Source: Streptomyces sp. MP131-18 (GTDB taxonomy: Bacteria; Actinomycetota; Actinomycetes; Streptomycetales; Streptomycetaceae). Taken from it: DNA of 64,000 bases. The stretch spans positions 277,307-341,306 of the forward strand of contig NZ_LZNS01000001.1 of assembly GCF_001984575.1 (NCBI RefSeq), given 5' to 3'. The notes under the pieces are model-generated. The model worked only from the letters and a program-made list of their open reading frames with translations, searched no databases and was not told the DNA's origin. Shown here in pieces: positions 1 through 64,000 of this stretch (position 1 is its first letter; every line of letters begins with the position of its first letter). The translations under genes were made by a program, and so were the position numbers.

Positions 1-626
1 GGCGTTGGCGTCTCGGCCGGATCAGGCGCCTCGGAGACCGCGCCGGGTTGCCCGCGCTTGATGGCGGCATCGACCGCGGCGCCGATACGGCGCAGGGTCG
101 CCAACTCGTGCGGCTCCAGCCCGTCCATCAGGTATTCGCGGACGGCTGCGACGTGTCCCGGCGCCGCCGCCACGACGGCTTCGTAACCGGCCTCGGTCAG
201 TATCGCGTTCGTGCGCCTGCCGGAGCCGGGAATCCGGGCTCGCGCGAGCAGTCCACGCTTCTCCAGCCGTCCCGCCACGTGGGACAGCCGCGACAGCGAC
301 GCCGAGGTCCGCGCGGCCAGATCGCTCATCTGCATCGTATGAGCCGGCTGCTCGGACAGGACCGAGAGCACCATGTACTCGAAGAAGGTCATCCGGGACT
401 CGCGCTGCATTCGTGCGTCCAGGGCGGCCGGCAAGCTGATCATGATCGCGGAGTTGGCCAGCCACGCCGCCAGCTCCTCACGGTTCAGCCATCGGGTTCC
501 GGCGGCCGGCCCAGCGGGTTTCCCCGCGCCGGCTCCCGCATCGCCGGGTGCCGCGATGTCGCCCGTCGCCCCGTTCCGCAGGCGTCGGCGGTGCTGTCCG
601 TCCGCGCCCGCTGCGGTTTCGGCCAT
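1..626 (-). CDS. MarR-family transcriptional regulator (3' end cut by window)
   Basis: A winged-helix repressor of the MarR family, probably controlling itself and the divergent aldo/keto reductase. About 208 residues are visible and the frame is still open at base 1, so the C-terminus lies outside the window. After a Gly/Ala-rich, probably disordered N-terminus of about 45 residues, the MarR core begins near TFFEYMVLSVLSEQP (residues 80-94). The recognition helix region is SDLAARTSASLSRLSHVAGR (101-120) and the wing is RIPGSGRRTNAILTEAGYE. I chose the start at 626 because it is the only in-frame ATG ahead of the conserved core; an internal ATG near residue 62 is possible but would cut the first helix. 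Two perfect palindromes lie directly upstream. The ligand cannot be read from sequence. Confidence 0.87.
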   Translation of the reverse strand, partial: MAETAAGADGQHRRRLRNGATGDIAAPGDAGAGAGKPAGPAAGTRWLNREELAAWLANSAIMISLPAALDARMQRESRMTFFEYMVLSVLSEQPAHTMQMSDLAARTSASLSRLSHVAGRLEKRGLLARARIPGSGRRTNAILTEAGYEAVVAAAPGHVAAVREYLMDGLEPHELATLRRIGAAVDAAIKRGQPGAVSEAPDPAETPT

Positions 627-648
627 GAGGCCATCCTAGACCCCCTTG

Positions 649-689
649 TTGACGCGTCAAGTTGGAGCCTGTACTTATTGACGCGTCAA
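649..689. promoter_or_regulatory. Tandem operator palindromes, MarR / aldo-keto reductase intergenic region
   Basis: The 12-bp perfect palindrome TTGACGCGTCAA occurs twice, at 649-660 and 678-689, 29 bp centre to centre (close to three helical turns). It lies between the start of the minus-strand MarR gene (626) and the plus-strand aldo/keto reductase (813). Palindromes of this size in a divergent MarR promoter are typical of MarR dimer sites. I saw no further copy in the window. Confidence 0.72.
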
Positions 690-812
690 GTTCCTCTCGG
701 TGCCGCCTGGCCGCGTATCCGGGGCGGCGCGACTCCTGCCGCGGCGCCATACCCGTGTGCGCGTCCGGAGCGCGGGGCCGACGCATCGATCCAGGAAAGG
801 TAGGACCACCAG

Positions 813-1784
813 ATGCAGGTCACGTCACTTGGAGGGCTCGAGGTCTCGCGTATCGGCCTCGGGGTCATGGGAATGTCGGCGTTCTACACGGGAGCCGGTC
901 GTGACGACGCCGAATCGGTCCGGACTGTTCATCGCGCTCTGGATCTCGGTGTCTCGCACCTGGACACCGCCGAGGTGTACGGGCCCTATGTCAACGAGGA
1001 ACTGGTGGGCCGCGCCGTCAAGGGCCGCCGGGACGAGGTCGTCATCGCCACCAAGTTCGGCCTCGTCTCCCACACCGGCCGGGCGGGGCCGGACAGCACC
1101 CCCGCCAGCATTCGCACTGCTGTCGACGGGTCGCTGCGGCGGCTCGGGACCGACCGCATCGATCTCTATTACCAGCACCGGGTCGACCCCGGCACTCCCA
1201 TCGAGGAGACGGTGGGGGCGTTGAGCGAGTTGGTGGCCGCGGGCAAGGTGCGCCACATCGGACTGTCGGAGGCGTCCGCGACGACGATCCGTCGGGCTCA
1301 TGCCGTTCATCACGTGGCCGCCGTCCAGACCGAGTACTCGCTGTGGACCCGCGACCCCGAGGCCGAGGTGCTGCCGACGTTGCGGGAGCTCGGCATCGGT
1401 CTGGTTCCCTATGCGCCGCTGGGGCACGGCTTTCTCACCGGTGGTATCCGCACCCTGGACGGCCTGGACGCCACCGACTGGCGTCGTACCAACCCGCGGT
1501 TCACCGGCGGCAGCCTCACGCGCAACCTGCACATCCTCGACGAGGTCACCGAGATCGCCGACGAGGCCGGGGCCACCCCCGCGCAGGTCGCTCTGGCCTG
1601 GCTGCTCGCACAGGACGAAGGCATCGCGCCCATCCCGGGGACCAGGCGTGTGGACCGGCTCGAAGAAAACTGCGCCGCCGACGGAATCCGGCTCGCCGCC
1701 GACCAGATCACCCGTCTGAACAATCTGACGCCGGCGTCCGGAGAACGCCATTCCGAGTCCGACATGGCCGCCATCGACCGATGA
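813..1784 (+). CDS. Aldo/keto reductase
   Basis: NAD(P)H-dependent carbonyl reductase of the aldo/keto reductase superfamily, 323 residues, a normal length for a (beta/alpha)8 AKR. The catalytic tetrad is visible: Asp51 and Tyr56 in DTAEVYG, Lys81 in IATKFG and His122 in YYQHRVD. The C-terminal cofactor region [16 protein letters not shown] is the usual NADPH-binding signature. The start at 813 is preceded by AGGAAAGG. It is transcribed away from the MarR gene, and the paired palindromes upstream suggest MarR control. The substrate is unknown; related actinobacterial enzymes are annotated as general aldehyde or ketone reductases. Confidence 0.92.
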
Positions 1785-1916
1785 GAAAGGCCTCGCGATA
1801 CCCCTGGGCGATAGTGCGCGGCGGGGAATGCGCCCCGTTTTCGCAGCGAGTAATCAGATGGGCGGTACGGCATGGCCTTACCGCAATCGAGGATTGATGA
1901 ACGGAGTTGTCCACAC

Positions 1917-3008
1917 ATGGCAAGCAGCCTTATTCGCGTCGGCATTATCGGGGCGGACACGAAGGCCAGCTGGGCGGGGGCGTCGCACGTCCCCGCGCTG
2001 GCGGCACAGCCGACGTTCCGGCTGGCGGCCGTGGCGACACGGCACGAGGAAAGTGCTCGCAGCGCTGCCGAGGTGTTCGGCGCCGAGCGCTGGTTCGCCG
2101 ATCCGTTCGAGCTCATCCGCGATCCGTCGGTCGATCTCGTCACCGTGGCTGTCAAAGTTCCCGCTCACCGCGAACTCGTGCTGGCGGCCCTCGCGGCGAA
2201 CAAGGCCGTGTACGCGGAGTCTCCGCTGGGCACGACCGTCGCACAGGCGGAAGAGATGGCTGACGCGGCTGGCTCACTGCACACGGCGATCGGCCTTCAG
2301 GGCCGGCACAATCCGTCGGTGCGCCGCGCGGCGGAGATCATCGCGCGGGGCCGGCTCGGGCGGTTGCTCTCGGCGCGAGTCGTGGCGACGACTTTCGGGA
2401 ACGGTCCGGAGTCGGTGAGCGCGTACGAGTACTTCGACAAGGCAGCGGCGGGAGCCGGCTTCCTGACGATCGCGGTGGGCCACGTTCTGGACGTGGTCGA
2501 GGCGGTGCTCGGTGATATCACCGAGATCGACGCGCGCACGGAACTCCTCTGGCCGCAGGTGAAGCTGGTGGACACCGGCGCGCTCGCCGTCCGCGAGGTG
2601 CCGGATCACCTCGACGCCATCGCCAAGACCGCCTCGGGCGCGCCGGTCGGGGTGCAGATACTGGCGGGCGTGCCCGCGCCCGACGCCCACTTCGGTCTGG
2701 AGGTCCGCGGATCGGACGGCTGGCTGAGGCTGACCGGCAATCACCCCGCGGGCGTTCAGGTCGGCGACCTGGCGCTGTCCTCGAACGTGGACTTCCCCGC
2801 GCCCGACAGCCCCGTCGTCACCGGCACCGGCCCGACCGCCGCCGAGACCTGGACCGGTGCGTCGATCAATGTGGGCGAGGTGTATGCGGGCCTGGCGCGC
2901 GACATCACGAACGGGACCCACCACACCCCGGGATTCACCCACGCCGTCCACAACAGCCGCCTGATCGCCCGAGTCGAACAGGCTGCGCGCACCGGTCTCC
3001 GGCAGTGA
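1917..3008 (+). CDS. Gfo/Idh/MocA-family oxidoreductase
   Basis: NAD(P)-dependent oxidoreductase of 363 residues, cytoplasmic. The N-terminal Rossmann fold starts at IRVGIIGADTKASWAG. The position of the family's Glu-Lys-Pro motif reads AESPLG, so the usual lysine is replaced by serine. The C-terminal alpha/beta dimerisation domain follows, with GHVLDVVEAVLGDI. I chose ATG 1917 over the ATG at 1872 because the Rossmann strand begins within a few residues of it, as is normal for the family, and GGAG lies about 11 bases upstream. It follows the aldo/keto reductase on the same strand after 130 bases. The changed EKP motif may mean altered catalysis or a different donor; the substrate is not predictable. 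Confidence 0.88.
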   Translation: MASSLIRVGIIGADTKASWAGASHVPALAAQPTFRLAAVATRHEESARSAAEVFGAERWFADPFELIRDPSVDLVTVAVKVPAHRELVLAALAANKAVYAESPLGTTVAQAEEMADAAGSLHTAIGLQGRHNPSVRRAAEIIARGRLGRLLSARVVATTFGNGPESVSAYEYFDKAAAGAGFLTIAVGHVLDVVEAVLGDITEIDARTELLWPQVKLVDTGALAVREVPDHLDAIAKTASGAPVGVQILAGVPAPDAHFGLEVRGSDGWLRLTGNHPAGVQVGDLALSSNVDFPAPDSPVVTGTGPTAAETWTGASINVGEVYAGLARDITNGTHHTPGFTHAVHNSRLIARVEQAARTGLRQ

Positions 3009-3318
3009 AGGTGCTACGCCACGCCCTGCTCGTCACCTCGCACCACCGCCGGTGTGGTACGGACATCCGAGGGTCGCGCACCACCCGGTGAGGACCGGTG
3101 TCCGCGATCGAGGTCGCGGACACCGGGTCCGATCGCGGCAGCCGTCGGAAGAACCACGCCGCGACCGATATGGCGACCGATCCGCGAGCGCGGGCGGCCG
3201 ACCTAGGGTCGGACACGCTGAAGGCCCCGAGGCCCACAACCCTGATCTGGGAGTCGTTGATGATTTCTGTCCTCTGTCGCCACGGCGCCGGCGGCGCTTC
3301 GCGGGAGGCTCACGACGT

Positions 3319-4425
3319 ATGACCACGTCCGTACGCGCCGCCGTTCTCGAAAAGCAGGACGGGCCGTTCGAATTCCGTGATGTCGAGATCGAAGATCCGC
3401 GGCCCGACGAGATACTCGTCCGCATGGTCGCGACCGGAATATGCGCGACCGATGCTCATGTGCGGGCGCAACGAATGCCGACGCCGCTACCGGTGGTACT
3501 GGGGCACGAGGGCGCGGGAGTCGTCGAACGTGTGGGGGCCGCCGTCACCACCGTCGAGCCCGGTGACCACGTCGTCCTGTCCTACCACTCGTGTGGCCGC
3601 TGCAAGCCGTGCATGTCCTCTCACGCGGCCTACTGTGACAACGTCTGGGCAGCCAATTTCGCAGGTGCCCGCCTCGATGGCTCGAACGGCCTGCACGTCG
3701 CCCATGGCGCGGAGCCACATGGTCATTTCTTCGGCCAGTCCTCCTTCGCCACCTACGCCCTGACCCACCAACGGAACACGATCAAGGTCCCCCATGACCT
3801 GCCCCTGGACGTCATGGCTCCGTTGGGGTGCGGGGTACAGACAGGCGCGGGGGCGGTGCTCAAGGCACTCGCTGTTCCCGCGGGGGCTTCCTTCGCCGTG
3901 TTCGGCGTGGGCGCGGTGGGCTTGGCAGCGGTGATGGCGGCTCGCGTCGCGGGTGCCGCCACGGTCATCGCCGTCGACGTCGACGCCGGCCGACTCGCGC
4001 TCGCCCGCGATCTCGGAGCGACGCACATCGTCAACCCCGGCCAGGTCGAGGATCTGACCGGTGCGCTCCGCGCCATAGAGGAGCGCGGTCTGGAGTACGT
4101 CCTCGAGACCAGCGGACGCACGGAGAACCTCGATGCCGGGGTCGGCGCCCTGGCACCGCTGGGCCGATTCGGCTTCGTGGCGTTCCATGAAGGCACAGGT
4201 GCCATGATCGACGCCGGCCGGCTCACGGTCGGCCAGTCGGTGCAGGGGATCATCCAGGGAGACGCTGTCTCGTCGCTGCTGATCAACGATCTCGCCCAAC
4301 TCTATCGGGCGGGCCGGTTTCCGATCGACCGATTGCTGTCCTTCTACGACTTCTCCGACATCAACGCGGCGTTCGACGACGCCGGTTCGGGCCGCACCAC
4401 CAAGGCGATCCTTCGATTCACGTGA
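3319..4425 (+). CDS. Zinc-dependent alcohol dehydrogenase (MDR superfamily)
   Basis: Zinc medium-chain alcohol dehydrogenase, 368 residues. Catalytic zinc ligands are Cys42 (GICATDAH) and His63-Glu64 (GHEGAG), with a later Cys in LGCGVQTGAG. The structural zinc lobe is complete, with Cys92, Cys95, Cys98 and Cys106 in SCGRCKPCMSSHAAYC. The Rossmann motif is FGVGAVGLAAV, followed by an acidic VDVDAGR typical of NAD preference. GGGAGG lies 11 bases before the ATG. The domain pattern matches the aryl-alcohol / class III-like group. The MBL-fold gene follows immediately, so the two are probably co-transcribed. Oxidation of an alcohol or aldehyde is expected; the substrate is unknown. Confidence 0.92.
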   Translation: MTTSVRAAVLEKQDGPFEFRDVEIEDPRPDEILVRMVATGICATDAHVRAQRMPTPLPVVLGHEGAGVVERVGAAVTTVEPGDHVVLSYHSCGRCKPCMSSHAAYCDNVWAANFAGARLDGSNGLHVAHGAEPHGHFFGQSSFATYALTHQRNTIKVPHDLPLDVMAPLGCGVQTGAGAVLKALAVPAGASFAVFGVGAVGLAAVMAARVAGAATVIAVDVDAGRLALARDLGATHIVNPGQVEDLTGALRAIEERGLEYVLETSGRTENLDAGVGALAPLGRFGFVAFHEGTGAMIDAGRLTVGQSVQGIIQGDAVSSLLINDLAQLYRAGRFPIDRLLSFYDFSDINAAFDDAGSGRTTKAILRFT

Positions 4426-4481
4426 ATGGGACAGCCCACCCGTTCGATGATTCCCCGAGAGAACAGAGAGGCATTTCGCCA

Positions 4482-5564
4482 ATGTGCCAGAACAGCCAAA
4501 AACCCATCCATGTCGACCACACTCCGAGCTTCTACGGGATTGCCCCCTACGGATTCCCCAAGGCAGGGGCGGACGACCCCGAGGACCCCGAGGGGTATTA
4601 TCCCCCTTATTTCCAGAGTGAGCACTTCCAGAAGTACGGCTACCACGTCGAAGAACTGCGCGGCGGCTTCTACTGGGTCACCAGTGCCGGCTACGACGCC
4701 GCGTTCGTGGTGACCGACCACGGTGTGGTCGCGATCGACGCACCGCCGACGCTGGGCGAGAACATGCTGGCGGCGATCGAGGACGTCACCGATCAACCGG
4801 TGACCCACGTGATCTACAGTCACTGGCACGCCGATCACATCGGCGCGGCTTCCGTGTTCGGTCCCGACGTCGAGATCGTCGCCCACCGCATCACCAAGGA
4901 ACTCCTGGAGCGCTTTCCCGACCCGAAGCGTCCCCTGCCGACCAGGATATTCGACGACGAGCTCGCCCTCGAAGTGGGCGGAGTGAGCCTCCAGCTCTCC
5001 TACAAGGGTGAAAACCACTGCCCCGGCAATATCTTCATATACGCACCACAGCAGAAGGTGCTCACCGCCGTGGACATCGTGAGTCCGGGAAGTGTGACGT
5101 TCATGCACTGCGACGCCTCGCAGAACATCTCCGGCTGGTACGAGGCGCAATCGCAGATTCTCGAATACGACTTCGACTTCTTCGTCGGCGGCCATCATAT
5201 GCACTACGGCACCTACGAGCAGGTGAAACTGTGCGTGGAGTACTTCGCCGACGTACTCGAAGGCGCGACCGCGGCGGTCGAGCGGTTCAGTCGCTCGGAT
5301 GCACTCGTCGACATCGTGACCGGCACCGGCTGGAACAGGATATTCGTCGGCACCGAGAACTGGATCAGCTCCATGGCGAACTACACCACCCGGCACGTTC
5401 TTGAAAAGACGACCAGCAACGGCCAGCTGTGGTGGGAGCGGCTGGCAGGTGCCACCACCCAGACCAAGTACCACGCGTACACCGTGCTGGAATCGATCCG
5501 GCTGGAACGGCCGCGCCCGGACTACCGCTTGCGGGGCGAGAACCCCCCGGTCTTCCTGACCTGA
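4482..5564 (+). CDS. MBL-fold metallo-hydrolase
   Basis: Metallo-beta-lactamase-fold hydrolase of 360 residues. The metal site is clear: His114, His116, Asp118 and His119 in SHWHADHIG, with further likely ligands in GENHCPGN, AVDIVSPG and GGHHMHYG. There is no convincing signal peptide. A GTG at 4422, overlapping the stop of the alcohol dehydrogenase, would add 20 residues; I prefer ATG 4482, which has GAGAGG about 10 bases upstream. The position behind an alcohol dehydrogenase suggests a shared pathway, perhaps hydrolysis of a lactone, ester or thioester. A hairpin terminator follows at 5594-5627. Confidence 0.88.
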   Translation: MCQNSQKPIHVDHTPSFYGIAPYGFPKAGADDPEDPEGYYPPYFQSEHFQKYGYHVEELRGGFYWVTSAGYDAAFVVTDHGVVAIDAPPTLGENMLAAIEDVTDQPVTHVIYSHWHADHIGAASVFGPDVEIVAHRITKELLERFPDPKRPLPTRIFDDELALEVGGVSLQLSYKGENHCPGNIFIYAPQQKVLTAVDIVSPGSVTFMHCDASQNISGWYEAQSQILEYDFDFFVGGHHMHYGTYEQVKLCVEYFADVLEGATAAVERFSRSDALVDIVTGTGWNRIFVGTENWISSMANYTTRHVLEKTTSNGQLWWERLAGATTQTKYHAYTVLESIRLERPRPDYRLRGENPPVFLT

Positions 5565-5593
5565 GGCCCGTCCGCAACAGTACGACCCGATGA

Positions 5594-5627
5594 GCGGTGC
5601 GGGGACTGCCTCGGTCCCTCGCACCGC
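5594..5627 (+). terminator. Hairpin terminator after MBL-fold gene
   Basis: GCGGTGCG + GGGAC pairs with GTCCC + CGCACCGC across a 7-nt loop, with one bulged T. It lies 30 bases after the stop codon at 5564. There is no T-tract, as is common in actinomycetes. Confidence 0.6.
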
Positions 5628-6144
5628 CCATCGCCGTGACGGCGCGGTGATGATGCCTGGCTCCGGTCATTTCAAGTAGCAGCATTCTCCACCGGTTCGG
5701 GAGGCGGCTCCGGGCCGTCGGCATCACGAAAGTTCAGGTAAGTGACGTCACCGGGATCGGGCTCGCCAGTTGCTCGGGGCGCCGCGGCGGTCGAGTCCCG
5801 CACAGCCGAACTCGTGGATGCGGAGGGGGTCGACGCGGCCGTAGCGTGACCGCGGCTCGGTGGCGGCCCAGCACCAGCAGCGCCCGCGGGCCGGCGGTCC
5901 CTCGCCGGCTCTGAAGTCGAACGCACCGACACCGGGCTGGTGATGCGCGCACTGGCCGGCTACCGCCTCACCCGCCGCTCTGCTCCGGGATGTCGCAGGC
6001 TCCTGACGTTCACAACCGACGCCGGGCCCAAGCTCGGTACCGAGCAGCTCGGCGTGAGGGCGAGGAGTGCGAACGGCGTGCGCGCCGCATCCCGGCTGCG
6101 GTGGGCCGCCGGGGCATCCTGTCCGCAGTTGAGTAGTCGCGATC
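5628..6144. other. Gap without a recognisable gene
   Basis: About 500 bases between the terminator and the HxlR gene. A minus-strand open frame (5672-5932) can be read but is Ala/Pro/Arg-rich, matches no family I know and has no ribosome binding site. Its last 25 residues (starting DVTYLNFRDADG) look more protein-like than the rest and could be a decayed C-terminus. I support no feature here. Confidence 0.4.
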
Positions 6145-6528
6145 TCATTCCTCGCTCCTGGCGCTCCACTCGACGAGAGGGTGCAGAACACGCATCAGGC
6201 TGGCACCTCGCTCGGTGGGCTGGTACGTGATCTGGACCGGCGTCGTCGGCACCACGACGCGCTCGATCAGTTGGTGACTCTCCAGCTCGCGCAGGCGCTG
6301 GGACAGCAGTTGGTTCGAGATGCCGGTGATCCGCGCGCGGTAGTCGACGAATCGGCGAGCACCCCGCATCGCCGCCAGGAGCACCGCGGCGGTCCATTTC
6401 TTGCCCACGATCTCGACCGAGCGCTGGAAGCTGCGGCACACGTCGTCGTCGATGTGCTCGTAGTCGACTTCCGGGCGGCTCCGGCCCGGGGCGGCGGAGG
6501 ACTCGTCGGGTGGTCGAAGGCTGGCCAT
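6145..6528 (-). CDS. HxlR-family transcriptional regulator
   Basis: Small winged-helix regulator of the HxlR/DUF24 type, 127 residues, normal length for the family. The family pattern is plain: Cys31 followed by the VEIVGKKWTAAVL helix, then SNQLLSQRLRELESHQLI as the recognition segment and a wing with TYQPTERG. The start at 6528 is the only ATG that fits; longer readings run into low-complexity Arg-rich sequence. A 13-bp palindrome lies 32 bases upstream. These proteins often sense electrophiles or redox stress through the N-terminal Cys. The divergent neighbour is a broken FAD oxidase, so the original target may be lost; the next intact gene on that side is the LLM oxidoreductase. Confidence 0.9.
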   Translation of the reverse strand: MASLRPPDESSAAPGRSRPEVDYEHIDDDVCRSFQRSVEIVGKKWTAAVLLAAMRGARRFVDYRARITGISNQLLSQRLRELESHQLIERVVVPTTPVQITYQPTERGASLMRVLHPLVEWSARSEE

Positions 6529-6559
6529 ATGGTCATGATAGTAGAGCGAGTTGTGCTTG

Positions 6560-6572
6560 ATGACCAGGTCAT
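6560..6572. promoter_or_regulatory. Palindrome in the HxlR promoter
   Basis: ATGACCAGGTCAT is a perfect palindrome of 6-bp arms around a central A, 32 bases upstream of the HxlR start codon. It is a plausible autoregulatory operator for an HxlR dimer. Confidence 0.5.
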
Positions 6573-6608
6573 GTCTCGCTTGTCGCCCATGGTCGTCGTC
6601 GAGCAGCC

Positions 6609-7055
6609 TTGTGCCATGAACGCACGCCCGGCCACTCACGACGCGCTGTGAACCACGGACACCGGCTGCGGTTCGGGCGCCGTCCGGCCACTGGCGCCGG
6701 CCGCGTGATCCGCAGCCGCGCGACCGGACGGCTCCGGCTCCGGCCGGTCGGCGGCGCCGTCGCCGACGCTCCCTCGGACGCCACCGCCTACGCCCACCGC
6801 GACGCGAACTTTCCGTTCGTGGTGATGGGCGGTGACGACGAAGTGGTCGACAGGCCCCGGAGACCCTGGCCCGGCTGCGCCCCTTACGCCGTGGCCCCGG
6901 CATCGGCTTCACGTCCGGTCTCCGGCCCGAGCATTCCGCCGGGGCATGGCCTCGCGGGGACCCTCGTGCGTCCGCGCGCGCTGAAGACCGTTAACGACCC
7001 GGAGGGCGAATTCGGCGTCGACCTCGCCCTCACTCCCTCCACGAACCACCTCTGA
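6609..7055 (+). pseudogene. Remnant of BBE-type FAD-linked oxidoreductase (C-terminal part)
   Basis: The 3' part of a berberine-bridge-enzyme-like flavoprotein, without its FAD-binding domain. The segment DATAYAHRDANFPF (about 6780-6820) matches the conserved AHRDA region of the BBE C-terminal fold, preceded by GGAVADAPS. Further on, RPRALKTVNDPEGEF resembles the RLRALKxxxDPxxxF end motif of the family. Sequence between and before these motifs is Arg/Pro-rich and does not fit, so substitutions or frameshifts are likely. No N-terminal PP-loop or His-Cys flavin attachment site is present upstream. An open frame remains by chance; I do not expect a working product. Confidence 0.5.
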
Positions 7056-7066
7056 GGACACCACCT

Positions 7067-7969
7067 ATGACCGACTACGGACACGACCTGTGGTTCGGCA
7101 GCTTCGTCACCCCCGCTGCCCACCCGCCTCAGGCACCGGTCGAGCTGGCCCTTGAGTCCGAGCGGGCCGGACTCGACCTCGTCAGCTTCCAGGACCACCC
7201 CTACCAGGCGGCATTCCAGGACACCTGGACCCTGATGTCGTACGTCGCGGCACGCACCGAACGGATTCGGATCAGCGGCAACGTACTGAGTCTTCCGCTG
7301 CGCCCCCCGGCCGTGCTGGCCCGTGCCGCCGCGAGCCTGGACCGGCTCACCGGCGGGCGGGTGGAACTGGGCATCGGCGCGGGCGCGTTCTGGGACGGCA
7401 TCGTCGCGATGGGGGGCCGTCGGCTCGAACCGGCCCAGGCCGTGCGGGCACTGGAGGAGGCCGTGGGCGTGATCCGAGGGCTTTGGGCCACCGACGAGCC
7501 CGGCCCCCTCCGGATCGACGGGGAGTTCCACACCGTGACCGGCGCCAAGCGAGGGCCCGCCCCCGCCCATCGGATTCCGATCCGCATCGGCGCCTACAAG
7601 CCGCGCATGCTCCGGCTGACCGGCCGGATCGCCGACGGTTGGCTGCCCTCCCTGGGATACCTGCCCGACGGCCCCGCGTCGCTCGACGCGATGAACGAGC
7701 AAATCGACGAGGCCGCCTCCGCCGTCGGTCGCGAGCCCGCGGCCGTCAGACGCTCGCTCAACCTGAGCGGCCGATTCACGACCGGCGCCGGCGGCGGGCT
7801 GTTGGAGGGGACTACTGGCGACTGGGCTGAACAGATCGCCGACCTTGCCCTGCGGTACGGCGTTTCCGGGTTCATCCTCGCCTCGGATGAGCCCGCCGAC
7901 TTGCACCTTTTCGGTCACGAGGTCGCGCCGCGCGCCCGCGAACTCGTCCAGTCCGAACGCGCGGCGTGA
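7067..7969 (+). CDS. LLM-class flavin-dependent oxidoreductase
   Basis: Luciferase-like monooxygenase-fold enzyme of 300 residues, probably F420- or FMN-dependent. Diagnostic segments are DLVSFQDHPYQ near the N-terminus, GNVLSLPLRPPAVLARAAASLD for the central barrel and LGIGAGAFWDGI, followed by RIGAYKPRMLRLTGRIADGW. The last codons overlap the GTG of the next gene (GTGA), which implies translational coupling with the LAL regulator. Enzymes of this class reduce or oxidise small organic molecules; the substrate cannot be deduced. The start ATG follows a GAGGACACC stretch. Confidence 0.88.
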   Translation: MTDYGHDLWFGSFVTPAAHPPQAPVELALESERAGLDLVSFQDHPYQAAFQDTWTLMSYVAARTERIRISGNVLSLPLRPPAVLARAAASLDRLTGGRVELGIGAGAFWDGIVAMGGRRLEPAQAVRALEEAVGVIRGLWATDEPGPLRIDGEFHTVTGAKRGPAPAHRIPIRIGAYKPRMLRLTGRIADGWLPSLGYLPDGPASLDAMNEQIDEAASAVGREPAAVRRSLNLSGRFTTGAGGGLLEGTTGDWAEQIADLALRYGVSGFILASDEPADLHLFGHEVAPRARELVQSERAA

Positions 7970-10722
7970 CGCGGCTCGCCCCCGGCCCGCACGGTGCCGG
8001 AGTACCGACAGGCGCGGCGCCGACGGAGTTGTTCGGACGCCGCGCCGAGACCGCGGTTCTCGACGAGCTCCTCTCGCAGGCCCGCGAAGGGAGCGGCGGC
8101 GCGCTCGTACTGTGGGGCGAGCCGGGCATCGGCAAGTCTGCTCTGCTCCGCTACGCGCACGACCGAGCCGCGGACTTCCTGCGGCTGAGCCACCCCGCCA
8201 CCCGGCCCGAATCGGACCTGGCCTTCGCCGGGCTGCACGGACTGCTGCGACCGGTGACCGACCGCGTCGAGTCGCTGGTGACGGCCCAGGCACCTGCATT
8301 GCGTGCTGCGCTCGGGGCGAGCGGTGAGCCGGCGAACCGGCTGCTGGTCGGGGCGGCTGTGCTGTCGCTGCTCTGCGGGCTCGCCGAGCGGCAGCCCGTA
8401 CTCGTCGTGGTGGACAACGGGCAGTGGCTCGACGAGGCCACCGCACGGTGCCTCGGATTCGTCGCCCGCCGCGTACGGGCGCATCCCGTGGTGGTCGTGC
8501 TCGCCGATCACAGTGATCCTGCCGTCCGGCAGTGGGAAGGCATGGCCGACGTGCGGGTCGAAGGCCTCACCGACGAAAGTGCGCGGCGGCTCGTGGCGAC
8601 CGTGGCCCCGTTCGCCGACGAGACCACGGTGCGGAACACGGTCGGGGAGGCGGGGGGCAACCCCCTGGCGCTGCACGAGATGGCCACGCTCGGAAGTGGC
8701 CTCGACGACGCCGAGCGCCGCCATGGGCAAGGAGAACCGCCCGTCGGGCCGCGCCTGCAGCGGGCCTTCCGTGCCGGGATCGAGGCCCTGAGTCCCCCGG
8801 CGCAACTGCTGACCGTGCTCGCGGCGGCCGAGGAACACGGCGACCGACTCACGGTGCAGCGCGCCGGTTGCGTGTCGGGGGTCGACGACACCGCCTGGGA
8901 GGAAGCGACCAACGCGGGCCTGCTCCGCGTCGTGGGCAACCGAGTCGGGTTCCGGCACCCCGTCGTGAGCAGAGCCGTCTACGAGGGCTGCGGCGCCGCG
9001 GTGAGGCGACGGGCTCACCACGCCCTGGCCGCCACGCTGCCGGACGAGGCCGAGGAACGGGTGTGGCACCTCGCCGCCGTGGCCCATGACCGCGACGAGA
9101 ACGTCGCGACGCTACTCGAACAGGCCGCGGCCCGCTCCCGGCTCCGCGCAGCCACGGCGACGGCGGCACGGGCATTGCGGCGAGCCGCCGAACTCTCGGC
9201 CACGCCGATCGGCGCGTCACAACGACTCGCCGAAGCGGCCAGAGCTTCGTGGGACGCCGGATGCGCGGCCACCGCGGCGCGCCTGCTCGACGAAGCGGAA
9301 CGGCTGGCCCCCGGCGCTCACGTCGCCCGACACAGCCGGGGTTTGCGCGGGGTCCTCGAGTTCGCCCGGGGCATGCCCGAACTGGCGCACCACTACCTGA
9401 CCACCGACATGCACCGGGTCTCGGGCCCGGACACGGCGCTGGAGTTGGCCACGATGGCCATGCGCGCCGACTGGTCCATGGGACGCGGCGACCTGCGGGC
9501 CGGATCACTTGAGCTGTTCCTCGCACGCGATGCCGAGGACCGGACCGGATTACCCGGCCCGCCCGCTCGGTGGAGCGACGACGCATCGGCCGACGCGTTC
9601 GAAGCCGACGATGCCGTCACCCCGGCCCGAACGACCGCGCTGCCGTTGCTTCCGCCGACACCCCTCGCGCTGGCCTGGGGCATCGACAAGCCGATGAGGG
9701 ATGCGCTGCGCCTCGGAATGCCGCACCTGCGGCAAGGTGGCGAGCGCGCCGGGCTCGCCGACGCCCTGGCCAGGACCGCGATACTCGACAACGTCGCCGG
9801 TCGCTGGACGGAAGCGGAGTCCTCGGCCACGGAGGGACTACGGCTGGCCGAGGAGATGGGCGCCGACCACATCGCATCCGACTGCCGCACCAGCCTGGGC
9901 TGGCTCGCCGCCGCACGCGGTGACGAGCAGGCGGTCACGGAGGTCACCGCCCGCACTCTGGAGACATCACTCCCCCGGGGCGTCCGCGCCCTGAGCGCGG
10001 CGGCGTACTGGAACCGCGGAATGGCGTCCCTGTTCCAGGAGCGCCCCGACGAAGCCCTGGACACCCTGGTACGCCTGGCCGAGCCGGGCCATGGCGCGGA
10101 GCACCCGACCTTCGCGCTCCTGGCCGCTCTCGACACCGCCGAGGCGGCCGTGCACGTCGGAAGACACGACCTCGCGGAGGAAAGGGTACGGGCGCTCGAA
10201 GCCTGGGGGCGGCGCACCGGAGCGCCGTGGGCTCGCTCCGCCGCGCACGTCGCTCGCGCGCTCCTTCCAGGCCCCCGTGTCGAGCATGCCTTCCGGGCCG
10301 CCCTCGACGTGCCAGGTGCCCGATCGCACCCTCTGCTCCACGCGCGCGCTCAATTGTTCTATGGCGAGTGGTTGCGACGGGGCCGTCGGCGGATCGATGC
10401 GCGCGTCCAGATCGGGGCCGCCATCGAGGTGTTCGACCGGCTCGGGGCCGAGCCGCTGCACAGACGCGCGCGGCGCGAGCAGGAACTCACCGGACCGCCA
10501 GGACGTCGGGGGAGCCTGGACACCGACGAGGTGAACCGACTCACCCTCCAGGAACAGCGGGTAGCCCAGTTGGCCGCCGAGCAGCTGACGAATCGCGAGA
10601 TCGCCGTACAGCTGCGGATCAGCCACCGCACCGTGGGCCACCACCTTGGGAACGTGTTCGCCAAGCTCGGCATCAACACGCGGACAGAACTGAGCTGCCC
10701 AGCCGGTTCCGAGCCGCGGTGA
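7966..10722 (+). CDS. LAL-type LuxR-family ATPase regulator
   Basis: Large ATP-binding LuxR-family regulator, 918 residues, typical for the LAL class. Walker A is GEPGIGKS (residues 51-58) and a Walker B-like segment is LVVVDNGQWLDE. A long helical tetratricopeptide-like middle follows, and a C-terminal LuxR HTH (LTLQEQRVAQLAAEQLTNRE ... ISHRTVGHHLGNVFAKLGI). The GTG start at 7966 overlaps the stop of the LLM gene, so the two are translated as a unit. LAL proteins usually activate nearby catabolic or biosynthetic genes; candidate targets are the LLM gene and the downstream aldehyde dehydrogenase operon. The inducer is unknown. Confidence 0.93.
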   Translation: MTRLAPGPHGAGVPTGAAPTELFGRRAETAVLDELLSQAREGSGGALVLWGEPGIGKSALLRYAHDRAADFLRLSHPATRPESDLAFAGLHGLLRPVTDRVESLVTAQAPALRAALGASGEPANRLLVGAAVLSLLCGLAERQPVLVVVDNGQWLDEATARCLGFVARRVRAHPVVVVLADHSDPAVRQWEGMADVRVEGLTDESARRLVATVAPFADETTVRNTVGEAGGNPLALHEMATLGSGLDDAERRHGQGEPPVGPRLQRAFRAGIEALSPPAQLLTVLAAAEEHGDRLTVQRAGCVSGVDDTAWEEATNAGLLRVVGNRVGFRHPVVSRAVYEGCGAAVRRRAHHALAATLPDEAEERVWHLAAVAHDRDENVATLLEQAAARSRLRAATATAARALRRAAELSATPIGASQRLAEAARASWDAGCAATAARLLDEAERLAPGAHVARHSRGLRGVLEFARGMPELAHHYLTTDMHRVSGPDTALELATMAMRADWSMGRGDLRAGSLELFLARDAEDRTGLPGPPARWSDDASADAFEADDAVTPARTTALPLLPPTPLALAWGIDKPMRDALRLGMPHLRQGGERAGLADALARTAILDNVAGRWTEAESSATEGLRLAEEMGADHIASDCRTSLGWLAAARGDEQAVTEVTARTLETSLPRGVRALSAAAYWNRGMASLFQERPDEALDTLVRLAEPGHGAEHPTFALLAALDTAEAAVHVGRHDLAEERVRALEAWGRRTGAPWARSAAHVARALLPGPRVEHAFRAALDVPGARSHPLLHARAQLFYGEWLRRGRRRIDARVQIGAAIEVFDRLGAEPLHRRARREQELTGPPGRRGSLDTDEVNRLTLQEQRVAQLAAEQLTNREIAVQLRISHRTVGHHLGNVFAKLGINTRTELSCPAGSEPR

Positions 10723-10874
10723 GGGGAAAGACGGCGCGGTGCGCCGGCCGCAGCGCATCGGCCAACGACCGATTGCCCACCCGATACGCGTATACGCCTT
10801 CGATTTGCAACGTCGCTGTCGTTGTCCCGCCGACCGCCGCGAACGTCTATCGCCATACGACGAAAGGCCACCTC

Positions 10875-12314
10875 ATGCCCACATCCCGGGCCCTGCCCCA
10901 TGCGCGCCACTACATCGACGGGCAGTGGCACGACTCCGGCTCCCGCGGCGAGTCGCGCACCCCCGCGACGAACGACCTGCTCGGCACGTTCGCCGACGGT
11001 GGCGCGGAGGAAGCAAAATCCGCCGTGGCCGCGGCCCGACGGGCCTTCGACTCCACCAAGTGGCCCCGCGACCGCCACCGCCGTGCGGCAGCCCTGCACG
11101 AGCTGGCCGACCGGCTCGAGAACCGCAGCGAAGAACTGATCACTCTCCTGGCGCGAGAGAACGGAAAAGTGCTCTCCGAGGCGGCCCTCGAGGTCGCAGG
11201 CACCATCCCCAAGCTCCGCTACTACGCGGCGCTCGCCGTCACCGACCACGGCCGCGCCGCAGAAGTGCGGCCCGGGCATTACTCGATGACACTGCGCGAG
11301 GCTGCGGGTGTCGCCGGTGTGATCGTGCCGTGGAACTCACCGGTCATCCTCTCGGCCCGGTCCTTCGCACCCGCCCTGGCCGCCGGTTGCACCGTGGTCA
11401 TGAAGATGCCGGCGCAGACCGGTCTGGTCAACGGGCTGCTGAGCGAGATCATCGCCGACACGCCGAGTCTGGAGCCGGGCGCATTCAACGTCTTCACCGA
11501 AAGCGGAAACACCGGGGCGCCGGAGCTCGTCTCCTCCTCCGATGTCGACGTCATCAGCTACACCGGCTCCACCGCCGTCGGCCGCGTAATCATGGAACAG
11601 GCCGCTCCGACGCTCAAAGCGTTGTCCATGGAGCTGGGCGGAAAGACCCCGATGCTCGTGTTCGACGACGCCGATCTGGACGCGGCCGTGCCCGTGCTCA
11701 CCAAGGCCATCACCACTTTCGCGGGCCAGTTCTGCATGACGGGCAGTCGGGTGCTCGCCCAGCGCGGCGTCGCCGACGAACTCCGCCGGCGGCTCGTCGC
11801 CTCCCTGGAGACCGTCCAGGTCGGGCCGGGCGACGACCCCGCCAGCGAAATGGGGGCCATGATCGATGAAAGCAACGCCCAACGGGTCGAACGGATCGTG
11901 ACCGCCGCGGCCGATCACGCCACCGTGCTCGTGCGGGGCAAGCGGGACCGGGCTCTTCTCGGGCCATCGCTGATCGAGGTCGCTGATGTATCCGCGCCGA
12001 TCGTGCAGCGCGAGGTGTTCGGACCGGTCGCCACCTTCGAGCTCTTCGACTCCGAGGCCGACGCCGTCACACGCGCGAACGCCACCGAGTTCGGACTCGC
12101 CGCGAGCATATGGACCCGTGATGTCGACCGCCCCTTGCGCGTCGGTCGAGAACTGCGGGCCGGGACCGTCTGGACCAACACCTGGGCCATGATCTACGAC
12201 CAGTTCGAGGAGGGCGGCTTCAAACAGTCAGGAGTGGGGCGCCTGAACGGCATCCGCGGCATCGAGGAGTTCCAGGAGACCAAGCACCTCGTTCACGTGG
12301 CACCACAGCTCTGA
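10875..12314 (+). CDS. Aldehyde dehydrogenase family protein
   Basis: NAD(P)-dependent aldehyde dehydrogenase, 479 residues, normal length. Catalytic residues are in place: Asn154 in VPWNSP, Lys177 in VVMKMPA, Glu253 in MELGGKTP and nucleophile Cys287 in GQFCMTG; SYTGSTAVG is the cofactor loop. The start at 10875 is preceded by GAAAGG. An in-frame reading extends far upstream over the LAL gene but has no coding character. The gene heads a likely operon with the ABM-like protein 26 bases downstream. It probably oxidises an aldehyde made by a neighbouring reductase or dehydrogenase. Confidence 0.94.
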   Translation: MPTSRALPHARHYIDGQWHDSGSRGESRTPATNDLLGTFADGGAEEAKSAVAAARRAFDSTKWPRDRHRRAAALHELADRLENRSEELITLLARENGKVLSEAALEVAGTIPKLRYYAALAVTDHGRAAEVRPGHYSMTLREAAGVAGVIVPWNSPVILSARSFAPALAAGCTVVMKMPAQTGLVNGLLSEIIADTPSLEPGAFNVFTESGNTGAPELVSSSDVDVISYTGSTAVGRVIMEQAAPTLKALSMELGGKTPMLVFDDADLDAAVPVLTKAITTFAGQFCMTGSRVLAQRGVADELRRRLVASLETVQVGPGDDPASEMGAMIDESNAQRVERIVTAAADHATVLVRGKRDRALLGPSLIEVADVSAPIVQREVFGPVATFELFDSEADAVTRANATEFGLAASIWTRDVDRPLRVGRELRAGTVWTNTWAMIYDQFEEGGFKQSGVGRLNGIRGIEEFQETKHLVHVAPQL

Positions 12315-12340
12315 CAACTCACGACGGCAGGACGAGAACG

Positions 12341-12931
12341 ATGACCGAGACGGACGACAGCGGCCCGACCGACGTCACCCTGCTCACCGCGCGCACCGTG
12401 GAGCCCGGCTACGAGCAGGACTTCCGGGAGTGGTTCGGACGAGTGACCAAGGCCGCCTCCACTTTTCCCGGCCACCTGGGGGATGGCTTGTTCCGACCTC
12501 CCACGCCCGCCGGTCCGTGGGTCCTCATCCACCGGTTCCGAGATCACGAGTCCGCACAGGCCTGGACGACGTCACCCGAACGGGCAGCACTGTTCGACAA
12601 CTGCGACGGACACCACCAAACCGAAGTAGCCCGTCGCGAACTCTCCGGAATGGAGACCTGGTTCACCAGTCCGCAGGACACGATCACCATCGCACCGCCC
12701 AGGTGGAAGATGGCGCTCGCTGCCTTCGTGGCCATACTCCCGATTTCCCTGATCGGTAACGGCCTTCTGGGTCCGGCGCTCAGTACTTTACCGCTGCTGG
12801 CGCGGGTGCTGATTCTCGCGCTGCTGTTCAGCACCTTGATGACTTATCTGATGATGCCGACCACAACTCTCGCCCTTCGCCGTTGGCTCTGTTCCTCGAC
12901 CGGAACCGCGCGCGAGGGACCAACGCGATAA
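12341..12931 (+). CDS. ABM-domain membrane protein
   Basis: Protein of 196 residues with an N-terminal antibiotic-biosynthesis-monooxygenase (ABM)-like ferredoxin fold and a membrane anchor. Residues 13-105 show the dimeric alpha/beta-barrel pattern: TLLTARTVEPGYEQDFREWF, then GPWVLIHRFRDHESAQAWTT. Two hydrophobic segments follow (AALAAFVAILPISLIG-like near 120-137 and LLARVLILALLFSTLMTYLM near 147-166). The combination is known in actinobacterial hypothetical proteins of unknown function. It follows the aldehyde dehydrogenase after 26 bases and so probably shares its transcript. A true monooxygenase activity is not established. Confidence 0.82.
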   Translation: MTETDDSGPTDVTLLTARTVEPGYEQDFREWFGRVTKAASTFPGHLGDGLFRPPTPAGPWVLIHRFRDHESAQAWTTSPERAALFDNCDGHHQTEVARRELSGMETWFTSPQDTITIAPPRWKMALAAFVAILPISLIGNGLLGPALSTLPLLARVLILALLFSTLMTYLMMPTTTLALRRWLCSSTGTAREGPTR

Positions 12932-13035
12932 CAGAGCCCTGGGGGCGGCACTCCCGCCGGGCCGATGCGCTCGCGGGAGATTCCCCTGACGGCTACCGCC
13001 GTGCGCTCGCCGCGCACCAGGAAGTGGAGGAAAAT

Positions 13036-13989
13036 ATGAGTAAAGCAGCAGCAGTAGTGGCGGGCGCCTATGGCGGCCCCGAGGTCCTGTCGGTGATCGA
13101 CGTCGCAGTCCCGGAGCCGGAGCCGAATCAGGTGCGCATCACGGTCCGCGCGGCCGGTGTCAATCCGTTCGACCACAAGCTGTACAGCGGTATCTTCGGT
13201 GCCGATCCGGGGCAACTGCCGCTGAGGCTCGGCGTCGAGGCGGCCGGCGTGGTGACCGCGGCCGGCGTCGACGCGGTCGGCCCCGCAGGTCCGATTGCGG
13301 TCGGTGACGAAGTGATCGCCCATCACGCACCGGGCGCCTACGCCACTGAACTTGTCGTACCGGCCTCGTCCGTAGTGCCGAAGCCTGTCGCCCTGTCCTG
13401 GGAGCAGGCCGGCGGGCTGTTGGCCGCCGGCACCACTGCCGTACATGTTCTCGAAGCGATCGGCCTGGGCAAGGACGAGACGGTGCTCATTCACGGTGCC
13501 GCCGGAGGCGTCGGCCTCGTGGCCGTGCAGCTCGCGGTGGCAAGCGGCGCCACTGTCGTGGCCACGGCAAGCCGGGCCAAGCACGACCTGCTCCAGGAGC
13601 TGGGAGCGATGCCGGTCGTCTACGGGCCAGGACTGGCGGACCGGGTACGCACGATGGCGCCGGATGGCGTGCACGCGGCCGCCGACCTGGTGGGCACCGA
13701 CGAGGCGGTGGACGTCTCCGTGGAACTCGTGCCGGACCGCTTCCGCATCGCCACCATCGCGGGCTACGAGCGCGGGGTGCGCGTTGGCATTCAACTCCTG
13801 GGGGGCGTACCCGGTGGGGACCCCGGCACCGAGATCCGGGCAGCCGCCCGTCTGCGGCTCACGGAAGCGGCGGCAGCCCGCCGACTGCGCACCGTGGTCG
13901 CGGACGCCTACCCGCTGCGTGAGGCCGCCGTTGCCCACCGCAAGATCATGGCCGGCCACACCACGGGAAAGATCGTCCTGGTCCCGTAA
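13036..13989 (+). CDS. Quinone-oxidoreductase-like MDR protein
   Basis: Zinc-free medium-chain dehydrogenase/reductase, 317 residues. The GroES-like N-terminal half carries AAGVNPFDHKLYSGI. The Rossmann motif VLIHGAAGGVGLVAVQLA at residues 150-167 is the quinone oxidoreductase signature, and TASRAKHDLLQELGA suggests NADPH binding. No catalytic or structural zinc ligands are seen. GGAGG lies just ahead of ATG 13036. The enzyme should reduce a quinone or enone. It is the last intact gene before a stretch with transposase debris. Confidence 0.91.
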   Translation: MSKAAAVVAGAYGGPEVLSVIDVAVPEPEPNQVRITVRAAGVNPFDHKLYSGIFGADPGQLPLRLGVEAAGVVTAAGVDAVGPAGPIAVGDEVIAHHAPGAYATELVVPASSVVPKPVALSWEQAGGLLAAGTTAVHVLEAIGLGKDETVLIHGAAGGVGLVAVQLAVASGATVVATASRAKHDLLQELGAMPVVYGPGLADRVRTMAPDGVHAAADLVGTDEAVDVSVELVPDRFRIATIAGYERGVRVGIQLLGGVPGGDPGTEIRAAARLRLTEAAAARRLRTVVADAYPLREAAVAHRKIMAGHTTGKIVLVP

Positions 13990-14116
13990 CCCGTCACCGT
14001 GCGCGACATCGGTCCAGCGGGCGCCCGGGCCGGGGCCGTCGGGCAGCGGCCAACCATCGGCCAGGAGTTGTCCGGGCGATCAGGTGACTTCCGATACTCG
14101 GCTCGTTGGTGTGGGC

Positions 14117-14347
14117 ATGGGGCGGGGAGACCTCACGGATGCGGAGTGGGAGCGGCTTGAGCCGTTTCTGCCGGTCAGCAATGGGCGTTGTGGCAGGTGG
14201 CGGGATCACCGGCAGGTGATCGACGGGATTCTGCGCCGGGTGCGGACGGGGGCCGGTACCGGCGGCCCTCATCCGCACCACGTGCCGGTGCAGCGCGAGC
14301 CGCGACCGATACGGCGACTGATTCGCGAGTTCGGGCGTCCGACGTAG
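14117..14347 (+). pseudogene. IS5-family transposase, N-terminal fragment
   Basis: The frame opens with LTDAEWERLEPFLPVSNG and RQVIDGILRRVRTG, the start of an IS5-type DDE transposase of the kind frequent in Streptomyces. After about 50 residues the similarity ends and no DDE residues follow. A second, more decayed copy of the same segment lies at 32318-32397. Confidence 0.75.
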
Positions 14348-14389
14348 ATTCGGGTGCGGCTGAAGATGCCCGGGGGCCACAACTCGATG

Positions 14390-14471
14390 AGAAGCCAGCT
14401 CCTTCGGTGAGTCTGCGGCAGCGGATGAGGGGGCAGGCGATGCCGGCGAAGGCGAGGAAGTGAACGGCCTT
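14390..14471 (-). pseudogene. Transposase C-terminal scrap
   Basis: On the minus strand, KAVHFLAFAGIACPLIRCRR resembles the last helix of IS5-type transposases. It runs opposite to the N-terminal fragment at 14117-14347, so they come from different copies or a rearranged one. Nothing else of the gene is recognisable, and the rest of the gap from 13990 to 14644 shows no further feature. Confidence 0.4.
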
Positions 14472-14644
14472 GCGTGCACAACGGCGGTGGAGGCGGCGGC
14501 ATCCGGCGAGTCGGGCACGGGTGCGTTCGGGTATCCGCCGACGGCGTCCCGGTCGCCGGCAGACTCGATGCCTTCGCAAGAAAAACGAAGTTGCTGCTTC
14601 GGCATCGGAACGGTCAAATCATCATTATCTCTCCAGGAGTTCGT

Positions 14645-15553
14645 ATGCGCATCGGATTCTCGCTTCCTCAGTACGGCGCGATGGCCCAAGAGCTCAGCAA
14701 GCTTGCCGACTTCGCCCGACAGGCCGAAGAGCTCGGCGCCGACAGCCTATGGGTGGGTGACCGCGTGCTGGCCGCGGTGAATCCGAGCGTGGGCTACGGG
14801 GGAATGGACACGATTCCGTGGCAACTGCACACCATGCTCGACCCGTTCGTGGCGCTGAGTGTTGCCGCAAGCGTCACCGAACGGGCGCTGCTGGGCACCT
14901 CCACGCTCATCGCCCCCTGGTATTCCCCGCTGCTACTCGCCCGGTCGCTGACCGGCGTCGATGTGGTGAGCGGGGGGCGTCTCATCCCCGGCCTCGGCAC
15001 CGGCTGGTCGCCCGAGGAGTACCAGGGCGTGGGCATTCCCTGGGAGGAGCGGGGCGCGAGGCTGGACGAGTGTCTGGATGTGCTGGAGGCGGTTTGGACC
15101 ACCGAGCCCGTCGCGCAGCACAACGGCAGGCACTATGCCTTTCCCGCCGCCCACATCGGGCCCAAGCCGGTCCAGCGCCCTCGGCCCCCGGTCTATCTGT
15201 CCGGCTTCGCCCCGGCCTCCCAACGCCGGGCGGCCCGCCGCGCGGACGGCATACTTCCCGTGGCGGTGCCCGTCCGGGGTTCCGCATTCGACCCTGCTGC
15301 CGTGGTCGACCGGCCGCTGCAACAGGTCCGCCGCATGGCCGAGGCCGAAGGTCGCGACCCGGCCGGCATCGACGCCATCCTGAGGATCAACCCCACCTCC
15401 GAGTCGACCGTGCCGGAGATCGCGGACATCATCCTCCGTACGGGAGACGAGACTGACGTCGACCACGTCTTCGTGGACTTCGTCTACCTGGCCGACCAGG
15501 GCGTGGACCAGGCACTTGGGCTGCTCCGGCGGACACTGGAGCTGACCCGCTGA
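14645..15553 (+). CDS. LLM-class flavin-dependent oxidoreductase
   Basis: Second luciferase-like oxidoreductase in the window, 302 residues, of the F420-dependent type. MRIGFSLPQYG opens the barrel; GADSLWVGDRVL, GTSTLIAPWYSPLLLARSL and GLGTGWSPEEYQGVG are the conserved strands and loops, and RAARRADGILPV is near the phosphate site. CCAGGAG lies six bases before ATG 14645, which supports that start over upstream ATGs. It stands alone, flanked on both sides by transposase debris, so it may have arrived with, or been stranded by, mobile elements. Substrate unknown. Confidence 0.9.
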   Translation: MRIGFSLPQYGAMAQELSKLADFARQAEELGADSLWVGDRVLAAVNPSVGYGGMDTIPWQLHTMLDPFVALSVAASVTERALLGTSTLIAPWYSPLLLARSLTGVDVVSGGRLIPGLGTGWSPEEYQGVGIPWEERGARLDECLDVLEAVWTTEPVAQHNGRHYAFPAAHIGPKPVQRPRPPVYLSGFAPASQRRAARRADGILPVAVPVRGSAFDPAAVVDRPLQQVRRMAEAEGRDPAGIDAILRINPTSESTVPEIADIILRTGDETDVDHVFVDFVYLADQGVDQALGLLRRTLELTR

Positions 15554-15947
15554 GAGTCGGGTACGGCGAAGACCTGGCAGCCGCACAGCCCCTCTCCCGG
15601 GCGGTAGCGGCGGAGAGCAGTGGTCACCGACGACCGGCCGCACCGGCTCCCTGGCCATCCGGGCAGGGCGTGAGGCGCCTGGGAGGGGGGAGGTCGCCGG
15701 CTCGTCCCGCGATGTGACCTCAACGCCCCAAGCCGAGCGGCGGTATGGATGCACGTGTGGCGCAGATCGTGGAAGCGGTGGGTGAGGGCGCGGATGGTGC
15801 AGCCGTAGCGGCGGCGCCAGGCGGGATGCGGTGCGACGAGTTGGTCGTCCACGTGGACGGAGCGGCGTCAGGAGCGGGCGATCAGGGCGTAGCGTTCGCC
15901 GGTGACCGCCTGGTGCCCTGCGCCGGCAATCCGCCCTCAGGTCCGGT

Positions 15948-16320
15948 ATGAGCGCTTCTGGTGTGCGTCGTCGGGGTCCGAGGCCGGAGCCGTTGCTGCT
16001 GGACGGCGACGAGCGAGTGGTGCTGGAACGGTGGACCCGCCGGGCGAAGTCGTCGCAGGCGTTGGCATTGCGGGCGCGGATTGTGCCGGCGTGTGCGGGC
16101 GAGGAGGTGCCGCCGATCGTCGCGGTCGCAAGGGGCCTGCGGATGATCGCGGACACGGTCCGCAAGTGGCGGCGGCCCCTCGCCGACCGGCCGGACGGGC
16201 TGGTCGACGAGCCCAGGCCGGGTCGGCCTCCCCACGGTCAGCGTCGAGGAGCTGCAAGGAGTTGTGGTCGCCACCCTGGAGGAGATCCCGAAGCCTTGTC
16301 GCGCGAGGGCGTGCCCCGCC
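15948..16320 (+). pseudogene. IS630-family transposase, N-terminal fragment
   Basis: The frame reads DDERVVLERWTRR-like sequence (DGDERVVLERWTRRAKSSQA), ALRARIVPACAG, DTVRKWRR and GLVDEPRPGRPP, which is the helix-turn-helix half of an IS630 transposase. After GRPP the reading continues in another frame (VSVEELQGVVVATLEEIPK), showing a frameshift. The DDE catalytic half is missing. Confidence 0.75.
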
Positions 16321-16622
16321 GATCCGGTGCGGGTTCTCCGGCCCACACCGCCGCCGACCCGCCCCCTCCCCTGGCCCCAGTTCAGACCTCGGCAGCCGGT
16401 ACGCCAGCGCATACGTGCTCTGCGTGCCCCGAGCCTTCGCCGAGAACCTCGACCGCCGGAAGGACTCGCGCAGCCGCGGATCAACCCGCCCAGCCGCTGA
16501 GAGCGCGTTCACGCTCCGCCAAGTCCCCCGGGGCCGGCCAATGCGCCCCCGTCACCGCCCCACAGCCGCACCACGACATGAAACAACTCAGCGAAAGTCG
16601 TCTCGGAAGGCGCGGGCTCCGT

Positions 16623-17000
16623 TCAGTCCTTGGGCGGAGCCGTGCTGTTCCGGACGATGAGGGTGGTCGCGATCTCCAGTCCGAGCCGCGACGCCCTCTC
16701 GCCACGGCCGAGGGCGAGCGCCAACTCGGTGGCCGCCACGGCCATCTCGGTCAGCGGTTGGTGACCCTCGTCAACGGCGGATCGACCCAGGCCACGACCG
16801 GCAGGTCGTCGAAGCCGACCACGCCTCCGTCCTCCGGCACGCTCAGCCCGATCTCCCGCGCCGCCTGGTAGACGCCCACGGCCTGAAGGCCGTTCGCGGT
16901 GACGATGGCGGTGGGCCGCACATCGCTGCGCATGAAGCAGATCTGGTCGTGGGATGCCTTCCAGATCGTGTAGACGACGTGGTGGCCGGTGCGGCCTTCC
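16623..17000 (-). pseudogene. LacI-family regulator, C-terminal fragment with frameshift
   Basis: Minus-strand remains of a LacI/GalR sugar-binding domain. RPTAIVTANGLQAVGVYQAA and VPEDGGVVGFDDLPVVAWV are the effector-domain signature; after DPPLTRV the frame is lost and continues in the next frame as PLTEMAVAATELALALG up to LGLEIATTLIVRNST and a stop at 16623-16625. No DNA-binding domain is found upstream. The gene is one frameshift plus a missing N-terminus away from a real regulator. Confidence 0.7.
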
Positions 17001-17752
17001 GACCCGCCGGTCCGCCGACCGCCCCCTCCACCGCGGCCCCGCCGAGCGACTGACGTTCTCCCACGTCGCCGACGGGGCCGCACCACCGCCACCGTCACCC
17101 CCATCACCACCGTGCGCGGGTCAAAGCGCGACATCAACCGCTCCCACCACACGGGCGCACCGCCGCTGGAAGCCGAGCCGCGCATGGCCGGGACACCGAT
17201 GCCGGTGATGATGAGGCGGAACCCCTGGGTTTCCGGCGGTGGGCCAGGACATACGCCACGAGTGTGGTGGCCGGGCCGCCGGTCAGGAGCATGGTGATCG
17301 CGACGGCGGGGCGGAAGCCGGCGTCGATGGGGAACAGTGTTCCAGAGGGCGATGTCCTCGGCGTCGATGAGCGCCGAACGAAGCAGCCGTTCCCCGGGAT
17401 AGGCACTCATAGGGGTTCACCCATGGTCTCCCCGGCGCGAAGATCCGGGAATGCGGGAACGATTGTCCGGTGCATCCCGGGCGGAAGCGCTGATTCCTCC
17501 GTCGCGCGGCTTCCCTGCCGCGTCGGCACGGTGCTCATCGCCCGGGGGTGCTCCGGCGACGAAACCCGCGTGACGTGCCCGGGCGACGAGTTCGTCCCCG
17601 CATGTGCCGCGGCCGTCCGTCCGCGGCGCCCCGGGCACCGGGGGCGCGCCCACGATCTCCCGAACGACCACCCCCGAACGACTGCGGATCGAGGCCCTCG
17701 TTCCCGCACTGCAGCGGTTCACCCACACCCGCGACAGCCACGGAGACATCTC
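17001..17752. other. Decayed sequence and leader of the acylase gene
   Basis: No intact gene. On the minus strand near 17230-17406 a hydrophobic stretch (AVAITMLLTGGPATTLVAYV) can be read and may be part of a lost membrane protein; I cannot name it. The last 100 bases precede the acylase start and should contain its promoter, but I see no clear operator. Confidence 0.35.
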
Positions 17753-20146
17753 ATGCCCACCGTCACACGAAGATTCCTCGCGCCCGCACTGGCGGTGGCC
17801 GGTCTCGGCGCCGCCCTGCTGGCGCCCGCCTCGGCCACCGGCGGCGAAACACGCCCCGAACGCCTCGAAATACCGGGCCTGGACCGCCCGGTCGACATCA
17901 CCGTCGACGAGTGGGGCGTCTCCCACATCAGGGCGAGGAACACCGACGACCTCTTCTTCGGGCAGGGCTTCACCGTCGCCCGGGACCGTCTCTTCCAGAT
18001 CGACACCTGGCGGCGCGACGGCCTGGGCCTCCTCAGTGAGGTGCTCGGCCCTGAATACGTCGGGCAGGACACCGCCTCCCGGCTGTTCCTCTACCGGGGC
18101 GACATCGAGGAGGAGTGGGAGAGCTACGGCCCCGAGGCGCGTGCCGCCGCGACGCAGTACGCCGCCGGTATCAACGCCTACGTCGACTGGCTGGCGGACA
18201 ACCCCGAGGCGCTGCCCGAGGAGTTCCAGCAGCTCGGCTACCAGCCTTCCCACTGGGAGCCCGAGGACGTCGTCCGCATCCGCGCACACGCCATCGGGGA
18301 AAATCTGCGCTGGGAGCTGGCACGCACCCAACTCACCTGCGCCGGCGGTATCGAGGCCAGCCGGTTCCTGAGGACGCTGGAGCCGGCCCACACCCCCGAG
18401 ATCCCGGACGGTCTCGATCCGTGCAGCATTCCCGACGACGTACTGGCGACCTACGACCTGGCCACCGCCGGCGTCACGTTCGACAACGGTGAGATGCGGC
18501 CCACCGACCCCACCGCCGACGCGATCGCGGATGCCGGGGCCGGCAGCAACGCCTGGGCGCTTGCCCCGGAACGCACCGAGTCCGGTCGGCCGATCCTGGC
18601 CGCCGACCCGCACCGGACCAGCAACACCGCCCCGGCGAACCGCTACCTCGTCCACCTCACCGCGCCCGGGATCGACGTCATCGGCGCCGGCGAGCCCTGG
18701 AACCCCGGGGTCAGCTTCGGCCACAACGGGCACATAGCGTTCGGCCTCACCAACATGCCGATCGATCAGAACGACTTGTATGTCTACGAGTTGGACCCCG
18801 ACGACCCGACCCGCTACCGCTACGGCGACGGCTGGGAGTCGTTCGAAACGGTCCAGGAGGACATCCCCGTCGCCGGTGCGGAACCGGCCGCGACCGACCT
18901 CCGGTTCACCCGTCACGGCCCCGTCGTCCGGGTGGACGAGGAGAACAACCGCGCCTACGCCGTCCGCAGTGCCTGGACCGAGCCGGGCACCTCCCCCTAC
19001 CTCGGCGCCCTCGCCTTCCAAAAGGCCAGGAACTTCGAGGAGTTCAGCGAGGCCCTGGACGGCTGGAAGACCCCCGGTTCCCATATGGCGTACGCCGACA
19101 CCGAGGGCAACATCGGCTGGGTGCCGGCCGGACTGATCCCACGCCGCACCGGTGACGGCTACGACGGCCTGCTGCCCGTGCCGGGCGACGGCCGCTACGA
19201 GTGGGACGGCTTCTACAGCCAGGAGGAGCTGCCGCGCGAACTCAACCCGGGTGAGGGCTACTTCGCTTCGGCGAACGAGTACAACTTCCCCGAGGGCCAC
19301 CCGGTGACGCCGACCTACGAATGGCACCTGCCGTTCCGCAAGCAGCGGCTGGACGAGGTTCTCTCGGTCGCCGAGGACGCCACCCTCCAGGACTCGCTGG
19401 ATCTACAGGCCGACCAGAAGTCGCTCTTCGCCACCCAACTGCTGCCTTACCTCGACGGGTTGACCTCCGAGGACCCGACCACCAACCAGGCCCTGGAGCT
19501 CCTGCGCGGCTACGACGGCGTCGCGAGCGAGGACTCGGCCGCCGCCGCACTGTTCGAGACCTGGGCCATGCTGAGCCTGCGGCCGAGCTGGCTGGGCATG
19601 CTGGTTCCCGAGGGCGCGGACAACCCGAACTTCTTCATCAACCCCGAAGTCACCGTCATGCTGGAGTCGTTCGCCAACCCGGACGAGTGGTTCGGCCCCG
19701 ACGGCGCCCAGGTCCGGGACACGCTGCTGCTGGGGACCCTGGCCCCGGCGTTCCGCCTGGTCAGCGAGGACTTCGGCCTCGGCCCCGACCCCGCCGCCTG
19801 GCGCTGGGGCGACCTCCAGACGCACGTCTTCCGGCACCCGCTGGGGGACACGTTCGGCCCGATACCGCGCGGCGGCACCTACCACACGGTGCAGGCGTCC
19901 TTCTTCAATCCGCTCACCTACGAGCAGCTCGTCGGCCCCGTATTCCGGATGGCCGTGGACGTGGGCGACTGGGACGCCTCGCGGGCCATCAACGCCCCCG
20001 GACAATCCGGTGACCCCAGCAGCCCGCACTACGACGACCTGCACGAACTCTGGGCGGATGACGGAACGTTCCCGCTCCTCTACAGCCGGAGCGCCATCGC
20101 GGAGCACGCGAGTTCCCGCGTGATCCTGCGGCCCGCTCGCGACTGA
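17753..20146 (+). CDS. Secreted penicillin-acylase-family N-terminal nucleophile hydrolase
   Basis: Ntn-hydrolase precursor of 797 residues, the size of penicillin G / aculeacin / acyl-homoserine-lactone acylases. It starts with a signal peptide (Arg-rich start, hydrophobic core, cut near ASATGGE, residue 29). The alpha chain includes EWGVSHIRARNTDDLFFGQG. The autoprocessing site is GAG|SNAWAL with Ser265 as the new N-terminal nucleophile, followed by beta-chain motifs ILAADPH and FGHNGHIAFGLTN. The ATG at 17753 is preceded by ACGGAGA. The enzyme is exported and hydrolyses amide bonds of acylated compounds; antibiotic, lipopeptide and AHL substrates are all known for the family. It stands as a single gene. 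Confidence 0.92.
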   Translation: MPTVTRRFLAPALAVAGLGAALLAPASATGGETRPERLEIPGLDRPVDITVDEWGVSHIRARNTDDLFFGQGFTVARDRLFQIDTWRRDGLGLLSEVLGPEYVGQDTASRLFLYRGDIEEEWESYGPEARAAATQYAAGINAYVDWLADNPEALPEEFQQLGYQPSHWEPEDVVRIRAHAIGENLRWELARTQLTCAGGIEASRFLRTLEPAHTPEIPDGLDPCSIPDDVLATYDLATAGVTFDNGEMRPTDPTADAIADAGAGSNAWALAPERTESGRPILAADPHRTSNTAPANRYLVHLTAPGIDVIGAGEPWNPGVSFGHNGHIAFGLTNMPIDQNDLYVYELDPDDPTRYRYGDGWESFETVQEDIPVAGAEPAATDLRFTRHGPVVRVDEENNRAYAVRSAWTEPGTSPYLGALAFQKARNFEEFSEALDGWKTPGSHMAYADTEGNIGWVPAGLIPRRTGDGYDGLLPVPGDGRYEWDGFYSQEELPRELNPGEGYFASANEYNFPEGHPVTPTYEWHLPFRKQRLDEVLSVAEDATLQDSLDLQADQKSLFATQLLPYLDGLTSEDPTTNQALELLRGYDGVASEDSAAAALFETWAMLSLRPSWLGMLVPEGADNPNFFINPEVTVMLESFANPDEWFGPDGAQVRDTLLLGTLAPAFRLVSEDFGLGPDPAAWRWGDLQTHVFRHPLGDTFGPIPRGGTYHTVQASFFNPLTYEQLVGPVFRMAVDVGDWDASRAINAPGQSGDPSSPHYDDLHELWADDGTFPLLYSRSAIAEHASSRVILRPARD

Positions 20147-20153
20147 ACCCACG

Positions 20154-20182
20154 GCGCCGGAGGCCCTCCCGACTGCCGGCGC
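20154..20182 (+). terminator. Putative terminator after acylase gene
   Basis: GCGCCGG (20154-20160) pairs with CCGGCGC (20176-20182) over a 15-base loop, just after the acylase stop codon. The stem is short but GC-only. Confidence 0.4.
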
Positions 20183-20239
20183 GGTGAACCGAGCTCATCA
20201 ACGCCGCCCGAGGTCCGTGCAAGCCCATCCCGATGGGCC

Positions 20240-20870
20240 GGCACGGGTCTCGTCCGGCGCCCGCCGGGGACGGCGGGTGTGCCTCGGCCCGAGCAATGGC
20301 CTCCCGCCCGCCAGCGGTGTACGCCGAGGCCGGGGCCACGTTCGGTGCCACGTCGGGCGATGCGCGGATCATCTCGAACCGTCGGACCTGGTCGCGGTAG
20401 CTCTCGTGGTCGTAACCGCGGTCGGCGCGGAGGTGCTTCGGACGGCGCAGCGGTTGACAACGTTTACCTCTGATCGGCGAGAGCGCTCGGAGCCACCCTT
20501 CACCGCCCGCACATGCCTCGAGTCGACCGACGCCCGAAACAGGGCCAGCATGCCGGCCAGCAGCAACTCGTGCAGGCGCTGCCAGGCTCCGCCGCCGCCA
20601 ACAGGTCGTCCCGGAGCCGAAGCCGAGTTCCTGCGGCAGGTGACGCCAGGGGATGCCGGTGTGGAGCACGAACAGGATGCCGCACAGGACCCGCCGGTCA
20701 TCGAGCAGCCGACGCCCCGGGGACCGGAGACACCGCCCGACCATCGGCAACAGCGGCTCGACACGCTCCCACAGCCCATGGTCGATCTCCCACGGCTTTC
20801 CCCCACGCTGCACCTCGGCCGCAGCGGCGCGAGCTGGCAGAGCGACATTCCCGATGTCCGAAGACCTCAT
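20240..20870 (-). pseudogene. IS5-family transposase with frameshifts and internal deletion
   Basis: Minus-strand transposase remains in pieces. GKPWEIDHGLWERVEPLLP, VLCGILFVLHTGIPWRHLPQ and ELGFGSGTTCWRR are in one frame; AWQRLHELLLAGMLALF and DSRHVRAVKGG follow in another; HLRADRGYDHESYRDQVRR returns to the first; and IARRGTERGPGLGVHRW is in a third. The segment holding the first catalytic Asp block is partly deleted. It is a relative of IS4811-like Streptomyces elements and is clearly inactive. Confidence 0.82.
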
Positions 20871-20884
20871 TCTGTTTCCAGTCC

Positions 20885-21715
20885 TCAGCCGATGAGTGTC
20901 TGTGTGCCTATGACGGAGAGCAGGGCGAGGCGTTCGGCGTCTTCGGTTCCGGGTTTGGCGGTATAGGCCATGATGCGCAGATGATCTCCGGCGACGTGGA
21001 GGACATCGCAGTCCAGGGTGAGGGTGCCGACGGCGGGATGGTCGATGGTCTTGCGGCTGGATTGGTGTTCGGCGGTGGCGCCGGTGTCCCAGAGTTCGGC
21101 GAAGTGGGCGCTGCGCCGTTGGAGCCGTGTGATCAGGTCGGTGAGTGCCTGGTCGTCGGGGTAGAGGGCCGCGGTGCGTCGGAGGTCGGCGGCGAGGAGT
21201 TGCTGGAGGGCGCCGTTGGATTCTGGGGTGTGGCGTACGCGGGTGGTGGCGGTGATGAAGGCGCGCCAGGCGGCGTTGAGGTCGGGGCCGTGCCAGTCTC
21301 CTATGAGAGCGGTGTAGAGGGGGTTGGCGAGAAGCTGGGTCCAGGTGGCGTCGTAGACGGCGACGGGGGTGCCGTTCAGGCGGTCGAGGATGCGGTGGAC
21401 GCCGGGGGTGATGTGGCGGGGGACGGTGCCGGGGCCGGGTTCGGCGAGTCCCGCGAGGTGGAAGAGGTGTGCGCGTTCTCCTTGTGCCAGGCGCAGGGCG
21501 CGGGCGAGGGCGTCGACGATCTGGGGTGAGGGGTTGGTGGCGCGGCCCTGTTCGAGGCGGATGATGTAGTCGGCGGAGATGCCGGCGAGCTGAGAAAGCT
21601 CTTCACGGCGCAGCCCGGGGGCGCGTCTGCGGCCGCCTGGGGGCAAGCCGGCCTGGTCGGGGGTGACGCGGTCGCGCCAGGTGCGCAGGGCCGCCCCGAG
21701 TTCTGTCTGGGGCAT
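20885..21715 (-). CDS. XRE-family regulator with MmyB-like ligand domain
   Basis: Transcriptional regulator of 276 residues. The N-terminal HTH carries the family's GLRREELSQLAGISADYIIRLEQGRATNPS-type pattern (quoted parts: RREELSQLAGISADY, RLEQGRATNPSPQ). The rest is the MmyB-like PAS-type domain, with WTQLLANPLYTALIGDW and HHPxVG-like ending (DHPAVGTLTLDCDVLHVAGD). Such proteins in actinomycetes usually repress a divergent short-chain dehydrogenase or oxidoreductase gene. Here the divergent gene is a broken NAD-binding dehydrogenase, and an intact SDR lies just beyond it. An inverted repeat lies in the shared promoter region. Confidence 0.92.
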   Translation of the reverse strand: MPQTELGAALRTWRDRVTPDQAGLPPGGRRRAPGLRREELSQLAGISADYIIRLEQGRATNPSPQIVDALARALRLAQGERAHLFHLAGLAEPGPGTVPRHITPGVHRILDRLNGTPVAVYDATWTQLLANPLYTALIGDWHGPDLNAAWRAFITATTRVRHTPESNGALQQLLAADLRRTAALYPDDQALTDLITRLQRRSAHFAELWDTGATAEHQSSRKTIDHPAVGTLTLDCDVLHVAGDHLRIMAYTAKPGTEDAERLALLSVIGTQTLIG

Positions 21716-21746
21716 GGCGCCATTGTGGCAAAGTGCCCTTTTGTTT

Positions 21747-21771
21747 TTCCTGGTACTGGTAGCCCCAGGAA
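21747..21771. promoter_or_regulatory. Inverted repeat between XRE regulator and divergent pseudogene
   Basis: TTCCTGG (21747-21753) and CCAGGAA (21765-21771) form a perfect 7-bp inverted repeat with an 11-base spacer that contains CTGGTA half-repeats. It is 32-56 bases from the regulator's start codon and is a plausible operator for the MmyB-type repressor. Confidence 0.45.
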
Positions 21772-21817
21772 GGCGGGTCTACTACCTCATGATGTGCTTG
21801 GTGCGCATGCTGAGTGC

Positions 21818-22452
21818 ATGAGTGAGACACCAGCGCCTCAGGGCACTCCCGTGGTCGGGGTCATCGGGTTGGGCGATCAGGGTCTGCCGATGGCCCGGGC
21901 AATCGCCGAAGCCGGTTTCCCCTTGCACGTGTGGGCTCGCCGTGCCGCGTCGCTGGAGCCGCTGGACGGCGTTGCGCATCAGGTGGCGGACTCCGTCGAG
22001 GAGCTGGTGGTCGCCTCGTCTGGTCACGCGGATGCTGCCGCACCTGCGTGAGCTCACGGTCGTCGTCAACCATGGCACCGGCGTCCCGGCCGCCGCCGTC
22101 CGGCTTGCCGGACAGTGCGCGGCCGGAAACGTCGCGGTTTTGGACGCTCCGGTCGGCGGTGGGCGTCCGGCGGCCGAGGAGAAGCGGCCGGCCTGCATGG
22201 GCGGCGGACCTGGCGAGGCCGCTGAGCGCTGCCGACCGGTGTTCGACTCGCTCTCCGCGCGTCGTGCACCTGGGGAACAGCGGGGCGGGGCAGACGGCGA
22301 AGCTGTTCAACAACGCGCTGCTCATGCTCAACCAGCAGACCATCGCCGACATCGCCGCCCTGACTGCCCGGGTGTATGTGGATCTGAGCTCGCTGGTGGA
22401 GGTCCTCAAGCTCGGCAGCGGCTCCAGCGCAGCGCTGAGCCCGGCAGCGCCG
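21818..22452 (+). pseudogene. 3-hydroxyisobutyrate-dehydrogenase-like gene, frameshifted
   Basis: Starts well at ATG 21818 with TPVVGVIGLGDQGLPMARAI, a Rossmann start of the 3-hydroxyisobutyrate dehydrogenase family. After DSVEELVVAS the frame is lost, continuing as RELTVVVNHGTGVP and VAVLDAPVGGG in a second frame and as VVHLGNSGAGQTAKLFNNAL with LMLNQQTIADIAAL in a third. The catalytic Lys of GxxKxxxN-type sequence is still readable (GQTAKLFNNA). The C-terminal domain is cut off near 22450, where an unrelated NTF2-like remnant begins. At least two frameshifts make it non-functional. Confidence 0.8.
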
Positions 22453-22760
22453 ACTTCGTGACCCGGACCAAGGCGATGGCCGACCGAGGTGATGTGGCCG
22501 TCTACCGGCTGGGCCCGCCCAGCGTCCACGTCAACGGGGGTCGGGCGCTGGCGGAGCTGCCGCTGGTCATCGAGTGGCGCATCGACGTGAACGGCGTCGA
22601 GGCCGATCTGGCCTCCACCGCCAGGGCTACATCGTCGGCACCGACGATCGGGGCGATGGCCGACCCGAGTATGGCGCCGCCCGGTACCGAGCGAGTTCGC
22701 CCGGCTGCACCACATCCCCACCACCCGCCCGGCCGCCTGGGCCGGAACACCCCTTGTCGG
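22452..22760 (+). pseudogene. NTF2-like / SnoaL-type protein remnant
   Basis: Joined directly to the previous pseudogene. The piece RGDVAVYRLGPPSVHVNGG, followed by RALAELPLVIEWRIDVNGVE, resembles actinobacterial nuclear-transport-factor-2-like proteins. It then shifts frame (GTDDRGDGRPEYGAARYRA, EFARLHHI). Both ends are missing. Confidence 0.5.
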
Positions 22761-22774
22761 AAGGAACACCCCTC

Positions 22775-23551
22775 ATGAGCAAGCTCGCCCTTGTCACCGG
22801 CGCGACCTCCGGCATCGGCAAGGCGTTCGCCGAACGCTTCGCCGCCGACGGCTACGACCTGATCATCGTCGGCCGCCGCCAGGACCGTCTCGTGGAGTTC
22901 GCCTCCGCCCACCCTGAGGTGCACGTCCGCACCGTCGCCGCCGACCTGGCCGCCCAGGACGGCATCGACACCCTCGCCGAGATCTGCGCCAGCGAGCCGC
23001 TGGACATGCTGGTCAACAACGCCGGCGTCTCCCACTACATGCCGCTGGCCGACCTGCCCGCCGACAAGGCCCGCGAACTGGTCAACGTCAAAGTGCTCGC
23101 CCCCACCCAGCTCATGCGCGCCGCCGTCGGCCCCATGCAGCAGCGCGGCGCCGGCACCATCCTGAACGTCGCCGGGATGATCGCCTTCTCCGGCCCCGCC
23201 GACAAGTCCGTCATGCCGCGCCGCGCCGTTTACGCCGGCACCCTGGCCTACCTCGTCGCCATGACCCAGACCTTGGCCGCCGAGGTCGAGGACTCCGGCG
23301 TCGAGGTCGGCGTGGTCTGCCCCGGCGTGGTAGCCACCGAGTTCCACTCCTCCCAGGGCCTGGACATGAGCGCCGTGCCGCGCATGAGCGCCGACGACCT
23401 CGTCACCGGCGCCCTGCGCGGCCTGGAACTCGGCGAGACTGTCAGCGCCCCCGGCGTGGAGAACCACCGGCTCCTCCAGGACGTGTTCACCGCCGACCTC
23501 GCCGCCTTCGGCGGCCAGTCCCCCCGGCTCGCTACCCGATACACCATGTAA
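22775..23551 (+). CDS. SDR-family protein with altered catalytic residues
   Basis: Short-chain dehydrogenase/reductase fold, 258 residues. The cofactor motif TGATSGIG (residues 8-15) and NNAGVSHYM are normal. At the active site, however, the family Ser position reads NVAGMIAF (Gly) and the YxxxK motif reads YAGTLAY, so both the catalytic Ser and Lys are replaced while Tyr stays. GAAGGA lies about 10 bases before ATG 22775. With the MmyB-type regulator and the broken dehydrogenase it forms the usual regulator-SDR neighbourhood. It may bind NAD(P)H without ordinary SDR catalysis, or use other residues. Confidence 0.88.
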   Translation: MSKLALVTGATSGIGKAFAERFAADGYDLIIVGRRQDRLVEFASAHPEVHVRTVAADLAAQDGIDTLAEICASEPLDMLVNNAGVSHYMPLADLPADKARELVNVKVLAPTQLMRAAVGPMQQRGAGTILNVAGMIAFSGPADKSVMPRRAVYAGTLAYLVAMTQTLAAEVEDSGVEVGVVCPGVVATEFHSSQGLDMSAVPRMSADDLVTGALRGLELGETVSAPGVENHRLLQDVFTADLAAFGGQSPRLATRYTM

Positions 23552-23619
23552 CAGACGCAGGCGGCGCGACCGGCGCCCTTCGAAGATCTGACGCAGTACG
23601 GGCTCCGGCCCGCCTGACC

Positions 23620-23950
23620 TCAGCCCTGCTGCCCGTCGTCGTCCTCGTCCGGTCCGGGCGCGTCCGGGATCGCGCAGGGGATGCAGGACACCGTCGGCCG
23701 GGGCGGAGGCGGTGAAGCTGTATCGCCCAGGACGTTGCGGTCACGGTGCTTGAGCGGGGACAGGCGGACGATGTCCTCATCCCGGAGTTCGTGGTTCTCC
23801 GGCGCGCGACTGGGCGACGGCGGCGTCGATGCATCGGCTCGACCAGAGGACGACGGCGTTGAGGACCAGGCCGGGGGACCACTGCCAGGCCCCTCCCACC
23901 GCCGCCACGTTCGGCAGCCGCATGCCCTCGGCCAGCCCTTGAGTACATCT
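23620..23950 (-). pseudogene. Tn3-family transposase, C-terminal fragment
   Basis: Minus strand. LPNVAAVGGAWQWSPGLVLN and AVVLWSSRCIDAAVAQ, then after a frameshift LRDEDIVRLSPLKHRDRNVL and a stop at 23620-23622. This is the last part of a Tn3-type transposase. The upstream part is replaced by IS1380 sequence. Confidence 0.75.
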
Positions 23951-24330
23951 CCGTCGATCTCGGCGCCCCAGGAGCCGTCCCGGATCTCTCCGTCGGGTTC
24001 GGTGGCCGGCGTCCAGGCCGAGCCGGGGACCGACCGAGTACGACAGCCACCGGCCCCGCTTGGGTAGCCAGGCCACGAACGCGTGGGGGCCGCCGCCGGA
24101 ATCGGTCCGGATCAGTGTCTGCCGCCCGCGCCGGTACTTCTTCGGCAACTGGGCCCCCGGGGGTGGCAACTCGGTGGTGAGCACCCCGTACCGCGAGACG
24201 GACGAGACGGACGAGACGGAGAGGCGCCGTCCATTGAGGTCTGCCTCGTGCAACACGGAGTCGGGACGCCACACTCCCGCCGACACCACCTGCGCCACAC
24301 CGGCCTCGCGCACAAGACTGCCGGCGAGCA
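23951..24330 (-). pseudogene. IS1380-family transposase fragment
   Basis: Minus strand. QLPKKYRRGRQTLIRTDSGG and FVAWLPKRGRWLSYSVG match the middle of IS1380 transposases; after a frameshift AWTPATEPDGEIRDGSWGAE follows. It abuts the Tn3 fragment. Its 5' side contains three tandem 9-mers (24195-24221, GAGACGGAC type), which read as a Val-Ser-Ser repeat and look like slippage. Confidence 0.7.
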
Positions 24331-24379
24331 CGGTTCGATACCGCCTCCAGTCCCCGCGCGGCCGAGCGGTTCGTCACCG

Positions 24380-24532
24380 GGGCTCCGTGCCCTGCGTGCG
24401 GACGCGCAGTTCTACAACGCCGGCACGGTGGCCGGGGGTTGTGGTGGTGGCCTCGGCGTGGAAGACGGAAGCCAGGGCGCCTGCGGCGTTCGCGTCAAGC
24501 GGGCCATCGCTGCCGTACCCGAGGGCGCGTGA
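24380..24532 (+). pseudogene. Second IS1380-like transposase scrap, opposite strand
   Basis: Plus strand. LRADAQFYNAGTVA and VRVKRAIAAVPEGA resemble the LRADSAFYxxxVVAA and VKRAIAAIPEDAW segments of IS1380 transposases. The region between them is degenerate. The gap 23552-24564 therefore contains three transposase pieces and nothing else that I recognise. Confidence 0.5.
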
Positions 24533-24564
24533 CGGTCGAATCCCCCGTCGTGCCGGAGGTGGTG

Positions 24565-25398
24565 TCAGTCGCCGAAGTCGGTGGAACGAGTGAGCTTCTC
24601 CCAGGAGCGGAGTTCGGTGCCGGCGCGGTCGAGGTGGTCGATGATGGCGTCGGCGGCGTCGTTGCCGAGCGGCAGGCGCAGCGGCGGCTCGTCGGCGTCA
24701 AGGGCGGTGAGGATGGCGGCCGCGGCCTTGGCCGGGTCGCCGGCTTCCTGGCCGTTGCCGCCCGGCAGCCCCGAGCGGACCGGCCCCACGGTGTCCTGGT
24801 AGGCATCCAGCGCCGCGTACTGTTGCAGGGACCCGGCGTCGGCGAAGGTGGTACGGAATGCGCCGGGCTCGACGATCAGCACCCGGATGCCGTGCGGGGC
24901 GACCTCGGCGGCCAAGGCCTCGGAAAGTCCCTCCAAGGCGAACTTGGTGGCGGAGTAGGCGCCGACTCCGGGGAAGGAGAACCGCCCACCCATGCTGGAC
25001 AGCTGAACGATGGCGCCTGAGCGCCGGTGTCGCATGTGCGGCAGCGCGGCCCGGGTGAGCGCGGCCGGGCCGAAGAAGTGCAGGTCCATCAGGCTCCGCA
25101 GCTCCGCGTCGGTGGCCTCCTCGACCGCCCCCACCGTGCCCCGTCCGGCGTTGTTGACCAGAATGTCGATCCGGCCGTGCCGGGCTACCACGCCGTCAAC
25201 CGCAGCCTGGACGGCCGCGATGTCGGTGACGTCCAGCGATAGCGCCTCGACCTGATCCGGGTGCGCGGCGACCAGGTCGTCGAGCAGTTCAGTGCGGCGG
25301 GCGGCGGCGACCACGATGTCGCCCGCGGCCACTGCCGCTTCGGTGATCGCGCGGCCGAGCCCCTTACTCGCCCCGGTGACCAGCCATACCTTGTTCAT
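24565..25398 (-). CDS. SDR-family oxidoreductase
   Basis: Classical short-chain dehydrogenase, 277 residues. Cofactor motif TGASKGLGRA is at the N-terminus, NNAGRGTVG follows, and the catalytic site VQLSSMGG ... YSATKFALEGL has Ser, Tyr and Lys in place. LIVEPGAFRT is the usual post-catalytic strand. The ATG at 25398 is preceded by AGGGAG. It is divergent from a LysR gene, which by family habit is the likely activator. Carbonyl reduction of an unknown substrate is expected. Confidence 0.93.
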   Translation of the reverse strand: MNKVWLVTGASKGLGRAITEAAVAAGDIVVAAARRTELLDDLVAAHPDQVEALSLDVTDIAAVQAAVDGVVARHGRIDILVNNAGRGTVGAVEEATDAELRSLMDLHFFGPAALTRAALPHMRHRRSGAIVQLSSMGGRFSFPGVGAYSATKFALEGLSEALAAEVAPHGIRVLIVEPGAFRTTFADAGSLQQYAALDAYQDTVGPVRSGLPGGNGQEAGDPAKAAAAILTALDADEPPLRLPLGNDAADAIIDHLDRAGTELRSWEKLTRSTDFGD

Positions 25399-25506
25399 GT
25401 TCTTCTCCCTGTGCCGGGTGATCCGCCGTTCTCGGCGGGTCCGTGCGAACCACTCTGCGCGGCAGACCAGTTGCCCGTCCAAGACCTGCCGTGATAGCCG
25501 TTGGTT

Positions 25507-26424
25507 ATGGACGTTCACGGACGCGATCTGAGGTACTTCGCCGCAGTGGCCGAAGAGTTGCACTTCACGCGCGCGGCCGAGCGGCTTTACGTCTCGCAGC
25601 CCGCACTGAGCAAGCAGGTCAGGATGCTGGAGAAGCAGGTGGGGGCCGCGTTGTTCGAACGCGACCGGCGCGAAGTGCGCCTGAGCGAGGTCGGCGCAGC
25701 GCTGCTGCCGCACGCCCAGCGCATTCTCGCCGAGTGGGAGGCAGCCCAGGAGACAGTCGCCCGGGTCATGGCCGACCGGGCGGCCGTCCTCGTCGTGGGA
25801 ATGAGCACCAGCCCGGGGCGCGGGGGCGTGCTGCCGGCGATCCGCTCCCGCTTCACCGCCGCCTGCCCCCAGGCCCGCCTCAGACTTCGCCATGTCCCCT
25901 GGCACGACTCGACCGCCGGGCTCGCCGATGGCACCTGCGACGCGGCGTTCGTCTGGCTGCCTCTGCCCGAGCCGGACCGCTACCGGTGGGTGGTGGTCAC
26001 CGAGGAGCCACGCTTGGTCGCGATGGCTGATACTCACCCGCTCGCCGACCAGGAGAACGTCGACTTCGCCGATCTGCTGGACGAGCCGTTCCTCGCTCTG
26101 CCCGACAGCGCCGGGCCCCTGCGGGACTACTGGCTCGCCACCGACGCCCGCGGCGGGACGCCCGCGCTCATCGGCGCGGAGGTGGCGAGCACCGAGGAGA
26201 CGTACGAGGCCCTCGTCGCCGGTCTCGGCGTAGTCCTGCTGGCGGCCGGGAATGCCCCGCTGATCACCCTCGGCGGAGTCGTCACCCGTGTGGTGCGGGG
26301 CATCTCGCCCAGCCGCTTTGCCCTTGCCTGGCGCGCGGACGACCGCCGTCCGCTGGTACACGAGTACGCACGCGCCTGCGAGCACGCGGCCGAGACCACG
26401 GGCGGCGGCAGGGCGCGGCCGTGA
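25507..26424 (+). CDS. LysR-family transcriptional regulator
   Basis: LysR regulator, 305 residues. The HTH reads FAAVAEELHFTRAAERLYVS and QPALSKQVRMLEKQVGAALF; the rest is the periplasmic-binding-like effector domain (GMSTSPGRGG, ADGTCDAAFVWLP, VASTEETYEALVAGLGVVLL). A TTG two codons upstream (25501) is an alternative start. The 108-base region shared with the divergent SDR should hold the operator, but I found only an imperfect ATAGCC/GGTTAT repeat at the gene start. Effector unknown. Confidence 0.92.
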   Translation: MDVHGRDLRYFAAVAEELHFTRAAERLYVSQPALSKQVRMLEKQVGAALFERDRREVRLSEVGAALLPHAQRILAEWEAAQETVARVMADRAAVLVVGMSTSPGRGGVLPAIRSRFTAACPQARLRLRHVPWHDSTAGLADGTCDAAFVWLPLPEPDRYRWVVVTEEPRLVAMADTHPLADQENVDFADLLDEPFLALPDSAGPLRDYWLATDARGGTPALIGAEVASTEETYEALVAGLGVVLLAAGNAPLITLGGVVTRVVRGISPSRFALAWRADDRRPLVHEYARACEHAAETTGGGRARP

Positions 26425-26499
26425 GAGGTGCCGGGCCCGTCCCCGAGGCGAAGGACGGAAGCCGTCCCGCGACCGGCCGATGCCCGGCGAACGTTCATG

Positions 26500-26690
26500 T
26501 GACGCGGGCACCAACACAGGCCGGCCTGGCCGTCGAAGGCCGACACGGTGGCCTCCGCTCCCATTCCCCGGCCGGGGAAGGGCATGACGCCGTCCCTCAC
26601 CTCGAAGAAGTCGGCGTACAGCTGACCGTGGGGGGACGGGAAGCCGCCGATGAGGGCGGCCTTGGCCAGCCGCTCCGGCCGCCGGTCGCG
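26500..26690 (-). pseudogene. Possible alpha/beta-hydrolase remnant
   Basis: Minus strand RPERLAKAALIGGFPSPHG and YADFFEVRDGVMPFPG resemble the region after the nucleophile elbow in actinobacterial alpha/beta hydrolases. Neither the GxSxG elbow nor the catalytic His is found nearby. The rest of the 26425-27169 gap shows nothing recognisable up to the ribosome binding site of the betaine transporter. Confidence 0.3.
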
Positions 26691-27169
26691 GGACGCGTTC
26701 GTTCGCGGAGCCGCTGATCTGTGATCCGGCGCACGCCCACACCTCGGCCGGCAGGCTCTTTCGCGCCCCACCGCAAGTCCCGGAACCGCGCGCGGCGGCC
26801 ACGGAGGCGCCGGATCGCGGTGGTGACCAGACTCACATCCACCGAGGGCGCGACCTCGGCAGCGCGGGTCCGGGCCCCCGGCCGGTGCCATCGCGGCTCA
26901 GGAGCGTAGACTCAAGTTTCCAGCCCGTCGAGCACGCCGGCCGGCCCGCCGCCGGCGGATCACCGCCATCGCGGTCGCGCCTTACCGCCGCGGAAGCGGT
27001 TGATCGTTATCGCCTCGATACACCCTTATGTGTGCATCTCGTGCAGGACCCGTGCAATGGTGGACGGCGTCGTCGGGGCCGCCGGTCACCGGCTTGTGGG
27101 CCGGCGACATCGCCGCCCGGCGCATGATGCGCGAGATGCGGTTGTCCGTGACCCCGACCCAGGAGCATC

Positions 27170-28393
27170 GTGCCGGTCATAGAAGCGACAGGCCTGACCA
27201 AAATTTTCGGCCGACGGCCACAACGCGGCGTGCGCATGCTGGCCGAGGGAAGAGACCGCGACCACCTTCGTCGTGAGGGACTGACCGCAGCGGTCATCGA
27301 CGCCACGTTCAACGTCCAGGCCGGCGAGATCTTCGTCGTCATGGGCCTGTCCGGCTCCGGCAAGTCGACCCTGATCCGCATGGTCAACGGTCTGCTCGAA
27401 CCGACGGACGGCACCTTGCGGATCGACGGCGAGGACGTCACGCACCTGTCCCCGGCCCGACTGCGGGAGATGCGGCGCAACAAGGTGAGCATGGTGTTCC
27501 AGCACTTCGCGTTGCTGCCGCACCGCACCGTGGGCGAGAACGCCGCCTACGCCCTCCAGCTGCGCGGCATGAACAAGGCCGACCGGCAGAAGGCCGGCGA
27601 GGAGGCCCTCGCGCTGGTGGGGCTCAAGGGCTGGGGCGGCCATATGCCATCCGAGCTGTCCGGCGGCATGCGCCAGCGGGTCGGTCTGGCCCGTGCCCTG
27701 GCCGCCGGCACCGACATCATGCTCATGGACGAGGCGTTCAGCGCCCTCGACCCGCTGATCCGCAAGGAGATGCAGGACCAGCTGCTCGAATTGCAATCCG
27801 AACTGGGCAAGACGATCCTGTTCATCACTCACGACCTCAACGAGGCCATGCGCCTGGGTGAGCGGATCGCGATGATGCGCGATGGACGGATCGTCCAGGT
27901 CGGCAGCGCCGAGGAGATCCTCAACGAGCCCGCCAACGACTACGTCTCCCAGTTCGTCGCCGACGTGGACCGGACCCGCGTGCTCACCGCCGGAACGGTG
28001 ATGGAGCGCCCGGTCGCCGTGATCGGGCCCAACACCGGCCCGAAGGCCGCGCACCGGCTGATGCGCGAGCACCAGACACACGCCCTGCTCGTGGTCGGCA
28101 AGGACCGCCGGGTGCGCGGCATGGTCTGGGAGGAGGACATCGCCGACGCCGTGCGGGCGGGCACCGAAACGCTGCCGCTGCGGAGTGAGGGAGTCGCACA
28201 GGTCAGCCCGGAGGACTCCCTGGCCGACCTGTTCCAGCGTTCCGCCGCGAGCCGCGCGCCGCTGGCAGTGGTGAACGAGGCCGGTGCGCTGGTCGGCATC
28301 ATCCCCCGCGTGACCCTGCTCAGCGCGCTGGCCCCGCCGAGCCCCGACGAGCCCGGCACCCTCCTCAAGACCATGGCTGGAGGCATCCGGTGA
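27170..28393 (+). CDS. proV: Glycine betaine/proline ABC transporter ATP-binding protein
   Basis: ATPase of an osmoprotectant importer, 407 residues. Walker A GLSGSGKST is near residue 60, the Q-loop is VFQHFALLPHRTV, the ABC signature ELSGGMRQRVGLARAL and Walker B DIMLMDEAFSALDP. The OpuAA/ProV-type insertion before Walker A and two C-terminal CBS domains (AAHRLMREHQTHALLVVG; SLADLFQRSAASRAPLAVV) mark the betaine family. CBS domains sense ionic strength in OpuA. The GTG at 27170 follows AGGAG at ideal distance. The permease GTG overlaps its stop, and the binding lipoprotein completes the operon. Confidence 0.95.
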   Translation: MPVIEATGLTKIFGRRPQRGVRMLAEGRDRDHLRREGLTAAVIDATFNVQAGEIFVVMGLSGSGKSTLIRMVNGLLEPTDGTLRIDGEDVTHLSPARLREMRRNKVSMVFQHFALLPHRTVGENAAYALQLRGMNKADRQKAGEEALALVGLKGWGGHMPSELSGGMRQRVGLARALAAGTDIMLMDEAFSALDPLIRKEMQDQLLELQSELGKTILFITHDLNEAMRLGERIAMMRDGRIVQVGSAEEILNEPANDYVSQFVADVDRTRVLTAGTVMERPVAVIGPNTGPKAAHRLMREHQTHALLVVGKDRRVRGMVWEEDIADAVRAGTETLPLRSEGVAQVSPEDSLADLFQRSAASRAPLAVVNEAGALVGIIPRVTLLSALAPPSPDEPGTLLKTMAGGIR

Positions 28394-29322
28394 ACTCGCT
28401 GCCGCACCTGCCCCTCGGGGACCGCGTGGACACCGGCATCCGGTGGATCAAGGACAATATGTCCCCGCTGCTCGACGGCATCAAGGACTCGCTCGAGTTC
28501 CTCGTCGAGGGCCTCAGCGAGTGGCTGCTCACACTTCCTTCGCTGATCGTCGTCATCCTCTTCGCGCTCCTCGGCATGGCCATCCGGTCGTTGCGGTTCG
28601 CGGTCTTCGCGCTCCTCGGCATGGGCCTCGTGGTGAGCATGGAGCTGTGGGAACCGGCCATGCAGACCCTCGCGATGGTGCTCATCGCGACCGTCATCGC
28701 GGTGATCGTCGCGATCCCGGTGGGTATCCTCGCCGCCCGCAACGACACGGTCAGCGCCATCGTCCGGCCGGTGCTCGACCTCATGCAGACCATGCCGGCG
28801 CTGGTGTACCTGGTGCCCGTGGTGATCTTCTTCAGCATCGGGTACGCCCCCGGTGTGGTGGCCACCATCGTGTTCGCGATGGCCCCGGGCGTCCGGCTCA
28901 CCGAGCTGGGCATCCGGCAGGTGGACAAGGAGACCGTGGAGGCCGGACAGGCGTTCGGCGGCACGGCGTGGCAGATTCTGCGCGGCATCCAGCTGCCGCT
29001 CGGGCTGCCGACCATCATGGCCGGCGTCAACCAGGTCATCATGCTCGCCCTGTCCATGGCCGTCATGGCCGGCTTCGTGGGCGCCGACGGGCTCGGCAAG
29101 ATCGTTGTCGAGTCGCTCTCCCGCGTCGATGTCGCCGTCGGTTTCGAAGCCGGTCTGGCAATCGTCATCCTGGCCATCTTCCTGGACCGGAGCACCGCGG
29201 CCATCGGTCAGCCCACGGGCCGCTCGCTCGGCGCCTTCCTGCGCCGTCGCCGTCAGGTCGCCCTCGAAGGCCGGAAGGCGGTCTCCGAGCAGAAGGCCTC
29301 GCAGGCCGTGCCGGCGGCCTGA
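28390..29322 (+). CDS. proW: Glycine betaine/proline ABC transporter permease
   Basis: Membrane subunit of 310 residues with five to six hydrophobic segments between residues 45 and 280, including LLTLPSLIVVILFALLGMAI-like and TLAMVLIATVIAVIVAIPVG stretches. The ABC coupling (EAA) loop is EAGQAFGGTAWQILRGIQLP. GTG 28390 overlaps the ATPase stop (GTGA). The N-terminal LPHLPLGDRVDTGIRWI is typical of ProW/OpuAB. It should form the channel for glycine betaine or related compatible solutes with the two neighbours. Confidence 0.94.
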   Translation: MNSLPHLPLGDRVDTGIRWIKDNMSPLLDGIKDSLEFLVEGLSEWLLTLPSLIVVILFALLGMAIRSLRFAVFALLGMGLVVSMELWEPAMQTLAMVLIATVIAVIVAIPVGILAARNDTVSAIVRPVLDLMQTMPALVYLVPVVIFFSIGYAPGVVATIVFAMAPGVRLTELGIRQVDKETVEAGQAFGGTAWQILRGIQLPLGLPTIMAGVNQVIMLALSMAVMAGFVGADGLGKIVVESLSRVDVAVGFEAGLAIVILAIFLDRSTAAIGQPTGRSLGAFLRRRRQVALEGRKAVSEQKASQAVPAA

Positions 29323-29354
29323 ACTCTTACTGTTCGACAAGGGAAAGAGATCAC

Positions 29355-30272
29355 ATGAGAACCCCCACCCCTCGGCTTCGTCAGGTGGCCGCCGTGACCA
29401 CTGCCGCCGCGCTCGGCCTGACGCTGGCCGCCTGTGGCGACAGTGACAGCGACGACGGTGGTGACGGCGGCTCCGGCGGGGGCGACACCATTACCCTCGG
29501 TTACATCCCGTCCTGGACGGATGGCCTGAGTACCGCCTACCTGCTGGAGCACGTCCTCGAAGAGGCCGGCTACACGGTCGAGCACGAGGAGATCAGCGAG
29601 GCCGGCGTGCTCTACACCGCGCTGGCCGAAGGTGATATCGACATGTTCCCCTCGGCGTGGCCCGAGGTCACCCACGCCTCCTACATGGAGCAGTACGGGG
29701 ACCGGATCGAGGACATCGGCGCCTACTACGACAACGCCGTCCTCACCTTCGCCGTGCCCGAGTACAGCGAGATCACCTCGATCGCCGACCTGCCCGACTA
29801 CGCGGACGAACTCGACGGCCGGATCGTCGGCATCGAGCCCGGCGCGGGTCTGACCGAGGCCACGCAGGAGAGCGTGTTCCCGGCCTACGGCCTGGAGGAG
29901 GCCGGCTACACCCTGGCGACGTCCTCCACTTCGACGATGCTCACCGAGCTGGGCAACGCGATCGACCAGCAGGAAGAGATCGTCGTCACGCTCTGGCGCC
30001 CGTTCTGGGCGAACGCCGAGTACAACGTGCGTGACCTGGAGGACCCGGAGGGTGCGCTCGGCGAGGTCGAGGCCCTGCACTTCCTGGGCCGGGAGGGCTT
30101 CGCCGAGGAGTTCCCCGAGGTCGCCGAGTGGATCGAGGGCATCAAGCTCTCCGACGAGGAGTACGGCGCCCTGGAAGACCTCGTGGTGAACCAGCACCAG
30201 GACGACCCGGCCGCCGGTGTCGCCGAGTGGATGGAAGAGCACGCCGACGTGGTCGGCACGCCCGGCAGCTGA
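29355..30272 (+). CDS. proX: Glycine betaine-binding lipoprotein
   Basis: Substrate-binding lipoprotein, 305 residues. The signal peptide ends in the lipobox LTLAAC with Cys27, followed by an Asp/Gly/Ser linker. The OpuAC domain begins at TITLGYIPSWTDGLSTAYLL and includes DIDMFPSAWPEVTHASYM and VVTLWRPFWANAEYNV, whose Trp and Tyr residues suit an aromatic box for a quaternary ammonium. It follows the permease after 32 bases with AAGGGAAAG upstream. A strong terminator hairpin ends the operon. Confidence 0.94.
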   Translation: MRTPTPRLRQVAAVTTAAALGLTLAACGDSDSDDGGDGGSGGGDTITLGYIPSWTDGLSTAYLLEHVLEEAGYTVEHEEISEAGVLYTALAEGDIDMFPSAWPEVTHASYMEQYGDRIEDIGAYYDNAVLTFAVPEYSEITSIADLPDYADELDGRIVGIEPGAGLTEATQESVFPAYGLEEAGYTLATSSTSTMLTELGNAIDQQEEIVVTLWRPFWANAEYNVRDLEDPEGALGEVEALHFLGREGFAEEFPEVAEWIEGIKLSDEEYGALEDLVVNQHQDDPAAGVAEWMEEHADVVGTPGS

Positions 30273-30287
30273 CACCCCAGCCGCCCC

Positions 30288-30319
30288 GGCCCGCGCCCCC
30301 CACGGGGGGGGCGCGGGCC
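30288..30319 (+). terminator. Strong hairpin terminator after the betaine operon
   Basis: A perfect 13-bp GC stem, 30288-30300 with 30307-30319 (arm GGCCCGCGCCCCC), closes a 6-base loop 16 bases after the lipoprotein stop. No T-tract follows. Confidence 0.75.
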
Positions 30320-30339
30320 GCGTTCATTGCGGAAGGCTG

Positions 30340-30535
30340 TGAGCCGGGCATTTCCGCACGGGCTGAACGGGGCGCGGGTCGAGGCGTTCGCGGGGCAGCG
30401 GGTAGCTGCTGATTGGCGGTCTACTGCCGCACGAACCTCACCATGCGGCAGCTTGCCGTGCGGTTCGGCGTCTCCTTCCGGCGACGGTATGCCGGGGAGC
30501 CAGCGCCTGGGTCCGCAACTCGCGCTGAAGCCCGC
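30340..30535 (+). pseudogene. Transposase HTH fragment (IS5-like group)
   Basis: FPHGLNGARVEAFAGQRV, then in another frame YCRTNLTMRQLAVRFGVS, then GSQRLGPQLALKP in the first again. This is the HTH region of the transposase group with RTNLTMRQLAPLFGVS-type helices. Two frameshifts are evident and the DDE domain is absent. The remaining bases to 30745 show only the promoter region of the next gene. Confidence 0.65.
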
Positions 30536-30745
30536 CCTCCGGCCGTCCGCGGCGATCGAGCGGCTGCGGATCACGGACCGGCTCAGTGGCAGCAAGGGCA
30601 GCGGACGACAGGCCGATTAATGTTCAACTACCTCTTGTCCGCGGGCTGTTGCTCAGGTCACACTCATTAATGGCCTCCGGGCCCCCAGAGGCGTTGCCCG
30701 AGTGACGCGTGATGCATCCTCATGCGCCCTATCAGGAGGTCTTGG

Positions 30746-31183
30746 ATGAAATTGACTCGTCGTATGGCCGGGTTATTCTCCGGCCTGGTCGCCACATTCG
30801 CGCTGACCCTGGCCGGCGCGTCGCCGGCCTCAGCGGCCACCTGGACATTGGAGCACACCCCGGGCCACCCGCAGCGCATATGCCTCGACCCGGGGGAGGG
30901 GTGGCCCAACACCTACTTCCTCGTCCCGCTGCACGGAACCTGGTCGACCACGATCACGGCCGGGATCTCGGACCTGCCTCCCGGCTCGTACAGCGATGGC
31001 GGCAAGATCTATCCCTCGGACGTGGACGAAGACGACTGGCAATACATCGGTTTCGTCCACGTGTCGATCGCACCGGCCCCGGTCGGCGATCACGTTGCCA
31101 CGCTCTGGGCATCCGACGGCACGGAAACCCAGACCGTCCCGGTAATGATTTCTTTCGGCCAGGATTGCTACCCGTATGACTGA
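30746..31183 (+). CDS. Secreted DUF5980-family protein
   Basis: Small exported protein of 145 residues. The signal peptide (KLTRRMAGLFSGLVATFALT) is cut after ASPASA near residue 31. The mature part begins ATWTLEHTPGHPQRICLDPG and ends GQDCYPYD; two cysteines could form a disulfide. I assign it to the DUF5980 group of Streptomyces from its size and the repeated Trp/Gly/Pro pattern; function unknown. AGGAGGT at 30734-30740 is a near-perfect ribosome binding site and selects ATG 30746 over the ATG at 30722. A terminator hairpin follows. Confidence 0.8.
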   Translation: MKLTRRMAGLFSGLVATFALTLAGASPASAATWTLEHTPGHPQRICLDPGEGWPNTYFLVPLHGTWSTTITAGISDLPPGSYSDGGKIYPSDVDEDDWQYIGFVHVSIAPAPVGDHVATLWASDGTETQTVPVMISFGQDCYPYD

Positions 31184-31191
31184 ACGCAGTT

Positions 31192-31224
31192 GGTGGCGCC
31201 TGGCCGTTCGGGCCCGGCGCCACC
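31192..31224 (+). terminator. Terminator after DUF5980 gene
   Basis: GGTGGCGCC (31192-31200) and GGCGCCACC (31216-31224) form a perfect 9-bp stem with a 15-base loop, starting 9 bases after the stop codon. Confidence 0.6.
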
Positions 31225-31312
31225 GGCCTGGCGGCGGCCCGTGTCGTAGCGGATGGCTGGCCGGCCTTGTCCGGCCGATCATGCGACGAGTCTGCTTCGG
31301 AGTCGTTGATGT

Positions 31313-32155
31313 TCAGCCCAGTCCGCAGCGTTCGAGTGCCGCACGAACCTGGTTGAGTCCCTCCGCTCTCCAGTGGTCCCGGTCGGGCATTTGGTCGCCT
31401 CGGCGCCAGCGCCAGGCCGAAAACATTGCCCAGGTCAGGGCGCGGCACTGGTGAATCAGGGAGTGGTCAGCGCCCGCGTAGTGCGTTCCCACTTCTTCGG
31501 GCGCGTGGGCGAGGTCGAACTCGATCGGCCCGCGGCAGCATGTGGCGAGGTCCACGAAAAGCGGCCCTCTCCTTGTGTTGAGGAGATTGCCGGGATGCGG
31601 CTCGCCGTGCAAGAGCTGGTCGCCGGCCTTCTCGGAGCTGATCGCGGCGCTCAGTCCGCTGAGTGTGTCGCTGAGGAGATCACGGTCGGAGTCGGCCAGC
31701 TCGGGGGACTGCTCCCGGTCGTTCACCTCTCTCAGCGCCGCGGCGACTCGATCGGTGAAATGCGGTGCGTCCAGATCGATCTGGCGCAGGGCTGCATGCT
31801 GCCTCAGGAGCACGTCTGCGTAGTCGGCCGGCTCGATCTCCGATTTCACCGGCTCGTAGTAGGTCCAGAGCGAGATGGCGAAGGCATCACGTACATGGAC
31901 CCGGGGGCCGACCCGAGGATCGAGCTCGGCCACCGGAGCGTCGACGTCGGCGAGACGGCGGGCAACCTCTACTTCGAACTCGGAACCAGCCAGATGTCCT
32001 GGAGGTGCGACCCGAGCCAGAACGTCACAAGGGACCAGGCGCAGCGCGACACGATCCGAGTTGTGGATGACGACCACATCGTTGACCTGAAGGCCCAGCT
32101 CCGCAGCGGTCACCCGTCCTGCCTCAACTGCACGACCGAGTTCCAGTGGGTCCAT
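31313..32155 (-). CDS. APH-fold phosphotransferase family protein
   Basis: Kinase-like protein of the aminoglycoside/choline phosphotransferase fold, 280 residues. The catalytic loop reads LLHGEPHPGNLL (His183 to Asn190) and the metal motif LFVDLATCCRGPIEFDLA carries Asp202. The usual catalytic Asp of HGDxxxxN is a Glu here (Glu185), a variant I have seen in some actinobacterial members. GGGAGGAAGG lies immediately before ATG 32155. Natural substrate unknown; a self-resistance or small-molecule kinase role are both possible. It is a single gene between debris. Confidence 0.85.
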   Translation of the reverse strand: MDPLELGRAVEAGRVTAAELGLQVNDVVVIHNSDRVALRLVPCDVLARVAPPGHLAGSEFEVEVARRLADVDAPVAELDPRVGPRVHVRDAFAISLWTYYEPVKSEIEPADYADVLLRQHAALRQIDLDAPHFTDRVAAALREVNDREQSPELADSDRDLLSDTLSGLSAAISSEKAGDQLLHGEPHPGNLLNTRRGPLFVDLATCCRGPIEFDLAHAPEEVGTHYAGADHSLIHQCRALTWAMFSAWRWRRGDQMPDRDHWRAEGLNQVRAALERCGLG

Positions 32156-32317
32156 ACCTTCCTCCCTCTTGTCACGTACGCATACACGGCAGGGGGACAT
32201 CAGCGACGCCCCCGATGTGTTCGCGAACATCATTCGGCGCCCGAACCCGGCCGGCGACAAGCATGGCAAGGAAGGATCTGCACGGGCACCGGTTTTCCAC
32301 CGGCCGATCATCCGATG

Positions 32318-32397
32318 GTCAGCGACTGGGCCCGGCCGCGGCTGTTCCTGCCGGTCAGCAACGGCCGTTGGGGGCGGTGGCGGGAGGTCCCGGGCCA
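32318..32397 (+). pseudogene. IS5-family N-terminal scrap (second copy)
   Basis: FLPVSNGRWGRWRE on the plus strand matches the 14117-14347 fragment, also at the DNA level around CTGCCGGTCAGCAA. Only about 25 codons are left. The surrounding 32156-32558 has no other recognisable content. Confidence 0.55.
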
Positions 32398-32558
32398 CGG
32401 CGCGTAGCGACAGGTCGGCCGGAAGCACCGTGGTCAGGTGCTCGCGCGCCGCTTGCCGTGGAGTGATCATGCACCCGACCTTCTAGTCGACGATGTTCTC
32501 TCTTCGGGCCGCGGCGCCTGATGGATCACTGGCGGCCGACTCGGCGTTCCTCCACGAA

Positions 32559-33100
32559 TCAGGCGGCACCGCAGGCCAGCCAGGCGAGCGCGGACGCCCA
32601 TGGCCGAAGGGCTCGGAGCCGCCGGTCCCGCAGCGTGCAGGAGACGACGACGAGGCCGCTGACGATCGTCACGGGAACGAGCAGCGATGAGATGACGACG
32701 GGTCGTCGCATGGTCGTGGCTGCGGGCTGAACGGCGTGGCGTTCGCGGTCGAGCGGCTCGTTCATGACTCGGATTGCGTGCGTCGAGGCGTTCCCGCGCC
32801 GGAGGACTCGCCACGATTCCCACCCGCGGCAGACGCCGTGGGCGAAGATCGTGGACGACCCGACCCAGGAGTCGCTGATCGAGGCCTGCATGCCCTCGTC
32901 GGTGTGCAGGATGGTGAGGGCGGGCACCGTTGCCGCGGCCGGAACGCGAGCATCGCCCACATCGCGCCGAACACGAAGTATCCGGAGGTCCGCCACCCCT
33001 CCACCATCAAGCGGTCGTCGCTCGCGTCCGCAAAGGTGATCGCGGAGTTGAAGGCCATCCGGCCGCGGCCGATGCGGTCCCAACGCCGGGACGGGGTGCT
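32559..33100 (-). pseudogene. Broken membrane protein gene
   Basis: Minus strand. MAFNSAITFADASDDRLMVE with GYFVFGAMWAMLAF begins like a small integral membrane protein, then shifts frame to ALTILHTDEGMQASISDSWV, and a further hydrophobic run PVVISSLLVPVTIVSGLVVV follows. I do not recognise the family. No further gene is seen up to 33415. Confidence 0.4.
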
Positions 33101-33415
33101 GCGGACCGAAGTGGCCGTTGTGTCACGATGAACGTCCTTCCGGGGAGGCGGACACGAAGCGAGAACGATGTTCTCGACAAGGAGGACCGTGGCGCACCCT
33201 CGACGCAAAGCCAGGAACGGCGTTCTCGGTTTCCTCGCGCGCGGACGCAGGGCGCACGGTTTGCGCGGTCCGCGCGAAATACCTTGCGCGGATCGCGCAC
33301 CCGTGTCACCGTGACCTTCAGGCCCCCAAGTCGCCGTTCCCTCCTGCGCTCAACCGGTTCGACGCGGCGCTCACCTGCATCGGCGACGGCCTTCAACGCC
33401 CGAAGGAGGCCTCAA

Positions 33416-34372
33416 GTGAACTCCCCCGCTCCCCCGCTCGTCCTCGGCACGATGACCTTCGGCGACACCGTCGACCGCGCCGGGGCCGCGGCCATGCTGG
33501 ACATCGCGCTCGACGCCGGGGTGACGGAGGTCGACACCGCCAACGCCTACGCCGGCGGCGTCACCGAGACGATGCTCGGCGAACTGCTGACCCCGGCCCG
33601 CCGCGCCCGGGTGACCGTGGCCACCAAGGCGGGGATGCCGCACCCGGACGCGGGCGGCCACGCACCGCTGTCGCCCGCCGGGCTCCGCGGCGCGCTCGAG
33701 GGCAGTCTGCGGCGGCTCCGCACCGAGCACGTGGACCTCTTCTACCTGCACCAGCCGGACCGTTCCGTACCGATCGAGGAAACCCTCGGCGCGGTGGCCG
33801 AGTTCGCCGCCGAGGGGAAGATCCGCGCGCTGGGCGTCTCCAACTACTCCGCCTGGCGGATCGCCGAACTCACGCACGCCGCCGAGCGGATCGACGCCCC
33901 GCGCCCCGGCGTCGCCCAGCAGCTCTACAACCTGCTGGCCCGCCGCGTCGAGGAGGAGTACCGCGAGTACGCGGTCACCCGCGGCTTGCGCACCGTGGTC
34001 TACAACCCGCTCGGCGGCGGCCTGCTGACCGGCCGCCACCGTCTCGGCCGGGAGCCCGCCTCCGGGCGGTTCGCGGACTCGCGGCTGGCACCGATGTACC
34101 GCGAACGGTACTGGCACCCGGGCCTGTTCGAGGCCGTGACGCGGCTGGCGCGGATCGCCGGGGAGGCGGGCCTGCCGCCGGCCGAGCTGTCGCTGCGGTG
34201 GCTGCTCGGCCGCGAGGGGGTGGACGCGGTGCTGGTCGGCGCCTCCCGGGTGGAGCACCTGCGCGCCAATCTCGCGGCCGCCCACGCCGGGCCGCTGCCG
34301 GACGAGGTGACCGCCGCCTGCGACGCGGTGGGCGCCGACCTGCGCGGTCCGATGCCCGCCTACCACCGCTGA
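33416..34372 (+). CDS. Aldo/keto reductase
   Basis: AKR-superfamily oxidoreductase, 318 residues. The tetrad is Asp40 and Tyr45 (VDTANAYAGG), Lys71 (VATKAGM) and His112 (YLHQPD). VVYNPLGGGLLTG and LVGASRVEHLRAN form the cofactor site. The GTG at 33416 is chosen because AAGGAGG lies six bases before it; no ATG fits. It opens the carbohydrate locus and is convergent with the beta-helix gene, sharing a hairpin. In this context it may oxidise or reduce a sugar, but it is outside the main operon. Its substrate is not readable. Confidence 0.9.
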   Translation: MNSPAPPLVLGTMTFGDTVDRAGAAAMLDIALDAGVTEVDTANAYAGGVTETMLGELLTPARRARVTVATKAGMPHPDAGGHAPLSPAGLRGALEGSLRRLRTEHVDLFYLHQPDRSVPIEETLGAVAEFAAEGKIRALGVSNYSAWRIAELTHAAERIDAPRPGVAQQLYNLLARRVEEEYREYAVTRGLRTVVYNPLGGGLLTGRHRLGREPASGRFADSRLAPMYRERYWHPGLFEAVTRLARIAGEAGLPPAELSLRWLLGREGVDAVLVGASRVEHLRANLAAAHAGPLPDEVTAACDAVGADLRGPMPAYHR

Positions 34373-34399
34373 CGGAGCCGACTCGTCGTCCCGGCGCCG

Positions 34400-34433
34400 G
34401 CTGCCGCCCGCGGTGAATCCCACGGGCGGCAGC
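34400..34433. terminator. Bidirectional terminator between convergent genes
   Basis: GCTGCCGCCCG (34400-34410) and CGGGCGGCAGC (34423-34433) make a perfect 11-bp stem with a 12-base loop, between the aldo/keto reductase stop and the beta-helix protein stop. Confidence 0.65.
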
Positions 34434-34440
34434 GGCCCGT

Positions 34441-36903
34441 TCAGACGCGCGGCCCGACGCCCTCCAGGGGGAAGGAGCGGTTCCACTCGCGCACCCATCG
34501 GTGGCCGAAGCCGTCCTCGTCGTTCAGCCTGCTGGTCCTGGGGTCGAACCGGCCGGTCTCCGGGTCGAACGAGACCTCGCCAGGGTCGCCGACCGAGACG
34601 CGGACCTCGTCGAAGCCCGGGTTGAACGTGGCGATCGTCAGCCCGTCGGCGTCGTCGGTGTAGGCGAAGTCACCGGTGTCGATGAGGACCGAACGAGTCA
34701 GCTCGTTGTGCGCGGGCACGTACACGGAGTCCGGGTCCTCCCATACCTCCGCGCGGGTGCATTCCTCGGTGCCGATCTCGGTACAGGGCTCGCCCGCGGA
34801 GTCCGCGGGCACGTACCAGTCCCTGATGTTGGGATACTGCCGCTCGTAGTGGCGGTACCACCGCTCCACGTTCTCGGCGGTGTTGGTGAAGCCGCTGCCG
34901 TCGCCGACCCGCAGCATGTCGTTGAAGCGCTCGATGACGACCTTGGCGTTGGGGACCGGCAGCCGCTCGCCGCCCTCGTGGTAGAGCTTGTCGTGACCGC
35001 TGAAGCGGACGCCGAGGAAGACGTTGTCCGAGGCGACGTTGCTGTGGCCCGCGTTGTAGAAGAGGCCGTGTTCGACCTCGGCGAAGTAGTTGTGGTGGAT
35101 GACCATTCCGGACATGCCGTCGTCCATGTAGATGGCCTGGTTGTTCCCGGCGACCTCGCCGAAGTAGTTGTGCGAGATCTCGTTGTTCAGGTACGTGTAG
35201 TCCCGGCCCGAGTAGATGACCCCCTGGTCCGAGGCGTTGGTGACCAGGCGCTCGAACCGGTTGTGGCTGACCACCATGTCGTTGCCCATGATCTGGACCG
35301 CCATGTGCGGCGCGTCGTGGACATGGTTGCGGCGGAAGGTGTTGCCCACCCCGTACAGGTAGCCGGCCGGGGTGTAGGTGGCCAGCTTGGAGAAGTTGTA
35401 GATCTCGTTGTGCTCGACCACGTTGTTTCCGCGTTCCAGGGTGTCCCGGTCGCCGCCCGCGACGAACACCCCGCCGCCGCCCAGGTCGTGCAGGGTGCTG
35501 TCCACGACCCGGTTGTCGTGCCCGCCGCGGCTCGTGGTGTACTCGGCGACCGCCGTGATGGCGTCGCTGGCCTCGCCGATCTGCACCGCGTCCAGGCTGA
35601 CGTTGCGGATCACCATCCGTTCGAGCGTGCAGGATTCCGCGTCCAGCAGCCGAACGCCGCTGCTCGTCGAGCCGTTGAGGGTGATGCCGTCCAGGGTCAC
35701 GCCGGTGACGCCCTCCAGCACGAAGAACGGCTGGTCGAACGCGGTGAGCGTGATGTCCTTGTCCGCGACCGTGCCGCCCGGCGGGTAGTAGTAGAGCACG
35801 TCGGCGCCGTTGTACCGGTCGATGTAGTACTCGCCCTCGGCGTCCAGTTCGCTCAGCAGGTTCTGCGCGACGAACGACGTCCACTTGTCGGTGGCCGCGT
35901 ACATGGTCGGGTAGGTGGTGCGGATGTTCCAGCCGGCCGCCTCCCCCTCGTCGTCCAGGCCCTCGGCGCCGACCGAGTAGATGCGGACCCGGTCGTTGCC
36001 GTAGTTGTTGCCGAAGTAGCCCGCCAGCCAGCCGTCGGTCTCGTGGACGCCGGTGTCGATGGGGCGCTCCGGCTGGTTCGTCACCGACTCCTCGGGCAGG
36101 TCGGCCGGCGGCGCCCAGGCGGCGTAACGGTCGGCGATCTCGGGGCTGTCCACCCGGTAGACCGGGCCGGGAAGCCTCAGCATGTCCTCGTAGGGCAGGG
36201 TGGTCCCGTCGGGCGTCTTGTCCGAGAAGTGGTCGCGGGCCCCCTGGAACGCGGCGGCCACGCCGAGGGCCGAACTGTCGAGCAGCGCGTCGCCGTTGGG
36301 GTACTGGGCGAGGGTCTGGGCGGCGTCGTCGGCCACCAGTTCCGGCGCGAACGGCCGGGCCTGCCAGTTGAATCCGTTCTTGTTGATGGAGCCGGTCGGT
36401 ATGTCCTCGGCGCCCAGGTCGTACACGTACACCTGGTCGTACACCGCGTCCTGGACGCGGGAGCGTGAGGACCACCGCGGGTCGTCGCCGGTGACTTCCG
36501 TCAGCGGCCGGAAGTTGTCGACCGGCAGGGTCCTGGCGCCCGTGAACTCCACCTCCTCGCCGCGGTAGGCGGCGTAGGTGACATGGGAATGCTCCGGTCC
36601 GGTCAGCTCGACGGTCCGGGAAGTCTCGTAGACGCCGCCGCGGAGGTAGACGGTGCCGCGGTGGCGCGCGTCGGTACGGCCGGCCAGCGCGTCCCTGGCC
36701 TCCTCCACCGTGCCGAACGGGTCGTCCAGCGTCCCGGCGGCACCGTCCCGGCCGTCGGGGGCGACGTACACGGTCGGCCCGGACGCTCCGGGCTCGCCGG
36801 GCGCCGCGGCGGCGCCCGGTGGTGCCGACGCGGCGGCGAACAGCAGGGCGGTCACGAGCACCCCGGCCGTGCGCCGGCCGCGGCTCCCCACGTGTCTTGG
36901 CAT
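34441..36903 (-). CDS. Secreted right-handed beta-helix protein, probable glycoside hydrolase
   Basis: Exported protein of 820 residues. Signal peptide: GRRTAGVLVTALLFAAASAP, cut near AAAAPGE. The start of the mature region (TVYVAPDGRDGAAGTLDDPF, GTVEEARDAL, VYLRGGVYETSRTVEL, YRGEEVEFTGARTL) is the opening of GH141-like and related beta-helix glycosidases. Parallel-helix repeats follow (GVTLDGITLNGS, NNVVEHNEIYNFS, NDMVVSHNRFERL, SGMVIHHNYFAEV, SNVASDNVFLGV). ATG 36903 has GAGAGGGG upstream and sits right before the signal peptide. GH141 contains an alpha-L-fucosidase active on rhamnogalacturonan II and xylanases; a lyase fold is also possible. It lies beside the GntR gene and is probably part of its regulon. 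Confidence 0.8.
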   Translation of the reverse strand: MPRHVGSRGRRTAGVLVTALLFAAASAPPGAAAAPGEPGASGPTVYVAPDGRDGAAGTLDDPFGTVEEARDALAGRTDARHRGTVYLRGGVYETSRTVELTGPEHSHVTYAAYRGEEVEFTGARTLPVDNFRPLTEVTGDDPRWSSRSRVQDAVYDQVYVYDLGAEDIPTGSINKNGFNWQARPFAPELVADDAAQTLAQYPNGDALLDSSALGVAAAFQGARDHFSDKTPDGTTLPYEDMLRLPGPVYRVDSPEIADRYAAWAPPADLPEESVTNQPERPIDTGVHETDGWLAGYFGNNYGNDRVRIYSVGAEGLDDEGEAAGWNIRTTYPTMYAATDKWTSFVAQNLLSELDAEGEYYIDRYNGADVLYYYPPGGTVADKDITLTAFDQPFFVLEGVTGVTLDGITLNGSTSSGVRLLDAESCTLERMVIRNVSLDAVQIGEASDAITAVAEYTTSRGGHDNRVVDSTLHDLGGGGVFVAGGDRDTLERGNNVVEHNEIYNFSKLATYTPAGYLYGVGNTFRRNHVHDAPHMAVQIMGNDMVVSHNRFERLVTNASDQGVIYSGRDYTYLNNEISHNYFGEVAGNNQAIYMDDGMSGMVIHHNYFAEVEHGLFYNAGHSNVASDNVFLGVRFSGHDKLYHEGGERLPVPNAKVVIERFNDMLRVGDGSGFTNTAENVERWYRHYERQYPNIRDWYVPADSAGEPCTEIGTEECTRAEVWEDPDSVYVPAHNELTRSVLIDTGDFAYTDDADGLTIATFNPGFDEVRVSVGDPGEVSFDPETGRFDPRTSRLNDEDGFGHRWVREWNRSFPLEGVGPRV

Positions 36904-37030
36904 GGTCCGGCCCCTCTCATCACACGTCATACATGTTCTCTTGTGGTGAGGGACCGTATCCGTGCGCATGACCGATTTCAACCGTCGTGCACGGGGCAGT
37001 TGGGCGGCGGGGTGGGCCGGGCCCGGCCCG

Positions 37031-37771
37031 TCAGGGCTCCTCGGGGCGGCGGCGTGCCCAGGAGTTGGTGATGTGCTCGCGCATGGCCTGGGCCGCGCCC
37101 TCGGCGTCGCCGGCGAGGATGCGGTCGTGCACGCGGGTGTGCGCGAGGTGCGTCAACTCCAGCTCGGCGCGGGTGGGGTTGCCGCTGTACTGCGAGGTGT
37201 GCAGGGCCCGGCCCTGGAGGCTGGAGACGATGGCGCGGCCGAAGGTGTCCCCGGAGACGCGGTGGATGTAGTCGTGGAAGGCGATGTCGGCGCTCGCGTA
37301 CGCCCCCGCGTCGTCCAGGAGCGCGGCGAGCGCGCGCAGGTGCGCGCTGAGCTGCGCCGCCTCCTCCTTCGTGATGCGACGCGCCGCCTCGGCCGCCATC
37401 GGGCACTCCAGCGTGATGCGGATCTGGATCAGGTTGTCCAGGTAGCGCAGGCGGTCGGCACGCTGGAACAGCGCGTCCAGGATCTGGGGGTCGAGCAGGC
37501 TCCAGTGACTCTGGTCGAGCACGATCGTTCCCCAGCCCTGCCGGGCGGTGACCAGACCCTTCTCGGCGAGCGCCGTGATCGCCTCACGCACCACCGTGCG
37601 GCTGACCTGGTACATCTCGCACAGCATCCCGGTGGGCGGCAGCGCCGTTCCGCTCGGGTACTCCTCCGTCACGATGGCCGTGGTGAGGCTCTGCACCACA
37701 CCGGCGGCCAGCGGCGGCCGGTGCCGAGGCGGCGGGGGCGACGACTTCGGGGCCGGGTGCCGTGAGCTCAT
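37031..37771 (-). CDS. GntR-family regulator with FCD domain
   Basis: FadR-subfamily GntR repressor, 246 residues. The winged helix is LPPTGMLCEMYQVSRTVVRE and AITALAEKGLVTARQG; the FCD effector domain has metal-type ligand positions in RITLECPMAAEAARR, ADIAFHDYIHRVSG and HTRVHDRILAGD-AEGA with AMREHI. GGAGAACC precedes ATG 37771. It lies between the beta-helix gene and the divergent 11-gene operon, so it is the obvious regulator of both. FCD regulators of this kind usually answer to sugar acids such as uronates or aldonates, in line with the dehydratase gene opposite. Confidence 0.92.
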   Translation of the reverse strand: MSSRHPAPKSSPPPPRHRPPLAAGVVQSLTTAIVTEEYPSGTALPPTGMLCEMYQVSRTVVREAITALAEKGLVTARQGWGTIVLDQSHWSLLDPQILDALFQRADRLRYLDNLIQIRITLECPMAAEAARRITKEEAAQLSAHLRALAALLDDAGAYASADIAFHDYIHRVSGDTFGRAIVSSLQGRALHTSQYSGNPTRAELELTHLAHTRVHDRILAGDAEGAAQAMREHITNSWARRRPEEP

Positions 37772-37898
37772 CGGGGTTCTCCGTTGTTTCCGGGGCCCCG
37801 CCGTGCCCCGCCGTGCGGGGCGCGGCGGCCGTCACGCAAGGGAGTTGCGGAACCTCGTACAGAAGTTGCCAGACTACCGCACCACCAACAGGTCAGTC

Positions 37899-37907
37899 GT
37901 ATGATAA
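37899..37907. promoter_or_regulatory. Candidate GntR operator in operon promoter
   Basis: GTATGATAA within CAGTCGTATGATAAGTTACG is an imperfect palindrome (GTAT/ATAA). On the other side of the GntR gene, before the beta-helix gene, the minus strand has TGTATGAC at 36927-36934. They share GTATGA. Weak, based on two sites. Confidence 0.3.
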
Positions 37908-38044
37908 GTTACGTGTCGCTTCCGCAGGGATGCCCCGTGGGACCGCGACGTTTGCCGCACGCACCGGCCGCACCGCGTGCCGCCGTCGGCCGTCACCGCC
38001 TCCCTGCCGCCCGCGGTCCGCACGGCACACAAGGAGCAGAGTCG

Positions 38045-39220
38045 ATGAAGATCACGGGCTACCGCAGCCTCAGGACCATCCACCGCTGGGGCCGGCCGGT
38101 CGGCGACGCGAACGGCTTCCTCTCCGGCGGGGTCACCGAGGTCCCCGTCGTCCTGCTGGAGACCGACGGCGGGCTCACCGGGGTCGGCCTCGGCGCCCAC
38201 GGCGACGTGGCGCGGGTCTTCCCCGCCGTCGAGGGCGCGGACCCCAGGGCCGTCACCGCCCTCTACGACCGCATGCTGGCCTACGTCTTCAAGAGCGGCC
38301 ACGGCGGCACGACGTTCGGCACCATCGGCGCCCTCGACATGGCGCTGTGGGATCTCAAGGCCAAGATGGCGGACGAGGCCCTGTGGCGCACGCTGGGCGC
38401 CCAGGACCGTTTCGTGCCCGGGTACGCCTCGGGCCTTGAGATCGCGCTCGGCGACGAGGCGCTGCTCGCCTTCTACGAGCAGTGGGCCGCCCGCGGTTTC
38501 ACCGGCGCCAAGATCAAGGGCGGCCTGGACGCGGACCGGGACATCGAACGCCTGACGTCCGTGACCGGGCTGCTGAGCCGCAACACCCGGCGCCCGGCGG
38601 TGATGCTCGACGTCAACGAGAGCTGGGGCAGGCACCAGGCGGTGCGGCTGCTCGCCCGCATCGAGGAGCGCGTCGACCTGACGTGGATCGAGGAGCCGGT
38701 GCGCCGCTGGGACGTCGCAGGGCACCGCGCCGTGGCCCGCGCGGCGCGGGCGGCCGTCGCCTCGGGTGAGAACCTGACCGGTCTTGAGCAGTTCTGGCCG
38801 CTGCTCACCGCCGACGCGGTCGGGGTCGTGCAGACCGCGAGCACGTGGGGTGTCACCCACTTCCTGCGCGTGGCCGCCCTCGCCCTCGGCCGCGACCTGC
38901 CGGTCAGCCCCGTCGGCTACAACGCCAACCCCCTCGCGCACGCCGCCGCCGCCGTGCCCAACCATCTGGTGACCGAGGTGCAGGACCTCGGCTTCCCCGT
39001 CGGCCTCACCGTCGACCAGACCATCGAGGACGGCGGTATCGTCCTCGGGGACGCGCCCGGCCTCGGGATCACCGTGGACGAGGCGGCCATCGCGGAGACG
39101 GCCGGGCTTCAGGACGCCGACTGGTCGCACCCGGCCGGGCCGCACGTGCGGCCCGGCGACGCCGGTCTCCGGCTCGTTCCGACCGCTCTCGCCCCCAGCG
39201 CGACGGGGCTCGCGACATGA
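38045..39220 (+). CDS. Enolase-superfamily (mandelate racemase/MLE-type) sugar-acid dehydratase-like protein
   Basis: Protein of 391 residues with the two-domain enolase-superfamily layout. The KxK acid/base motif is AKIKGG (Lys156, Lys158). Metal ligands are Asp189 (MLDVNESWG), Glu217 (WIEEPVRRWD) and Glu242 (ASGENLTG). The His-Asp dyad of mandelate-racemase/fuconate-dehydratase members is absent: the strand-6 QPD position reads VVQTAST and the strand-7 PH position reads VSPVGYN. ATG 38045 has AAGGAG upstream. It is first in an operon whose genes overlap by ATGA. Sugar-acid dehydration fits the context, but the one-sided active site leaves the reaction open. Confidence 0.88.
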   Translation: MKITGYRSLRTIHRWGRPVGDANGFLSGGVTEVPVVLLETDGGLTGVGLGAHGDVARVFPAVEGADPRAVTALYDRMLAYVFKSGHGGTTFGTIGALDMALWDLKAKMADEALWRTLGAQDRFVPGYASGLEIALGDEALLAFYEQWAARGFTGAKIKGGLDADRDIERLTSVTGLLSRNTRRPAVMLDVNESWGRHQAVRLLARIEERVDLTWIEEPVRRWDVAGHRAVARAARAAVASGENLTGLEQFWPLLTADAVGVVQTASTWGVTHFLRVAALALGRDLPVSPVGYNANPLAHAAAAVPNHLVTEVQDLGFPVGLTVDQTIEDGGIVLGDAPGLGITVDEAAIAETAGLQDADWSHPAGPHVRPGDAGLRLVPTALAPSATGLAT

Positions 39221-40221
39221 GCGCGCGGGCGCTGCGCGCCACCTTCGCCATGCGGCCGGTCACCCTGCCCGGCCGGCTCTTCGACGCCGGGGCCCTCGCG
39301 GAGCTGCGCGCCGCCGTCGACCTCGATCCCGCACACGTCCTCACCGAGTACGACTCCCCCGCCGCCCGCGAGGCGCTGGCCGCCACCGACGTGCTCATCG
39401 CCGGCTGGGACGCCCCCGTGCTCACCCCCGGGCACGCGCGACTCGCCCCCCGGCTGCGCGCGATCGTCTACGCCGGCGGCGTCGCCGCCGGCTGCGTGGC
39501 GGACCCGGCCGCCCTCGCCGCCCGCGGTGTCGTCGCCGCCAACGTCCGCGCGGCCAACGCGATACCCGTGGCGGAGTACACGCTCGCCATGATCCTGCTC
39601 GCCAACAAGCGCGCCTTCGAGGCCGAGCGCCTGCACCGCGAACGGCGCGGCCCGCTCGACCGGGAGCGCGAGCTGACCGACGCGGGCAACTACCGGCGCA
39701 CGGTGGGCATCGTCGGGGCCTCGTGCACCGGGCGGGCCGTGATCCGGCTGCTGCGCCCGTTCGACCTGCGCCTGATGTGCTACAGCCCCGAGCTCACCGA
39801 GCCGATGGCGGCCGGCCTCGGTGTCGAACGCGCCACGCTCGACGAGGTGATGCGCCGGGGCGACGTGGTCTCGCTGCACCAGCCGCTCACCGCCCAGACG
39901 GCCGGGCAGATCGACGCGCGGCGCCTCGCCCTGCTCCGGGACGGCGCGACGCTCGTCAACACCGCCCGCGGCGGCGTGGTGGACCACGCCGCGCTCCTCG
40001 CCGAGCTGCGAACGGGCCGCGTCAGCGCGGTGCTCGACGTCACCGACCCCGAGCCGCTGCCCGTCGACAGCGAGCTGTGGGACCTGCCCAACGTCCGGCT
40101 GACCCCGCATATCGCCGGTTCGATGGGCGGCGAGCTGCTCCGGCTCGGCGCGGCCGTGGCCGCCGAGGTCGGCCGTTTCGCGGCGGGCCGCCCCTTCGCG
40201 AACCCGGAGGAGCTGGCATGA
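39217..40221 (+). CDS. D-isomer-specific 2-hydroxyacid dehydrogenase family protein
   Basis: NAD(P)-dependent 2-hydroxyacid dehydrogenase, 334 residues. The Rossmann core is GIVGASCTGRAVIRLLRPF. The catalytic Arg is in LVNTARGGVVDHAAL, the Glu in VTDPEPLPVD and the His in LTPHIAGSMGG, with the usual spacing. ATG 39217 overlaps the dehydratase stop (ATGA), so it is translationally coupled. It would interconvert a 2-oxo acid and a 2-hydroxy acid, plausibly the 2-oxo acid made from a sugar acid by the dehydratase, or glyoxylate/hydroxypyruvate from later steps. Confidence 0.92.
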   Translation: MSARALRATFAMRPVTLPGRLFDAGALAELRAAVDLDPAHVLTEYDSPAAREALAATDVLIAGWDAPVLTPGHARLAPRLRAIVYAGGVAAGCVADPAALAARGVVAANVRAANAIPVAEYTLAMILLANKRAFEAERLHRERRGPLDRERELTDAGNYRRTVGIVGASCTGRAVIRLLRPFDLRLMCYSPELTEPMAAGLGVERATLDEVMRRGDVVSLHQPLTAQTAGQIDARRLALLRDGATLVNTARGGVVDHAALLAELRTGRVSAVLDVTDPEPLPVDSELWDLPNVRLTPHIAGSMGGELLRLGAAVAAEVGRFAAGRPFANPEELA

Positions 40222-41282
40222 ACGTCACAGGGCCCCTGCCCTCGCGGCGGCTGCGCGGCGGCCTGCGCCTGACCGAACTCGGCTTCGGTGCGGCCCAGTT
40301 GGGCAACCTGCACCGGGAGACGAGCGACGCGGACGCGGAAGGAGCGGTCGCCGCCGCGTGGGACGCCGGCATCAGGTACTTCGACACGGCCCCGCACTAC
40401 GGCCTCGGCCTGTCCGAGCGGCGCCTCGGCGCGGCGCTCGCCGGCCGCCCGCGGGCGGAGTTCATGGTCTCCACCAAGGTCGGCCGCCTGCTGGTGCCGA
40501 ACCCCGGGGCCGCGCGCCGGGCGGACGACGGCGGCTTCGCCGTGCCCGCGGACCTCCGCCGGGTCTGGGACTTCAGCCGCGACGGTGTGCTGCGTTCCCT
40601 GGAGGGCAGCCTCGAACGGCTCGGCCTCGACCGGGTGGACATCGTCTACCTGCACGACCCGGACGACCACGGCGAGCAGGCCGCGACCAGCGGCGTGGAC
40701 ACCCTGGTCGAGCTGCGCGATCAGGGGGTGGTGGGGGCGATCGGCGCCGGCATGAACCAGTCCGCCATGCTCGCCGAGCTCGTCGGGCGCTGCGACCTGG
40801 ACCTCGTCATGCTCGCCGGCCGCTACACCCTGCTCGACCAGCGGGCCCTGGACGACCTGCTGCCGCTGGCCGAGGCGCGGGGGGTCGGCGTCGTCGCCGC
40901 CGGGGTCTACAACTCCGGCCTGCTGAGCCGCGACCGGCCCGCGCCCGGCGCCACCTACGACTACCTGCCCGCCCCCGCCGCGCTCGTCGCCAGGGCCCAC
41001 ACGCTGGCCGACCGGTGCGAACGGCACGGCACCACCCTGCCCGCCGCCGCCGTCGCCTACCCGCTGCGGCACCAGGCCGTCGTCTCGGTCGTGCTCGGCG
41101 CCCGCGACGCACGGCAGAGCGCGGCCAACGCGGAACGCTACCGGTCCCGGCCGCCCGAGGAGCTGTGGGCGGACCTCGCCCGGGACGGGCTCGTGCCCGA
41201 CATCACCGGCGCCCCCGCGGAGAGGGCCACCGAGAATGGCTCCGCCAGCCGTACCCGGAATCACCAAGGACCTTCCGCATGA
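40218..41282 (+). CDS. Aldo/keto reductase, L-fucose dehydrogenase-like
   Basis: AKR protein of 354 residues. Tetrad: Asp56 and Tyr61 (FDTAPHYGLG), Lys87 (VSTKVGR) and His146 (IVYLHDPDD). DTAPHYGxGxSE together with GRLLVPNP is the signature of the D-threo-aldose/L-fucose 1-dehydrogenase and pyridoxal 4-dehydrogenase group. ATG 40218 overlaps the previous stop. A sugar 1-dehydrogenase beside a sugar-acid dehydratase fits the first step of an oxidative L-fucose, L-galactose or L-rhamnose-like route. The exact aldose is inferred, not shown. Confidence 0.9.
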   Translation: MNVTGPLPSRRLRGGLRLTELGFGAAQLGNLHRETSDADAEGAVAAAWDAGIRYFDTAPHYGLGLSERRLGAALAGRPRAEFMVSTKVGRLLVPNPGAARRADDGGFAVPADLRRVWDFSRDGVLRSLEGSLERLGLDRVDIVYLHDPDDHGEQAATSGVDTLVELRDQGVVGAIGAGMNQSAMLAELVGRCDLDLVMLAGRYTLLDQRALDDLLPLAEARGVGVVAAGVYNSGLLSRDRPAPGATYDYLPAPAALVARAHTLADRCERHGTTLPAAAVAYPLRHQAVVSVVLGARDARQSAANAERYRSRPPEELWADLARDGLVPDITGAPAERATENGSASRTRNHQGPSA

Positions 41283-42757
41283 CCGCACCCACGTACTCCG
41301 ACCACCCGAAGTCCCCCGAGGACCGGGCCGCGCCCGACACCGCCTCGCTCGCCAGGTGGCTGGCCACCTGGGTCACCGGCGACGGCGCGATCAACGGCTT
41401 CCACAACCACAGCGTGTGGGGCACCAACCCGGCCAGCTTCCTGGACTTCACCAGTGGCCACGCCGCGTTCTCCGCCCCCGCGCTCGGTGCCCTCGCCCAG
41501 GCGCTGGCCCGGCACGAGGACGAACGGGGACTGAAGCTGTGGCGCACGATGATGCGCTACCAGTCGCACGCCCTCCAGCCCGACGGCCAGTACCGGCACA
41601 TCGGCTTCCAGGTCGGCGAGTCCGCCACCTCGGGCCTCATCCACAACGCCGTCGGCAGCCTCGGCCTGCTGCTCGGCCTGCGGCACGCCGGGCACCTGCT
41701 GGGCGCCGGGGAGCACGCGGACATCCTCGCCACGGTCCGCCGCAACCTCGACGCCTGCGAGATCTACGGCGGCGGGCGCCCCGGGGAGTCGGGCACCTGC
41801 AACCAGGAGTACGCCCGGGTCTGGGTCAAGCTGCTCTACACCGAGCTGTCCGGCGACGCCGCGTTCGCCAAGCAGATTCCCGAGGACCTCGACAGCCTCA
41901 TCGACCTCTTCCACCACCGCGGTGTCCCCGACGCGGACTGCACCGGTGCCTTCCGCACCACCGCGGACCGCCGCACCGGCGGCATCCTGGAACCGGCCGA
42001 GTACTACGGCCTGATGACGGCGCCCCTCGTGCTCGCGCACCGCGTCTACGGCGAGGAGCGCTACCTCACGGAGGCGCGCCGGCTCTGCCGCCACGTCGCC
42101 AGGTCGGCCTGGCGGGACGCCGAGGACCACACCCGCTACCACAGGTACTGGTACGTGACGGGCGACCGGGCCCACCGCACCGACACCCCCATGCTGATCG
42201 CCGGCATGGGGCTGACGCTCCACGGCGTCGAGGAGGTGCTGAGGGAGGGCGACGACCCGGAGCTGGCCGACTTCGCCGCCCGCTGCCTGCGCACCTACGC
42301 CAGGTACCAGACACCCGCCGGCTACTTCGCCTCCGCGACCGGCTGGCACAACGAGGCCGACATCGCGCCGAGCACCGCCTGGCACGCGCACGACCTGATG
42401 TTCCTCGTGGACAGGCTCGGCACGGAACCCGGCTTCTGGGACGGTGTGTTCACCGCCTACGACCGGCAGTCCGTGCTGCTGAGCGACCGGGCCGTGTGGG
42501 CCGAGGACGGGGTCCACTGGTGCGTGCGCAGCCCGCTGACCGCGGGGGACCTGCACCTCTACGGGCGCAAGGACCGGGCCACCTTCGCCCGCGAGTTCTT
42601 CGCCTGGACCGACCGCGAGGAGCTGCCCGAGGACCTCAGGTACCCGGCGGCGCCGACGTTCTTCGTCGCCAACGACGGCGTCTACCGCGTGGACCGCGGC
42701 GAGCGCCCGACCGATGTCTCGGTCCTCGGCCCCCTGCCCTACCGGGGCACCATCTGA
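41279..42757 (+). CDS. Six-hairpin-glycosidase-like protein, function unknown
   Basis: Cytoplasmic protein of 492 residues, no signal peptide. It looks all-helical with repeated pairs such as AFSAPALGALAQALARHEDE, SGLIHNAVGSLGLLLGLRHA and EARRLCRHVARSAW, which suggests an (alpha/alpha)6 barrel like glycosidase and unsaturated-uronyl hydrolase families. Possible acidic active-site residues lie in GTCNQEYARVWV and LEPAEYYGL. ATG 41279 overlaps the previous stop. Placed just before the importer genes, it may cleave or remodel an imported oligosaccharide or uronide. I cannot assign a GH family by eye. Confidence 0.68.
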   Translation: MTAPTYSDHPKSPEDRAAPDTASLARWLATWVTGDGAINGFHNHSVWGTNPASFLDFTSGHAAFSAPALGALAQALARHEDERGLKLWRTMMRYQSHALQPDGQYRHIGFQVGESATSGLIHNAVGSLGLLLGLRHAGHLLGAGEHADILATVRRNLDACEIYGGGRPGESGTCNQEYARVWVKLLYTELSGDAAFAKQIPEDLDSLIDLFHHRGVPDADCTGAFRTTADRRTGGILEPAEYYGLMTAPLVLAHRVYGEERYLTEARRLCRHVARSAWRDAEDHTRYHRYWYVTGDRAHRTDTPMLIAGMGLTLHGVEEVLREGDDPELADFAARCLRTYARYQTPAGYFASATGWHNEADIAPSTAWHAHDLMFLVDRLGTEPGFWDGVFTAYDRQSVLLSDRAVWAEDGVHWCVRSPLTAGDLHLYGRKDRATFAREFFAWTDREELPEDLRYPAAPTFFVANDGVYRVDRGERPTDVSVLGPLPYRGTI

Positions 42758-42791
42758 CCCTCTACTTCCCTCTGTGTACTAGGAGACAACG

Positions 42792-44069
42792 ATGTCAGCA
42801 CTGAGATGGGGGCGCGGCCGCGCCGCCCTCGCGGCGGGCGCCGTCTCGCTGCTCACCCTGGCAGGCTGCGGCAACGGCGGGTCCTCCGGCGGCAACGCCG
42901 ACGGGGAGGTCGGCGGCGAGGTCCGGATGCTGGTGAACCTCACGCCCAACCTCGACCAGTCCTACTGGGAGGAGTTGGTCGCGCCCTTCGAGGAAGCGAC
43001 CGGCGTGTCGGTCGAGATCGAGGCCCCCACCGGGAGCAGCGTCGCCGAGTCGTTCCCCCAGCAGCTCGCCGCGGGCACCGCCCCCGACGTCATCCAGTCC
43101 ATATTCCCCGACGACGACACGCTGCCCCAGCTGGTCGACCTCAGCGACCTGCCCTGGACCGAGGGCACGCCGATGGTCGACGACTACGCCATCGACGGCA
43201 GTCGCTATGTCGTCGGCGTCGGCTCGCAGACCCAGTCCCTCGTCTTCTACAACAAAACCGCCTTCGAGGAGGCCGGGATCGCCGAGCCCCCCGCCACCTG
43301 GGCGGAGTTCACGGAGGCGCTCGGCCTGCTCGACGAGGCCGGATACACGCCGCTACAGACCGCCGGCCAGTTCCAGACCGGGCTCCAGCTCCAGCAGCTG
43401 TACCACCCCACCCTCAACACCGCCCACCCGCGCTGGCAGACCTCCGTCGCCGACGAGGAGCTGTCCGCGGGCGAGGCGTACCTGCCGATGTTCCAGCACT
43501 ACGCCGACTGGCTGGAGGCCGGCTACATCGCCCAGGACGACGTCGGCCTCGACCCCGCCGCGGCCGACGGCGCCTTCCTGGAGGGCACCGTGGGCCTCTA
43601 CCCGCAGGGCAGTTGGTTCGCCACCACCCTCAAGTCCGGCGGCGAGCCGCCGTTCGAGGTCGGGGTCTTCTCACCGCCGGTGGACGAGGGCCAGGAGTAC
43701 CCCGGCCCGCAGGGCGCCACGATGGCGTACCCCTACATGATCAACGCGGCCTCCGGCAACATCTCTTCGGCGCAGGCCCTGGTCGAGTACCTCGTCACCG
43801 ACGAGACCGCGATCCAGTCCCAGCTGACCGCCGACGGCGTCTTCCGGCAGGGCGCCGAGACGGCCGACGACCCGGTGCTCGCCCAGGTGCAGGCCATCCT
43901 CGACGAGGCGCCAGGACTGGTCGCCGTCGGCGAGGGGTTCGGCGACACCCGGCTCCCGGTCACCGGCTTCAACCCCAAGTTCACCGAGATCGTCCAGGGC
44001 CTCTACACCGGGCAGAGCCCGCAGGAGGCCGCCGACGCCCTCGACGACTGGGTCAGCGAGAACCGCTGA
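42792..44069 (+). CDS. Sugar ABC transporter substrate-binding lipoprotein
   Basis: Extracellular solute-binding protein of the carbohydrate (type 1) family, 425 residues. Lipobox LLTLAGC with Cys26, then a Gly/Ser linker. The fold shows ELVAPFEEATGVSVEIEAPT, QQLAAGTAPDVIQS, SLVFYNKTAFEEAGIAEPP and TWAEFTEAL, the standard pattern. AGGAG is six bases ahead of ATG 42792. With the two permeases downstream it forms a CUT1-type importer; the ATPase is not encoded here and is probably a shared MsiK-like protein, as in streptomycetes. Ligand unknown, presumably an oligosaccharide or sugar acid. Confidence 0.93.
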   Translation: MSALRWGRGRAALAAGAVSLLTLAGCGNGGSSGGNADGEVGGEVRMLVNLTPNLDQSYWEELVAPFEEATGVSVEIEAPTGSSVAESFPQQLAAGTAPDVIQSIFPDDDTLPQLVDLSDLPWTEGTPMVDDYAIDGSRYVVGVGSQTQSLVFYNKTAFEEAGIAEPPATWAEFTEALGLLDEAGYTPLQTAGQFQTGLQLQQLYHPTLNTAHPRWQTSVADEELSAGEAYLPMFQHYADWLEAGYIAQDDVGLDPAAADGAFLEGTVGLYPQGSWFATTLKSGGEPPFEVGVFSPPVDEGQEYPGPQGATMAYPYMINAASGNISSAQALVEYLVTDETAIQSQLTADGVFRQGAETADDPVLAQVQAILDEAPGLVAVGEGFGDTRLPVTGFNPKFTEIVQGLYTGQSPQEAADALDDWVSENR

Positions 44070-44071
44070 TC

Positions 44072-45052
44072 ATGGCCAGGACGCTGACCAAGACCGTCCC
44101 GGAGCGCGCCGCGGCGGCTCCGGCCGAGGCGGCGGGCCCCGCGGCACGCCGGGGTCGCCGGGGATGGCGGGGATGGCGCGACGCCGGAGCGCGCCTCACC
44201 ATGGTCGCCCCCGCGCTCGTGCTCTACGTGGGCCTGCTCGTCGTCCCCGTCGGCTACGCCGTCTACTACAGCTTCACGGACTACAACGGCTTCCCGCAGC
44301 AGATCCCCGAGTTCATCGGCTGGGAGAACTACCAGCGGGTCTTCCAGTCGGCCGACATCACCGACTCGATGGTCGTCACCGGCACGATCGCGCTCGTCGG
44401 CGCCATCCTCGTCAACGCCGCCGCGCTCGGCCTGGCGCTGCTGCTCCAGCGGACCGGCGGGTTCACCACCTTCGGCCGGGTGGTGATGTTCTACCCGCAC
44501 GTCCTCAGCGCCCTGGTCGTCGGCTTCCTCTGGCAGGCGATTCTGGGCCCGCAGGGCGTGGTCAACACCATGCTGGAGAAGGCCGGGCGCTCCTCGATGC
44601 CCTTCCTCTCCGACCCGACGTGGGCGCTGTGGACCCTGATCTTCGTGATCTCCTGGTCCCTGTTCGGCGTGCAGCTCGTGCTCTACCTGGCCGGGCTCCA
44701 GACGGTCCCCGCCGACCTCGTCGAGGCGGCCAGGATCGACGGCGCCGGACGCTGGCAGACCTTCCGGGCCGTCACCTGGCCCGCGCTCGCGCCCACGTTC
44801 AGCGTCGCCCTCATCACCTCGGGCATCTCGCTGCTGAAGACCTACGACGTCGTCGTCTCCCTCACCGGCGGCGGGCCGGCCGGATCGACGCAGACCCTGG
44901 CGTACTCGATCCTCGCCGTGTCCTTCCCCGGGCGGCAGATCGGCCTCGCCTCGGCCGAGGCCGTCGTGCTCATCATCGCCGCCGCGATCCTCGCCTTCAC
45001 GGTGCTCGCGCTCAGGCGGCGCGCGGAAGAAGGGGCGGAATCCATCGGATGA
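44072..45052 (+). CDS. Sugar ABC transporter permease 1
   Basis: MalF-type membrane subunit, 326 residues, about six transmembrane segments (for example LTMVAPALVLYVGLLVVPVG and VVLIIAAAILAFTVLAL). The coupling loop is EAARIDGAGRWQTFRAVTWP. It begins two bases after the lipoprotein stop and its last bases contain the start of the second permease (ATGA). The Ala/Arg-rich 35-residue N-terminal tail is cytosolic. Confidence 0.94.
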   Translation: MARTLTKTVPERAAAAPAEAAGPAARRGRRGWRGWRDAGARLTMVAPALVLYVGLLVVPVGYAVYYSFTDYNGFPQQIPEFIGWENYQRVFQSADITDSMVVTGTIALVGAILVNAAALGLALLLQRTGGFTTFGRVVMFYPHVLSALVVGFLWQAILGPQGVVNTMLEKAGRSSMPFLSDPTWALWTLIFVISWSLFGVQLVLYLAGLQTVPADLVEAARIDGAGRWQTFRAVTWPALAPTFSVALITSGISLLKTYDVVVSLTGGGPAGSTQTLAYSILAVSFPGRQIGLASAEAVVLIIAAAILAFTVLALRRRAEEGAESIG

Positions 45053-45891
45053 CTCGCTCGTCACGTCCGGCGACCGCGCTGCGCGTCGCGTTCCTCGGCG
45101 TTCTGTGCCTCTTCATGCTGATCCCGCTCTACCTGCTGGTGATCAACGCGTTCAAGAGCCAGCAGGACATCCTCACCAACCCGTTCACCATCGACCTCTC
45201 CCGGGCCACCACCGAATACCTCGGCGCCGCCTGGAACAGCCCCGAGTTCAGCATCCCCAAGGGGTACGCCATCACGCTGGCGCTCCTGGTCTGCGTCAAC
45301 GTGCTCTCCATCGGGCTCTGCGTGCCCGCCGCGCACGTGCTGGCCAGGACCCCGAGGCCGCTGTTCCGCGCCATCCTGATGTTCTTCGTGGCCGGCATGT
45401 TCATCCCGACGCAGGTGATCCTCATCCCGGTCATCTTCGTGCTGCGCGGCCTCGGCCTGATGAGCACCTTCCCCGGGCTGGTGCTCTTCATGACGGCGAC
45501 CACCGTGCCGTTCACCCTGTTCGTCTTCACCGGCTTCGTGCGGGTGCTGCCGCGCGCGCTGGACGAGGCGGCGGCCATCGACGGCGCGGGCCGCCACTAC
45601 ACGGTGTGGCGGATCATCTTCCCGCTGATGCGGCCGATCGTCGCCACCGCGTTCATCCTCAACTCCCTCAGCGTCTGGAACGACTTCGCCAGCCCGCAGG
45701 TCATCCTCGGCCCCGGCAGCGGCATCTACACGGTCACCACGGGGGTCTACGCCGCGGTCGGCCAGTACTCGGCGGACTACACGAGGGTGTTCCCGACGCT
45801 GCTGCTCGCCGTCATCCCGATCCTGGTCATCTTCGTGGCGACCCAGCGCCACCTGATGCGCGGCCTGGCCGCCGGTTCGGTCAAGGGCTGA
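45049..45891 (+). CDS. Sugar ABC transporter permease 2
   Basis: MalG-type membrane subunit, 280 residues, six transmembrane segments starting with [20 protein letters not shown]. The coupling loop is [20 protein letters not shown]. It is coupled to permease 1 by an ATGA overlap. Together they form the importer channel with the preceding lipoprotein. Confidence 0.94.
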
Positions 45892-45968
45892 CCGCCGCGG
45901 CCCCGCCCCTCGTCCGTCCGTTCGTCCCCGGCGCCACGCCCCGAGCCGCTACTGGAGGTACTTCCGCC

Positions 45969-46016
45969 GTGAGCCACGAGACCACCCGCTCCCCCGCTAC
46001 CGGAGGCCGCCGATGA
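45969..46016 (+). CDS. Possible 15-residue leader peptide coupled to SDR gene
   Basis: A GTG-started frame of 15 codons ([15 protein letters not shown]) with TGGAGGT nine bases upstream. Its TGA overlaps the ATG of the SDR gene (ATGA). The good ribosome binding site and the exact overlap copy the coupling used elsewhere in the operon. It could equally be chance, since the SDR start has its own CGGAGG. No family known. Confidence 0.3.
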
Positions 46017-46750
46017 CCGCCGCACTCGTCACCGGGGCCGGCGGCGGCCTCGGCCGTGCCGTCGCCGTGCGGCTCGCCGGCGACGGTTACGACGTCGCCG
46101 CCGTCGACATCGATCCCGCGGCCCTGGCCGCCACCGCCGAGGCCGTCGAACGGGCCGGCGCGCGCGCCCTGCCGCTCACCGCCGACCTCGCCGACCCGGC
46201 CGCCGCCGCGGCCGCCGTGGAGCGCGCCCGCGCGGCGCTCGGCGTCCCCGGGGCCCTGGTCAACAACGCCGCGATCTACCCGGCCACCCCGTTCCTCGAC
46301 GTCGAACTCGCCGAGTACGACCGCGTGGTGGCCGTCAACCAGCGCGCCTACTGGGTCGTGGCCCAGTCGGTCGCCCGCCTCATGGCGGAGCAGGGCGGCG
46401 GCGCCATCGTCAACGTCGCCTCCATCACCATGCACGGCGGCTGGTCGGACCTGGCCGCCTACGTCTCCACGAAGGGCGCCGCCACCGCGCTCACCCGGGC
46501 GCTCGCCCGGGAACTCGGCCCGCACGGGGTCCGGGTCAACGCCGTGTCACCCGGCGCGTTCCCCACCGCGGCCGAGGAGATCCACCCCGACCCGGAGGGC
46601 TACCGGCGCTTCGTGCTTGACCGGCAGGCCCTCAAACGACGCGGCAGGCCGGAGGAACTGGCCGCGGCCGTCGCCTTCCTGCTCGGCCCCGACGCCTCGT
46701 TCGTCACCGGTCAGTGCCTGGAGGTCAACGGAGGGTGGGTGATGGCATGA
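46013..46750 (+). CDS. SDR-family sugar or sugar-acid dehydrogenase
   Basis: Classical SDR, 245 residues. Cofactor motif [23 protein letters not shown] suggests [13 protein letters not shown] follows. Catalytic Ser is in [10 protein letters not shown] and the YxxxK in [20 protein letters not shown] and [12 protein letters not shown] are the normal C-terminal signatures. It lies between the importer and a DUF4432 gene, with ATGA overlap to the latter. In described L-fucose and L-rhamnose oxidative pathways an SDR acts as sugar dehydrogenase or as 2-keto-3-deoxy-acid dehydrogenase; either would fit. Confidence 0.92.
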
Positions 46751-47811
46751 GGATCGCCGGACGCGACCTGGACCGCGCCGCGCTCGAACGCCGCGCGGGC
46801 GACCTCTCCGCCGCGGGCGGCATCCGGGCCGTCGTGCTCGACGACGGTGCCGAACGCGGCATCCGCGCACTGGAGTTCAGAACCGGCGGCGGACTGGCCT
46901 TCGACGTGCTCGTGGACCGGGCCATGGACCTGGGGACCGCCGAGTACCGCGGGCACGGCTTCGGCTGGCGCTCGGCCACCGGCTTCCGCCACCCGGGCCT
47001 GCACGAGTACCGCGACGAGGACGGCCTCTCGCTCATGCGCAGCTTCTCCGGGCTGCTGGTCACCGCGGGCCTCGACCACACCCTGTTCACCGCCGAGGTG
47101 GACGCCTCGCAGTACCGCTACCCGCACCGCGCCACCGTGTGGAACGGGCTCCACGGCCGCGTGGCCCACACCCCCGCCCGGCTGCACGGCTACGGCGAAC
47201 GGTGGACCGACGACGGCCGGTGCGTGCTGTGGGCGGAGGGCGAGGTGCGGCAGGCGGCCGTCTTCGCCGAACACCTGCGGCTGACCCGGCGGATCGAGGC
47301 CGACCTCGGCGGCAGCGAGATCCGGCTGACCGACACCGTGCGCAACGCCGGATTCGACCCGACGCCGCACATGTACCTCTACCACATCAACGTCGGCTGG
47401 CCCCTGCTGGACGAGGGCGCGCGCTGGGAGCTGCCCGCGGCCCGCACCCTGTGGCGCTCCGACAGCGTCGCGGAGCAGGGCGTCTCGCACCTGGTCATGC
47501 CCGCGCCGCTGCCGGGGTTCGTCGAGCAGGTCTACGAGCACGAACTCGTCCCCGGGGAATCGGGCCGCGCACGGCCGAGGCTGGTCAACGAACGGCTGGG
47601 GCTGTTCTTCGAACTCGACTACGACACCCGCGAGTTCCCCGCGTTCTTCCAGTGGCTGCACCTGCGCGAGGGCGCCTACGCCGTCGGGATGGAGCCCTCC
47701 ACGCACCACGTCGCGGGCGAGGAGGCGGCCCGCGCCGACGGGTCCATGACCTTTCTGGCCCCCGGCGAGGAGCGCCGCTACCACACCGTCTTCCGGATCG
47801 GAGAGCTGTGA
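46747..47811 (+). CDS. DUF4432 aldose-epimerase-like protein
   Basis: Protein of 354 residues with a galactose-mutarotase-like beta-sandwich of the DUF4432 family. Typical parts are [32 protein letters not shown] and [20 protein letters not shown], where the conserved His and Glu of aldose 1-epimerases would sit. ATG 46747 overlaps the SDR stop. Family members have been linked to epimerisation of less common sugars. Here it would supply the right anomer or epimer of the imported sugar to the dehydrogenases. Confidence 0.85.
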
Positions 47812-47839
47812 ACGGCGAGGCGGGCGGGACGGCGGAGCG

Positions 47840-48979
47840 ATGACGGCCTACCGCGGACTGACCTGGGACCACCCGCGGGGCACCGAGGCGCTGCGGCAGG
47901 CCGCGGCCGGCTTCTCCGCGCCGCCCTCCCCCGCCGGGCGCCACGGGGACACCCTCACCTGGGACGCCCAGCCCCTCGAAGGCTTCGAATCGCACCCGAT
48001 CACCGACCTCTGCGCCCGCTACGACCTCGTCGTCCTGGACCATCCGCACCTCGGCGACGCCCTCGCGGGCGGGGCGCTCACGCCGCTGTCCGCGCTGTTC
48101 GGCCCGGAAGTCATCGCCGAGTGGCGCGCGACCACGGTCGGCGCCTCTGCGGACTCCTACACCGCCGCCGGCGAACTGTGGGCGCTCCCGCTCGACACGG
48201 CCACGCAGGTGGCCGCGGCACACCGGGCGACCGTGCCGGAACTGCCCACCACCTGGGAACAGGTGACGGCGCTCGCCGCCGAGCGGCCGGTCGTGCTCTC
48301 GCTCGCCGGTCCGCACGCGCTGCTCACCTTCTTCTCGCTCTGCTGCGCACTCGGCGAGCCGCCCGACCCCGAGCCCGCCTCCGGCCTGGTCCCGCGCGAC
48401 ACCGCGCTCGCGGCGCTGGAGATGATGCGGGACCTGACCCGCCGCGCCGACCCCGCGACGTTCGGCCTCAACCCCATCGGGCTGCTCGGCCTGCTCGCCG
48501 CGGGCCGAGCGGCCTACTGCCCGTTCGTCTACGGGTACGCGAGCTACGCGGCACGCGCGGCGGGCGCACCCGTGCGCTTCGGCGACGTGCCGCGGCTGGC
48601 GCCCGGCGGGCCGCTCGGCTCCACGCTCGGCGGCACCGGGCTCGCGGTGACCCGCCGCACCGAGGTCTCCCCCGCGCTCGCCCGCCACCTGAGCTGGCTG
48701 CTGTCGGCCGATGCGCAACGCGCCTACCTGCCCGAACGGCTGGCGCAGCCCTCCCGCCGGGAGGCGTGGCGGGACCCGGCGCTCGACGCGGCGTTCTCCG
48801 GTTTCTACTCCGGCACCCTCGCCACCACCGAGGGCGCCTGGGTCAGGCCCCGCCACGCCGGCTACCCGGCCTTCCAGACCGCCGCCTCCGCCGTACTGCG
48901 GGCGGCGGCCACCGGCACCTCGTCACCGGCGGACGCGTTCGCCGAGACCGTCCGGCTGCACCGCGCCCTGACCCCCTGA
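47840..48979 (+). CDS. Substrate-binding-protein-like protein without signal peptide
   Basis: Protein of 379 residues that resembles a carbohydrate-type solute-binding protein (CARYDLVVLDHPHLGDALAG, ALPLDTATQVAAAHR, TTWEQVTALAAERP, LSWLLSADAQRAYLP) yet starts directly with TAYRGLTWDHPRGTEALRQA and has no signal peptide or lipobox. The frame upstream of ATG 47840 offers none either. GGCGGAG precedes the start. It is followed by an enoyl-CoA hydratase gene after 38 bases. A cytoplasmic role is implied: binding of a sugar or acyl metabolite, or a degraded exported protein. Function unknown. Confidence 0.8.
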   Translation: MTAYRGLTWDHPRGTEALRQAAAGFSAPPSPAGRHGDTLTWDAQPLEGFESHPITDLCARYDLVVLDHPHLGDALAGGALTPLSALFGPEVIAEWRATTVGASADSYTAAGELWALPLDTATQVAAAHRATVPELPTTWEQVTALAAERPVVLSLAGPHALLTFFSLCCALGEPPDPEPASGLVPRDTALAALEMMRDLTRRADPATFGLNPIGLLGLLAAGRAAYCPFVYGYASYAARAAGAPVRFGDVPRLAPGGPLGSTLGGTGLAVTRRTEVSPALARHLSWLLSADAQRAYLPERLAQPSRREAWRDPALDAAFSGFYSGTLATTEGAWVRPRHAGYPAFQTAASAVLRAAATGTSSPADAFAETVRLHRALTP

Positions 48980-49017
48980 CCTGTATCCCCGCACCCCCGT
49001 CCGAGGAGCCGCCCGCC

Positions 49018-49797
49018 ATGGAGAGCACAGTCGAGGAGATCCGCCTGACGCTGCACGACCGCGTCGCCCTCATCACCCTCAGCAGACCCGAGAAGCTGAA
49101 CGCGGTCACCGCCGCCATGTCCGCCGAGCTGACCCGGCTCGCCGACCTGTGCAACACCGCCGACGAGGTGCGGGCCGTGGTGCTCACCGGTGCCGGCGAA
49201 CGCGCCTTCTGCGCCGGCTCCGACATCGGCGAACTCGACGCCTACGCAACCCCCTGGGACTTCCGCAACCGTTCCGACTACTGCGACTCGTTGCGCCGCC
49301 TGCGCAAACCCGTCATCGCCGCGGTCAACGGGCTCGCGCTCGGCGGCGGTCTGGAGACCGCCCTCGCCTGCGACATCAGGATCGCCTCCGCCACCGCCCG
49401 GTTCGGCGCCCCGGAGATCAAGCTGGGCTGGATCGGCGGCGGTGGCGTCTCCGCACAGCTGCGGGCCTCGATCGGGGCGAGCAACGCCGCCCTCATGCTG
49501 CTGACCGGCGACCCGATCGACGCCGCGACGGCCGAGCGCCGACTGCTGGTCAGCGAGGTGACCGAACCATCCGAACTCCTCGGCCGCGCCCTGGAGATCG
49601 CCTCGACCATCGCCGCCCGCGCCCCCATCGCCGCCGAGACCGCGAAGGCCAACCTGCACGCGGCGGCCAGCGTCCCCCTCGACCAGGCACTGGAGCGCGA
49701 ACGCGACCTCCAGGCCGTCTGCTTCGCCACCGAGGACGCCGCGGAGGGCCGAGCCGCCTTCCTGGCGAAGCGCCCCCCGCACTTCCACCGCAGGTGA
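49018..49797 (+). CDS. Enoyl-CoA hydratase/isomerase family protein
   Basis: Crotonase-fold enzyme, 259 residues. The oxyanion-hole strands are AFCAGSDIGE and NGLALGGGLETALACD. Both hydratase glutamates are present, Glu113 (GGGLET) and Glu133 (FGAPEIKLG), so hydration/dehydration of an acyl-CoA is plausible rather than a mere isomerase. GAGGAGCC lies ahead of ATG 49018. It ends the plus-strand operon and is convergent with the LacI gene. Together with the CoA-transferase beyond LacI it points to a CoA-thioester step in what otherwise looks like sugar catabolism. Confidence 0.92.
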   Translation: MESTVEEIRLTLHDRVALITLSRPEKLNAVTAAMSAELTRLADLCNTADEVRAVVLTGAGERAFCAGSDIGELDAYATPWDFRNRSDYCDSLRRLRKPVIAAVNGLALGGGLETALACDIRIASATARFGAPEIKLGWIGGGGVSAQLRASIGASNAALMLLTGDPIDAATAERRLLVSEVTEPSELLGRALEIASTIAARAPIAAETAKANLHAAASVPLDQALERERDLQAVCFATEDAAEGRAAFLAKRPPHFHRR

Positions 49798-49851
49798 ACG
49801 TCCACCCCCGGCCGGGGCACGGCACCGGCCCGGTCTGGCTCGGTCTTCGGG

Positions 49852-50895
49852 CTACGTGCTCTCCCGGGGCCGGATCTCGAAGCCCAGGTCGAGGGCGGAG
49901 GCGGCGGAGGAACCGCCGCGCATCCGGCGCAGCAGCAGCGCCGCGGCCTCCCGGCCGATCCTGGCGTTCGGCAGGGATACCGTGGTCAGCCCTGGGCGGA
50001 CCATGCGGGAGAGTTCGAAGTCGCCGAAGCCGGTGAGGGCGATGTCCCCCGGCACCCGCACGCCGGTGCTCCCGGCCGCGAGCAGCGCGCCGCAGGCGAG
50101 CACGTCCGTGGAGAAGACCAGCACGTCCGCCTCGGGCTGCGCCCGGCGGGCGGTGTCGAGCAGCAGTGCTCCCGACTCCAGGGTGAGCGGGTACTCGGAG
50201 GCGTCCACGACGCGGGGCTCGCGTCCCGGCCGGAACGCGTTCACCGCCCGCCGGAACCCCGCCAGCCGGCGCAGCGAGCGGTGGTCGCCCGCGAGCAGCG
50301 AGCCCACGAAGCACGGCTCGCGGTACCCGGACTCGTGCAGGAAGGACACCATCGCGTACATCGCCCGCTCGTTGGAGAAGCCGACGAGCGTGTCCACCGG
50401 GCTGTCCGTCCAGTCCCAGGTCTCCACCACGGGCACCCCGGCGGTGCGGAGCATCGCCACCGTGCTCTCCCGGTGCACCGTCCCGGTCAGGCAGATGCCG
50501 TCCGGGCGCCTGCCGAGCAGCGAGCGGATGAGGTCTTCCTCGCGCTCGTCGTCGTAGTCGGTGTAGCCGAGCAGCAGTTGGTAGCCCTCCGGGGAGAGCA
50601 CCGCGGAGAGCCCGGTCAGGGTCTCGGAGAACAGCTCGCTGCCCAGCGCGGGGATGACCGTGGCGACGATCTTGCTGCGGTTGGAGGCCAGGTTGCGGGC
50701 GGCGAGGTTGGGCACGTACCCGCTCTCCCGGATCGCGGCCTCCACCCGCTCCCGGGTGTGCGGCGCGACCTCCTCGGGAATCCGCAGCACGCGGGAGACC
50801 GTCTGCGAGGAGACGCCGGCGCGCGCGGCCACGTCCCGCAGGGTGACCGAACGCGTCGAGGCCCGCCGGGGCCCCGCCGCTGGACCGCTTCCCAT
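49852..50895 (-). CDS. LacI-family transcriptional regulator
   Basis: LacI/GalR repressor of 347 residues. The HTH is VTLRDVAARAGVSSQTVSRV and the hinge helix is NLAARNLASNRSK. The effector domain includes FSTDVLACGALLAAGSTGVR and IALTGFGDFELSRMV. It is convergent with the preceding enoyl-CoA hydratase gene and divergent from the CoA-transferase. The 153 bases between the LacI and CoA-transferase start codons contain two AGCGCT-centred palindromes of the LacI operator type, so autoregulation and control of the CoA-transferase are likely. Confidence 0.94.
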   Translation of the reverse strand: MGSGPAAGPRRASTRSVTLRDVAARAGVSSQTVSRVLRIPEEVAPHTRERVEAAIRESGYVPNLAARNLASNRSKIVATVIPALGSELFSETLTGLSAVLSPEGYQLLLGYTDYDDEREEDLIRSLLGRRPDGICLTGTVHRESTVAMLRTAGVPVVETWDWTDSPVDTLVGFSNERAMYAMVSFLHESGYREPCFVGSLLAGDHRSLRRLAGFRRAVNAFRPGREPRVVDASEYPLTLESGALLLDTARRAQPEADVLVFSTDVLACGALLAAGSTGVRVPGDIALTGFGDFELSRMVRPGLTTVSLPNARIGREAAALLLRRMRGGSSAASALDLGFEIRPREST

Positions 50896-50985
50896 CCGCC
50901 CTGCCTCCCCGTCTGTCGTGCCGCACCGCGCGGCCGGGGCAACTGTACGCAGCCGACGGCCCGTCGGGGGGCCGTCCGCCCACTA

Positions 50986-51011
50986 TGTTAGCGCTGCCGT
51001 TAGCGCTATCA
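50986..51011. promoter_or_regulatory. Tandem LacI-type operators
   Basis: TGTTAGCGCT (50986-50995) and GTTAGCGCTATCA (50999-51011) are two copies of the GTTAGCGCT half, each centred on the palindrome AGCGCT, 12 bp apart. The form TGTTAGCGCTAACA is the common operator of actinobacterial LacI sugar regulators; these are one full-like and one partial match. They lie 38-63 bases before the CoA-transferase ATG and would overlap its promoter. Confidence 0.72.
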
Positions 51012-51048
51012 TCGCTCTCCACTAGCCCCGAACGGTGTGAGGTGTGGC

Positions 51049-52239
51049 ATGGGAGTGCTCGACGGCATCCGCGTCCTGGACCTGTCCATCGCGATGTCCG
51101 GCCCGTTCGCGGCGATGAAGCTCGCCGATCTGGGTGCCGACGTGATCAAGGTCGAGCCCGTCGGCGGCGAGTGGCAGCGACGCGCCTCGGCGGGCGGCGC
51201 GCGTGGCCGGGAGGTCAACGCCTCGTTCCTGTCGCTGAACCGCAACAAGCGCAGCCTGTCCGTGGACCTCAAATCGCCCGGCGGGCTGGCCGCCCTGCGC
51301 GAGCTGGTGAAGACCGCGGACGTCTTCCTGCAGAACTACCGGCCCGGGGTGGCGCGGCGGCTCGGCGTCGACTACGAGACCCTGCGGGAGCTGCGGCCCG
51401 ATCTGGTGTACGTGTCGATCTCCGGGTACGGCGAGAGCGGGCCGTACGCCGCACGCCCCGGCCAGGACCTGCTGCTCCAGGCGATGAGCGGTGCCCTCTT
51501 CAGCGCCGGCGCTCCCGGCCGGGCGCCCACCGCGGCGCCGTACTTCCTGGTGGACGCGTTCGCCGCCTACTCCGCGTTCGAGGGTGCGCTCGCCGCGCTG
51601 TTCCACCGGCAGCGCACGGGTGAGGGGCAGCTCGTGCGGGTCAACATGCTGGACGCGATCATCTGCGCGCAGATGCAGGAGATCACGGTCCGCACGGTCG
51701 GCGGCGTTCCGCAGACCCGGGGCGAGGGCATCCACGCGCACAGCTACATCCGCGCCCCCTACGGCATCTACCCGACCGCGGACGGCTACCTGGCGCTGTC
51801 CTTCGCCGAACCGGCCGTGCTGGCCGAGCTGTTCGGCGAGCCGCGGCTCGCCCCGTTCGAGGCGGAGCGCGACGGGTTCACCCGGCGCGAGGAGATCTCC
51901 GCCCTCGTCGAGGAGCACCTGAGGCGCGAGACCACCGGGCACTGGCTGGAGGTGCTCGGCGGGGCGGGGGTGTGGTGCGGGCCCGTCCACTCCTACGAGG
52001 ACCTGCTCACCGACCCCCAGGTGGTGCACAACGGGTCGTTCGTCAGCTACGAGCACCCCACGGAGGGGCGGGTGACCACGCCGGGCTTCCCGTTCACCCT
52101 GAGCGCGAGCCCGCAGTCGGTGGCTCGCCCGGCGCCGGTGAACGGCCAGCACTCGCGGGAGGTCCTGCGCGACCTCGGCATGAGCCAGGAGGCGGTGGAG
52201 AGGCTGATAGCGAACGGCGCGGTCTTCGCCGCGGGCTGA
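51049..52239 (+). CDS. CaiB/BaiF family III CoA-transferase
   Basis: Acyl-CoA transferase of 396 residues. The N-terminal GIRVLDLSIAMSGPFAAMKL and ADLGADVIKVEP are the family signature; FLSLNRNKRSLSVDL and GYGESGPYAARPGQDLLLQA follow. The catalytic aspartate is Asp169 in YFLVDAFAAY. ATG 51049 is preferred over the GTG at 51037 because the conserved strand begins within five residues and GTGAGG lies upstream. It should move CoA between organic acids, giving the CoA thioester on which the nearby enoyl-CoA hydratase could act. Controlled by the divergent LacI protein, by position. Confidence 0.93.
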   Translation: MGVLDGIRVLDLSIAMSGPFAAMKLADLGADVIKVEPVGGEWQRRASAGGARGREVNASFLSLNRNKRSLSVDLKSPGGLAALRELVKTADVFLQNYRPGVARRLGVDYETLRELRPDLVYVSISGYGESGPYAARPGQDLLLQAMSGALFSAGAPGRAPTAAPYFLVDAFAAYSAFEGALAALFHRQRTGEGQLVRVNMLDAIICAQMQEITVRTVGGVPQTRGEGIHAHSYIRAPYGIYPTADGYLALSFAEPAVLAELFGEPRLAPFEAERDGFTRREEISALVEEHLRRETTGHWLEVLGGAGVWCGPVHSYEDLLTDPQVVHNGSFVSYEHPTEGRVTTPGFPFTLSASPQSVARPAPVNGQHSREVLRDLGMSQEAVERLIANGAVFAAG

Positions 52240-52281
52240 GCGCGGCGGGGCGTCGCGCTCGGCCCGCGGCGCCCTCGGGCC

Positions 52282-53787
52282 TCATTCGATCCGCAGGACC
52301 TGGACGTACGGGGTCGGCGGCTCGGGCGGCAGCGTGACCCGCAGCCCGTCGGCGCGCAGGTCGAACGGGAGCGGCCCGCCGCCGAGCAGCGCGATCCGCC
52401 GCGGCGGGCGCGGCAGGTGCCCCGCGTCGGTGCCGAGGCTGGTGAGCACGGCCGTGCCGTCCGCGGGCCAGGCCATGAGGAACGCGTACAGCGTCTCGCC
52501 CCGGCGGGTGAACCGCACGTCCCGCGGGGTGTAGGGCAGCGACCGCTCGCGGGCCTTGGCGCCGTCCACGCGGGTGGGTCCCTCGCCGTGCACGTGCCAC
52601 GGCCGGGTGCCGAAGACGGCTTCGCCGCAGGTGTCCGTCCAGCCACCGATGCCGTCCAGCACGGCCCCCGTCTCCTCGTCGACGGTCCCGTCGGGCAGCT
52701 GCGGCACGTTGAGCAGCAGGCAGCCGTTCTTGCTGACGGTGTCGACGAGCAGGTGCACGATCTCACCGGCGGTCTTGTAGCGTTCGCCGGCGCTGTAGAA
52801 CCAGTCGCCGATGCTGGTGTCGTACTGCCAGGGCGCCGGGTCTGTCCCGCCGAGCTGGTGCCGCTCGACGTCCAGGAGCACCGCGCCCCGGTCCTCGTCC
52901 GGGACCGTCTTGACGCTCACCGCGCCCTCGGGCACGGCGTTGTAGTAGGCGGCGAGGAACTCCAGGCCGCGCGGGCTCGGCGGCGCGGCGGGGCAGACGC
53001 TGCCCTCGTCGAACGGCAGCCGCGCGTCGTCGAGGTAGACCAGCTCGGGCGCGTACCGCTCGGTGACCTCGCGCAGCCGGGCGTAGTAGTTGTCGACGAA
53101 GTCCGCGCGCGGCGGGTCGCCGGGGCGGCGCGGCGGGCCGTAGAGCGCCCGCGGGTCGAGCCCGTCCCACCAGGTGCCCCGGCCGTCCTCGGCGGTGAGG
53201 TGCCCGTCGTACGGTTCGCCCGCCCGCGGCCCCTCGGCGTCGGCGGCGAACGCGGCGTCCAGCCAGCGCCAGGTCCAGGAGCCGGCGTGCATGCTCACCC
53301 CGAAGCGCAGCCCGGCGCCGCGGGCCGCCGCCGCCCACCGGCCCACGATGTCGCTGCGCGGGCCGACGTTGACCGCGTTCCACGGCTGGTGGGTGGAGTC
53401 CCACAGGTCGAAGTTGTCGCAGTGCGCGGCCAGGGAGACGAAGTAGCGCGCCCCGGCGCGCCGGAAGCGGTCCATCAGCGCCTCGGGGTCGAACCTTTCG
53501 GCGCGCCAGAGCCGGCACAGGTCCTTGTGCCCGAACCGGGCGGGGTGGCCGAAGTGGGCGCGGTGGTGCGCGGCCTGGCGGCGGGAGCGCTTCTGTTCGA
53601 AGTCCTCGGTGCCCTCGTAGGGCCCGTACAGGTGGCGGGCGTACCAGTCGCCGGCCATGGCGACCGACTGCGGGCCCCAGTGCGACCAGATGCCGAACTT
53701 GGCGTCCGCGAACCACTCGGGGACGCGGTGGGCGCGCAACGAGGGCCAGTTGGCCTCGTACGGGCCGGAGCGGGCGGTGGTGCTCAT
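52282..53787 (-). CDS. GH29 alpha-L-fucosidase-like protein
   Basis: Glycoside hydrolase of 501 residues without signal peptide, so probably cytoplasmic. GH29 pattern: EWFADAKFGIWSHWGPQSVA, GARYFVSLAAHCDNFDLWDS, NVGPRSDIVGRWAAAARGAG and the nucleophile strand ELVYLDDARLPF (Asp253). VSKNGCLLLNVPQLPDGTVD is the conserved late barrel segment. The typical HHDGF reads HCDNF, as in a divergent subgroup. It is the last gene of the minus-strand operon after the isomerase. It should release L-fucose or a related 6-deoxy/L-galacto sugar from an imported oligosaccharide. Confidence 0.92.
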   Translation of the reverse strand: MSTTARSGPYEANWPSLRAHRVPEWFADAKFGIWSHWGPQSVAMAGDWYARHLYGPYEGTEDFEQKRSRRQAAHHRAHFGHPARFGHKDLCRLWRAERFDPEALMDRFRRAGARYFVSLAAHCDNFDLWDSTHQPWNAVNVGPRSDIVGRWAAAARGAGLRFGVSMHAGSWTWRWLDAAFAADAEGPRAGEPYDGHLTAEDGRGTWWDGLDPRALYGPPRRPGDPPRADFVDNYYARLREVTERYAPELVYLDDARLPFDEGSVCPAAPPSPRGLEFLAAYYNAVPEGAVSVKTVPDEDRGAVLLDVERHQLGGTDPAPWQYDTSIGDWFYSAGERYKTAGEIVHLLVDTVSKNGCLLLNVPQLPDGTVDEETGAVLDGIGGWTDTCGEAVFGTRPWHVHGEGPTRVDGAKARERSLPYTPRDVRFTRRGETLYAFLMAWPADGTAVLTSLGTDAGHLPRPPRRIALLGGGPLPFDLRADGLRVTLPPEPPTPYVQVLRIE

Positions 53788-53839
53788 GGTGTCCCTTCCG
53801 TCGCTTGTCCCGTGACGTGCGCGTGCCGCGAACGGTTCG

Positions 53840-54808
53840 CTAGACCGCCGCCCACAGCACCTTCTGGGCCGCGATCGCGTCCTGCCGTTCCTGCGCGTCG
53901 CGCAGCGCGTCGACGTCGATCCGTTCGCACGCCGCGTCCAGCCGCCGGATGGTCTCGATGCTGTGGGACAGGGCGGCCACGGGGTCTTCGCGGAAGGGGA
54001 ACTGGTCGAGCAGCACGGGCTGGTCCCAGCCGACGCGGCGCAGGGCGAGGAGGAACTCCAGGGTCTCGAAGAGGTGCACGGACGCGACCGGCAGGTCGTC
54101 GTCCCAGCCCCGCCAGTTGTCGTTGAGCTCGGCGGAGACCAGGCGGCCCTGGCGGTGGACGAGTTGCAGGGCCTCGGCGGGGGTCTCTCCGGCCATCAGC
54201 GAGTGGCCGAAGTCCAGCACGATGCCGACGTTGTCGACTCCGGCGTCCTGGATGGCCAGCAGGGTCGTGGCCGCGTTGCCGAGGGTGATGCGGACCCGGG
54301 GCTCCTTGGGCTTGTACTCGATGGCGAACTGCGTCTCCGGGTGGGCGGTGGCCAGTTCACGGATCGCGTCCACGGTCAGCTCCCACAGCCGGGCGTAGTC
54401 GGCCTGCCCCGGCATGTCGAAGCCGTCCTGGCCCGGCCAGAACTTCACGTATCCGGCGCCCAGTTCCGCGGCGGCCTCGACGGCGGCATGCACGCGGTCG
54501 CGCGCGGCGCGGCGCACGGCGGGGTCGGGGTTGGTGAAGGCGCCGCGGGTGAACTCGCGGGTGTAGAGGTGCGGGGTCACCGCGCGGGCCCGCAGGCCGA
54601 GTCCGTCGAGCAGGGCGGCCACCGAAGCGGCGGAGAGATCCGGCTCGTCGAAGGGGTGGTTGATGTCGAGGTGCTCCAGGCCGTCCACCTGGGCGGCCAG
54701 TTCCAGCATGGCCCTGGTCGAGCGCTCCGGCCCGTAGCCGTCGGTGGCGTACCGGTCGACGATCCGGCCGAACGCCCAGATTCCCGCTCCGAAGACGAGG
54801 TTCGCCAT
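53840..54808 (-). CDS. Xylose-isomerase-like TIM-barrel sugar isomerase
   Basis: TIM-barrel protein of 322 residues in the AP-endonuclease-2/xylose-isomerase-like family. Metal ligands appear in QFAIEYKPKEPR (Glu), VGIVLDFGHSLMAG (Asp, His) and SAELNDNWRGWDDD; ASVHLFETLEFL follows. It begins MANLVFGAGIWAFGRIVDRY. It lies directly downstream of an FGGY kinase and a split transketolase. In the described D-apiose transketolase route an isomerase of this fold makes D-apulose from D-apiose, which fits the gene set. L-fucose or other ketose isomerisation remains possible. Confidence 0.85.
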   Translation of the reverse strand: MANLVFGAGIWAFGRIVDRYATDGYGPERSTRAMLELAAQVDGLEHLDINHPFDEPDLSAASVAALLDGLGLRARAVTPHLYTREFTRGAFTNPDPAVRRAARDRVHAAVEAAAELGAGYVKFWPGQDGFDMPGQADYARLWELTVDAIRELATAHPETQFAIEYKPKEPRVRITLGNAATTLLAIQDAGVDNVGIVLDFGHSLMAGETPAEALQLVHRQGRLVSAELNDNWRGWDDDLPVASVHLFETLEFLLALRRVGWDQPVLLDQFPFREDPVAALSHSIETIRRLDAACERIDVDALRDAQERQDAIAAQKVLWAAV

Positions 54809-54841
54809 GGTGTGCTCCTGACTGTGTGTGGGTGTGGGTGC

Positions 54842-56350
54842 CTAGGGCCTGTCCGGTGGATCGTCGCTCGGGAGCCGTGCGCGGCGGACGGCGTCGCGCC
54901 AGCGCGCGAGGTGTTCGGCGCGCCAGGCGGCGTCCCGCCGGGGCCGGGCGAGGGTCGTGTCCCGCTCCGCGTGGCGCCGCACGTCCGCGTCCGTCCACAG
55001 GCCGAGCGCGACTCCGGCGAGGCGGGCGGCGCCGAGCGCGGAGTTCTCGGGATGCGCGCTGATCCGTATCCGGCAGCCGCAGAGGTCGGCCTGGAGCCGC
55101 ATGAGCGCGGCGTTCGCGCTCGCTCCGCCGTCCGCGTGCAGGACCCGTGGCGGGCCGAGGGCGCGTTCGAACAGGAGGAGGGTCTCCGCGACCTGGAACG
55201 CCGTCGAGTCGAGCGCGGCCCGCGCGAATTCGGCACGGGTGGTGGCCTGGGTGAAGCCGGTGAACACCGCCGTGGCCCGGCGGTCCCAGTAGGGGGCGCC
55301 CAGGCCCTCGAAGGCGGGCACCAGGACGGCGGTGGTCTCCCCGGCCTCCTCGGCCAGCGCGGCGAGCCCGCGCTCGTCGGTGCCCAGCAGGTGCGCGGCC
55401 CAGCGCACGGCGGTGCCGGCGGCGGCGATGTTGGCCTCGAACGCGAGGGCGCGGCCGGCGCCGGGCAGCTGCCAGGCGACCGTTCGGGCCAGGCCCTCGG
55501 GTACGGGCCCGGGGTCCGTTCCGGCGGGGGCCAGGGCCATCAGCGACGAGCCGCTGCCGTAGGTGGCCTTGACCAGGCCGGGGCGGCCGGCGCCGTGGGC
55601 GAACAGGGCGGCGTGCGAGTCGGCGAGCACGGCGGCGAGCGGCGTGCCGGGGCGTACGCCTGGCAGGCCGTCGGCGCTCCCGAACGGCCCGGTGGACGGG
55701 ACCGGTTCGGGCAGGGCGGCGCGGTCCACACCGAACACGTCGAGCAGGTGGGGGTCCCAGGCTCCGGTGGCCAGGTCGAGCAGCTGCGTTCTGGAGGCGT
55801 TGCCGATCTCCGTCACGTCGCGCCCTGTGATGCGGCGCAGCAGCCAGGCGTCCACCGTGCCCACCCGGATGCGGCCGGAACGGGCGGCGCGGCGGCCGGG
55901 ATCCAGCTCGTCCAGCAGGGCGGCGGCCTTGGTGGCGGAGAACATCGGGTCGACGGGCAGGCCGGTCCTCGCGGTGATCTCCCGGCCCTCGGCGCCCGCG
56001 GCCAGCCGCGCGCAGTGCGCCGCGCCCCTGCGGTCCTGCCAGCTGACCAGCGGGCCGAGCGGCTCGCCGGTGTCCGCCCGCCAGGCGAGCACCGATTCGC
56101 GCTGGGTGCTGAGCGCGACGGCCGCGAGCTCCGTGCCCGGCCGCCCGGCGAGTGCCGTGAGTGCCTCGCCCGCGGCCGTCACGACGCTCGCCCAGATCTC
56201 CGCCGGGTCCTGCTCCACCCGCCCCGGGCCCGGGTGGGCCAGCGCCAGCGGGCGCGCGGCGGTGGCTCGCACGATGCCGTCCGCGTCCACCAGCACCGCC
56301 TTGGTGCTGGACGTCCCCTGGTCGAGGGCGAGGACGGCGGGCGACTTCAC
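54842..56350 (-). CDS. FGGY-family sugar kinase (apulose-kinase candidate)
   Basis: Carbohydrate kinase of 502 residues. The ATPase phosphate-1 motif is LALDQGTSSTKAVLV, STQRESVLAW follows, and the FGGY C-terminal signature is VLHADGGASANAALMRLQAD. YGSGSSLMAL and AFEANIAAAGTAVRW also match the glycerol/xylulose kinase fold. The GTG start at 56350 overlaps the stop of the transketolase C-subunit (GTGA). It should phosphorylate a ketose so that the transketolase can use it. D-apulose, D-xylulose or L-ribulose are candidates. Confidence 0.92.
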   Translation of the reverse strand: MKSPAVLALDQGTSSTKAVLVDADGIVRATAARPLALAHPGPGRVEQDPAEIWASVVTAAGEALTALAGRPGTELAAVALSTQRESVLAWRADTGEPLGPLVSWQDRRGAAHCARLAAGAEGREITARTGLPVDPMFSATKAAALLDELDPGRRAARSGRIRVGTVDAWLLRRITGRDVTEIGNASRTQLLDLATGAWDPHLLDVFGVDRAALPEPVPSTGPFGSADGLPGVRPGTPLAAVLADSHAALFAHGAGRPGLVKATYGSGSSLMALAPAGTDPGPVPEGLARTVAWQLPGAGRALAFEANIAAAGTAVRWAAHLLGTDERGLAALAEEAGETTAVLVPAFEGLGAPYWDRRATAVFTGFTQATTRAEFARAALDSTAFQVAETLLLFERALGPPRVLHADGGASANAALMRLQADLCGCRIRISAHPENSALGAARLAGVALGLWTDADVRRHAERDTTLARPRRDAAWRAEHLARWRDAVRRARLPSDDPPDRP

Positions 56351-57327
56351 GGGCCGCGCCCGAGGAGGTCGAGTGCGGCCCGTTCGGCCGCGGCGGCGGT
56401 GATGTGGAAGTGCTCGTGGAGGAAGCGCGCGTCGCCGGTGGGGGCGAACACGCCGGGCACGCCGAGGATGCGCATGGGTACGGGCCGGTGGGTGACCACG
56501 GTCTCCGCGATCGCGCCGCCGAGCCCGCCGCGCACGGTGTGCTCCTCCACGGTGACGATGCCGCCGGTGTGCTCGGCAGCGTCGCGCACGGCCCGTTCGT
56601 CCAGCGGGCTGACGGTCGACATGTTCAGCACGCGGGCGGAGACGCCCCGCAGGGCGAGCCGGTCGGCCGCCTGGGTCAGGAGGGAGACCGTGGTGCCCAG
56701 GCCCACCAGCGTCACGTCGTCGCCGCGGCGCAGCACGGCGGCGCGGCCGGGCTCGAACGGGACATGGGGGGTGAGCGCGGGCACCGGGGTGCGGCCGATG
56801 CGCAGGAAGACGGGCCCGTCGTGGGCGTGGGCCCAGCGCACCGCCTCGGCGGTCTGGGCCGGGTCCGCCGGGACCACGACGGTGAGGTCCGCCAGGGCGC
56901 GCAGCCAGGCCAGGTCCTCGATGCTGTGGTGGGTGGGGCCCAGCTGGCCGTAGGCGAGGCCGGGGCTCATGCCGCACAGCTTCACGTTGGCCCGCGAGTA
57001 CGCCACATCGGCCTTGATCTGCTCCAGCGCCCGCCCGGTGAGGAACGGGGAGGCGGCGCAGACGAAGGGAATCCGCCCGCCGCCCGCAAGACCGGCGCCC
57101 ACCCCGACCATGGTCTGCTCGGCGATGCCGACGTTGACGAGCCGGTCGGGGTGGCGGGCGGCGAACTCCTTCAGGTTGCTGGAGCCGACGGAGTCGTTGC
57201 ACACGGCCACCACCCGCGGGTCGGCGGCGGCCAGTTCGAGCAGTGTGGCGGCGAACGCCACCCGGCAGTCGTACGCCGGCGGGCTCGCGGTGGCCTCGGC
57301 GGGCTCCGAGGCGGGGGCGGCGGTCAT
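56347..57327 (-). CDS. Transketolase, C-terminal subunit (pyrimidine-binding domain)
   Basis: Second half of a two-subunit transketolase, 326 residues. The pyrimidine domain contains the catalytic Glu in VNVGIAEQTMVGVGAGLA; FVCAASPFLTGRALEQIKAD and QLGPTHHSIEDLAWLR carry the phosphate-binding and His residues. The C-terminal fold has VTLVGLGTTVSLL and GIVTVEEHTVRGGLGG. ATG 57327 overlaps the N-subunit stop (ATGA) and its stop overlaps the kinase start. Split transketolases of this kind act in dedicated sugar routes, such as apulose-4-phosphate cleavage, rather than in the pentose phosphate pathway. Confidence 0.92.
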   Translation of the reverse strand: MTAAPASEPAEATASPPAYDCRVAFAATLLELAAADPRVVAVCNDSVGSSNLKEFAARHPDRLVNVGIAEQTMVGVGAGLAGGGRIPFVCAASPFLTGRALEQIKADVAYSRANVKLCGMSPGLAYGQLGPTHHSIEDLAWLRALADLTVVVPADPAQTAEAVRWAHAHDGPVFLRIGRTPVPALTPHVPFEPGRAAVLRRGDDVTLVGLGTTVSLLTQAADRLALRGVSARVLNMSTVSPLDERAVRDAAEHTGGIVTVEEHTVRGGLGGAIAETVVTHRPVPMRILGVPGVFAPTGDARFLHEHFHITAAAAERAALDLLGRGP

Positions 57328-58223
57328 CCCTGCAACTCCTCCATGGCGCGCCGGGCTTCCTCGGCGTTCGGTACCCGGTGGTGCCACTCGACCCGGTCGG
57401 CCATGAAGGACACCCCGCGGCCCTTCTGCGTCACCGCGATGAGGCACCGGGGCCGTCCGGGCGGCGCGGGTGCGCACAACTCGCGGCGCAGGGCCTCGTG
57501 GTCGTGGCCGTCCACGGTGCGGACGGTGAAGCCGAACGCCTCCCACTTGGCGGGCAGCGGCTCGAGGGCCGAGGTCTCCTCGGTGCGGGCGCCCTGTTGC
57601 AGTCCGTTCCGGTCGACGACGACCGTCAGGTTGTCGAGGCCGTGCTGGGCGGCGGTCAGCGCCGCTTCCCAGTTGCTGCCCTCCTGCAGCTCACCGTCGC
57701 CGGTGAGGACGAACGTGCGGCGCGGGCTGCCGTCGAGCCGGGCGGCGATGGCCGAGCCGACGGCGAAGGGCAGGCCGTGGCCCAGCGGCCCGGTGTTGGT
57801 CTCCACGCCGGGGATCTTGCGGCAGTCCGGATGGCCGTTGAGCGGGGAGAGCGGCGCCATGTAGGTGTCAAGATCGGCGTCGGCGAAGAAGCCGGCGTAC
57901 GAGAGTGTGGCGTACAGCGCGCCCGAACCGTGGCCCTTGCTCTGGATGAAGCGGTCGCGCTCCGGCAGCCGTGGGTGCTCCGGGTCGCAGTCGAGCACCA
58001 GCAGATAGAGGACGGTCAGGATGTCGACGGCGGAGAAGTCACCGCCCACGTGCCCCATGCCCGCACGGAGGATCATCTCCAGGTCTCGCCGGCGGATCGC
58101 CGCGGCGATGCCGGCGAGCCGGGCTCTGCGCTCCGCCACAGGGGCCTCGGTCAATGAGCGGCGCAGCTCGCGCAGTTGGCGCGCGCTGCCAGGAACGGGC
58201 CTCAGCGTCATCGACGACACCAC
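57324..58223 (-). CDS. Transketolase, N-terminal subunit (TPP-binding domain)
   Basis: First half of the split transketolase, up to 299 residues. The thiamine diphosphate motif is TGDGELQEGSNWEAAL with VVVDRNGLQQ; active-site histidines are in IQSKGHGSGALYA, GHPDCRKIPGVE and TGPLGHGLPFAVG. The start is uncertain: GTG at 58223, GTG 58220 or ATG 58211 are all in frame, and none has a clear Shine-Dalgarno sequence. The operators lie only 15 bases upstream of 58223, so the mRNA may be leaderless or nearly so. First gene of the five-gene operon that ends with GH29. Confidence 0.92.
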   Translation of the reverse strand: MVSSMTLRPVPGSARQLRELRRSLTEAPVAERRARLAGIAAAIRRRDLEMILRAGMGHVGGDFSAVDILTVLYLLVLDCDPEHPRLPERDRFIQSKGHGSGALYATLSYAGFFADADLDTYMAPLSPLNGHPDCRKIPGVETNTGPLGHGLPFAVGSAIAARLDGSPRRTFVLTGDGELQEGSNWEAALTAAQHGLDNLTVVVDRNGLQQGARTEETSALEPLPAKWEAFGFTVRTVDGHDHEALRRELCAPAPPGRPRCLIAVTQKGRGVSFMADRVEWHHRVPNAEEARRAMEELQG

Positions 58224-58237
58224 GTCAACAGGGTCAT

Positions 58238-58270
58238 CTGAATATCCATTCAGCTATGAATGTTGATTCA
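58238..58270. promoter_or_regulatory. Twin TGAAT-N4-ATTCA operators
   Basis: CTGAAT-ATCC-ATTCAG (58238-58253) and TGAAT-GTTG-ATTCA (58257-58270) are two inverted repeats with the same arms and spacer length, 18 bp centre to centre. They lie between the split-transketolase gene and the divergent SorC/DeoR-type regulator. This arrangement is typical for tetrameric SorC-family proteins. I saw no other copy in the window. Confidence 0.75.
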
Positions 58271-58352
58271 CCATAAGCTAGCCTTCTGTCGGGGACCCGT
58301 CAAGGTGGCAACCGCACCGGCGGCCACGGGACTTCTCAAGGAGGAACGAGCG

Positions 58353-59306
58353 ATGGCATCGCCCGAGGAACTGCGCCTCATGACGCGGGTGGCGCGCATG
58401 TACTACACCGAGGGCGTGCGCCAGCCGCAGATAGCGCGGCGCCTGGGGCTGTCCCAGGCCCGGGTGTCGCGGCTGCTGAGCAAGGCGGAGCAGCACGGGA
58501 TCGTGCGGATCACGGTGTCCCCGCCGGCCGGCACCCATCCCGAGCTGGAGGGCGCCCTGCAGGAGCGTTACGGGCTCAGGCTGGCGCTCGTGGTGGAGGT
58601 CGGCGAGGACGACGAACAGCGCATCCTGCCGGAGCTCGGCGCCGCCGCCGCGTACTACCTGGAAGCCACGCTGCGCTCCGGCGACGTCATCGGTATCTCC
58701 TCGTGGAGCGCCTCCCTGCTGGCCCTGGTGGACCACCTCCACCCGGCGCCGGGACTGGCCGGGGTCCGCGTGGTGCAGGTCCTGGGGGGCGTGGGTGATC
58801 CGGCCGCCGCCGAGCACGCGACCCGGCTCACCGACCGGATGGCCCGGGTGCTGCACGGTGACGCCGTCCACCTGCCCTCCCCCGGGGTCGCGGGCTCCGC
58901 CGCCAGCGCGAAGGCGCTGCGCGAGGACCCCTTCGTCGCCGCCGGTCTCGCCCTGTTCGACGGCATCACGGTGGCGCTGGTCGGCATCGGGTCGCTCGAA
59001 CCCTCTCGGGTGCTGGCCAGCAGCGGCAACGTCTTCTCCGCGGCCGAGATCGAACGGCTGCGCGCCGCCGGTGCCGTGGGCGACGTGTGCCTCAACTTCT
59101 TCGACGCCGCGGGCACTCCGGTGGACACCGGAACCGCCGAGCGCGTCATCGGCATCACGCCCGACGGGCTGCGCGCGGTGCCCCGGTGCGTCGCCGTGGC
59201 CGGCGGGCGGCGCAAGACCGAGGCGGTGCGCGGCGCGCTGCGCGGCGGCCTGGTCAACGTCCTGATCACCGACCGGTTCACCGCGGAACGCCTGACCCGG
59301 CCCTGA
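58353..59306 (+). CDS. SorC/DeoR-type sugar-binding transcriptional regulator
   Basis: Regulator of 317 residues. N-terminal HTH: YYTEGVRQPQIARRLGLSQA with RVSRLLSKAEQHGIVRI. The C-terminal sugar-binding (SorC) domain carries VVQVLGGVGDPAAAEHATRL, GITVALVGIGSLEPSRVL and GDVCLNFFDAAG; its fold binds phosphorylated sugars. AAGGAGG at 58338-58344 fixes ATG 58353. Divergent from the transketolase operon with twin operators between. The inducer is probably a phosphorylated intermediate of that pathway, for example a ketose phosphate. Confidence 0.93.
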   Translation: MASPEELRLMTRVARMYYTEGVRQPQIARRLGLSQARVSRLLSKAEQHGIVRITVSPPAGTHPELEGALQERYGLRLALVVEVGEDDEQRILPELGAAAAYYLEATLRSGDVIGISSWSASLLALVDHLHPAPGLAGVRVVQVLGGVGDPAAAEHATRLTDRMARVLHGDAVHLPSPGVAGSAASAKALREDPFVAAGLALFDGITVALVGIGSLEPSRVLASSGNVFSAAEIERLRAAGAVGDVCLNFFDAAGTPVDTGTAERVIGITPDGLRAVPRCVAVAGGRRKTEAVRGALRGGLVNVLITDRFTAERLTRP

Positions 59307-59354
59307 GGAGCAGCGCGCCCGACCCGGTTTCGCGACGAGCGAAGGAGATCCGCC

Positions 59355-64000
<4,646 letters not shown>

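Follow-up and report, generated by a model that had tools for sequence, protein, structure and literature searches.

The 64,000-nucleotide stretch of Streptomyces sp. MP131-18 DNA analysed here (the window) contains a five-gene minus-strand operon and a divergent regulator gene (Table 1). All six genes, as an earlier note on this DNA had described them, were recovered as open reading frames with Pfam support. The two 4-base overlaps claimed for the operon are real, with ATGA at 57324-57327 between the two transketolase parts and GTGA at 56347-56350 between the second part and the kinase; at the last two junctions the genes are separated by 33 and 52 bases. The transketolase N part has two candidate starts, ATG at 58211 or, by coding score, GTG at 58139. 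The regulator is present, but its start had been placed at 58260. Because this longer reading crosses the second operator palindrome, the ATG at 58353, with AGGAGG 8 bases before it, is most likely the start. Neither a sigma-70 promoter nor a terminator consensus was found in 58150-58400. The GH78 and GH2 genes reported next to the operon are supported by Pfam, and the GH2 gene extends beyond the window end (L170:3301-6180, equivalent to 61994 onward).

Table 1. Genes and predicted operator sites of the operon and its surroundings, with positions in the window.
Feature	Position	Strand	Support
GH29 glycosidase, final operon gene	52282..53787	-	PF01120, 259 bits
Predicted ApsI-like D-apiose isomerase, xylose-isomerase-like TIM barrel	53840..54808	-	PF01261
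FGGY kinase, probable apulose kinase (AplK-like)	54842..56350	-	PF00370/PF02782
AptB-like transketolase pyrimidine-binding and C-terminal part, probable subunit B	56347..57327	-	PF02779, PF02780; ATGA overlap with N part
AptA-like transketolase N part (ThDP-binding), probable apulose-4-phosphate transketolase subunit A	57324..58211	-	PF00456, 124 bits
Predicted operator palindrome 1, TGAATATCCATTCA	58239..58252		exact match to TGAATNNNNATTCA
Predicted operator palindrome 2, TGAATGTTGATTCA	58257..58270		exact match to TGAATNNNNATTCA; 18 bases after palindrome 1
SorC/DeoR-type sugar-binding regulator, divergent	58353..59306	+	PF04198, 202 bits
GH78 alpha-L-rhamnosidase, pectin island	59355..61997	+	PF17389, 414 bits, and four further rhamnosidase domains
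GH2 (LacZ-type) glycosidase, pectin island, crosses window end	61994..64000	-	PF02836, PF02929 on the full gene (L170:3301-6180)

In both sequence and gene order, the minus-strand cassette at 53840-58211(-) matches the transketolase cassette for D-apiose found in Pectobacterium-type and E. coli clusters. Its four enzymes and the regulator share 42-50% identity with the proteins of one Pectobacterium-type cluster (G529). The AptA-like N part is 50% identical to the Pectobacterium-type AptA and 47% identical to that of E. coli SE15. In a quick tree made without bootstrap and with long branches flagged, the window sequence, 48 cassette sequences and eight enterobacterial AptA sequences form one clade with support 98*. 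The tree comprises 92 of 127 matches plus the window, with repeat fetches and near-identical loci removed. The clade excludes 36 other transketolases, three of them from the window's own genome; these outside rows are 34 labelled as other (including L004 from this genome) and two labelled as paralogs of this genome. The AptB-like part, which adjoins and overlaps the N part, is 42% identical to Pectobacterium-type AptB and 38% to E. coli AptB. The isomerase shares 48% identity with PDB 3ktc over 6-319 (313 residues). The 3ktc gene was found at 100% in the G529 cluster and sits in the apiose-type cluster of both G529 and G601; from this position and PMC13001218, 3ktc is presumably the D-apiose isomerase ApsI. 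The similarity to characterised apiose enzymes that the earlier note had proposed to look for is seen at sequence level for the isomerase and both transketolase parts. The kinase shares 42% identity with Pectobacterium-type AplK and 39% with E. coli AplK. In the kinase tree, of the same quick kind (58 of 87 matches plus the window), the window kinase, the cassette kinases and enterobacterial AplK separate from four further FGGY kinases of the genome at a support value of just 45. One kinase paralog of this genome (C1:659556), 42% identical over its match, is as close as AplK. Against NCBIfam, the window kinase scores best with glycerol kinase, reaching 382 bits where the cut-off is 590, and E. 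coli AplK likewise falls below that cut-off with 495 bits. The kinase is a probable apulose kinase, a role that fits by synteny.

It is very unlikely that the operon belongs instead to a sulfoquinovose (sulfofructose transketolase), L-ribulose, xylulose, rhamnose or erythritol-type pathway. A sulfofructose transketolase pathway is known, and its transketolase is split, with a sulfoquinovose isomerase and a GH31 sulfoquinovosidase beside it. Among the genes scanned with Pfam, however, there is neither a SIS-type isomerase nor a GH31 enzyme, and the genes present correspond to those of the apiose-type cluster in G529. All six proteins score below the curated cut-offs of every NCBIfam model listed, including those for glycerol kinase, xylulokinase, xylose isomerase, L-rhamnose isomerase and DeoR; glycerol kinase, xylulokinase, rhamnose isomerase and xylose isomerase were rejected as names, with scores far under these cut-offs. 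The clustering with other ketose pathways that the earlier note had considered was not seen, the N part lying in the AptA clade apart from the 36 other transketolases, in a tree from which the characterised sulfofructose transketolases (SqwG/SqwH) are absent.

We surveyed the loci of the best 80 isomerase matches in named genomes. Both transketolase parts and the kinase occur in the same locus in 65 of the 80, so the cassette is no chance arrangement, and 51 of the 80 hold the regulator as well; as the loci are related by descent, these counts are not independent events. In 35 of the 80, each of the three apiose importer genes of E. coli has a homologue. Where Enterobacterales carry a lone isomerase, AptA is encoded elsewhere in the genome (6/6), with 78-79% identity to E. 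coli AptA. Within the window's own family the isomerase is rare, being present in four of 394 genomes, this genome counted. Such rarity would suit a decayed or silent operon without present function, but this reading is hardly credible: every frame of the operon is open and has a coding-like score, the palindromes are intact, and the genes found on the contigs of Streptomyces sp. SBT349 and S. pathocidini are retained at 73-96% identity.

The divergent promoter of the operon contains the palindrome consensus TGAATN4ATTCA twice. Across the 64,000 bases, TGAATNNNNATTCA has two exact matches, against none in 100 shuffles. The consensus is present in 45 of the best 80 related loci, compared with a control mean of 0.6 from 20 first-order Markov samples. 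It also occurs in the E. coli apiose promoter (L014), in L119-L122, and in the Pectobacterium-type clusters L125 and L126, where the palindromes are again paired 18 bases apart, and it precedes all six lone enterobacterial isomerases. An exact match is absent from 35 of the best 80 loci, including L022 and L023, the short contigs of the nearest relatives; in Streptomyces sp. SBT349 the operator lies on the other contig (L122). The regulator shares 42-43% identity with its counterparts in the Pectobacterium-type and E. coli apiose clusters. Judged by their sequences, the window regulator and its predicted operator are of the same kind as in known apiose clusters. Because the palindrome is common to the window, related loci, the E. 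coli promoter and the lone enterobacterial isomerases, a single SorC-type regulon seems to span phyla. The palindrome and the cross-phylum operator are new; the apiose pathway itself is already known.

The sequence evidence consists of the homology of all five proteins, the gene order, the N-part clade and the operator conservation. It suggests, with a probability that we put at about 0.88, that the operon degrades D-apiose, an uncommon branched sugar from plant cell walls, via the transketolase route, and the earlier note's proposal of this apulose-4-phosphate route or a close variant was largely right. Carter et al. reportedly described the chemistry in 2018 as isomerisation, phosphorylation and two-carbon transfer. 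We infer the catalytic steps as follows. The TIM-barrel enzyme would convert D-apiose to apulose, and the FGGY kinase would convert apulose to apulose 4-phosphate. The two-subunit transketolase would then transfer a two-carbon unit from apulose 4-phosphate to glyceraldehyde 3-phosphate, yielding xylulose 5-phosphate and dihydroxyacetone phosphate. The SorC-type protein would repress the divergent promoter via both palindromes, and may be released by an apiose-derived sugar phosphate. The E. coli importer proteins (RbsABC-type) had no match in the window, and the best match to the Pectobacterium-type binding protein across this genome has only 29% identity. The same chemistry could serve a different rare sugar if the window and its nearer relatives had shifted to another branched or furanose sugar, e.g., one released from pectin. 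We consider this unlikely. The identity to Pectobacterium-type proteins of only 42-50% would fit such a shift, as would the resemblance of the GH29 protein to an exo-alpha-L-galactosidase as much as to a fucosidase, and 19 of the 49 loci that have good coverage and contain the kinase and both transketolase parts are like the window in having no homologues of the importer binding protein and permease. However, the window shares its operator motif with the E. coli and Pectobacterium-type loci, and the transketolase N parts form one clade. Moreover, the 86-row isomerase alignment has 76 positions with conservation of 97% or higher, and at positions reaching 90% conservation no departure of the window sequence was flagged.

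The final operon gene is a GH29 member, as the earlier note stated, but its naming as a fucosidase found only equal support: the best PDB relatives are an alpha-L-fucosidase (7snk) and an exo-alpha-L-galactosidase (7ljj), both at 230 bits. Among the best 80 loci, GH29 stands beside the isomerase in one, that of Streptomyces sp. SBT349 (L022, 92% identity); none turned up in the remaining 79, in some of which the sequence stops near the isomerase. The operon adjoins a pectin-degradation island. Two GH78, one GH2, two GH127, two GH28 and one GH29 genes, a BNR (sialidase-like) protein and a PF13204 (apiosidase-like) gene lie within about 45 kb, the last of these 23.5 kb from the operon. Our comparison with rhamnogalacturonan-II (RG-II) covers these families, GH137-143 being outside the search. 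The apiose probably comes from a pectic or glycoside substrate through the action of GH29 and the adjacent pectin enzymes. The PF13204 gene matches its family at 55 bits. Its assignment to GH140 (BT1012 type) was rejected, the sole PDB match at E up to 0.01 being 4n0r, a putative glycoside hydrolase; a BT1012 structure is deposited. Two island proteins (L170:11832-13553 and L171:63-2120) have no Pfam or PDB match. An Ig-domain protein (L171:17723-19900) matches PF17957 only, and our guess by eye is that it is pectate-lyase-like.

In other loci, the cassette is accompanied by PF07632 (nucleoside-hydrolase-like) proteins, which stand beside many apiose isomerases, and by PF16586-PF13204-PF18310 proteins. 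We regard both groups as candidate apiosidases from their position; locus counts of PF07632, PF13204-type and IunH-like proteins come from tblastn with one query each, and from Pfam on a few proteins. The PF07632 proteins, together with IunH-like proteins in Nonomuraea, might cleave an O-linked apiofuranoside, using the calcium-and-diol site with which nucleoside hydrolases act on ribose. The second group, e.g., the gene lying 23.5 kb away from the operon, might likewise release apiose. Sde_0182 of Saccharophagus degradans, a PF07632 protein, is described in PMC8910321 as inactive on nucleosides and is thought there to be a furanose-interacting module. Our literature search found no paper tying nucleoside hydrolases to apiose. 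Several results count against these candidates. PF07632 has no match in the window's own genome and one gene in 396 Actinomycetota genomes (G1018). In the 20 kb around that gene, neither the apiose isomerase nor the transketolase nor the kinase finds a match; what matches there is an RbsA-like ATPase (39%) and, weakly, the permease. Among 14 control genomes, PF07632 matches occur in Caulobacter vibrioides and Bacteroides ihuae, and PF13204 matches in Bacteroides ihuae and Thermotoga maritima. No apiose-type gene is annotated near the Adhaeribacter plasmid copy of PF07632; the Selenomonas copy neighbours a rhamnosidase, a beta-glucoside PTS and GH1, with no apiose enzymes; and no cassette surrounds the PF13204-type copy in G210. 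Of 16 genomes hand-picked for a PF07632 search, nine were chosen since it had already been seen at the locus, and one of the other seven (that of L042) has it. A tentative reading, to which we give somewhat less than even odds, is that TGAATN4ATTCA marks a multi-phylum SorC-type apiose regulon whose unassigned members are the missing apiosidases, and that the window operon processes the sugar within an actinomycete locus for apiose-bearing pectin, e.g., rhamnogalacturonan II.

The operon is hence a Streptomyces case of an already known pathway, and the comparison ties the apiose cassette to pectin genes in actinomycetes. The cross-phylum operator can guide a search for the other members of the apiose regulon in genomes where it is present. 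PF07632 and PF16586-PF13204-PF18310 proteins, of unproven function, are now testable as apiose-releasing enzymes; as Sde_0182 is reported without nucleoside activity in PMC8910321, a concrete substrate for PF07632 would be useful.

Among the closest known systems are the Pectobacterium-type clusters. PMC13001218 reports growth on D-apiose for P. carotovorum and the tested E. coli and E. fergusonii carriers and, citing Carter et al., gives the Pectobacterium cluster as apsI, aplK, aptA, aptB and an importer, the gene set seen in G529. In G529 and G601, the order is SBP-DUF2291-ATPase-permease-aptA-aptB-aplK-isomerase with a divergent SorC regulator. These clusters (G529/G601, L125/L126) share with the window the isomerase, kinase, both transketolase parts, SorC regulator and paired palindromes. 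They differ in containing importer genes, of which the window has no homologues, and in having the palindromes before the binding-protein gene rather than before the transketolase. The E. coli SE15 cluster (ECSF_RS02670-RS02715, L014), named in the same paper, has homologous AptA, AptB, AplK and SorC regulator, and its operator sits between the regulator and aptA. Unlike the window, it has an importer, and, according to that paper, two SDR oxidoreductases take the place of the TIM-barrel isomerase. Streptomyces sp. SBT349 (L022 and L122; isomerase 95% identical to that of the window) and S. pathocidini (L023; 87%) have the window's gene order where their contigs extend, these being too short for a comparison of the wider island. 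The plasmid pectin island of Streptomyces sp. NBC_00184 (L180) likewise combines a TIM-barrel isomerase, split transketolase, kinase and sugar-binding regulator. There the cassette directly adjoins GH28, a GH127-type beta-L-arabinofuranosidase, a pectinesterase, an Ig-like protein, a DHDPS-family protein and a binding protein. Over the 25 kb covered, L180 has GH95 and no GH29, whereas the window operon has GH29; and its cassette lies inside the pectin island, while in the window genome most of the corresponding genes are at least 10 kb away.

The operon most probably serves D-apiose catabolism by the transketolase route, a reading to which we give a probability of about 0.88. This assignment, proposed in the earlier note, is strong because the homology of five proteins to those of apiose clusters, the gene order, and a common putative operator are taken together, all by sequence comparison. 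The minus-strand arrangement of five genes with overlaps at the first junctions and a divergent SorC/DeoR-type regulator is present as that note described it, in a window spanning C1:277307-341306 of a 7.96-Mb genome. Specifically, junctions 1 and 2 are 4-base overlaps, and junctions 3 and 4 are gaps of 33 and 52 bases. The regulator likely starts at 58353 rather than at 58260, because reading from 58260 crosses an operator palindrome.

Features of the window, its own genome (C1 coordinates) and fetched loci (L-numbers)
Feature	Location	Strand	Remarks
Five-gene operon	window 58211 to 52282	minus	transketolase N, transketolase C, FGGY kinase, xylose-isomerase-like TIM barrel, GH29
SorC/DeoR-type regulator	window, probable start 58353	divergent from operon	start after AGGAGG
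Separate sugar locus	window 38045-52239	mostly plus	MLE-family protein, 2-hydroxyacid dehydrogenase, aldo-keto reductase, binding protein, SDR-like gene, DUF4432 protein
Pectin-degradation island	C1:341306-373900 (L170, L171)		order beyond regulator (first GH78 and part of GH2 inside the window): GH78, GH2, GH127, GH78, DeoR regulator, unknown protein, two GH28; hexapeptide-repeat protein, unknown protein, binding protein, PF16586-PF18310 protein, PF16586-PF13204-PF18310 protein; BNR protein, dipeptide-type transporter genes, DHDPS-family protein, GntR regulator, GH127, Ig-domain protein
PF16586-PF13204-PF18310 gene of island	C1:359014-360426 (L171:5012-6427)		sole PF13204 match in own genome
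Second split transketolase	C1:1332051-1335851 (L002, L015:7498-9350)		N part 49% identical
PF07632 (Sde_0182 family) genes in isomerase loci	L061:10963-12465, L058, L059, L077, L080, L097, others
IunH-like genes, Nonomuraea	L024:9130-9999, L025, L026, L034		just upstream of isomerase
PF16586-PF13204-PF18310 genes beside isomerase	L055:4838-6355, L056:605-2212, L049:295-1791, L052, L079, L086, L087		Chloroflexota and actinomycetes
PF07632-type (DUF1593) gene, Selenomonas ruminantium plasmid pSRC2	L178:9393-10901		between beta-glucoside PTS gene and GH1

Among PDB entries, the window isomerase has a single strong relative, 3ktc (335 bits, 48% identity), and the next relatives are ordinary xylose isomerases of at most 73 bits. 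Matches to 3ktc at E<=1e-80 occur in 4 of 295 genomes of Erwinia's order, two of which (G529 and G601) match at 99-100%. In both, the matching gene lies in a row encoding a binding protein, a DUF2291-type protein, an ATPase, a permease, transketolase N, transketolase C, an FGGY kinase, and the isomerase, with a SorC regulator divergent from the cluster; the DUF2291 gene was matched in one row (L125) and is an open frame of equal length in the other (L126). As described in PMC13001218, the D-apiose cluster of Pectobacterium carotovorum includes apsI, that of Escherichia has two oxidoreductases in place of apsI, and the tested carriers grow on D-apiose. The E. coli SE15 cluster, which that paper names, was fetched and agrees with this description.

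An isomerase-alignment scan of named genomes returned at least 591 stretches, 568 of them encoding a relative, and the best 80 of these 568 loci were kept. Both transketolase parts and the kinase are found in 65 of the 80, joined by the regulator in 51; each of the three E. coli importer genes has a homologue in 35. When only those of the 80 with at least 6 kb on each side of the isomerase are considered, the transketolase pair plus kinase is complete in 49 of 56; six of the other seven belong to Enterobacterales, and the seventh, L050, has transketolase N. All six Enterobacterales genomes encode elsewhere an AptA that shares 78-79% identity with the E. coli protein, and in the three cases fetched (L119-L121) its gene lies in a cluster that also has the kinase, regulator, and importer. 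By record label, the cassettes among the best 80 belong to Actinomycetota (including Planktophila), Chloroflexota, Rhodothermota, Myxococcota, Verrucomicrobiota, and Pseudomonadota, several being metagenome bins with possibly wrong labels. Records of Planktophila and further actinobacteria of freshwater type (L031, L032, L027, L036) also carry the isomerase, both transketolase parts, and the kinase; two of these records are complete genomes of 1.46 Mb, and L031 and L032 gave no regulator match. In the window's own family the isomerase is rare (4 of 394 genomes, own genome counted).

Trees were built for the transketolase N part and the FGGY kinase. The former (93 sequences, SH-aLRT support) places the window, 48 cassette rows, and eight enterobacterial AptA rows in a single clade with support of 98, apart from 36 other rows, namely 34 labelled other (L004 of the own genome among them) and two labelled own-genome paralogs. 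In the kinase tree, the window kinase groups with those of the cassettes and with enterobacterial AplK, apart from four other FGGY kinases of the own genome, with support of only 45; E. coli AplK falls below the glycerol-kinase cut-off, as does the window kinase. The neighbours of the second split transketolase, whose N part is one of the own-genome paralogs, judged by eye from translated starts, look biosynthetic and not catabolic.

Two palindromes, TGAATATCCATTCA and TGAATGTTGATTCA, stand 18 bases apart in the intergenic region that separates the regulator from the operon. They are the only exact matches to TGAATN4ATTCA in the 64,000 bases, and 100 shuffles gave none. The palindrome recurs in 45 of the best 80 of 568 isomerase loci (54 matches; control of 20 samples, mean 0.6 and maximum 3 matches), and ranks first among the 192 palindromes with at most one G or C per arm, the runner-up occurring in 9 of these loci. 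Five of the 54 matches have no sought cassette, importer, or candidate gene in reach. In all six Enterobacterales loci with a lone isomerase, the operator lies 44-67 bases upstream of that gene.

The main interest lies in the proposed regulon and in candidate apiosidases. Four kinds of protein were sought by tblastn, with one query per kind, in isomerase loci with flanks of at most 10 kb. Among the best 80 of 568, a nucleoside-hydrolase-like PF07632 protein is found in 23, a PF16586-PF13204-PF18310 protein in 8, a second kind of PF16586-PF13204 protein in 2, and an IunH-like protein in 7, at least one kind being present in 38. They are often immediate neighbours of the isomerase, such as PF07632 in L061 (Paractinoplanes maris) and PF13204 in L055 and L056. 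Four Nonomuraea loci have the operator 53-55 bases upstream of their IunH-like gene, and in seven of the best 80 it is no more than 300 bases from the start of a PF07632 gene. We regard all four kinds as candidate apiosidases. PF07632 has 16 matches in 10 of 16 chosen genomes; by coordinates alone, 15 of these fall within the fetched isomerase locus and the other is 4 kb past its edge. Otherwise the family is rare: it occurs in 1 of 396 evenly drawn Actinomycetota genomes, with no cassette near that copy. On a Croceibacterium plasmid, found via the isomerase, the PF07632 and isomerase genes are side by side, and no cassette was found near two plasmid PF07632 copies. The pSRC2 gene also has an alpha-L-rhamnosidase nearby, the kind of context to be expected of a locus that uses apiosyl flavonoid glycosides. 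Of 394 genomes of the window's family, 3 carry the PF13204 type at E<=1e-50, and two genomes, the own one and G089, have both it and the isomerase. PMC8910321 describes Sde_0182 as inactive on nucleosides and possibly a furanose-interacting module. A search mostly outside subscription papers found no literature joining apiose with a nucleoside hydrolase.

A large pectin-degradation island adjoins the window; the family scan covered part of its transporter genes, and its Ig-domain protein was taken by eye as pectate-lyase-like. Its PF16586-PF13204-PF18310 protein is related to PDB 4n0r. An operator with one mismatch at C1:347726 (L170:11727), ca. 100 bases before the unknown-GH28-GH28 genes, is only suggestive, such sites being expected ca. 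0.02 times per 20 kb by our own estimate. Homologues of the island's second half are present in five cassette loci (L024, L025, L034, L093, L098), and the cassette of Streptomyces sp. NBC_00184 has similar genes next to it; these neighbourhoods tie the cassette to the use of pectin in several actinomycetes. Rhamnogalacturonan II carries apiose, and is a reasonable candidate substrate. Judged by title, no Streptomyces or Actinobacteria rhamnogalacturonan II locus of such kind was found in the literature searched.

The last operon gene had been called a GH29 fucosidase. The top PDB relatives, alpha-L-fucosidase 7snk and exo-alpha-L-galactosidase 7ljj, score equally at 230 bits, so the word fucosidase here names the family and not a specificity. 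Among the best 80 of 568 loci, GH29 was found beside the isomerase only in that of SBT349, a close relative; the contig of the other close relative, S. pathocidini, ends ca. 220 bases past the isomerase, too soon to show whether a GH29 gene follows. The separate sugar locus of the window has apparently two permeases with its binding protein, and is adjoined by a LacI regulator and a family III CoA-transferase.

Comparison with known apiose clusters, called for by the earlier note, gave identities of 38-50%, the isomerase being comparable to the Pectobacterium type only. Against the Pectobacterium-type cluster, the identities of the window proteins are 48% for isomerase, 42% for kinase, 50% for transketolase N, 42% for transketolase C, and 42% for regulator. 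The E. coli cluster, with no isomerase counterpart, gives 39% for kinase, 47% and 38% for transketolase N and C, and 43% for regulator. E. coli has TGAATN4ATTCA between regulator and aptA, and both Pectobacterium-type clusters have two copies, 18 bases apart, upstream of the binding-protein gene.
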